Below are positions 1 to 37,758 of a DNA stretch of 37,758 nucleotides, one piece after another (positions within the stretch are counted from its first letter, which is position 1; each line of letters starts with the position of its first letter). Source of the DNA: Sulfurovum sp. (GTDB lineage: Bacteria; Campylobacterota; Campylobacteria; Campylobacterales; Sulfurovaceae); contig WTAE01000046.1 in NCBI GenBank assembly GCA_013139765.1, forward strand, positions 1-37,758, in the 5' to 3' direction. Both the position numbers and the translations under genes were made by a program. The notes under the pieces were generated by a model. That model ran no database searches. It was not told where the DNA came from and saw nothing but the letters and a program-made list of their open reading frames with translations.

Positions 1-725
1 ACACTTTGTGTATCTCTATCTACGAGTTTCCAGACAGTTTTGTTTTGAAGAAGTTTCATGAGCCAAGAGACAGAGTTGGACAGAGCATAAAACTTTGTAA
101 GTATCTCTTTTTTTCCGCTAACAGAAATATACGCTTCAATGAGTTGCTGATAGTCTATCTCTATTTTCAGTTTTGAAACAGAAAATAGAAAAAGAAAAAG
201 ATCACGAAACTGTAAATCTTCAAGTGCTACATCTTGGCTAAAACTCTCTTCAAAGTCTATAAAATAGATTGTATCATCTTTGGTAGTAAAATTCTTTATT
301 TGAGAACCACCATGATAGTTTTTTGTGTTGTGAAGTAGGGCAAGTGCTTCTAGTGTTTGGGCAATGAGTTTTTGTGGTTCCTCTGTAAGTTTGTATTTTA
401 TAAGATGATGTACAGTAGGTCCACAATCTTCTATCACAAAACAATCTTCTCTTACTGTGAGAACTTTTGGTACAGGGATCTGCATTTGTTTTAAGTTTTG
501 CAATTTAGAAGACTCATGGAGCAATGCAGCTGATGCGCTCTTCTTTTCTACAGGGCTCAAAATAGGGTTTTTACTCCATGCATAGACAAGTGTGTGAAAA
601 AGATTTGAGCCTGTTTTTCTAGCTCGTTTTACCCATACGCGTTCTCCCTCATACTCAAAAGGAAAAATCTCTGCTTTAGGGTTTTGTACTAAAGCAGTCT
701 CAAGGGATGATGTAAACTTACTCAC
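1..725 (-). CDS. Kinase-like protein (RIO/Bud32/LPS-kinase-like phosphotransferase), 3' end truncated by window edge
   Basis: Manual reverse-strand translation from GTG at 725 (overlapping the msbA stop) stays open to base 1. Contains YHGGSQIKNF and IYFIDFEESF, resembling kinase catalytic-loop and DFx motifs. Not in the supplied ORF list. Confidence 0.7.
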   Translation of the reverse strand, partial: MSKFTSSLETALVQNPKAEIFPFEYEGERVWVKRARKTGSNLFHTLVYAWSKNPILSPVEKKSASAALLHESSKLQNLKQMQIPVPKVLTVREDCFVIEDCGPTVHHLIKYKLTEEPQKLIAQTLEALALLHNTKNYHGGSQIKNFTTKDDTIYFIDFEESFSQDVALEDLQFRDLFLFLFSVSKLKIEIDYQQLIEAYISVSGKKEILTKFYALSNSVSWLMKLLQNKTVWKLVDRDTQS

Positions 726-2439
726 TAATAAAAGTTCCTGAGAGTCTTTTGTACTCATCACAGTGTTTTAAAAGATTTTCTTCTGTATTAACACAAATGA
801 CTTCTCCTGCTTTAAAGACAGCTATTTTGTCAGCGTTTTTAATGGTGCTGAGTCTGTGTGCAATGGTGATGGTGATTTTATCTTTACTTATCTCTTCAAG
901 CGCCGCGATGATTTTTTGTTCACTTTTTGAGTCTAGTGCAGAGGTTGCTTCATCAAATATCATGATTTGAGGGTCTACATACAAGGCTCTAGCAATGGCA
1001 ATACGTTGCCTCTGCCCACCAGAAAGATTGGCACCATGCTCATTGAGCTTTGTCTCAATGCCACCCATCTCTTCCACAAATTCATAAGCATTGGCTTGTT
1101 TAAGTGAAGCAATGACTTTTTCTTCATTAATTTCTTTACCATAAGCCACATTGGCAGCGATGCTGTCATTAAAGATGTATACCCTTTGCGTGACAATGGA
1201 AATGGAATTTCTCAAGGATTCAAGAGAAAAGTCTTTGATATTTGTATCATCTAAACGTATCTCTCCAGTTGTATTGTCGTAAAAACGCATAATGAGATTG
1301 ACCAGTGAACTTTTTCCTCCGCCACTGTCTCCAACCAGTGCCAATTTCTCACCTTTAGAAATGTGAAGGTTAATGTTCTTAAGGGCTTGCTTCTCTCCAT
1401 AAGAGAGACTTACGTCTTCAAAATGTAAAGTATTTAACGCAGTTACCGCTTTGTTTTTGCTTGAGACAATATTTGGATTTTGATCAAATATGTAAAGGAT
1501 ACGTTGCCCCGCAGCAACAGCATCTTGTAAGGCATTAAAAAGTACAGAGAGTCTTTTAATAGGGGTATAAAGCATGAAAAGTGCTGTTAAAAATGAGAAG
1601 AAAGACCCCACAGACATTTGACCTTCTATGACTTCTTTCCCCCCTGTCATAATGACTACCACCACCCCAATCGCACCCATTACTTCCATCAGTGGTCCGG
1701 AGAGTTCAGATGTTTTCACAGCTTTTAGATTAATCTTAAAAAACTCATGATTTTCTTTTTCAAACTTTTCTTGCTCAAACTTCTCAGAAGCATGGGCTTT
1801 AATCAGTTCAATATTGGAAAATATCTCAGAGAGTCTAGCAGTGATGTCAGATGTTTTCTCTTGAGACTTGTGAGAAAGCTTTTTTAATTTTTTAGCTATT
1901 CTTGAAAGAGGAAATACAATAAGTGGTAAAACAATCAATGCAAAAAATGAGAGTTTTGGACTCATGTAAATGACCACGCCAAGTAATCCAAGAGCAGTGA
2001 GCGTTTGTCTCCCAATCTCAGGTATCATGGTAGAGACTACCGCACGAATACGGTCTACATCATTGATATTTCTACTAATGAGCTCTCCAGATCTAAGGTT
2101 ATGGAAAAATGTCATGTCAAGGTGCAACATTTTGTCTAAAAGTCTGTTTCTTACTTTTCGGATGATGTCTAGCCCAATGAGAGAGGAGAAGTAAACCTGT
2201 ATGTATTTCCCTCCACCCTTCATTGCATACACTAGTATGATGGCATAAGGGAGCAGGTACAGCGCATCTAAGTTTTTCTCAACAAAGATGTCATCTAAGA
2301 CAGGTTTTACCAAGTATGCAGATGCAGATGCCCCCGCAGCAGAAAGAACCATACCCAACAATGCCAATAAAAAGTAGGGTACATAGCCTTTAAAGTAAGG
2401 TATAACCAATCTTTTGAGTAGGACTTTTATATCTTCCAC
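718..2439 (-). CDS. msbA: Lipid A / lipid-linked ABC exporter, MsbA-type (TM domain fused to ATPase)
   Basis: 573 aa; N-terminal TM domain; Walker A GDSGGGKSS; signature LSGGQRQRIAIARAL; IMIFDEATSALD. Confidence 0.9.
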   Translation of the reverse strand: MEDIKVLLKRLVIPYFKGYVPYFLLALLGMVLSAAGASASAYLVKPVLDDIFVEKNLDALYLLPYAIILVYAMKGGGKYIQVYFSSLIGLDIIRKVRNRLLDKMLHLDMTFFHNLRSGELISRNINDVDRIRAVVSTMIPEIGRQTLTALGLLGVVIYMSPKLSFFALIVLPLIVFPLSRIAKKLKKLSHKSQEKTSDITARLSEIFSNIELIKAHASEKFEQEKFEKENHEFFKINLKAVKTSELSGPLMEVMGAIGVVVVIMTGGKEVIEGQMSVGSFFSFLTALFMLYTPIKRLSVLFNALQDAVAAGQRILYIFDQNPNIVSSKNKAVTALNTLHFEDVSLSYGEKQALKNINLHISKGEKLALVGDSGGGKSSLVNLIMRFYDNTTGEIRLDDTNIKDFSLESLRNSISIVTQRVYIFNDSIAANVAYGKEINEEKVIASLKQANAYEFVEEMGGIETKLNEHGANLSGGQRQRIAIARALYVDPQIMIFDEATSALDSKSEQKIIAALEEISKDKITITIAHRLSTIKNADKIAVFKAGEVICVNTEENLLKHCDEYKRLSGTFISE

Positions 2440-2440
2440 G

Positions 2441-2992
2441 CTAAACCTTTGAAGCTCTTATATCACGTATTTTACCCGTATTCTCTTGAAAATACTGTTT
2501 GGCCTGCACAATAGTCTCAAAAGAGAGTGAAGCCTGGTCTATACGTTTGTCTCCAATATAGATAGAATGCCCAATCCCTGCATTGAGAGCTAAGTCAATA
2601 TCACTCTGTTTATCACCCACCATCCATGAGTGAGATAAATCTATCTCATACGTTTCCATTGCTTGCTCAATCATGCCAGTATTGGGTTTACGACAGTGGC
2701 AGTTTTCTTCAGGCGAGTGAGGACAATGATACACTTGCGCAATACGAACGTTTTGTGCTTCAAATTTCTCTACCATCCACTGTGTTAAAGTGTTAAAATC
2801 TTCTTGGGTGTAATACCCACGTCCAATGCCAGATTGATTGGTCACAATAAAGACTAAATACCCAGCATCAGAAAAAAGTTTTACAAAGTCAAAAATACCT
2901 TCCATGAATTCAAAATCTTTTATTTTTGAGACATAACCATGGTCAACATTAATGATCCCATCACGGTCTAGGAAAAGGGCATTTTTTTTCAA
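2441..2992 (-). CDS. gmhB: D-glycero-beta-D-manno-heptose-1,7-bisphosphate 7-phosphatase (HAD family)
   Basis: FLDRDGIINVDHGYV, TNQSGIGRGYY, CPHSPEENCHCRKPNTGMI, MVGDKQSDIDLA: HAD and GmhB zinc-loop motifs. Confidence 0.93.
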   Translation of the reverse strand: MKKNALFLDRDGIINVDHGYVSKIKDFEFMEGIFDFVKLFSDAGYLVFIVTNQSGIGRGYYTQEDFNTLTQWMVEKFEAQNVRIAQVYHCPHSPEENCHCRKPNTGMIEQAMETYEIDLSHSWMVGDKQSDIDLALNAGIGHSIYIGDKRIDQASLSFETIVQAKQYFQENTGKIRDIRASKV

Positions 2993-4305
2993 CTCGCACC
3001 ATCTTTAAGGAGTACAGTTTTAATAGTCTTTATCAAAATAACCAGATCCATCCAGAGGTTCCAATTCCTTATATACCAGACGTCTAGTTCTATCCGTGAC
3101 ACAAAGTCTACATCTGACCTCCCACTGACTTGCCAAAGACCAGTAATTCCTGGTTTGACAGAAAGTATGGTCTCTAACTCTTCACCTATTTTCTTTTTTT
3201 CACTAAGAATGTAAGGACGCGGTCCTATAAAGCTCATTTCACCTCTAAATACATTAAAGATTTGTGGCAGTTCATCTAGTGATGAACGGCGTAAAAAATG
3301 ACCGACTTTAGTGATGCGTGGGTCATTTTTGTATTTATGGTAGGTCTCATAATACTGTAGCTCTTCAGGATGTTTTTTTAAATACGCTTCCAAAATCCCA
3401 TCGCTATTTTCATACATGGTTTGAAATTTATAGCAAGTGAAATGTTGCTCATTTTTTCCTAAACGTTTCTGTTTAAAAAGTATGTTTTCATTTGGGTTGT
3501 TACGGTTTATTTTATAGGCTATAAACAACATGACAGGAATGAGAAATGGAAAGATGAACAGAGTAAGGAAGAAATCAGAAACTCTTTTTAAAAGGAGTCT
3601 ATATCGACTTTTTAAACGGTTTTGAAAGACAATAAGGTTTGTACGTGTATTGGAAAGATCGTATATGTGAGAGTGTGTTAAATCATAATCCGCCATCAAA
3701 GGGATAAAGATTACTTCTTTTCGATGTTTAATCTCTTCTGAAATGACTTTTTTTAATGTTAGGAGATCATTCTCTTTCGAGTTTATAAACACAGTAGAGG
3801 GTTCCTCTTTAGCTTTTGGTTTTACATAACCCAGATACGGATTTTTATATATTTCATCGGAGAGGAAAGGGTCATTACCATAAACAGTTGCTTTTTTTTG
3901 CCAAAGACCGAGTTTATGAAGCAGTTTTTTAGAGATATTTTTAGAAAGTGGAATAAGCAGAGCCATAAAAATAAAGGAAAGACCTATGACCAGTCTGGAA
4001 TACTCCCCCATGGATTTGGTCATTGCCAAATAAGCAAAGATGAGTATAGTAGAGAAAATAATCCCTTTAAGTATAAGCCGACTCTCATGCCAAAAGTCAT
4101 ACCGGTATGTATAAATACCTTCATAGGCAAAAAGTAGAATGAGTATGATGTAAAGAGGATAAAAGCTAAGGTACTCCATCAATGGGGTAGTTTGTAAAGT
4201 GAGGTCTTCAAAAGACGATCTTGCAATATATGCAAGATACAGAGAAAGACAGATCATGATAATATCAAAAAGTATAAATATTATTTTTGATATAAAATCT
4301 TTCAT
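2989..4305 (-). CDS. Polyprenyl-phosphate sugar phosphotransferase (WbaP/WcaJ-like polyprenyl glycosylphosphotransferase)
   Basis: N-terminal TM segments. C-terminal bacterial sugar transferase motifs: LFKQKRLGKNEQHFTCYKFQTMYENSD, RRSSLDELPQIFNVFRGEMSFIGPRPY, KPGITGLWQVSGRSD. Confidence 0.92.
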   Translation of the reverse strand: MKDFISKIIFILFDIIMICLSLYLAYIARSSFEDLTLQTTPLMEYLSFYPLYIILILLFAYEGIYTYRYDFWHESRLILKGIIFSTILIFAYLAMTKSMGEYSRLVIGLSFIFMALLIPLSKNISKKLLHKLGLWQKKATVYGNDPFLSDEIYKNPYLGYVKPKAKEEPSTVFINSKENDLLTLKKVISEEIKHRKEVIFIPLMADYDLTHSHIYDLSNTRTNLIVFQNRLKSRYRLLLKRVSDFFLTLFIFPFLIPVMLFIAYKINRNNPNENILFKQKRLGKNEQHFTCYKFQTMYENSDGILEAYLKKHPEELQYYETYHKYKNDPRITKVGHFLRRSSLDELPQIFNVFRGEMSFIGPRPYILSEKKKIGEELETILSVKPGITGLWQVSGRSDVDFVSRIELDVWYIRNWNLWMDLVILIKTIKTVLLKDGAS

Positions 4306-4329
4306 CTGTAGCCTTAAAATAATTTAGAT

Positions 4330-5436
4330 TTATTTTAGCAGAAAATTATTTACTTTCTCATCTACAAAAGTTTTAAATTCTTCTTGGAAACGTTCTGATG
4401 AGAAGTTCTTTGCATGTTCAGAAACTTTTTTTGCATCAAAAGAGAGCGTTTCAAATTTTATAACGGCATCATTAATACTTTCAATTGACTGTTCCCCAAA
4501 TAAAATACCTGTTTCTTCATCTTTAACAGTATCCAATACACCACCTTTTCCATAAGCAATGACAGGTGTTCCACAGGCCATTGCTTCTACTGGAACAATA
4601 CCAAAGTCTTCAAAAGCGGCATAGACAAAAGCTTTGCTTTTTTGCATATAGTGAACCATGTCTTCATCACTGCAGTAGCCTAGTACTTCTATGTTATCTT
4701 TTGCTATACGTTTTATCTCTTCGTATTGTTCCCCTGAGCCAGCTACTTTGAGATGTTTTCCATTTTCATTGAAGGCTTCAACAATTAATTTCACTTTTTT
4801 GTAAGGAACAAGACGTGCAGCTGTAAAATAAAAATCTTCTTTTTTTTCATAGTGTGTAAATTTTTCTGTATCAACCGGAGGAAAAATGATGTGTGATTCA
4901 CGTCTATAATATTTTTCTATACGAGCCTGTATGAGTGTAGAGATAGCGACAAATTTGTCGACTCTATTGGAGGAAATAACATCCCAAATTCGTATTTTAT
5001 GTAATACTTTTCTTAAGATAAATGCTTTTATTCCAGATATGTTGTGTTCTTTAAAATAGGTATGGTACATATCCCAAGCATAGCGCATGGGTGAGTATTG
5101 ATAACAGATATGAAGTTGATGTGGTCCTGTTAATACACCTTTTGCTACAGCATGTGAAGATGAGATGACGAGATCATAGTCATCTAAATTAAATTGCTCT
5201 ATAGCAATGGGGAAAAGAGCTAGGTAGTTACGGAACTTTGTAGATGCAAAAGGGAGTTTTTGTATGAAAGACGTAGTTGCTTTTTTACCTTTTAAGTATT
5301 TTGTACGATTTTCATCTGAAAAAAAGTCCACCAAAGAAAAAAGATCAGCATCAGGGTAAAGTTCCAACATATTTTCTATTACATTCTCTGCCCCACCTGG
5401 TGTATCAAACCAATCATGTATTATTGCAATTTTCAT
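4330..5436 (-). CDS. GT4-family glycosyltransferase (WbaZ-like)
   Basis: MKIAIIHDWFDTPGGAENVIENM N-terminus; C-terminal FEDFGIVPVEAMACGTPVIAYGKGGVLDTV. Confidence 0.85.
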   Translation of the reverse strand: MKIAIIHDWFDTPGGAENVIENMLELYPDADLFSLVDFFSDENRTKYLKGKKATTSFIQKLPFASTKFRNYLALFPIAIEQFNLDDYDLVISSSHAVAKGVLTGPHQLHICYQYSPMRYAWDMYHTYFKEHNISGIKAFILRKVLHKIRIWDVISSNRVDKFVAISTLIQARIEKYYRRESHIIFPPVDTEKFTHYEKKEDFYFTAARLVPYKKVKLIVEAFNENGKHLKVAGSGEQYEEIKRIAKDNIEVLGYCSDEDMVHYMQKSKAFVYAAFEDFGIVPVEAMACGTPVIAYGKGGVLDTVKDEETGILFGEQSIESINDAVIKFETLSFDAKKVSEHAKNFSSERFQEEFKTFVDEKVNNFLLK

Positions 5437-5511
5437 TTTTGTCCATCATTTTTGTTTTTTAGGCTTATCTCAACAGCTAAATAATCATTATTTTTTTGGA
5501 TATTAATATAT

Positions 5512-6708
5512 TTAATTGTCATTATTAAATATATCCCGTGTATAAACTTTATTAACGACATCATGTAAATTTTCACTAAGCCTATTGGCTACTATTACAT
5601 CTGCCATAGTCTTGAACTGTTCCAAATCTTTAATTATTTTTGAATGGAAGAATTCATTTTCATCATAGCTAGGTTCATAGATAATTATTTCTATACCTTT
5701 TGCTTTGATTCTCTTCATAATGCCCTGAATCGCAGAACTTCGAAAATTATCAGAGCCTACTTTCATAATTAGTCTATATATACCAACTGTAGGTACTTTT
5801 TCTTTTGTAGGTTTTATTTTATCCAGTTTTTTTAGTATAGAGTCGGCTATAAAGTCTTTTCTTGTACTGTTGGCATTTACGATGGCTTCTATCATATTGG
5901 ATGGTACATCTTTATAGTTTGCTAAAAGTTGCTTGGTGTCTTTAGGTAGGCAGTACCCCCCATATCCAAAGGATGGGTTGTTATAGTGGTCCCCAATTCT
6001 AGGGTCCAATCCCACACCCTCTATGATCTGTTTCGTATCGAGATTATGAATCTGTGCATAGGAGTCTAGTTCATTAAAATATGCTACTCGCATAGCAAGA
6101 TACGTATTTGAAAAAAGTTTAACTGCCTCCGCTTCAGTTGAGTCAATGAAGAGCACAGAGATATCTTCTTTTATGGCTCCTTGTGCAAGTAAGTCTGCAA
6201 ATCGTTTAGCCCTCTTACTTTGTTCCCCTACGATAATTCTTGAAGGGTATAAGTTATCGTGTAGGGCTTTTCCTTCTCGTAAGAATTCAGGAGAGAATAG
6301 AATATTGTTTGTATTAAACTTTTCTTTTAGCGAAGCAGTATACCCTACAGGAACAGTTGATTTTATAATCATAATGGCATCTGGGTTAACTTCTAATACA
6401 TCAGATATTACATATTCAATAGATTGTGTATTGAAGTAATTTGTCTCAGTATCATAATCTGTGGGCGTAGCAATTATCACATAGTTAGCATCTTTGTAGG
6501 CTACATTCTTATCTAAGGTAGCTTTGAAATTTAGATCATCTTTCTGAAGATATTCTTGAATCTCTTTATCATCAATTGGAGATATTTTTTTATTTAGCAG
6601 TACTATTTTTTCAGGGATGATATCAAAAATAATGACTTCATTATGTTGGGATAATAAAATACCATTTGAAAGACCTACATATCCAGCACCTGCAATAGCA
6701 ATCTTCAT
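5512..6708 (-). CDS. ugd: UDP-glucose 6-dehydrogenase family
   Basis: [21 protein letters not shown] Rossmann motif; [41 protein letters not shown] active site. Confidence 0.9.
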
Positions 6709-7865
6709 TTTACTGCCTTTAAAATTTTCATCATCTCTTCATAACGTTTTTGCCATGTTTGTTCAAGACAAACCGTTAAAATTTTCTCTCTATCTTTAGT
6801 AACGTTCTCTTCTAATATAAGCTCTAAGTTTTGTAAAAATTCATCTCTTGAAGTACTATTAAAATATATCTCTTCATATTGTTTGAGTGAAGAGAGGTTT
6901 GTTGTCACAACTTGTTTACCTGCGGAAAGATATTCAAAAAACTTCATTGGAAACATAGACTCTGTGTATGCATTTAATTGCGCAGGTATAACCGTTACAT
7001 CTGCATATTGAAGATACTCAGGCAAGGTTTTATACGCTTTAGGCCCTATGAAATGTACATTTTTCATTGTTAACAGGGTTCCAATGCTTGTACTGGGTTG
7101 ACCTTCTCCAATTTCCCCTATCATTATCCATTGCCATTCTTTTTTTATTGTGGCAATGGAGGCTATAAGTTCAAAGTCTACTTTATAATCACTCAGTGCA
7201 CCAATGAAAAGTATTTTTGGTCCACTAATCTCACTTATATCCTCGGGTTCATCAAATATATTTTTGTTTGCTTCTGCAAAGTGAGTGTAGTCACACACAT
7301 TATTTTGATAGTGTGTATGTGAGTTGAGTGGGAACAATCTATCGTAAAGTGCCTGACTGGTGGTAAACACAACATCAGCTTTACCTGTCAAAGTCTCTTC
7401 TCTTTCTCGTATGGTATTTGTGTCCATACCTGGAGAAGCGCTCAAATCATCAACACAATGATAGACTAGGGTATCACTATCAAATGCATCTACTATCTGG
7501 TCTGTGATGGGTGAATACGTCCATATAATGGGTTTCTTGAAGCCGAGGAAAAATGCAAGTACCTTCACAAAAGAAACCAATATCCATTTGTTCACAAAGG
7601 AGATAAATTTATTACTATGAAAAGGAATGATAAAAGGACTTATCTTCCAAATATTTTTACTTACATGCGAGTAGGGTACAAATAAAGACTTTAAACGTTT
7701 TAAAATACGTTTTATATCTCTAGCTGTTGCTGTAGGCTTACGTAATCCTAGAGAATCAATATAGATAACTCTATGGCCATTCTCTTCAAAAGTTTTTGCC
7801 ATATGTTGTTTGTTTGTCCAAAAAGGGTTGTCCCAATCTGCAGTTGAGAAAATAACGATATCCAT
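6705..7865 (-). CDS. Glycosyltransferase (GT4/TuaH-like)
   Basis: Two-domain GT-B architecture; [49 protein letters not shown]. Confidence 0.75.
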
Positions 7866-8986
7866 TAAGCTAAAACCTTCTTACCAAAATTATCATTTAG
7901 TTTTTTACCAAACTTTTGACCTTTTACTTCTATATAGCGATACGTTAAGTTAGAGACAAACACTACAATCCCTAAGAGTAGAAGAACAATGAAATTATTT
8001 AAAAATCCACTTCCAAAGTCAATATATCTTATGTCATTTTCCATATATGTCCATTGGGTGTTTAATAGTTTCTGACCAATGAGTACTACAGCTTTTAAAC
8101 ACACAATAATACTTGCATGCACTAAATAGATTGAATATGAAATTTTTCCAAAAAATAAAAATAATTTTTTTCTCAAAAGGGTAGAAACAATTCCTTTTTC
8201 ATAAGAGAAAATAAATATTGAACCACAAAACAATAAACTAAGTATGACAGACTTTTCCTTGATGGTTGATACCAATACTAAATACACAGCCATTAAAACA
8301 GTGACTTCAAGAAAGGAATAGATATATTTATTCCGAATATGATGCGTATGACTATAAATAATATAGGTTATCGCCCCTGCAAAAAAACCTGATAAGCCCC
8401 GTAGTATTTCAGTAGAAACGGAATACTGAAGTATGATAAAAAAGGAAGCTATTGAGATGAAAAACCAAATTATTTTTCGAAAATTATTTTTCAGCATAAA
8501 CGTAGCAAAAAAGATAAAATATAAGTAGTATTCTACACTGATACTCCAGGCGGGGTTATTCCAACTCGTTGAAATTGTATGAGGTAGCCAAGATTGTAAT
8601 AATAATGCATTAGGAAGTATTTGATTAATAGCTGTTTCTCCCGAAAAAGGTATATGATTAAAATGTACCCCGTATTTATATGCGAAGAATTTTCCTAATT
8701 CTAACAATACAAAGACAAACAACATCAAAAGATGTAAAGGAAATATTCTAAATGTTCTAGATATGAAAAATCTTTTAAAGCTGATATTTACATTTTTAAA
8801 ATAACTATGCGTCAGCACAAACCCACTTAGGACGAAGAAAAAGTCCACAAAGTATTTAGCATTTTGAAAAAAAATATATTCAGTAATACTATTTGAAAAT
8901 TGCATATGAAAAACAACAATTATCAGTGCAGATAAACCTCGAAAACTATCTAAAACATTAAATCGTTGCGGTCTTGTATCAGGCAT
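7865..8986 (-). CDS. Acyltransferase family 3 membrane protein (O-acetyltransferase-like)
   Basis: Multi-TM; FNVLDSFRGLSALIIVVFHMQ, FFFVLSGFVLTHSYF, NPAWSISVEYYLYFIF. Confidence 0.9.
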   Translation of the reverse strand: MPDTRPQRFNVLDSFRGLSALIIVVFHMQFSNSITEYIFFQNAKYFVDFFFVLSGFVLTHSYFKNVNISFKRFFISRTFRIFPLHLLMLFVFVLLELGKFFAYKYGVHFNHIPFSGETAINQILPNALLLQSWLPHTISTSWNNPAWSISVEYYLYFIFFATFMLKNNFRKIIWFFISIASFFIILQYSVSTEILRGLSGFFAGAITYIIYSHTHHIRNKYIYSFLEVTVLMAVYLVLVSTIKEKSVILSLLFCGSIFIFSYEKGIVSTLLRKKLFLFFGKISYSIYLVHASIIVCLKAVVLIGQKLLNTQWTYMENDIRYIDFGSGFLNNFIVLLLLGIVVFVSNLTYRYIEVKGQKFGKKLNDNFGKKVLA

Positions 8987-9000
8987 TTAAAAGTACCATA

Positions 9001-10110
9001 TTAAAAACTAATTTTTTTTACTATAGATACTATTTGTGTAGCAGTCGTTCCATCACCATAAGGGTTATGTGCTTTACGCATCGTTGCATAGAGTTGATCA
9101 TTGTCTATAAGCTCACTAATGGTTTCAACAATCAAATCTTTAGAAGTCCCCACAAGCTTAACGGTTCCAGCTTCTAGTGCTTCTGGTCGTTCTGTGGTGT
9201 CCCTCATTACAATAACAGGCTTCCCAAGGCTTGGCGCCTCTTCTTGCATTCCACCGCTGTCCGTTAAGATAATATGGCTTCTACTCATTAAATAGACAAA
9301 ACTTTCATATTCTAAGGGCTTGATCAAATAGATATTGGGAACATTTGAAAGTATCTCGTTGACTGGTTTTTGAACATTAGGGTTAAGATGCACAGGATAA
9401 ACAATATCTATATTTTTATACTTTAGGGCAAGTGCTTTAAGTGCTTCACATATATTTAAAAAACCATTTCCAAAGTTTTCTCTTCTATGTCCTGTCACTA
9501 AAATGTACTTACGCTCTTTAAATGCGTACCCATCAATAGGTATATGTTTACTTTTATTTTTTTCAACAACTTTGAAAAGTGCATCAACGACACTGTTCCC
9601 CACAACAAAAATATCTTCTTCCTGAATATTTTCTTTTAAAAGGTTCTCTTTTGCCGTAGCAGTAGGTGCAAAATGATATTTTGCAATGCTTGAACTAAGT
9701 TGTCTATTTATCTCTTCAGGAAATGGAGAATAAATGTCATGTGTTCTTAACCCAGCTTCAATATGGGCAACATCTATTTTTTGATAATACGCTGCCAAAC
9801 TTGCTGAAAGAGTTGTTGTCGTATCCCCATGAACAAATACCATGTCTGGGCTAAACGCACTTAAGACTTCTCTCATCCCCAAAAGAACATTGGAGGTGAT
9901 GTCATATAAGTCTTGTCCTGGCTTCATAAGATTTAAATCGTAATCAGGTGTGATATCAAATATCTCAAGGACTTGGTCTAGCATTTCTCTGTGTTGAGCA
10001 GTGACACATACTTTAGTAATGAATGCACTCTCTTTTTGAAAAGCTTTGACAAGGGGTGCCATTTTTATGGCTTCGGGTCTTGTCCCAAATACAAGTAATA
10101 TTTTTTTCAT
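9001..10110 (-). CDS. wecB: UDP-N-acetylglucosamine 2-epimerase (non-hydrolysing)
   Basis: LVFGTRPEAIKMAPLVKAF, VHGDTTTTLSASLAAYY, HIEAGLRTHDIYSPFPEEINR, LTDSGGMQEEAPSLGKPVIVMRDTTERPEALEAGT. Confidence 0.95.
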   Translation of the reverse strand: MKKILLVFGTRPEAIKMAPLVKAFQKESAFITKVCVTAQHREMLDQVLEIFDITPDYDLNLMKPGQDLYDITSNVLLGMREVLSAFSPDMVFVHGDTTTTLSASLAAYYQKIDVAHIEAGLRTHDIYSPFPEEINRQLSSSIAKYHFAPTATAKENLLKENIQEEDIFVVGNSVVDALFKVVEKNKSKHIPIDGYAFKERKYILVTGHRRENFGNGFLNICEALKALALKYKNIDIVYPVHLNPNVQKPVNEILSNVPNIYLIKPLEYESFVYLMSRSHIILTDSGGMQEEAPSLGKPVIVMRDTTERPEALEAGTVKLVGTSKDLIVETISELIDNDQLYATMRKAHNPYGDGTTATQIVSIVKKISF

Positions 10111-11618
10111 CAGCAGGTATAGACTCTGTTTTTATAATGTATGTTAATTGTTTCACTTGAATTAAATGAATGTCTTTTACATACCAGCTCATCTTCAGAA
10201 GTGATTTCTAGCTGTATACTGCTTTTATCTACTACAAAGTCAAGTATTTCTGTGGAGGTCATCCATTTAACACCCTCAAAAGTATTTATATATTTTATAA
10301 ATGCTTCATGAACTGACAAACGTTCTTCTTCACTTTTCCACCCATAATCATAATCTCCAAAAGGATGATCAAGGTAGCCAAATATCTTTTTGCCTCTGTA
10401 ATGGTTTTGAAATGACTGTTTATAGACTTCTAAAGAGTTATTGTTCCGATGATAACAGTCCCCATGTAACATGCACTGTTCTGAATGTGTAATAATGCTC
10501 TCTTTTACAAAAGGTACAACACCACTTGTAGCCATAAGGTATTCAGGGTCATTATGAATAATCCCAGAGATAAAACCTTCATAACCAGCATCCTGCAAGG
10601 CTTGTATAGAATAAGGTTTATTACTATGAAAGGGTGAAACAGCATATTTTAGTTTCTCTAAGTGAATGATGTTTTCTTCGAGCCATAGTTTAGAACCCTG
10701 CGCTTCATCATAAGCAACGGTATAATTTTCTCCCCAGTACTCATGATGGTTTATGGTATGAGACAATACCGCACCACCATTGTCATAAAAAGTATTTAAA
10801 TGTTCTATATCAGTGGTATCGATATTAATACCAGTTGATATACCTAGGGAGATATTTATATTATATTTTTTATATAAATCCACTACTGGTTTAGTGTTAA
10901 TAATAGATTGGTCACAATCTAGCCTTGAACTTGCTACTAGATTATAGCCATCAGGGATATCACATACTAAAGGTAAACAAGGGAGGTGATCAACTCTATA
11001 GCGACTTAAAAAATCTTCCACTATTACCCAGTCAAGACCATCTATCGTTCCAATCTCTCTATTGACAAACAACACAGAAGCACTTTCAAAATCTTTCAAA
11101 GAGATAAATACAGATTCTTCTTCAGAAGCTTTATAAATCGTAGCTATACTCGTTGTGTTTAAAGCGTTTAAGCTATTGGAAACAGACCAGATACCATCAT
11201 CTGTTGTAATGGCCCCATACCCTAGATTATTCCATTCATTTGTAAAATCAAATCTGTAAAAATAACGCTCTTCCAATGAAGTGTGTTTACATAATGGGTG
11301 TTCCAAGTCATAGCGTATTTTATATGCTGATTTATCTTCTTCATTGTCATGGTCAAATGTAATGTCAGCTAGTTTCATCTTGTTTACTTGAAGCTCAAGT
11401 CCTAGGATTTCAGCTAAATTTTCTGAGATTTTACCGAAGATGAGGACCTTAGTCTGATTCAAAATGAGTTTAGAGATAGTTTCCTCATCTTCTGCATTAG
11501 GGGAGATAAAACAATATATATTCGTATCATTATGAGATACAATATTGCCATGGCTTCGTGTAAATGCTTTTTGAACTATTTCATAAGCCATTTTGTTTGA
11601 TGCGGTGATGTGAATCAT
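10110..11618 (-). CDS. Divergent polysaccharide-deacetylase-like (CE4/NodB-fold) protein
   Basis: 502 aa; SSRLDCDQS in place of TFDDG, LSHTINHHEYW like the HTxxH motif, SPFHSNKPYSIQALQDAGYEGFISG downstream. Confidence 0.5.
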   Translation of the reverse strand: MIHITASNKMAYEIVQKAFTRSHGNIVSHNDTNIYCFISPNAEDEETISKLILNQTKVLIFGKISENLAEILGLELQVNKMKLADITFDHDNEEDKSAYKIRYDLEHPLCKHTSLEERYFYRFDFTNEWNNLGYGAITTDDGIWSVSNSLNALNTTSIATIYKASEEESVFISLKDFESASVLFVNREIGTIDGLDWVIVEDFLSRYRVDHLPCLPLVCDIPDGYNLVASSRLDCDQSIINTKPVVDLYKKYNINISLGISTGINIDTTDIEHLNTFYDNGGAVLSHTINHHEYWGENYTVAYDEAQGSKLWLEENIIHLEKLKYAVSPFHSNKPYSIQALQDAGYEGFISGIIHNDPEYLMATSGVVPFVKESIITHSEQCMLHGDCYHRNNNSLEVYKQSFQNHYRGKKIFGYLDHPFGDYDYGWKSEEERLSVHEAFIKYINTFEGVKWMTSTEILDFVVDKSSIQLEITSEDELVCKRHSFNSSETINIHYKNRVYTC

Positions 11619-11621
11619 TGT

Positions 11622-12524
11622 TTATTTGGCCTTATACATTTCATTTAAGGTATCTTGAAAAGGACTTAGTGTTATGTCACCTATCAGTGTTGTAAGTTCA
11701 GTAGTTGAACCAGCAAGCGATTTTATCTCATTGGCTCTTACAAAGGCAGGGTTTACTTTGACTTCTATTTCATATCCTGCAATGTCATTCATCATGTCAA
11801 TCACATCTAAAAGTTTTATAGGTTTATTTGAAGAGAGGTTCACAATGCTGGACTTAGTATCACATAAAAGAAGTTTATGATAGATGTTTAGAACTGAAGA
11901 AATAGCATTAAATTCTCTGGAAACATGTATATTTCCAAGTTCTATCTCTTTTTTTCCTTCTCTAAAATGAGAAACGATCTTTGGTATGAGGAAGTGTGCT
12001 TCCTGACCTATTCCCGTGTAGTTAAATGGACGGGTAATGATGATGTCAAGTGCATCAAAATAGTTCGCTGCCATATGCTCCATAGCAAGTTTACTAATAC
12101 CATAGTGGTTCACAGGAGCAGGGCACATAGATTCATCTAAAACTTCTTGACCTTGGTTCCCATAAACTGTAGCAGAACTTGCTAAAATGATTTTTTTCGG
12201 TCTGATGTCATTTTCAAGCAGTGCTTGCAAGATGTTTTCAGTACCTATGACATTAACATCATAAATCAAAGAGGCATTGCTCTCTCCAACAAAAGAGATA
12301 GCAGCTATATGGATGACATAATCAGGTTTGATCGTAGAGATAACAGTATTAACCTGGTCTTTTTTTCTAATGTCGCACTGTAAGTGATTGTCCTCTTTAG
12401 GTGTATCAATCACTGTACCGAAAACATCAAAACCCTGTGCAGTCAAGTACTTTTCTAAATGTACTCCGGTAAAACCGTTTATCCCCGTAATGAGGACTTT
12501 ATTAGAATGAGAATCCAGCTTCAT
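11622..12524 (-). CDS. rmd: GDP-6-deoxy-D-lyxo-4-hexulose reductase-like NAD-dependent epimerase/dehydratase (RMD family)
   Basis: [39 protein letters not shown] (YxxxK); [22 protein letters not shown]. Lies directly downstream of gmd in transcription order. Confidence 0.75.
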
Positions 12525-13536
12525 TTCTTCTCAAGTCAGCTTTTACCATCATGTCACATAGCTCTTCTAGTGTACACTTAGGTTCCCAACCTAACTCTTT
12601 TTTAGCTTTTTCAGGGTTTCCTATGAGTAAGTCAACTTCTGCAGGTCTGTAAAATTTAGGATTTACTTTTACAACAACTTTCCCAGTTGCTTTGTCAGTA
12701 GCAGTTTCATCTTCAGCAGAACCTTTCCACTCTAACTCTACATCTATTGCTTTAAACGCCATCGTTACAAAGTCACGAACGGTTTCAGTTCGGTTTGTAG
12801 CCAAGACATAAGTGTCTGGTTTATCGGCTTGAAGCATAAGGTACATACCTTCTATGTAGTCTTTTGCATAACCCCAGTCACGTTTAGCATCCATGTTTCC
12901 AAGCTCTATGCAGTCGAGTTTTCCAAGCTTTATCTTTGCAACAGAGTCTGTAATCTTACGTGTAACAAATTCACGTCCACGAAGTGGTGACTCATGGTTA
13001 AACAAGATCCCAGAAGAGGCAAACATATCATAAGACTCTCTATAGTTTACCACCATCCAGTGTGCATACATTTTTGCTGCACCATAAGGGCTTCTAGGCC
13101 AAAAAGGTGTCTTTTCAGTTTGAGGAATTTCTTGAACATCACCAAACATTTCAGAAGTACTTGCTTGGTAGAATTTAATCTTAGGGTTAACGATGCGGAT
13201 TGCTTCAAGTAAATGTACACAACCAAGCCCTGTAATATGCGCAGTAGCAATAGGTTGATCAAAAGAAACCCCTACAAAACTTTGTGCTGCCAAGTTATAG
13301 ATCTCATCAGGTTGGATATCCATAACCATATGCACAGAGTTTGCCTGATCTGTTAGGTCATACTCTATGAGGTGAAGGTTCTCATGGTTTTCAATACCAA
13401 GCTCTTCTATTCTCCAAAAGTTTACAGAAGATGTTCTTCTGTAAGTTCCGTAAACTTCATAACCTTTTTCTAAAAGTAGCTCTGCTAAATATGCAGCATC
13501 CTGTCCTGTTATTCCTGTAACGATTGCTTTTTTCAT
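12502..13536 (-). CDS. gmd: GDP-mannose 4,6-dehydratase
   Basis: [86 protein letters not shown]. Confidence 0.96.
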
Positions 13537-13578
13537 GATGTCCCCTATTTTTGTTACTGTTATTTTATCTAATCATAC

Positions 13579-14412
13579 TTAATCGTTAAACATAAGTCTT
13601 TTTCTAAAGAGAAGAAATATAAGCATAAAACCAATCAGACCAAAGCCCAGTCCATAAAGTAAGTTTATTAAGTATGGATATCTGAGTATCCAATAAAAAA
13701 GAAATACATTGTTATTCATCTCATCAAAAGCCAGTTGATATTCTGTTTTAGCAATGGCCTGAAGACCCAATAAGTTTTTTATTTCTTTGCTAACATTTGT
13801 AGTATTATCTGTTTCAAGAGTTAGCATCACATAGTTCGTTTCTTGATCTAAAGCTGAGGCTTCCACTTGGCTAATACTTATATTGGCTATTTTATTAGAA
13901 TTGTTCTCAACAGCAAGTGTATGCACGACTTTTGAAACTTGTACAATCTTTTTTAATCGCATAGGATATTTAACGCCATCTTGATGAAGTTGATTTAAAA
14001 AAACCTGGCGTTCTTTACGCTTAACCAGAGTAAGCATTGGATGTTTCTCTTGCATGCTTTTTATATTGTTGTAATGTTTTACTGAAAAAGTAGAAGTAGT
14101 GTTTCCGTCAAGAGTATACGCAATACTTTCTCTATATTTTATTTTATTTTTTTTCTTTGAACGGTACTCAACAGCCCTATAACGGATCATCCCATTTTGT
14201 TTTAAGTAGTTAAGCTCAGGGACATCAAAATACATTTCTAAAATTTTGTCATCGGTTTGTTTTGCATTATACTTTTTTGTAGCTAAGTAATTGTCAATCT
14301 CTTTTTTTATTACAGAAAACTCTTTTTTTATTATAAAAGATTGTTTGATATTGGTACTTGAATGACAAGTAGTAAACAGTAGAAAAACAGATAAAAAGAT
14401 TCTAATGAGCAT
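13579..14412 (-). CDS. Membrane-anchored CYTH/VTC-like domain protein, predicted periplasmic-facing
   Basis: ORF listed from 14436; internal Met (MLIRIFLSVFLLF) at 14412 gives a signal-like N-terminus. EMYFDVPE...IRYRAVEYRSKKKNKIKYRES and AKTEYQLAF parallel the VTC-domain blocks of the nearby 15789-16505 product. C-terminal TM: NLLYGLGFGLIGFMLIFLLF. Confidence 0.5.
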   Translation of the reverse strand: MLIRIFLSVFLLFTTCHSSTNIKQSFIIKKEFSVIKKEIDNYLATKKYNAKQTDDKILEMYFDVPELNYLKQNGMIRYRAVEYRSKKKNKIKYRESIAYTLDGNTTSTFSVKHYNNIKSMQEKHPMLTLVKRKERQVFLNQLHQDGVKYPMRLKKIVQVSKVVHTLAVENNSNKIANISISQVEASALDQETNYVMLTLETDNTTNVSKEIKNLLGLQAIAKTEYQLAFDEMNNNVFLFYWILRYPYLINLLYGLGFGLIGFMLIFLLFRKRLMFND

Positions 14413-15046
14413 GATGTTGTTTACTCCAACTCTCATGGGCTTTTTCTATAAGAACTTCAGCTTCTTTACGTTTCATGTAGCCCATAAAATGCATTTCCCC
14501 ACCTTTGTATCCTGTAAACCAGTATCGAATAATCTCTACTGTTCCTGGAAATTCAGTCATCAATTCACCAAGGCTTTCTACCTTAGAAAAAGGGCCATTC
14601 ATGGGAACAGCTATAATCTTATCATCCTGTTCTCCACTGTCTAAAAGCTTTAAAGCACCCAGTACTTTTACTGCCTGAATACTTCCCCTGTCAACAGCCG
14701 ATCCCAAAACGATGATATCAAGTGGGTCACCATCTCCACCTTCATTTTTTTCTAAAATAGTTTGAGGAATGAAGCCATAGTTTCCCGGGTAACCTAAAAA
14801 TTTTACATTTCTTGGTTTCTTGTTTTTAAATTCCCATTCAAGATGTCCTGTTTCATGGTTTACTTCCCATTTGGCAGTTGTTCCTGCGGGTATTTCTATG
14901 AGCGCTTGGTAATCAGGCTTTTTATAAGATACGCCATTAACCAAATGAACATTGGAAAGTATTTTATATTCTCCAGCAGGCTTCAAGACTATCTCTTGTG
15001 CAGACAAGATAGAAAGAAAAGCGAGGAACCCTGTAACTTTTTTCAT
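14402..15046 (-). CDS. Inorganic pyrophosphatase, family I, with predicted N-terminal signal peptide
   Basis: MKKVTGFLAFLSILSAQ leader; IEIPAGTTAKWEV, YPGNYGFIPQTI, GGDGDPLDIIVLG, DDKIIAVP match family I PPase motifs. Confidence 0.88.
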   Translation of the reverse strand: MKKVTGFLAFLSILSAQEIVLKPAGEYKILSNVHLVNGVSYKKPDYQALIEIPAGTTAKWEVNHETGHLEWEFKNKKPRNVKFLGYPGNYGFIPQTILEKNEGGDGDPLDIIVLGSAVDRGSIQAVKVLGALKLLDSGEQDDKIIAVPMNGPFSKVESLGELMTEFPGTVEIIRYWFTGYKGGEMHFMGYMKRKEAEVLIEKAHESWSKQHHAH

Positions 15047-15738
15047 ACTTGTGCCAAGTCGCCAGAGTAAGTTATAAGTGTTGCTTTGATGATTTTATCA
15101 TCACTATGAAGTTTATTTAAAAATGAAGTATCATCACCTTTGAGTCTTACTTCAGCGGTTATCTCTTCATACTGTGGGGTAATCGTTTTAGACTTCAGCA
15201 TAAAACGCTCTACAGCTTTTTTTATCTCTTTTACTACAGGTGTTGCATCTGTAGTGGTGGGTACTTGAAGAACAAGTAAGTAAGGTTGCTCTTCTTCTGA
15301 TTTACGTGTCATAAATAGAAGAACTATGGTCATTACAATGGAACCAATAATAGAAATATTGAAGTACCCTACACCATTTGCTATACCTATTGTAATTGCC
15401 CAAAAGATAAATACTAAATCAACAGGATCTTTGATAGGTGTACGAAAACGCACAATGGAAAGTGCACCAACCATACCAAGAGAAAGAACCAAGTTACCAC
15501 TAATGGTCATAATAATTAGTGTTATTACCATCGCAATTGCCACTAAAGAAACATTGAAACTTCTTTGGTAAAGTACCCCTTGAAAAGTTTTCTTATAGAC
15601 ATAAAATATAAACAGACCTACGATAAAAGACACCCCTAGGTTTATAAGTATTTCGATTGCGCTAAAACGCTCCATACCACTTTGCATTGCTACAAAGCTC
15701 TTGTTAAATATATCACTGTAATTCAATTGTTCTTGCAT
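15043..15738 (-). CDS. DUF4956-family multi-TM membrane protein
   Basis: About four hydrophobic segments; SLGMVGALSIVRFRTPIKDPVDLVFIFWAITIGIANGVGYF; soluble C-terminal domain. Adjacent to a VTC-domain gene. Confidence 0.8.
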   Translation of the reverse strand: MQEQLNYSDIFNKSFVAMQSGMERFSAIEILINLGVSFIVGLFIFYVYKKTFQGVLYQRSFNVSLVAIAMVITLIIMTISGNLVLSLGMVGALSIVRFRTPIKDPVDLVFIFWAITIGIANGVGYFNISIIGSIVMTIVLLFMTRKSEEEQPYLLVLQVPTTTDATPVVKEIKKAVERFMLKSKTITPQYEEITAEVRLKGDDTSFLNKLHSDDKIIKATLITYSGDLAQV

Positions 15739-15788
15739 CTGTTTTTCCTTTTGTTGTTTTAAAATTTGTATTTGCTTGTATTACAAAT

Positions 15789-16505
15789 TTAATTGTCTTC
15801 CCATTGTTCAATTTTGAAGAATCTTCTTCCTAAAGTATATTTACTTATTGCCATTCTTTCAACTGCATCGAGTTGAAGTGTTCTGTGTATATACTCAGGA
15901 AGAGCAGTTTCGTACTTTATCTCCATTATCTGTTTGCCTTCTAGTATTACGGGTATCGTATGTAAGTTATCACTAAAGATGTCAAAGTCAGTGTTACACG
16001 AGTGTAAGTCTTTATCAAAGGTAATACGAAGATTAAAAAAGTCAAACATAAAAGCATCTCTTGTATAGTCAATGATAACTTTTGGTTTATACTGTTTTTC
16101 TGTAAACTTTTTAAAAATCTTATTTAAAATAGGATTATTATAAGTCAATAACTCCCCATACTCCCCATCAATTATCTTATAGGCACTCTTTTTTGAAATG
16201 GTAGCAGTCTCTTTAAATATCTGGTTATTAGCCTTATTTTTAATCTCAAACTTGACTGTATCGGTTTTAGTGTCATAAATCCGCATTCGGTACTTTGCTC
16301 TAAACATATCACCTGACTGTTTTTCATAAAGACACTCATCATCATGCGAATCAAAGTAAAGACTTCGTATAAAGTAGCCTTTCCCTGGTGTACTGAAAGC
16401 ATCAGGTTTCAGTACATGGACAAGCTTATTGACCATTGCTTGGTATTCTAAATTAGAAATATAGTATTTTAATTCATTTCGTTTAACTTGTAGGTTATTC
16501 ATCAA
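15789..16505 (-). CDS. VTC-domain (polyphosphate polymerase domain) protein
   Basis: VKRNELKYYIS, RSLYFDS, YRMRIYD, KFEIKNK, IDYTRDAF, LRITFD, ILEGKQIMEIKYE, ISKYTLGRRF: basic tunnel residues and acidic metal ligands arranged as in VTC/triphosphate-tunnel enzymes. Confidence 0.87.
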   Translation of the reverse strand: MMNNLQVKRNELKYYISNLEYQAMVNKLVHVLKPDAFSTPGKGYFIRSLYFDSHDDECLYEKQSGDMFRAKYRMRIYDTKTDTVKFEIKNKANNQIFKETATISKKSAYKIIDGEYGELLTYNNPILNKIFKKFTEKQYKPKVIIDYTRDAFMFDFFNLRITFDKDLHSCNTDFDIFSDNLHTIPVILEGKQIMEIKYETALPEYIHRTLQLDAVERMAISKYTLGRRFFKIEQWEDN

Positions 16506-17319
16506 TTTTCACCTTAACGACCTTGACTTTAAAGTTTACACCGAGAGTCCGAGAGTCTTCATTTATCCTCAACTCTTTTGGCACAAAGGTATCATCAATT
16601 GTGATGGATACGGTATGTATTCCTTTAGGAATCGAAAATCTATAAGTATGTTTTTGATGTGTACGTATTACTGTTTTATTCATCAGGTGATTATCTACAT
16701 ATAGTTGTACAACATGATTAGGGCTAAGTGTATTACTTGTGTAATACTCTATTTCATACTTATATTCAAAACTATTTTTAACATCAATAGCTATAGTCGC
16801 TGTAGATCCCTTACTCCACCCATCACTATATCTATTCCCATATTTAAAAGATATTTCATTTTTGTAAGTTCTATATAAAACTTTTTCTTTTACCCAATAG
16901 TCGTAGGAATCATCCTTGTATTTAATTTTACTATTGATTGTATCTACATATTTAGTATATATGTTTTTACCGAGTAATATTTTTAATTTCTCCTCAGCCT
17001 TCGTATTATACCTATTTAATTCATATGCCATTTTTAGATATTTTATTTTATCTTTTTCTATTGCGTTTGTACTAGCTACAAAGTAATATCGTCTTGATTT
17101 GTCTATTTTGTTATTAGTTAACTGAGCAGCATGCAAAAAATGTTGACTTGCTTCTTTAGTTTGTCCTTTTTGTATGAGTTCCTGACCTTTATTTTCTTTA
17201 AGCTTAGCTTGTTCATAATTTAAAGGGCCTAAAGCCCACTGAATAAATAAAACACTTAAAAGTATAGTGATAGTAAGTATTATAAATCCTAAACTAGGAA
17301 AATATTTTTTAATGAGCAT
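16495..17319 (-). CDS. Hypothetical membrane-anchored protein: N-terminal TM, helical TPR-like region, C-terminal beta-sandwich-like domain
   Basis: FIILTITILLSVLFIQWAL N-terminal TM; ENKGQELIQKGQTKEASQHFLHAAQL TPR-like; C-terminus ...EDSRTLGVNFKVKVVKV. Confidence 0.55.
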   Translation of the reverse strand: MLIKKYFPSLGFIILTITILLSVLFIQWALGPLNYEQAKLKENKGQELIQKGQTKEASQHFLHAAQLTNNKIDKSRRYYFVASTNAIEKDKIKYLKMAYELNRYNTKAEEKLKILLGKNIYTKYVDTINSKIKYKDDSYDYWVKEKVLYRTYKNEISFKYGNRYSDGWSKGSTATIAIDVKNSFEYKYEIEYYTSNTLSPNHVVQLYVDNHLMNKTVIRTHQKHTYRFSIPKGIHTVSITIDDTFVPKELRINEDSRTLGVNFKVKVVKVKIDE

Positions 17320-20011
17320 ATTTCACCTCTACTTCATCTAGGTACTTTTTGTATGGTGTTTGCTGGATATTGTCATACCATTGAAACTGTTTTAAACTAG
17401 GTAAGTCATCTTCTATTTTATGCTCAATTTTTTGAGCCGATCGCTTATCTGCTTTAACTTTTGTATTGCCTAACATATAGATTGTCTTAGCATCTAAAAA
17501 ACCACCTGTGTCATAACGTTTGTTTTTATTGTAGAGGTTTATGGCCTTTGCTTTTGAATCGACATATATTAAATTATTCGCAACAACATGAGACTTGTCT
17601 TTTATCTCCGTCCCTATGAGTGTTCTTAAAAAGAAACTATCTGTTATGTTCGCCTCTGACCATTCACCTACGGATATACCTTTATCTCCCATATCGATAA
17701 ATACATTATTTGAGGCATTCATAGTCGTTGTCATGATGTCTAACCCATCATTACCACTTTTGTAAAATATGTTATTTGTGATGTTCACATCAGATATATC
17801 TATATCTAGTCCATCACTTCGAGCATTTGTAAACTCACAACTATCTACAATACCTTTTGCATAAGCAATGTGCATAGCATCATCACCCACATGGTTACGA
17901 GCTATCTTACAGTGGCGAACTTCAAACCAGTCAACATCATGTATATTAAACGGTGATGTGTAGTGAATAAGATTTCTTGTATCTATAGATCCATTTTTAA
18001 ATTCACAGTACTCAAATTTACTTCCACTTGCAGCTTTTCCTTGCACTGCCACTAATCCCCAAGGCTTATTTGGATCTTTTGCTATGAATTTTATTGGTTT
18101 CTCTTTTGTTCCTATTGCAGATACTTTTCCATAAAAATAGATAGAGGTATTTTCATCCATTATAAAAGTTGTGTTTGGTTTTATAATTACTGTTGTATTT
18201 TTATTAAAAACTATAGTTTTATTTACATGGATAGGCCCTTCAAATATTTTATTCTGAGCAGGTTTTGTAAATATCCAGGGATGAATGATTGTATGATTTT
18301 GCTTAAAGTTTATATTACTCTTTTCTGGAATAACATTCTTCCCTGTGATATCATTAATATATCGTATATGAGTTACAAAGCTATCTATGAGTTCTTGCTT
18401 ATTTATTACAAATTCATAAACTAAATTAGCACTTCCCACTTTATCTCTACCGTGGAATGCAATAGGATATTTTGTTTGTCCATTTTGTATTAATTCTTTG
18501 CCTGGGTATAAAATTTCATTGTTATTAACTTTATATTCTTCCTCCCGAAATATTTTAAATACAGTAAGATTGTATTCTCGAGGAAATATAAGTTTTATAG
18601 GTGAGTTTCCACTTACTTCAAAGTAAATATGATTTTTTTCTAGGTAATATTTAATTTTAGTATTATTGATAATTTTATGAAGGTTACTTAATCTTTTATC
18701 AATTTTTTTTATATCATTGTGAAATTGATCTGTTAAATCATCAAAGCTAAATGCTAAAGAATACCAAGGTGGATTAGAAAATAATTTTGGTAACCAGGTT
18801 GCAGTATCTTTATACATATCAGCTTTAACATCTTTTTCTACTTTATTTAAAATACTTGAATATTTTTTTTCAAGCAAGCTTATAGGGTATTCATTTAACA
18901 TTTTATAAAGTATTCTATCAATTTCTGCATCAAATATTGGATTTTCAGAGGCCTTGAGAATAAATTGGTAAAGCGATTCATCTTTTAATTCGGAATCAGT
19001 CCAAAACCTGATATCCCACTCAATGGGTTCAAATTTTCCTTTATAGGGGTCAAAGTACAATTTCAGATTATGTCCAAAGTCATGATGAGGACTACCCGTA
19101 AAACGATCTAATGCTATATATGAGAAATACTTTTCTTTATTAATCATTGTATTAACAAAATCAAAGAATTGCATATGATTCATATCATTTGTAGCTTCAA
19201 TAAAATACTGGATATCGTCTCTATTTTCTTTTTGTTCAGCATTTCTTGCTGCTTTTTTTTGCCAATATTTCTCATTGAAACACAGATCAAAAATACCATT
19301 TTCATTAATAGGTGCGGCCTCTCCATAGTAAATACTTCCTGGCATTAATTTATGTTTTCTAAGTAGACTTTCATCGACTTGACTTAAGTAAATATATGTT
19401 CCCATATACGCACCATTTATAAATACCCTAACAGGATAATATTCTGGTGTAATAAGTCCTAAATCAGAAGCTATTTGATAGCTAATCATATCTCTAATTT
19501 GCAAGAACATAGGTGGGTTAATGAGGTTAAAGGATTTTGCCATATTGTACACATCATTTTTGGCTAATTTTAATCTTAAAGATTTTTGTGCGTACATCCA
19601 ATGGAAGGTATTATCACCTCTATACCTCATTTTCACTTTATAAATGGCATCTTTTTTGTCACTAGCAGACATATATGCATCTACATAATGGTCTTTCCCG
19701 CTTATAGGTAAGTCTTCACTCAATCCATCAATATCTGTTTGTTTTACAGTGATTCGAAAAGTTTTTAAAGGAGATTCATCATCATTCAAAGCTTTAGGAG
19801 TAGTAATATTAATATACTCTTTTTTTAACTCATTTTTTAAGAAGAAATGAAATCTATCCAGTGTTAGCTCTAATGTTGGATTAACTATTTTTTTATAAGT
19901 ATAAAAACTATTTAAAGCTAAAACAGAATAAAAAGTCATTGTTAAAATAATTAATAGTGCAATAAGCATACTTATATTTAATCTAGGTCTCAAAAGATTA
20001 AATAAACCCAT
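17309..20011 (-). CDS. CotH-like kinase fused to right-handed parallel beta-helix, membrane anchored
   Basis: ORF listed from 20065; Met at 20011 overlaps the upstream stop by 1 nt (TGATG) and is preferred. N-terminal TM; MRYRGDNTFHWMYAQKSLRLKL; YIYLSQVDESLL; RFTGSPHHDFGHNLKLYFDPYKGKFEPIEWDIRFW (CotH). C-terminal repeats such as HCKIARNHVGDDAMHI..VDSCEFTNARSDGLDIDISDVNITNNIFYKSGNDGLDI (PbH1). Confidence 0.85.
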   Translation of the reverse strand: MGLFNLLRPRLNISMLIALLIILTMTFYSVLALNSFYTYKKIVNPTLELTLDRFHFFLKNELKKEYINITTPKALNDDESPLKTFRITVKQTDIDGLSEDLPISGKDHYVDAYMSASDKKDAIYKVKMRYRGDNTFHWMYAQKSLRLKLAKNDVYNMAKSFNLINPPMFLQIRDMISYQIASDLGLITPEYYPVRVFINGAYMGTYIYLSQVDESLLRKHKLMPGSIYYGEAAPINENGIFDLCFNEKYWQKKAARNAEQKENRDDIQYFIEATNDMNHMQFFDFVNTMINKEKYFSYIALDRFTGSPHHDFGHNLKLYFDPYKGKFEPIEWDIRFWTDSELKDESLYQFILKASENPIFDAEIDRILYKMLNEYPISLLEKKYSSILNKVEKDVKADMYKDTATWLPKLFSNPPWYSLAFSFDDLTDQFHNDIKKIDKRLSNLHKIINNTKIKYYLEKNHIYFEVSGNSPIKLIFPREYNLTVFKIFREEEYKVNNNEILYPGKELIQNGQTKYPIAFHGRDKVGSANLVYEFVINKQELIDSFVTHIRYINDITGKNVIPEKSNINFKQNHTIIHPWIFTKPAQNKIFEGPIHVNKTIVFNKNTTVIIKPNTTFIMDENTSIYFYGKVSAIGTKEKPIKFIAKDPNKPWGLVAVQGKAASGSKFEYCEFKNGSIDTRNLIHYTSPFNIHDVDWFEVRHCKIARNHVGDDAMHIAYAKGIVDSCEFTNARSDGLDIDISDVNITNNIFYKSGNDGLDIMTTTMNASNNVFIDMGDKGISVGEWSEANITDSFFLRTLIGTEIKDKSHVVANNLIYVDSKAKAINLYNKNKRYDTGGFLDAKTIYMLGNTKVKADKRSAQKIEHKIEDDLPSLKQFQWYDNIQQTPYKKYLDEVEVKYAH

Positions 20012-21216
20012 CAGGTACCTAGCACTTTTATAAGTGCCTGTGTACTCTCTTCCCAAGTCAACCATGGCATATCATCTGATTTCGGATGCTTATCAATTTC
20101 ATATAGTTCTAACCACTTTTTTACAGTATCTACAAAAACTTCAGGATTATTATCATTTTCAAAATAGTAAGCATACTCTCCCGCAACTTCTTTAAATACA
20201 GGGATATCTCTAGCAATAATTGGAAGTTTGTGTTGTGCAGCTTCAATTAATGGCAATCCGAAACCTTCTCCTTCACTAGCAGCGATTAGACATGTAGATA
20301 CTTTATAAACTGTTTCTAAATATTCATCACTAATACCATTTAACCAAAATAGTCGTTTACCTAATTCTGGGTGATTCGTTATCTTTTCAATGAGAACTTC
20401 AACATCCCACCCTTGTTTACCGACAATGACTAAGTTTATATTTAAACCTTGCTCCCATAGTAATTCAAATGATGCCAACGTTTGTTCTTGCCCTTTACGC
20501 GGTTCTACAGTGCCAACCATTAAAAATGTAGGAGAAGATGAAAGTATCTTAATCACAGAATTTCCATCATCAGGAATACCAAGAGTAGGCACAGATGCAT
20601 CAACATCTGCACCTAAGTGAAACCATTGAACTTGACAAGATGCATAGTATTCATTTTTATGCTTTTTTAACCATATTTTAAATTCATCTGCTACAGCTTT
20701 AGATATGCATATTACACCATCATTTTGTGCTAAAATACTTAGCCATTCATGATGTAAGTTTTCTACACTTTCATGAAAAACATGAGGCATTAACACTGGT
20801 AGTAAATCATAAATAATAAAATAAACTTTTACTTTTTTTTCTCTCATTTTTTGGTAAAACGGTGCTTGTTTCAAGACAACATGATGTTGTAAATCTAATC
20901 CTAGAAAAATATCGCCTTTATTAAATTGGATAGGCTCTTCAGATATGGGAGGTTCAACAGTTTTTGTACATTGTCCATTAAGAGATAGTGAATCTTGATT
21001 CTCTTGAGGAGTAAAAAAATTACTTAGAAATTTTTTTGCATAATAATACCCTTCATTTTCAGGTGTTCCAAATACTGCCTCGACTTTATATCCTAAAGGG
21101 GGATTAGTTAAAAGTTCTTTAAGAATACTTCTTACCACCCTTTGGATACCTGTTTTAGAATCTTGGTTAACCAACTCAGATATGTCTATAAGTAATTGTT
21201 TGTGTAAGCTATACAT
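20011..21216 (-). CDS. GT4-family glycosyltransferase (paralogue A)
   Basis: LMVGTVEPRKGQEQTLASFELL; EGEGFGLPLIEAAQHKLPIIARDIPVFKEV. Confidence 0.88.
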   Translation of the reverse strand: MYSLHKQLLIDISELVNQDSKTGIQRVVRSILKELLTNPPLGYKVEAVFGTPENEGYYYAKKFLSNFFTPQENQDSLSLNGQCTKTVEPPISEEPIQFNKGDIFLGLDLQHHVVLKQAPFYQKMREKKVKVYFIIYDLLPVLMPHVFHESVENLHHEWLSILAQNDGVICISKAVADEFKIWLKKHKNEYYASCQVQWFHLGADVDASVPTLGIPDDGNSVIKILSSSPTFLMVGTVEPRKGQEQTLASFELLWEQGLNINLVIVGKQGWDVEVLIEKITNHPELGKRLFWLNGISDEYLETVYKVSTCLIAASEGEGFGLPLIEAAQHKLPIIARDIPVFKEVAGEYAYYFENDNNPEVFVDTVKKWLELYEIDKHPKSDDMPWLTWEESTQALIKVLGT

Positions 21217-21218
21217 AT

Positions 21219-22421
21219 TTATATCTCCTTTTTAATTTCTTTATAAAATTCTTCAAATTTATCTAATGCCTTTATAGCTGAGTTATCCCATGAGAATTTT
21301 TTTGCATGTTCTTCGGAGTGTTTTCTTAAAGTATTCTCAAAGTTTTTATCTGTTAAGCATTTATGCATTTTAATGTATATACTTTCAACTGAATATGGAT
21401 CAAAGAGGGCATCTTCATATCCAATCACTTCGGGAATACTTGTCGTATTTGAACCAATCACTGGAGCACCACATGCCATAGCTTCGAGTACAGGTAAACC
21501 AAATCCTTCATGTAAAGAAGGAAAAACATAAAGTTTACAGAGATTATATAATGCTATAAGTTCATTTTCATCTAAATAACCTGTAAGAACAATAGAGTCA
21601 CTATCAATACCATAAGAATTTGCTTTATTTAAAATATCTATTTTTATTTCATCTGAGACTTTACTACCAATAACAACTTGATGTTTGTTTCTAATATCTA
21701 ATGATAGTTTAGAATACGCTATTAATAAACGATCAAAGTTTTTACGAGGGTCAAATCCACCTGGTACATACAAAACAAATGACTGCTTAATATTATATTT
21801 TTTCAATAATTCAAACTGTTCTTCCTCAGAATAATTATTTTTCTTAAATTGACTATCAACAGCGGCAGATATATTACTTACCTGTTCTGGTATTAAGTTT
21901 AGAACATTTATACCCTCATTCTTTGAATGTTCTGAAATTGCTAAAAACAGATTTGATTGTTTGATTGTATCTAATCTCTCAAGATAGAATTTTCTATAAT
22001 TTTCATCTATTAAATATAGATCTGGATGAATAAATGGAATGAAATCATATAATGTTGTCGCAGTATAGATGTCTTTACTGGTGTTAGAGATGGAAACTAC
22101 CACATCATCTAAATACCCACCAAAGGGTTCTGTTATATGTATAATATCTGGATGAATCTTATTTATGACTTGTAATCGTATATCTTCTAATAACATGTTA
22201 TCATCTATTCCAAACTCAACGATATGTTCACGAGGAATCCATTGTAGAAATTTATCGCTTAAATCCTTACTATCATATAAAGAATTCAATAGTAACCAAA
22301 TATCATGACCACGTTCTTTCCCAAGTTTAGCCATAGACTGCGCTAAAGAAAAAGAGTAATGTCCTATTCCCCTAAAACGACTTTCACCTTGACATGCTTG
22401 TAAATCTATAAGTATACGCAT
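21219..22421 (-). CDS. GT4-family glycosyltransferase
   Basis: RFRGIGHYSFSLAQSMAKL; YVPGGFDPRKNFDRLL; LHEGFGLPVLEAMACGAPVIGSNTTSIPEV. Confidence 0.88.
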   Translation of the reverse strand: MRILIDLQACQGESRFRGIGHYSFSLAQSMAKLGKERGHDIWLLLNSLYDSKDLSDKFLQWIPREHIVEFGIDDNMLLEDIRLQVINKIHPDIIHITEPFGGYLDDVVVSISNTSKDIYTATTLYDFIPFIHPDLYLIDENYRKFYLERLDTIKQSNLFLAISEHSKNEGINVLNLIPEQVSNISAAVDSQFKKNNYSEEEQFELLKKYNIKQSFVLYVPGGFDPRKNFDRLLIAYSKLSLDIRNKHQVVIGSKVSDEIKIDILNKANSYGIDSDSIVLTGYLDENELIALYNLCKLYVFPSLHEGFGLPVLEAMACGAPVIGSNTTSIPEVIGYEDALFDPYSVESIYIKMHKCLTDKNFENTLRKHSEEHAKKFSWDNSAIKALDKFEEFYKEIKKEI

Positions 22422-22441
22422 ATTATTTGTTCCTTTATATG

Positions 22442-23758
22442 TTAATTTTGAAGTTCAAATTTAACATCTCTAAGTGCAATACCTAAATTTAGATCATCAG
22501 AAGTATCTTTGATATTGAATGTAACTTTATTTTTAGTATCACTGGGGTTTTGTAAACAAATGCTATATCTTGTCCATTCCTGATATACTTCTTTTTGAGA
22601 TTCTATGATCTCATCATCAACCAGTATATCTAGAGTTGTAGGATTGACAGAACGCCATAAGAAGCTCAATACTCCATTATCCCATTCAAACTCTGGTTTG
22701 AAATCACTCCACATAAAGAAGTTCCCTTGACCGTCACCTTCTATCTCTTTAAAGCCTTTTCCGCTTCTTTTCAGTCTGTTTAAATTGTTTAACTTTTCAT
22801 AAGTATTAGATAGTTTTTTCACTACATTAGACCATAAAAAGTTTTCTTTCATATGTTTATAAAGTTCTTTAGAACATTGTTTATTTAATGATTTACTTAT
22901 GCCTTCTTTAATATCTTCTTCAGAGTTAGGATCTACATAAGTAACATAATTCCCAAAATACTCTTGGGTGCAACCTTCTAATGTGACTAAAATCTTGGCC
23001 CCCATTGCAGCGGCTTCTAATGCAGCCAGACCGGGTGTTTCCACAGTACTTGGAAGTGCAAATAATTCACATGCGGCATATGCTGATTTTAACAATAATG
23101 AATCATGGGGCAATGAACCCAAATATATAATTTGGTTGCCACCCTCATTTAGGCACTCCTCTAAATATTGTTGATCACGTATATATCCAAGCATAACTAG
23201 TTTTAATTCAGGAAAATTTTTCATTGCCTTTATCAACGAAAGTTGATTTTTCCTTGGTTCAATATTTGCTACATTTAAAATAAATTTTTCACTAATATTA
23301 AAATGATCTAAAAAGAGTGAAGTATCAATTGGCTCAAAAAAACTCTCTTCTATACCGTTATATATCGTAAGAAATTTTCCACGTGGCATAGTGAAAATAT
23401 CGGACAATAAATTACATTCGGTGTCAGAGTTTCCAATAATGACATCTGCCAATATAAAGTCATTGCGAATTTCATCAAAAGGGTATAAATGTTTGGTTTC
23501 TTCCGTAACCCATAAATTAGGAGATATTATTAGGGGAAGTTCAAGTTTTTTTACATGTGATAAAAAGTGTACACTACCACCCATACAAGAAAAATAATGT
23601 ACTATATCATAGTTCAAAAAATCTGGTTTCCACAGATTAAATAGGTTAATATCTATATTCTCCTTGTTATGTATATACTTTTGGTATTGTAAAAGTTGAA
23701 CTTCACCTCCACCAGGTTTATCGAAAGCAACAGGGTATGTGTTAAAGAGTATTTTCAT
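22442..23758 (-). CDS. GT4-family glycosyltransferase with extra C-terminal beta-sandwich-like domain
   Basis: YPVAFDKPGGGEVQLLQY; NVANIEPRKNQLSLIKAM; STVETPGLAALEAAAMGAKILVT. About 100 extra C-terminal aa ending DLNLGIALRDVKFELQN. Confidence 0.83.
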   Translation of the reverse strand: MKILFNTYPVAFDKPGGGEVQLLQYQKYIHNKENIDINLFNLWKPDFLNYDIVHYFSCMGGSVHFLSHVKKLELPLIISPNLWVTEETKHLYPFDEIRNDFILADVIIGNSDTECNLLSDIFTMPRGKFLTIYNGIEESFFEPIDTSLFLDHFNISEKFILNVANIEPRKNQLSLIKAMKNFPELKLVMLGYIRDQQYLEECLNEGGNQIIYLGSLPHDSLLLKSAYAACELFALPSTVETPGLAALEAAAMGAKILVTLEGCTQEYFGNYVTYVDPNSEEDIKEGISKSLNKQCSKELYKHMKENFLWSNVVKKLSNTYEKLNNLNRLKRSGKGFKEIEGDGQGNFFMWSDFKPEFEWDNGVLSFLWRSVNPTTLDILVDDEIIESQKEVYQEWTRYSICLQNPSDTKNKVTFNIKDTSDDLNLGIALRDVKFELQN

Positions 23759-24510
23759 AATTCATTCCAAATAGTTTGCATCAACCAATCTCTACCCGTA
23801 ATTCCAGAAGCTTCTTCTGAAAGTAAAAATGAAACAAGGTTTGCAACTTCTGTTGTAGAGTTAAAACGTTTTAACTCTAGAGGTTTACAAATTTCTTTGT
23901 AGTACTGCTCTGATGTTTTTCCTGCTTCCTCTGCCATTCGGTTCATATCTAGTTTCCCCATTTCTGTGTCTACCCAACCCGGTGAAACAGCATTAACAGT
24001 AATGCCTTCTTCTCCAAGTTCTTTTGCCCAGCATTTTGTCATACCGATCAATCCAAATTTAGAGGCACAATAAGCAGAATACTCAGCACGACCTTCGTGT
24101 CCTAATTGTGAAGTGATATTTACAATGCGTCCAGGACGACTTAAAAAAGGAAGTAGTTTTTTTGTCAATAGATATGGCCCAATAAGGTTTGTATTTAAGA
24201 CTTCATCTAATGGGTCATCCCCCTCATCTTTAATGCCTAGGGTTTTACAAATACCAGCATTGTGTACAATTCCCCATAACTCTTGATCCCACTTTTTTAT
24301 AAAACTTGCTATTTCTAGTTTATTTTCCTGATCAAGAGCATATACTTTTACATTGTTGTTTTTTACAAATGACATTTCTGATAATTTAGAAGCAGATATC
24401 TCATTACTTGTCGTCAGGACAAGAGAGTAGTTTTTTTCAGCTAACATTTTTGCTATCTCTAAGCCGATACCTCGACTAGCACCTGTGATTAAAATATGTT
24501 TATTATTCAT
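23755..24510 (-). CDS. Short-chain dehydrogenase/reductase (SDR)
   Basis: ILITGASRGIGLEIAKML; HNAGI; YSAYCASKFGLIGMTK (YxxxK); VNAVSPGWVDTEM. Confidence 0.93.
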   Translation of the reverse strand: MNNKHILITGASRGIGLEIAKMLAEKNYSLVLTTSNEISASKLSEMSFVKNNNVKVYALDQENKLEIASFIKKWDQELWGIVHNAGICKTLGIKDEGDDPLDEVLNTNLIGPYLLTKKLLPFLSRPGRIVNITSQLGHEGRAEYSAYCASKFGLIGMTKCWAKELGEEGITVNAVSPGWVDTEMGKLDMNRMAEEAGKTSEQYYKEICKPLELKRFNSTTEVANLVSFLLSEEASGITGRDWLMQTIWNEL

Positions 24511-25704
24511 CTAGTCATTCCATTTAAACTTTATGTCTTGCATTCTCTCAATAGCAGTAAATAGTTGTCTCGTTGCTGTCTTCCAAGATTGTGGTTTTAT
24601 ATCTTTAGATTTTGGGTGAATATCTTTTTCAAACTTATTTTGCCAAGATTCTATTTCAACTAATAATTCTTGGGGATTATTTGCTGTCATATAATAAGCA
24701 CCATCCTTGCAAACTTCTCTAAAAACAGGTATGTCCCGTGCAATAATTGGCAAATCGTAATGTCCTGCCTCTACAAGAGGTAGTCCAAAACCTTCAGCTT
24801 CAGATAGGGCAAGAAGGACAGATGATGAATTATATATTTTCATTAAATATTCATCATTTATACCATTGAACCAAAACAATCGTTTATTTAATTCAGGGTG
24901 AGATTGGATTTTTAATATTAAATCCTCAACATGCCATCCTGGACGACCTACTATAATAAGGTTGACATTCTCACCTTTTGCCCAAAGTTTTTCAAAAGTA
25001 TATAAGGCAAGAGCATAACCCTTTCGTGGTTCAATTGTTCCAACCATTAGATAATTAATACTACCTTGAAGTTTTTCAATTGTATTCTTTAAGTCCTTAT
25101 CCCATTCAATAGCTGATACACTTTCTTCAAAGTCGCAGCCAAGATGAAAAAAATCAAGATTTACATTATTTTTCACTTGTTCTTTATTTTGTTTTAGCCA
25201 CAAAGCTGCATGTTTTTGAACAGATTCTGAAATACAAATTAATCCATCACTTTCATTTACTGCAGTATCAAACCAATAATTAAATAATTCTAAATAACTA
25301 TTCCCTTCGAACCAATTATTTGTACCTTCAAACCAATGAGGGTATTCTATAGGTATTAAATCGTAAAGAACAAAAAATATCCCTATGCCTTTTTTTCTAT
25401 ATGAGGTAAGTTTATTTCTCAATGATGGTGTAATATTATATGTAAGGTCAACACTTAAAAAGATATCTCCAGATTGAGGGCTGATGATAGTATTGGTATC
25501 ATCATAAGTCAAAAATGTCTTAGTTGCGAATGAAACACTGTAGTAGTTACCATCTTTAATATCTCCTCGAACAGGTACAATTTTCCAATCTAAAGGTGGT
25601 GATAATTTTAATATATTTAAAATTGCACGTGTAACCCTTTGAATACCCGTACCCTTATCGTATTGAACTAATTCAGTTACATCATAGAAGATTGTTTTAG
25701 ACAT
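24511..25704 (-). CDS. GT4-family glycosyltransferase (paralogue B)
   Basis: GTGIQRVTRAILNIL; YLMVGTIEPRKGYALALYTFEKL; SEAEGFGLPLVEAGHYDLPIIARDIPVFREV. Confidence 0.88.
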   Translation of the reverse strand: MSKTIFYDVTELVQYDKGTGIQRVTRAILNILKLSPPLDWKIVPVRGDIKDGNYYSVSFATKTFLTYDDTNTIISPQSGDIFLSVDLTYNITPSLRNKLTSYRKKGIGIFFVLYDLIPIEYPHWFEGTNNWFEGNSYLELFNYWFDTAVNESDGLICISESVQKHAALWLKQNKEQVKNNVNLDFFHLGCDFEESVSAIEWDKDLKNTIEKLQGSINYLMVGTIEPRKGYALALYTFEKLWAKGENVNLIIVGRPGWHVEDLILKIQSHPELNKRLFWFNGINDEYLMKIYNSSSVLLALSEAEGFGLPLVEAGHYDLPIIARDIPVFREVCKDGAYYMTANNPQELLVEIESWQNKFEKDIHPKSKDIKPQSWKTATRQLFTAIERMQDIKFKWND

Positions 25705-25715
25705 ATAACTGGGAC

Positions 25716-26837
25716 TTACTTTTTTATGCGCTGTTGATTTTTGTCAATAGCTTGTCTTAACAAGTCTTCTTCTATATAATGACCATATTCACCTGACTTA
25801 GTCAGTGCCATACTGCCAACACTTTGAAGAATACCTGTATATACTTTGCCATTCAGACTATGTTTATCATATTTCATTTTGTTCCATATGTTATCAAAAC
25901 TATATTTTTTCGGTACGACTGTTGGAAGACTATATTTATCAAATATAGAGTAGTGTAAGTCTCTTGTTCTCTCATCGGACAATCCCAATAATAATGCTAT
26001 TTCGCTTGATACACACATACCTATTGCTATAGCTTCTCCATGATAGATTTCACCATTGGAAAGGTGTTCAATAGCGTGACCTAGTGCATGTCCATATTGT
26101 TTAATGGTCTCATCAAAGTCATCTTCTAGATCATCATTCATTAATTCTAATTTTAATTCAATTGATCGTTGAATGATTTCAAGTAAAATATTTTCATCAT
26201 CCAAATTCTCTACATTTTTTTCAAGGAAGTCATAAAAAGGTCTATCTTGACATAAGGCATGTTTGATACTTTCAGATAAACCATCTACTATAAATCTACG
26301 ATCTAATGTTTTAAGTACAGTAGGATCAATAATAATTTGTGAAGCTGGATAATAACTACCAAGTAAGTTTTTACCCTGGTTGTGGTTCACCGCTTGTTTA
26401 AAATCTATTGCCGCATCAACTTGAGCTAGCATACTTGTAGGAAAGTGAATTAGGCCGATACCTCTATATAATGTAGAAGCTAAAAAACCTGCTATATTAT
26501 TGACTACTCCACCACCAAGACTAAAAATGACTGAGTGCTTATCAAAACCGTAATTTAAACATTCATCCGCTAAACGTGAGTATTCTTGCAAATTCTTAGA
26601 TTTATCATAAGGAGGAATAATTAATTTTAGAACATTATATCCATTGGCTTCAATTTGTTCAATAATTTTTTTTGCATATAAGATATCTACATTTTCATCG
26701 GTGATTAAAATATGTTTAGAGGTTTTTTCTATAGTATTAAAAAGATTTAATGTACTTAAGTTATCTAATGCATGTAAAGATAATTTAATATCACTAGATA
26801 GTATTTTTTTTGCTGTTAATTTAAATGTTTTCATCAT
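25716..26837 (-). CDS. 3-dehydroquinate-synthase-family sugar-phosphate cyclase (DOIS-like rather than typical AroB)
   Basis: FSLGGGVVNNIAGFLASTLYRGIGLIHFPTSMLAQVDAAIDFKQAVNHNQGKNLLGSYYPA; YGHALGHAIEHLSNGEIYHGEAIAIGM. Confidence 0.85.
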   Translation of the reverse strand: MMKTFKLTAKKILSSDIKLSLHALDNLSTLNLFNTIEKTSKHILITDENVDILYAKKIIEQIEANGYNVLKLIIPPYDKSKNLQEYSRLADECLNYGFDKHSVIFSLGGGVVNNIAGFLASTLYRGIGLIHFPTSMLAQVDAAIDFKQAVNHNQGKNLLGSYYPASQIIIDPTVLKTLDRRFIVDGLSESIKHALCQDRPFYDFLEKNVENLDDENILLEIIQRSIELKLELMNDDLEDDFDETIKQYGHALGHAIEHLSNGEIYHGEAIAIGMCVSSEIALLLGLSDERTRDLHYSIFDKYSLPTVVPKKYSFDNIWNKMKYDKHSLNGKVYTGILQSVGSMALTKSGEYGHYIEEDLLRQAIDKNQQRIKK

Positions 26838-28147
26838 TTCACCACATGTCTAAATTTAGCACGATTACCTACACGAATGAAATCTTCGTGACCCACATAT
26901 TCAACGTTAAAGGCATCTTGCCACTGTGCTTTTATCTTAGCGCTTATTTCCTCTACAATAGCTGTAGGCTCCAGTGCTATGCGTAAAACAGGTTTGTCTT
27001 CTCTCAAGTCTATCTGAAACTCCTGAATGCCTCCAACCAAATGGTCCAATATATCCATAATGTTATGGGTAGGGTACTCTATGCCATTGATAGGAACCAT
27101 GTCATGGATGCGACCCACTACATTGGTCAAAACAAAAGCATTTTTCGTTTCTTCTACTTTTGCCATGTCTCCCGTTGCATAACGAATGAGTGGCATAAGA
27201 CGGTTGTGAAAACCTGTAAACACAAGTTCATCGCCATCTTCTGTGCTTCTGTTTTCTGGCCAGCCTTCTGACTCAAGTACTTGCAGACCATTCTCGTGAC
27301 CATCAAGCTCATAGGCAATGACACCAAACTCAGCAGAACCGTAACGGTCAATTACTTTACAGTTAAATACCTCTGCAATCTTCTCGCGCATATAAGGCTG
27401 TAAAAGTTCTCCACTAGATTCGAAAATATCAAACACTTTTTTACCTTGATGCTTTGACTCTACATAACATGCCAAGGCATATAATGTTGAAGGGTGCCCA
27501 TGTACTAAGTTCACTCTTCTTTGTTGAAGTGTTTGCCATATTTTTTCTAGACCGATACTGTCTAATCTGTCAAAAAAAGCATTGCTTCGGTTTAGTGCAA
27601 AGTTTTTAATGTCATCTTTAGAGGGTAAAGTTGTTTTGGGAGGTTCTGCAAAACTTGCCGCGAAATGTAGTTCTGACTTATGTGCAGAGTGACCTATACG
27701 TTGACGAGCATACTTTGTTACGGCTGCAGAATAGTCCAATCCGATTTGATCATAATATACATCCATAGAAACACCTGTTGAACCCCCTGTTTTTCTATGA
27801 TGATGACGTATGCTTTCCAAAGGTGTTGAAAAGAGTCTATCTCCCTGTTCTCGGATGATCTCTTTTGTCAAATAAGGGATCTCTTCTAAGTACTTAATAT
27901 CGCGACGAACAGACTCAGGGTCAAAGTTTAGAGATGAAAATAGATCTTTATAATAAGGTATATTTCGATTTGAAAAATTTAATATTTCAACAAGTTGATG
28001 ATGCGCATGTTCTTTTCTTTTTTCAAAAGAGGTTTTATAGTAGTTCTCAAGTTCTTTCACTTTTGAACTAATATTTCTTTTTTCAAAGCTTTCTGCAATA
28101 GGGTAAGCGATATATGCTCCAGCGATACCTCGTAAACTTTTCAACAT
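26834..28147 (-). CDS. CapK/PaaK-like adenylate-forming protein (phenylacetate-CoA ligase family)
   Basis: HHHRKTGGSTGVSMDVYYD; VHGHPSTLYALACYVE; FESSGELLQPYMREKIAEVFNCKVIDRYGSAEFGVIAYEL; YATGDMAKVEE. Confidence 0.87.
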   Translation of the reverse strand: MLKSLRGIAGAYIAYPIAESFEKRNISSKVKELENYYKTSFEKRKEHAHHQLVEILNFSNRNIPYYKDLFSSLNFDPESVRRDIKYLEEIPYLTKEIIREQGDRLFSTPLESIRHHHRKTGGSTGVSMDVYYDQIGLDYSAAVTKYARQRIGHSAHKSELHFAASFAEPPKTTLPSKDDIKNFALNRSNAFFDRLDSIGLEKIWQTLQQRRVNLVHGHPSTLYALACYVESKHQGKKVFDIFESSGELLQPYMREKIAEVFNCKVIDRYGSAEFGVIAYELDGHENGLQVLESEGWPENRSTEDGDELVFTGFHNRLMPLIRYATGDMAKVEETKNAFVLTNVVGRIHDMVPINGIEYPTHNIMDILDHLVGGIQEFQIDLREDKPVLRIALEPTAIVEEISAKIKAQWQDAFNVEYVGHEDFIRVGNRAKFRHVVK

Positions 28148-28159
28148 TAATTTTCCACC

Positions 28160-28885
28160 TTATTCATCTGTATACGCGCTTATTACATCTTTGGCATTAC
28201 CAATCATTTTTATCTTATGGTTTTCAATCCAAATAACCTTGTCACATAGTTTCTCAACGGTACCAACATCATGAGAAACAAAAACAATCGTAATACCTTT
28301 TTCTCTAAACTCATGAATTTTATCTGCACTTTTCTTTTGGAAACCTTTGTCCCCAACAGAGAGTACTTCATCGATGAGGAGTATCTCTGGGTTTGTTTGT
28401 ATAGCAATGGAAAAACCAAGTCTAGATAACATACCTGAAGAGTACATTCTTATGGGTTGGTCTATAAACTCTTCAAGTTCTGAAAATTCTATGATCTCAT
28501 CTACTTTAGAGACAATATCCTTTTTAGACATCCCAAGTAAAAGACCATTTAAAACAATGTTCTCTCTACCTGTCAGGTCATGATGGAAACCAGCACCTAG
28601 TTCAAGCAGTGGAGCTATGCGCCCTTTTACTTCAACATTTCCAGAGGTAGGAGACAGCACACCTGCAATGAGACCTAAAGTAGTACTTTTACCAGCACCA
28701 TTTCTTCCTATGATACCAACAACTTCTTTGTCTTTAATTTCAAAACTTATATCTTCCAAGGCATGGAAGACATTTTTTCTATAAGATTTGATTTGGCTTA
28801 CGAAGTTAAACAAAAAGGTTTTAATGCCACCACTGTTTATAAGTCTATAATGTTTTGACACATTTTCAAATTTTATTCTTGTCAT
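28160..28885 (-). CDS. wzt: Polysaccharide ABC exporter ATP-binding protein (Wzt/KpsT-like, no C-terminal carbohydrate-binding domain)
   Basis: VGIIGRNGAGKSTTLGLIAGVLSPTSGNVEVKGRIAPLLELGAGFHHDLTGRENI; YSSGMLSRLGFSIA; LLIDEVLSVGD. 241 aa. Confidence 0.9.
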   Translation of the reverse strand: MTRIKFENVSKHYRLINSGGIKTFLFNFVSQIKSYRKNVFHALEDISFEIKDKEVVGIIGRNGAGKSTTLGLIAGVLSPTSGNVEVKGRIAPLLELGAGFHHDLTGRENIVLNGLLLGMSKKDIVSKVDEIIEFSELEEFIDQPIRMYSSGMLSRLGFSIAIQTNPEILLIDEVLSVGDKGFQKKSADKIHEFREKGITIVFVSHDVGTVEKLCDKVIWIENHKIKMIGNAKDVISAYTDE

Positions 28886-29640
28886 ATTAACTCTGCAAAT
28901 TTATATTTTAATTTATTATATACAAAAGTTCCTGCTGCTAAGGAAATCAACGCGTAGACGATTGATATTAAAATGAAGTCTGTAGCATAGGTGTTGTTCA
29001 ATAACATTTCTCTCCAGCTTATTACAAAAGGAGTAAATGGGTTTGCATAGAGTAGGTAACTGTACTTTTCAGGGATCATTGAAACAGGATACAAAATAGG
29101 TGTTGCGTAAAACATAAACATCACAAATACTTGTACCAGTCTCTCTAAGTCTCTAAAAAAGAGATTTAAAGTTCCGATAAGTAGAGATAACCCATATACA
29201 AATATTGAGGTAATTAGAAACATAACAGGGATACCGATAAGTAAACTAAAAGAAGGAATTTTAGAATAATAAATCATAAAGGCTGCAACCACAAAAAGAG
29301 AAAAGAAAAAGTTAAAACCTTCACTTAGAACAAGTGCTATAGCTAAAAAATTTCTAGGAAAATTTACTTTTTTGATGAGAGGGGCATTACCGACAAAAAG
29401 CATTGTGGCCACTGTAATTGTATTGGCAAGCCATTGCCAAATAAAAAGCCCTGTGACTAAGAACAGTGCGTAGTTTTCCATCTCCATACGCGTAATGACT
29501 TGAAATACAAAATAAAAAACCATAGCCAACATTAATGGGTTTGCTATGGACCATACATACCCTAAATAGCTATTTTTGTAACGTATTTTAATTTCTTTTC
29601 TCACCAACTCTATGAGGAGGTCTTTATAATTATTTTTCAC
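28882..29640 (-). CDS. wzm: Polysaccharide ABC exporter permease (ABC-2 type, Wzm-like)
   Basis: RKEIKIRYKNSYLGYVWSIANPLMLAMVFYFVF N-terminal ABC-2 motif; about six TM segments; overlaps the ATPase gene by 4 nt. Confidence 0.9.
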   Translation of the reverse strand: MKNNYKDLLIELVRKEIKIRYKNSYLGYVWSIANPLMLAMVFYFVFQVITRMEMENYALFLVTGLFIWQWLANTITVATMLFVGNAPLIKKVNFPRNFLAIALVLSEGFNFFFSLFVVAAFMIYYSKIPSFSLLIGIPVMFLITSIFVYGLSLLIGTLNLFFRDLERLVQVFVMFMFYATPILYPVSMIPEKYSYLLYANPFTPFVISWREMLLNNTYATDFILISIVYALISLAAGTFVYNKLKYKFAELI

Positions 29641-29643
29641 AGC

Positions 29644-31014
29644 TTAACATCTTTCAAAATCATCATCTAATCTTACAATATCATCTTCGCCAAGATAAGA
29701 ACCTACTTGGGCTTCTATAAGAACAACATCAATGGTACCTTGATTTTCTAAGCGATGCACTTCACCCATAGGAATATAGGTTGACTCATTTGGATGAATA
29801 ATACATTGTGTATCTCCCACAGTAACAAGCGCTGTTCCTGAAACCACTATCCAGTGCTCTGACCTGTGGGAATGTTTTTGAAGACTTAAACGTTTTCCTG
29901 GTTTCACAACAATACGTTTAATTTTGTATTTTTCACTGTCTTCCAAGATAGTGTATGTTCCCCACGGACGATGAGCAGTAAGGTGAATATGGTGTAGTTC
30001 GGACTCACCTTTTTTAAGCTGTTTTACAACCTCTTTTACTTTTTTAGAAACACCTTTTTTAGAGATAAGAAGTGCATCTCCAGTGTCTACGACAATAAGA
30101 TCTTCAACATCTACTAAAGCAATGGCACGTTCTTTTGAATATACAAAGTTATTTGTTGCATCAACTGTATAGAGATGTTCTGTTGCAGTGTTCCCATTGT
30201 CATCTTTTTGCATCTCTACATCAAGTGCATCAAAACTTCCAAGATCTGACCAATCTATGTTAGAAGCAATTACTTTTACTTTATCACTTTTTTCCATGAC
30301 AGCATAGTCAATGCTATCTTCAGGGATAGCTTGCATATCTTCATGGGATATACGAATAATATCGGTAGTTTTAGCATTATCATATGCTAGTTTTGAAGTC
30401 TTATAAACTTCAGGTGAGTGTTTTTCTAATTCTTCTAAAAAGACAGATGCTTTAAAACAAAACATCCCTGCATTCCAGTAAAAATTCCCTGCGTCTACAT
30501 ATTGCTGTGCAGTAAGGGCATCTGGTTTTTCATGGAAGGCTTTTACATCTTCTCCATCCGCTTCGATGTATCCATAGCCTATTTCTGCATACTCTGCGGT
30601 GATGCCAAAGGTGACTAGGTTGTCTGCTTCTGCCAGTTTTTTTGCTTCTTGTAAAACTTTCACATAGGCTTTCTCATCTTTAATTAGATGGTCTGATGAA
30701 GAGACGAGGACTATCTCATCTTTATCTAAAGCCAAACATGCAAGCGCGATTGCTGGTGCCGTGTTACGGCCTACAGGTTCAAGTAAGAATTTATTGTGTG
30801 TAGAATTAAGTTCTTCTAGTTGATCTGCTGCTAAAAAGTACTGCTCTGCATTGGAAACAATAAATTGCTGATCGCAGCTGCTTTCATTACGCTTTACAGT
30901 GAGTTGGAAGAGAGATTCATCATTAAACAGTTTAACAAACTGTTTAGGCATGAGGGTTCTACTTATCGGCCAAAGTCGTGTACCTGATCCCCCACATAAA
31001 ATTATATTAGTCAT
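29644..31014 (-). CDS. manC: Mannose-1-phosphate guanylyltransferase / mannose-6-phosphate isomerase (bifunctional)
   Basis: ILCGGSGTRLWPISRTLMPKQFVKLF; FLLEPVGRNTAPAIALA; FHEKPDA; C-terminal cupin HRPWGTYTILEDSEKYKIKRIVVKPGKRLSLQKHSHRSEHWIVVSG. Confidence 0.95.
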   Translation of the reverse strand: MTNIILCGGSGTRLWPISRTLMPKQFVKLFNDESLFQLTVKRNESSCDQQFIVSNAEQYFLAADQLEELNSTHNKFLLEPVGRNTAPAIALACLALDKDEIVLVSSSDHLIKDEKAYVKVLQEAKKLAEADNLVTFGITAEYAEIGYGYIEADGEDVKAFHEKPDALTAQQYVDAGNFYWNAGMFCFKASVFLEELEKHSPEVYKTSKLAYDNAKTTDIIRISHEDMQAIPEDSIDYAVMEKSDKVKVIASNIDWSDLGSFDALDVEMQKDDNGNTATEHLYTVDATNNFVYSKERAIALVDVEDLIVVDTGDALLISKKGVSKKVKEVVKQLKKGESELHHIHLTAHRPWGTYTILEDSEKYKIKRIVVKPGKRLSLQKHSHRSEHWIVVSGTALVTVGDTQCIIHPNESTYIPMGEVHRLENQGTIDVVLIEAQVGSYLGEDDIVRLDDDFERC

Positions 31015-31039
31015 TGAATCCCTTTAAAATATCGTTGTT

Positions 31040-31045
31040 ATTATA
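31040..31045 (-). promoter_or_regulatory. Predicted -10 (TATAAT, context TTTTAGCTATAAT) upstream of manC
   Basis: Plus-strand attata in the fcl-manC gap, upstream of the manC start at 31014. Confidence 0.5.
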
Positions 31046-31063
31046 GCTAAAATAGGTCATATT

Positions 31064-32182
31064 TTAGTTGTGTGTCTGTTCTGTATACCATGTATACAAC
31101 TTCTTGACACCTTCGTTTAGTGTTACTTTATGTTGCCAGCCAAGCTTATGAAGTTTGGAAACATCAGTCAGTTTTTTCATTGTTCCATCAGGTTTTTCTG
31201 TATTGAAGTGAAGTGTACCTTTAAATCCTACAATTTCTTGAATGGTTTCAGCCAATTCTTTAATAGAAATATCAATCCCTGAACCGATATTTATGTGCGT
31301 ATTTCGAATTTCTTGATCTTTTTCTGTGTAAGTATCTTTAAAATCTCTATTTTCCATGAGAAAGACACAGGCATCTGCCATATCTTCTGACCATAAAAAC
31401 TCACGTCTTGGTTTTCCTGAACCCCAAATTTCAATAGAAATCTGAGGAGTGTTTAGGGTTAAGTCTTTATTGTCACGAATTTTAATACCGTATGTGTTTA
31501 GGATATCTTTAATTTCTTTTTCTGAAGCATTGCCATCTGTGCCGTTGATGGGAAATTTGTTCAAGTCTTCTCTAATGGTATCCCAATTGTTTTCATCTAG
31601 CGCTTTTCCGAGATGGATCTTTCTAATGAGTGCAGGGAGGACATGAGACTTTTCCAGATCGAAGTTATCATTAGGCCCATAAAGATTTGTAGGCATGACT
31701 GAAATATAATTGGTCCCGTATTGTAAGTTATAGCTTTCACACATTTTTATATCCGCGATCTTGGCTACTGCGTAGGGTTCGTTGGTGTACTCCAATGGTG
31801 AAGTCATCAAGCAGTCTTCAGCCATTGGTTGAGGAGCTTCCTTAGGGTAAATACAGGTACTTCCAAGGTATAAAAGTTTTGTCACACCATTGAGATAGCT
31901 TTGGTGAATGATATTGTTTTGAACTTGTAAGTTTTCATAAATGAAATCTGCTCGGTAAGTATCATTTGCTATGATTCCACCCACTTTTGCAGCAGCAAGA
32001 AAAACATATTCTGGTTTTTCACGTTCAAAAAATTCAGCAGTAGCTTGTTGATTCAATAGATCAAGCTCAGCATGTGATTTTCCTATAATGTTACTGTACC
32101 CTTTAGATATTAAATTCTTGACAATTGCAGAACCCACCAAACCTTGATGCCCAGCAACATAAATCTTGGAATGCAAATTCAT
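31064..32182 (-). CDS. fcl: GDP-L-fucose synthase
   Basis: [108 protein letters not shown]. Confidence 0.95.
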
Positions 32183-32194
32183 AGTGGGCCTTTC

Positions 32195-33019
32195 TTAGTT
32201 CTGTTTGTTATAAAAGTAATTGGTTGCTTCAACAAAGCCATCAACAGAACCACAGTCAAAACGCTTGCCTTTAAACTTGTAAGCGATGACTTTACCTTGT
32301 TTCGCTTGTTCAAGTAAAGCATCAGTGATTTGGATCTCTCCACCTTTACCTGGTTTAGTTGTTCGTAAAATATCAAAAATGTCAGGTGTTAAGATGTAAC
32401 GACCGATGATAGCCATGTTTGTTGGGGCATCTTTAGGGTCTGGTTTTTCTACCATGTCTGTCACTCTGTAGGTATCGTCTGTTCCATCTACCAAGTTACC
32501 AGCTATGACACCGTATTTACTAGTGTCTTCCATAGGAATTTCTTCAATGGCTACGATGGAACATTGGTATTTTTCATACACTTTTATCATTTGTTTTAGG
32601 ACAGAGTCTTTTGTGCTTGTACAAAGGTCATCAGCCAAAATGACTGCAAATGCTTCATTTCCTATGAGAGTTTCACCTGTAAGGATGGCATGGCCTAGAC
32701 CTTTCATTTCTACTTGTCTCGTGTATGAGAACGTACATTGAGAGATGAGGGAACGGATTTCATTGAGTAAAGGCTCTTTGCTTGTACCTTTAATTTGGTG
32801 TTCAAGTTCGTAAGAGATGTCAAAATGGTCTTCGATGGCACGTTTCCCACGACCTGTAATAATAGCCATGGTATTGAGACCCGCTTCAACAGCTTCTTCT
32901 ACACCATATTGAATAAGTGGCTTAGTAAGGACTGGGAGCATCTCTTTTGGGTTTGCTTTAGTGGCAGGAAGGAAACGTGTCCCGTAACCTGCAGCAGGGA
33001 ATAGACATTTCTTAATCAT
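32195..33019 (-). CDS. galU: UTP-glucose-1-phosphate uridylyltransferase
   Basis: CLFPAAGYGTRFLPATKANPKEMLPVLTKPLIQYGVEEAVEAG; FAVILADDLC; DMVEKPDPKDAPTNMAIIGRYIL. Confidence 0.96.
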   Translation of the reverse strand: MIKKCLFPAAGYGTRFLPATKANPKEMLPVLTKPLIQYGVEEAVEAGLNTMAIITGRGKRAIEDHFDISYELEHQIKGTSKEPLLNEIRSLISQCTFSYTRQVEMKGLGHAILTGETLIGNEAFAVILADDLCTSTKDSVLKQMIKVYEKYQCSIVAIEEIPMEDTSKYGVIAGNLVDGTDDTYRVTDMVEKPDPKDAPTNMAIIGRYILTPDIFDILRTTKPGKGGEIQITDALLEQAKQGKVIAYKFKGKRFDCGSVDGFVEATNYFYNKQN

Positions 33020-33105
33020 TGTGAGTACCTTTTAGGGTACTAAAGTATAGAGTGGTAGTGTGCATAGTACAGTATTCCCTTGTTTTTCCCCATTTAATAG
33101 GACCT

Positions 33106-33114
33106 ATTATAGCA
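33106..33114 (-). promoter_or_regulatory. Predicted extended -10 (TGCTATAAT) upstream of galU
   Basis: Plus-strand attatagca reads TGCTATAAT on minus, upstream of the galU start at 33019. Confidence 0.6.
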
Positions 33115-33120
33115 AATTAG

Positions 33121-33148
33121 TTATTAGTTATTAGTTATTAGTTATTAG
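33121..33148. repeat. Heptanucleotide tandem repeat (TTATTAG)x4 plus partial flanking copy
   Basis: ttattagttattagttattagttattag read directly, preceded by partial unit aaattag. Confidence 0.97.
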
Positions 33149-33182
33149 TGGGTAGAGAGTAGCAGGTAGGAAAAAGTAGGCT

Positions 33183-34397
33183 TTAGACTTCCAACTTCTT
33201 TTTCAAAATAATTTTCCCTGCTTCCACACCTGGTTGGTCGTAAGTGTTGACATCAATGAGTTCCCCCACAAGTGATGTGAGAAGTTCATAATAAAAAATG
33301 AGTGCACCAATGTTGCATTCTGTGACGGTTGGGATGATGATGGTGTCTACAGGGATGTCCCCTTGTTTATCGAGTGCTTCTATCACAGAATCACACTGCA
33401 TATTGATGAGTTTTGAAAAAGGTAGATTGTTTAATATGTCTAGTGATTCAAGATGGGGTAGTGTGATGTCTGGAATAGTGATATTGTCGTGAAAGTCTTC
33501 AATCTTAATAAATGTGACTGATTTGTCTCTTGTCCCCTCCATGATGAGTTGCAAAAAGGAGTGCTGATCTTTAGGACCGATGAGCCCAATAGGGGTCAGA
33601 CCTACATTAAAAGCAGAGTGACGTTGGAATTTACCCAAACTCTCGCCCCAAAGTTGGACATACCATTCACAAAAATAGGTGAGTGTCTCAGAGTAAGCGA
33701 AAAGGCAGTTGATGTTGTACTGTGCATGATTCTTAGCATAATAGACAGCTTTTTTAAGTAAGGTATCTTTGAGATAGCCATCGTTGAAAAAACTCTCTTT
33801 AATGGTTTTAGCGCCATTGAGTAGGTCCTGGATGTCTATGCCACACAGTGCCAAAGGTACTAACCCTACCGTTGAGAGTACAGAAAACCTTCCTCCAACA
33901 TTATCTGGGAGGTGAAGTACAGAAGCGTTGATCTCATGGGCATATTTTTCAAGTGGAGAATCTGGGTCTGTAATAAACGTATAGGCTGAGGCATTACTTT
34001 GTAGAGAGTAAATGTATTTATAAATAGAGAAAGTTTCTACGGTGTTACCTGATTTTGAAATAACAAGAAAATGCGTTTTTTGGATGTCTAATTTAGAGAG
34101 TATGGTCGTAATATTGATAGGATCTGTACTTTCAAAAAAGTAAAGTTTTCTTTTTAAACTTTTGACAGGTTTGATGAACTCATAAATAGCTTTAGCGCCT
34201 AAAGAACTCCCACCAATACCTATGACTGCAATTGTTTCTACCGTTTCTGGAATGCTTTTACAATAGTCAACTATAGGCGCAATATCTTGTTCTGGAAGTC
34301 CGTAATACCCAATAGTTTTTTGCTCTTTTTCTATGGCAGTGAAAGCCTGCGCTTGTATATTTTTATCTAGAGAGTCAAAATAGAGACGATTTCTCAT
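33183..34397 (-). CDS. pgi: Glucose-6-phosphate isomerase
   Basis: AVIGIGGSSLGAKAIYEFI; FLVISKSGNTVETFSIY; DNVGGRFSVLSTVGLVPLALCGID. Confidence 0.92.
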   Translation of the reverse strand: MRNRLYFDSLDKNIQAQAFTAIEKEQKTIGYYGLPEQDIAPIVDYCKSIPETVETIAVIGIGGSSLGAKAIYEFIKPVKSLKRKLYFFESTDPINITTILSKLDIQKTHFLVISKSGNTVETFSIYKYIYSLQSNASAYTFITDPDSPLEKYAHEINASVLHLPDNVGGRFSVLSTVGLVPLALCGIDIQDLLNGAKTIKESFFNDGYLKDTLLKKAVYYAKNHAQYNINCLFAYSETLTYFCEWYVQLWGESLGKFQRHSAFNVGLTPIGLIGPKDQHSFLQLIMEGTRDKSVTFIKIEDFHDNITIPDITLPHLESLDILNNLPFSKLINMQCDSVIEALDKQGDIPVDTIIIPTVTECNIGALIFYYELLTSLVGELIDVNTYDQPGVEAGKIILKKKLEV

Positions 34398-35770
34398 AGT
34401 GAGCTCTTTGCACTCTCAATAAGTTTATTGACCTTTAACTCATACTCTTTTGCCAATGTTTCATCGGTAGATTCAAAACGTGTAACAAGTACAGGTGTGG
34501 TGTTCGATGCACGTACCAAACCCCAACCTTTTTCAAAGTTGATACGTACGCCATCAACATCTATGATATTGAGGATTTTTGGAAAATCTGCTGGAGGATT
34601 TTTAAGGAGTTCTTTTACTTTGGTAATAATAAGAAATTTCTCCTCTTCAGTGGTCTCCACTTTTAACTCTTCAGTTGAAAAGACTTTTGGTAAAGCTTCT
34701 AACTCTGCATCAAGATCAATACCATCTTGTACTAATTCTAACATACGGAGTGTGGCATAGATAGCATCGTCGTAACCGAAGTAGCGGTGTTTAAAGAAGA
34801 TGTGTCCAGAGACTTCACAGGCAAGGTCTGCACTTGTCTCTTTCATTTTTACTTTTAAGTTGGAGTGACCTGTTTTATACATGATGGCTTTGGCACCACG
34901 ACGTTCAAGTTCGTCATACATCACTTGTGAACATTTCACTTCACCAATGACAGTTGGCTTGTCCATCTTCATGCTGTAAAGCAGTGCCATTTGGTCACCT
35001 TTGATGTTGTGTTTGTGGGTAAGTACAGCAATACGGTCGGCATCTCCATCGTAAGCAAAAGCAATGTCTCCCTCTTTGGCCAAAGCAGCTTTGACATCTA
35101 CAAGGTTTTCTTCTACAGAAGGATCAGGGTGATGGTTAGGGAAAGTACCGTCTGGCTCAAGGTAAAGTCCTGTGTAGTTAAAGTTTAAGCCATCAAAGAT
35201 GTCGGTAATAACTGTGTCTGCCACGCCATTCCCACCATCAATGACAATTTTCTTAGGGAAGTCTTTCAGATGTGAAAACTGCTTTAACATATAGTTGATG
35301 TAAGGGGTCTTCACGTCAATGTCTATTTTGTCTGTATGGTTAGCGATGACTTTGTCTTGGTTGGCAATGATTTCATCACCCAAAGCATAAATGGCTTCTC
35401 CAAAAAATGGACTTTTATCCACAGTCATTTTAAAGCCATTGTACTCTGAAGGGTTATGAGAACCGGTAATCATAATGGAAGCATCAGTGCTTATGCCATC
35501 AAAGTCAATATAGTTAGAATAATAATTTACTGGTGTAGCAACCATACCCATGTCAAGTACTTTACATCCTGCAGCGTTAAGTCCTGAAGTGAGGTAGTCT
35601 CTTAAAATTGGGGAATGAGAACGTGCATCATAGCCAATAGAAACGACTTTGTTCCCACCTATTTTTTGACCCAAGTAATAGCCTATGAGTTTAACAGATT
35701 GTTCGTTGAGTTCTTTTTCGTAAATACCTCTGATATCGTATTCTCTGAAAATTGATTTTTTGATTGACAT
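34394..35770 (-). CDS. manB: Phosphomannomutase / phosphoglucomutase
   Basis: FREYDIRGIYEKELNE; SIMITGSHNPSEYNGFKM (catalytic Ser loop); AYDGDADRIAV; EVSGHIFFKHRYFGYDDAIYA; RASNTTPVLVTRFE. Confidence 0.94.
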   Translation of the reverse strand: MSIKKSIFREYDIRGIYEKELNEQSVKLIGYYLGQKIGGNKVVSIGYDARSHSPILRDYLTSGLNAAGCKVLDMGMVATPVNYYSNYIDFDGISTDASIMITGSHNPSEYNGFKMTVDKSPFFGEAIYALGDEIIANQDKVIANHTDKIDIDVKTPYINYMLKQFSHLKDFPKKIVIDGGNGVADTVITDIFDGLNFNYTGLYLEPDGTFPNHHPDPSVEENLVDVKAALAKEGDIAFAYDGDADRIAVLTHKHNIKGDQMALLYSMKMDKPTVIGEVKCSQVMYDELERRGAKAIMYKTGHSNLKVKMKETSADLACEVSGHIFFKHRYFGYDDAIYATLRMLELVQDGIDLDAELEALPKVFSTEELKVETTEEEKFLIITKVKELLKNPPADFPKILNIIDVDGVRINFEKGWGLVRASNTTPVLVTRFESTDETLAKEYELKVNKLIESAKSSL

Positions 35771-35798
35771 GGATGTGACCTTCTTGTTTATTGTGGAT

Positions 35799-35807
35799 AT
35801 TATAGCA
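35799..35807 (-). promoter_or_regulatory. Predicted extended -10 (TGCTATAAT) upstream of the phosphomannomutase gene
   Basis: Plus-strand attatagca in the short galE-manB gap; same 9-mer as upstream of galU. Confidence 0.6.
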
Positions 35808-35815
35808 AAATCGTG

Positions 35816-36835
35816 TTAATTAGTCTGTGAATATCCATCAGGGTTATTTGATTGCCATCGCCAGCTGTCTTCACACATTTCAGAGATGTCTTTTTTTGCC
35901 TCCCAGCCTAGCACTTCTTTGGCGTAGCTTGGGTCTGCGTAACATTTTGCAATGTCTCCTGCACGTCTTGGTGCAATGGTATAGGGAACTGTTTTGTTTG
36001 AAGCTTTTTCAAACGCTTTGACCATGTCGAGTACGGAGTAGCCTATACCTGTTCCCAGGTTAATGGTCATGACTTCTGTAAAACTTTTGATCTTATCTAA
36101 GGCTTTCACGTGGCCGTCTGCTAAGTCCATGACATGGATGTAGTCACGTACACCTGTACCATCAGGGGTATTGTAGTCATCACCAAAAACAGAAAGAGAA
36201 GCACGTTTCCCTACTGCAGTTTGGGCAATGAAAGGCATGAGGTTATTGGGAATGCCGTTAGGGTCTTCTCCAATGGTTCCTGAAGGGTGTGCGCCTACAG
36301 GATTGAAGTAACGTAGAAGAACAACTTTCCAGTCATTATCTGAAATGTATAAATCTCGAAGTATCTCTTCTACAAAGAGTTTTGAACGTCCGTAAGGGTT
36401 TGTGGCAGAGAGTGGAAAGTTTTCTAAAATAGGAGTTGTATGTGGGTCACCATATACGGTAGCAGAAGAAGAGAAGACAATAGATTTGCAGCCATGTTCT
36501 GCCATGACTTCGCAGAGAACTGCCGTGCCATTTACATTGTTATCATAATACTTGAGTGGTTTTTCTACAGATTCCCCTACCGCTTTAAGCCCTGCAAAAT
36601 GAATGACAGCGTCTATAGTATGTGCGCTAAATACAGAATGAAGGTCATTTCTAGATCTGACATCACCTTCAATAGTTATAAGTGTTTGAGAAATGATCTG
36701 TTCTACTCTTTTAACAGCTTCTTTTGAAGCATTACAAAAGTTGTCAAAAATAACCACTTCATAACCTGCTTCAATGAGTAAAATAATGGTGTGTGAACCA
36801 ATGTATCCAGCGCCACCAGTGACAAGAATTTTCAT
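35816..36835 (-). CDS. galE: UDP-glucose 4-epimerase
   Basis: KILVTGGAGYIGSHTIILL; FSSSATVYGDP; NPYGRSKLFVEEIL (YxxxK); RDYIHVMDLADGHVKAL. Confidence 0.96.
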   Translation of the reverse strand: MKILVTGGAGYIGSHTIILLIEAGYEVVIFDNFCNASKEAVKRVEQIISQTLITIEGDVRSRNDLHSVFSAHTIDAVIHFAGLKAVGESVEKPLKYYDNNVNGTAVLCEVMAEHGCKSIVFSSSATVYGDPHTTPILENFPLSATNPYGRSKLFVEEILRDLYISDNDWKVVLLRYFNPVGAHPSGTIGEDPNGIPNNLMPFIAQTAVGKRASLSVFGDDYNTPDGTGVRDYIHVMDLADGHVKALDKIKSFTEVMTINLGTGIGYSVLDMVKAFEKASNKTVPYTIAPRRAGDIAKCYADPSYAKEVLGWEAKKDISEMCEDSWRWQSNNPDGYSQTN

Positions 36836-36839
36836 ATTT

Positions 36840-37400
36840 TTAGAAGCTCAACTTTAATCCACCATAAAAACTATCACTGAGTGTATAGTCAATGAACTCA
36901 TAATTTGTTTCTATGTTTCTGTAGCCTAGAAAAATGTGGATATTGCTAATGACTTCCATGTCTGCTTCTGTTCTAAATTCTGAATAAGTGTCTCCATCTG
37001 AGAATGTCAGTACTGAGGGTGCATAAGCAAAACTAGCAGAGAGGGTAGTGTTGGGGATGTTGTTAGAGAGTGGCAAGAGGTAAGCGACTTTTGCAAAGAG
37101 TGGAAGTGCCACAAAATCTTCTGCAAATGCCAGTTGGAAACCAAAAGAAAAATGTAAGTCTGGGGCCGCTTCGAGTGCAGATCCTGCGCTGAGTCCTAAA
37201 GTGACAAGGTCATCTAAGTCATTGTGCAAATAGCTAAAGTCAACATGATACTCTGTACCACCTGTATAGCCCATAGTTTCGTTAAAGTTGTAAGAAGCGA
37301 GTACTTCTACATCATCAGAATTTATGTCTAAACCAATGCTGTTTTGTGCCTGTGAAAGTCCCGTAAATACGAGTGCTGTGAGTACTATTTTCTTGAACAT
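36840..37400 (-). CDS. YfaZ-like outer-membrane beta-barrel protein
   Basis: MFKKIVLTALVFTGLSQAQ signal peptide; alternating hydrophobic beta-strand pattern ending in ...SFYGGLKLSF (terminal aromatic). Confidence 0.65.
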   Translation of the reverse strand: MFKKIVLTALVFTGLSQAQNSIGLDINSDDVEVLASYNFNETMGYTGGTEYHVDFSYLHNDLDDLVTLGLSAGSALEAAPDLHFSFGFQLAFAEDFVALPLFAKVAYLLPLSNNIPNTTLSASFAYAPSVLTFSDGDTYSEFRTEADMEVISNIHIFLGYRNIETNYEFIDYTLSDSFYGGLKLSF

Positions 37401-37427
37401 ACTATCTTCCCTTGATATTTTTTTAAT

Positions 37428-37436
37428 ATCTTAGCA
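37428..37436 (-). promoter_or_regulatory. Predicted extended -10 (TGCTAAGAT) upstream of the YfaZ-like gene
   Basis: Plus-strand atcttagca reads TGCTAAGAT on minus, upstream of the start at 37400. Confidence 0.4.
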
Positions 37437-37465
37437 AAAAAAGAAGAAAAAGAAAGTTAAATAAA

Positions 37466-37729
37466 TCAGTCTGCAGGTCTATAGTTTTTCTCTTTTTCTT
37501 CGCGTTCTTTTCTGATTTTTTCTTTGTGGGCTTTTTTATATGCTTCCTTTTTGGCTTGCATCATGGCCGCATCTTGTAAGTCCTCTTCATTGTCATGGCG
37601 TACGGCATCTGTAAACTTACTGTGGTCATCAAACTGTCCTGTTTTTACTGCCCAAAGTAGGGCCATTAAACCAATGGCACCTAAAAAAGTAGAAATACCT
37701 ATCATTAAAATGACTATACTTTCAGACAT
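37466..37729 (-). CDS. ccoS: cbb3-type cytochrome oxidase assembly protein CcoS
   Basis: Single N-terminal TM, IGLMALLWAVKTGQFDD motif typical of CcoS, charged C-terminal tail. Confidence 0.85.
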   Translation of the reverse strand: MSESIVILMIGISTFLGAIGLMALLWAVKTGQFDDHSKFTDAVRHDNEEDLQDAAMMQAKKEAYKKAHKEKIRKEREEKEKNYRPAD

Positions 37730-37758
37730 TATTTATCCTTAAATTTGATTTGTTTGAT

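Follow-up and report, generated by a model that had tools for sequence, protein, structure and literature searches.

Six consecutive genes in the window (the whole 37,758-nucleotide stretch of Sulfurovum sp. DNA that was analysed) join a widely recurrent bacterial core cassette, made up of VTC, DUF4956 and CotH proteins, to a rare and undescribed extension consisting of a predicted exported pyrophosphatase (PPase) and an apparently non-catalytic tunnel-fold protein. The core family is known but uncharacterised; the six-gene variant is new.

Organisation of the locus

All six open reading frames of the initial annotation were found, consecutive and co-directional on the minus strand (Table 1), and their coordinates agree with the few-base overlaps and the 50-nucleotide gap between the VTC and DUF4956 genes that it had described. 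The PPase gene overlaps the DUF4956 gene by four bases, both in this locus and in a second species, and overlaps gene A by 35 nucleotides from the first ATG or by 11 nucleotides from the next. The likely start of the CotH gene is the ATG at 20011, which forms a TGATG overlap with the stop codon of the neighbouring glycosyltransferase gene and coincides with the end originally given to the module. The identical six-gene order occurs in one other genome, from a different species of the same genus, and the arrangement is therefore not due to chance.

Around the cassette are genes for a WbaP-type sugar transferase, WecB, GT4 glycosyltransferases and an ABC exporter. Judged by these neighbours, which back the proposed tie to polysaccharide, the cassette sits in an exopolysaccharide or capsule locus. 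No Pel-family match was obtained among the locus proteins scanned, and the defence-system and phage-family libraries gave zero matches for all six proteins.

Table 1. Genes and domains of the cassette and its flank, in window coordinates.
Feature	Coordinates	Strand	Description
A, N- and C-terminally anchored	13579..14436	-	TTM (triphosphate-tunnel)-like domain, predicted periplasmic, with catalytic residues not kept
B, family I inorganic pyrophosphatase	14402..15046	-	predicted signal peptide, residues about 1-16
C, DUF4956	15043..15738	-	4-5 TM helices and soluble C-terminal domain
D, VTC	15789..16502	-	ATG start at 16502; ORF spans 15789-16505
E, anchored TPR-like	16495..17319	-	single TM; possible beta-sandwich C-terminus
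F, CotH and beta-helix	17309..20011	-	900 aa from ATG at 20011
F, longer frame	17309-20065	-	918 aa from upstream ATG at 20065
Right-handed beta-helix in F	17450..18256	-	residues about 604-872; AlphaFold2
CotH kinase region in F	18971..19642	-	residues about 142-365; alignment to B. cereus CotH 5jd9
Flanking GT4 glycosyltransferase	20011..21216	-	Pfam Glycos_transf_1 2.2e-26; overlaps CotH start

The VTC protein and its DUF4956 partner

Protein D matches the Pfam VTC family (5.7e-41) and, by profile, the Vtc4 structures 3g3q and 8i6v (3.9e-17). It has no signal sequence or transmembrane helix and is thus predicted to be cytosolic. Residues R73 and R75 align directly with R264 and R266 of Vtc4, and E195 matches E426 by position; the three columns are 99-100% conserved in 101 sequences. 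Mutants of Vtc4 R264, R266 and E426 leave the yeast enzyme inactive, and the established role of yeast VTC is polyphosphate synthesis coupled to translocation (PMC9911596). These Vtc4-equivalent residues support the view of D as a polymerase-competent VTC protein, in line with the polyphosphate-making role first assigned to it, and because the active site is conserved we infer that D makes polyphosphate from ATP. The SPX and Vtc1-type transmembrane domains were not found in D, a 238-residue VTC-only protein whose partner is DUF4956.

Protein C matches Pfam DUF4956 (1.6e-11). It carries the invariant motif VRFRTxIKD, and in 98 sequences R97, F98, R99 and G118 are 100% conserved and K103 98%. 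DUF4956 is distantly similar to MgtC, and its resemblance to MgtC with an ACT-like domain has been reported (PMC12345266); this likeness points to a regulator more than to a channel. An old annotation as a GTPase or tubulin (PMC2879425) is contradicted by both the Pfam assignment and the topology.

A membrane-anchored CotH kinase fused to a beta-helix

Protein F matches Pfam CotH (4.1e-25) and PDB entry 5jd9, both by sequence and by fold (E 2.6e-17, TMt 0.77, Foldseek with an AlphaFold2 model). Its N-terminus carries a hydrophobic helix after positive charge, and it is predicted to be a membrane-anchored, extracytoplasmic CotH. The kinase region contains the motifs YY246/247, HHDxxHN (327-333) and WD (350-351), so that N333, W350, D351 and the YY pair of the active region are kept, with the catalytic Asp shifted by one. 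Active-site roles in CotH have been assigned to equivalents of PKA D166, N171 and D184 and to an adenine-stacking Tyr and Trp (PMC12189002). W350 aligns with this Trp and is kept in 33 of 39 aligned sequences, a retention that favours a nucleotide donor.

The beta-helix initially noticed in this protein is borne out by the AlphaFold2 model, which has a pLDDT of 89 overall and mostly above 90 in the helix. Its fold is closest to those of PL6 alginate lyases and AlgG (Foldseek). No Pfam-level membership of PL6 or AlgG was found, the only match being a sub-threshold one to NosD (0.0029), and the catalytic Lys/Arg set of PL6/AlgG is absent from the invariant residues. These are, in 17/17 sequences, D729, D751, D754, D756, D773, D776, D794, K795, S798, G800, E801, K822, D823, S825 and K847, with no invariant Arg. 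The modelled helix and its invariant Asp/Lys/Ser/Glu ladder suggest a glycan target. The same helix is fused to CotH in most Gram-negative loci that have CotH and in 0 Firmicutes loci. It had been left undeveloped in the initial annotation, though it is the most direct pointer to a glycan.

The accessory proteins

Protein B matches Pfam Pyrophosphatase (2e-35) and, when aligned to eukaryotic-type PPases, keeps the active-site residues E51, K59, E61, R79, Y90, D105, D107, D110, D136, D141, K143, Y180 and K181. Its N-terminus is hydrophobic with a positive start in both orthologues, the signal sequences themselves differing between the two, and the housekeeping PPase copy has no such hydrophobic N-terminus. 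B is accordingly predicted to be exported, as its proposed signal peptide had implied, with an apparently intact active site. The two cassette PPases share 67% identity with a dN/dS of about 0.13, indicating purifying selection. B is not the sole PPase of the cell, a separate cytosolic copy being encoded at G000:C44.

The AlphaFold2 model of protein A has the pattern beta-alpha-beta4-alpha-beta3 and is of moderate quality (pLDDT 67.6, from 4 sequences). Foldseek matched it to VTC, YgiF, Pct1, TTM3 and Med18/20, with a probability of about 1 for VTC, YgiF and Med18/20 and TM-scores of 0.2-0.35. By sequence, A matched no Pfam family, hhalign against VTC gave only 6%, and a comparison with the PDB found no meaningful match. 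In four A orthologues the ExExK-type first strand and the catalytic Glu/Lys/Arg columns are absent or replaced; in the G286 orthologue some 50 residues are missing, along with the first strand. A is thus predicted, from the model, to have a TTM fold without the CYTH/VTC catalytic residues. Of the double-anchored CYTH/VTC-like protein described earlier, the anchors and, by model, the fold stand, and sequence-profile support does not. Its supposed processing of pyrophosphate (PPi) or short polyphosphate is not supported, given the missing catalytic residues, and an active CYTH phosphatase is rejected on the loss of those motifs. The extracytoplasmic placement of A, CotH and the PPase is supported by prediction.

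Protein E had been called an anchored TPR/beta-sandwich protein. The anchor holds (TM at residues 5-33); TPR repeats fall below the Pfam threshold in E and above it in the G286 orthologue, and the sole basis for the beta-sandwich is a sub-threshold DUF7024 match. The Thiodiazotropha module has an anchored TPR-like counterpart of E.

Distribution of the cassette

A scan of GTDB seeded on DUF4956 gave 80 loci for counting. VTC adjoins DUF4956 in 79 of them, and CotH lies near the pair in 59 (about 61 by either profile). Protein A is found next to the core in 4 genomes, this one and three others, including one gammaproteobacterium; strong matches among 398 Campylobacterota and 293 Gammaproteobacteria genomes were confined to G000, G286 and G519, and an A-seeded search of plasmid records gave zero matches. 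The PPase occupies the cassette position in 2 genomes, this one and that of the same-genus species, and among 121 family genomes its type occurs only at these two module loci. None of the 80 GTDB loci has it, nor do the modules of G443 and Thiodiazotropha, and plasmid-record matches seeded on it were housekeeping types and one exported ParB-like/PPase fusion (Vibrio). With two genomes against 0/80 loci, the PPase is a narrow add-on outside the general system. The co-occurrence proposed at the outset thus extends to the core and, in three other genomes, to A; for the PPase it extends to one other genome only. No PPK1 match was found in G000, a bin just 88.5% complete.

Proposed function and alternatives

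Envelope kinases need a source of phosphate on a side of the membrane that is poor in ATP. Our tentative reading, to which we give slightly less than an even chance, is that the locus encodes a Gram-negative version of the recurrent VTC-DUF4956-CotH envelope cassette. The cytosolic VTC domain, with its conserved active site, would convert ATP to polyphosphate, and DUF4956 would dock VTC at the inner membrane and pass or gate the chain, with VRFRTxIKD as a basic mouth. The anchored CotH-beta-helix would act across the membrane on the locus polysaccharide, the helix holding the glycan and the kinase phosphorylating or polyphosphorylating it; for this step topology, fusion and fold come from prediction, and we infer the substrate and donor. 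A may be a non-catalytic, periplasm-facing TTM subunit that binds or receives the chain, a counterpart, on the opposite membrane face, of the non-polymerising TTM in yeast Vtc3. The anchored TPR protein may serve as a scaffold, and the PPase, added in this genus, would most simply remove PPi left after polyphosphate use or freed by a nucleotide-using CotH.

When CotH (SIR_1594) or DUF4956 (SIR_1592) was deleted in Streptococcus intermedius, this altered aggregation and the amount of Pel, which shifted in opposite directions in the two mutants, and no such effect was reported for deletion of VTC (SIR_1593) (PMC12345266); CotH there need not depend on polyphosphate from VTC. These deletions and the conserved Trp argue against the simplest form of the idea that polyphosphate is the CotH donor. 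A complete relay, in which cytosolic VTC pushes polyphosphate through DUF4956 to non-catalytic, periplasmic A, A hands it on to CotH-beta-helix, this enzyme phosphorylates the exopolysaccharide with polyphosphate rather than ATP, and the exported PPase clears PPi to make the transfer irreversible, seems to us improbable. The mutant phenotypes also suit a regulatory role, in which the MgtC/ACT-like DUF4956 and CotH would set polysaccharide amount or export, CotH phosphorylating an envelope protein with nucleotide, VTC tuning phosphate or ATP, and polyphosphate not acting as donor. The similarity to MgtC and the retained adenine-stacking Trp fit this role, which has been put forward for Pel clusters (PMC7112168). 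However, VTC accompanies DUF4956 more constantly than any other gene and keeps all its catalytic columns, no nucleotide source is known outside the membrane, and the fused glycan-lyase-like helix better suits a glycan substrate, and we regard regulation as somewhat unlikely.

Polyphosphate might instead be the surface product, exported by VTC-DUF4956, attached by CotH-beta-helix as an anionic layer on polysaccharide or envelope, held by A and trimmed by the PPase. The coupling of synthesis to translocation in yeast (PMC9911596) and the predicted position of the membrane-anchored, TTM-like A on the exit side are consistent with this, but CotH has no known polyphosphate ligase activity, A lacks the TTM catalytic residues and a family I PPase is expected to handle long chains poorly; we think it quite improbable. 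That the PPase is an incidental operon insertion, unlinked to the cassette, would explain its absence from the other loci and modules. Its position and four-base overlap with DUF4956 are nevertheless shared by two species at 67% identity, its signal sequence is kept though changed, its active site is intact and under purifying selection, and its type is restricted to the module loci within the family, so that we give an incidental origin little credence.

With a polyphosphate polymerase and an extracytoplasmic kinase paired in a recurrent operon, the idea that polyphosphate serves as an external phosphodonor becomes directly testable, and this variant adds three handles: the putatively exported PPase, the predicted far-side tunnel-fold protein and the lyase-like beta-helix on the kinase.

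Comparison with known systems

Accessory genes for CotH, a polyphosphate polymerase and DUF4956 are known from the Gram-positive Pel operons of Streptococci, Clostridia and Bifidobacteria (PMC7112168, PMC12345266), in keeping with the remark in the initial annotation that such neighbours occur in other genomes. Those operons have the same three adjacent core families, also in a polysaccharide locus, but their CotH lacks the beta-helix, no exported PPase or TTM-like A has been described there, and DUF4832 or DGC/PDE is carried instead. The cassette described here lies outside Pel loci, contrary to a published statement that it had been found nowhere else. In the VTC/'tubulin'/CotH cluster of C. 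perfringens NELoc-2, VTC is likewise found, repeated, with an adjoining membrane protein, and CotH is next to a glycosyltransferase gene; this Gram-positive cluster differs in having two copies of VTC, in lacking both the PPase and A, and in its annotation (PMC2879425).

F has the kinase fold of the Bacillus CotH spore-coat kinase (5jd9/5jda) and retains the Trp, the Asp and the Asn from its active region; unlike that kinase, F is predicted to be membrane-anchored, is fused to a beta-helix and has its catalytic-loop Asp at -4, not -5, from the Asn. The soluble PPase of trypanosome acidocalcisomes and vacuoles (5c5v, 5cuy) is, like B, a eukaryotic-like family I enzyme and resides, as predicted for B, in a non-cytosolic compartment with VTC products, whereas B is bacterial, predicted to be Sec-exported and much shorter at the N-terminus, and is no closer to the trypanosome enzyme than to other eukaryotic-type PPases. 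The eukaryotic VTC complex (Vtc1/Vtc3/Vtc4) similarly combines a catalytic TTM polymerase, a membrane part and a second, non-polymerising TTM. In the present cassette SPX and Vtc1-type domains are lacking, DUF4956 stands in place of the Vtc transmembrane bundle, and the second TTM is predicted to lie on the trans side of the membrane.

Module organisation and genomic surroundings

The six minus-strand open reading frames described in the initial annotation are present where it had placed them, and encode a CotH-beta-helix protein, a TPR protein, a VTC protein, a DUF4956 protein, a predicted exported family I pyrophosphatase (PPase) and a double-anchored protein (A). Four of these (VTC, Pyrophosphatase, CotH and DUF4956) have firm Pfam assignments. 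The CotH gene most likely starts within a TGATG that it shares with the end of the upstream glycosyltransferase gene; counted from likely starts, the remaining junctions overlap by 4-11 nt, apart from a 50-nt gap before the DUF4956 gene. The module lies within a polysaccharide locus, which also encodes a WbaP-like sugar transferase, WecB, multiple GT4 glycosyltransferases and an ABC exporter. Further enzymes between the glycosyltransferases (Table) might decorate the polysaccharide with an unusual cyclitol or acyl group.

Table. Positions of the features discussed.
Source	Position	Feature
Window	~13579-20011	Six-gene module
Window	20011	Likely CotH start
Window	23755-28147	Short-chain dehydrogenase, second 3-dehydroquinate-synthase-like enzyme and AMP-dependent CoA-ligase-like protein among glycosyltransferases
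L106 (G443)	7134-10292	CotH protein with additional N-terminal domain of beta-sandwich appearance
L014 (G286)	17788-18390	Orthologue of A whose TTM-like domain lacks the first strand and the last ~50 residues
L002	1480-2289	Different Campylobacterota VTC type adjoining TolC-like outer-membrane protein gene; CotH fragment nearby
L003	1462-2295	Same VTC type as L002, likewise adjoining TolC-like outer-membrane protein gene
L035	6690-9278	CotH-beta-helix protein apparently without kinase Trp-Asp; ladder complete
L108	54-2831	As L035
L016 (Vibrio pelagius plasmid NZ_AP025505.1)	8963-10507	Signal-peptide-bearing fusion of ParB-like domain (PF08857, DGHH motif) and pyrophosphatase

Recurrence in other genomes

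The complete set recurs in identical order in another species of the genus (G286). Protein identities to the bin holding the window (G000) are 92% for DUF4956, 89% for VTC, 67% for PPase, 57% for CotH, 46% for A and 31% for TPR, and dN/dS is below 1 for every gene pair where computable, although the ratios are rough because synonymous sites are near saturation. G443, from the same family, carries CotH-VTC-DUF4956-A without PPase or the separate TPR/beta-sandwich gene; its extended CotH protein is a possible gene fusion. In Candidatus Thiodiazotropha the order is VTC-DUF4956-A-CotH/beta-helix, with a small anchored TPR-like protein encoded next and no PPase.

A genome-wide scan confirmed at least 567 DUF4956 relatives. 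Among the best 80 of these loci, VTC is present at 79 (at the exception, L097, DUF4956 lies near a contig end) and CotH at 59 to 61; A occurs at one and PPase at none, although several contigs stop near the core (e.g. L107, L108), so that absence of A or PPase at such loci is not proven. The recurrence of VTC, DUF4956 and CotH as neighbours, mentioned in the first reading, is borne out, and A recurs beside this core in a few genomes; the PPase is a narrow addition. The VTC cut-off was exceeded in 7/151 family genomes and 9/321 Gammaproteobacteria, and this sporadic carriage suggests horizontal transfer or repeated loss. The gammaproteobacterial loci L122 and L123 have VTC-TolC-like arrangements resembling L002 and L003.

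Properties of the module proteins

Across 101 sequences, conservation is 97-100% at the VTC residues R73, R75, E87, K89, K98, Y147, R149, R160, E195, K197 and S221/K222. Of these, R73 and R75 are aligned to R264 and R266 of yeast Vtc4, and E195 corresponds by position to E426; mutation of these yeast residues inactivates the enzyme (PMC9911596). The DUF4956 protein has 4-5 TM helices and a soluble C-terminal domain, with an invariant VRFRTxIKD motif and weak MgtC similarity. No PPK1 match was found in G000 (bin 88.5% complete), and one is present in G286, G443 and G519, a gammaproteobacterial genome with a strong match to A. If the absence is real, VTC could be the sole polyP polymerase of G000.

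Sequence searches assigned A to no family. A moderate AlphaFold2 model from four sequences (pLDDT 67.6) has the strand-helix order of the triphosphate-tunnel (TTM) fold, and its top Foldseek PDB matches, at low TM-scores (0.2-0.35), are VTC complexes, YgiF, Pct1 and the Mediator subunits Med18/20, which share the TTM barrel. The orthologue alignment shows neither the ExExK motif nor the catalytic Glu, Arg and Lys columns; K120, K131, H132 and KRKxR 139-143 are invariant in it. The protein is hydrophobic at both ends, with charges predicting an external domain. The CYTH/VTC-like fold proposed earlier therefore gains support and CYTH/VTC catalysis does not; A is best seen as a non-catalytic TTM-like subunit that may bind phosphate. 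The G286 orthologue is still an intact reading frame, with its shortened domain between two anchors.

The CotH-beta-helix protein was modelled at pLDDT 89.2. The kinase region of the model matches CotH of B. cereus, and its C-terminal part matches PL6 alginate lyases, chondroitinase B and AlgG. The fusion occurs at 6/6 Campylobacterota loci and at 5/5 CotH-containing gammaproteobacterial loci, as well as in Thiodiazotropha, in Elusimicrobiaceae and at two loci of deltaproteobacterial type; none of the Firmicutes loci surveyed has it. Fifteen positions of the beta-helix do not vary across 17 sequences; most are Asp, and Lys, Ser and Glu also occur. Unlike this ladder, the kinase motif is variable, its catalytic-loop Asp lying four, not five, residues ahead of Asn. 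The apparent Trp-Asp loss beside a full ladder at L035 and L108 suggests that the beta-helix can act without an active kinase. Its conserved face may be a glycan or metal site and merits attention equal to the kinase.

The PPase retains the family I metal-binding residue set, with a signal-like N-terminal stretch in both orthologues. Of 121 family genomes, G000 and G286 alone showed this type, and both have an additional 172-aa PPase with no signal peptide. The pyrophosphatase of the Vibrio fusion, 47% identical to the module PPase, is another exported PPase, tied to a domain that may use nucleotides or phosphate.

Phosphodonor and comparison with known loci

PolyP had been proposed as the phosphodonor of a periplasmic CotH, an attractive hypothesis. 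Two observations speak against its simplest form: in S. intermedius deletion of CotH or DUF4956 alters aggregation and Pel level, with no such effect reported for VTC (PMC12345266), and a Trp is kept at the alignment position of the adenine-stacking residue of CotH, which favours a nucleotide. Against a nucleotide stand the near-constant VTC-DUF4956 pairing and the intact VTC active site. We consider a full relay in which VTC polyP serves CotH improbable, and hold a general envelope or glycan role for the module tentatively, at slightly under even chances.

The literature searched, with subscription journals mostly outside it, yielded no description of the CotH-beta-helix fusion, A or the exported PPase; three papers in it mention DUF4956 by name. 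The VTC-DUF4956-CotH core has already been described beside Pel (PMC7112168), in C. perfringens (PMC2879425) and in S. intermedius, where the authors did not find the arrangement outside Pel loci (PMC12345266). Although no window protein scanned gave a Pel-family match, the same core arrangement is present here.
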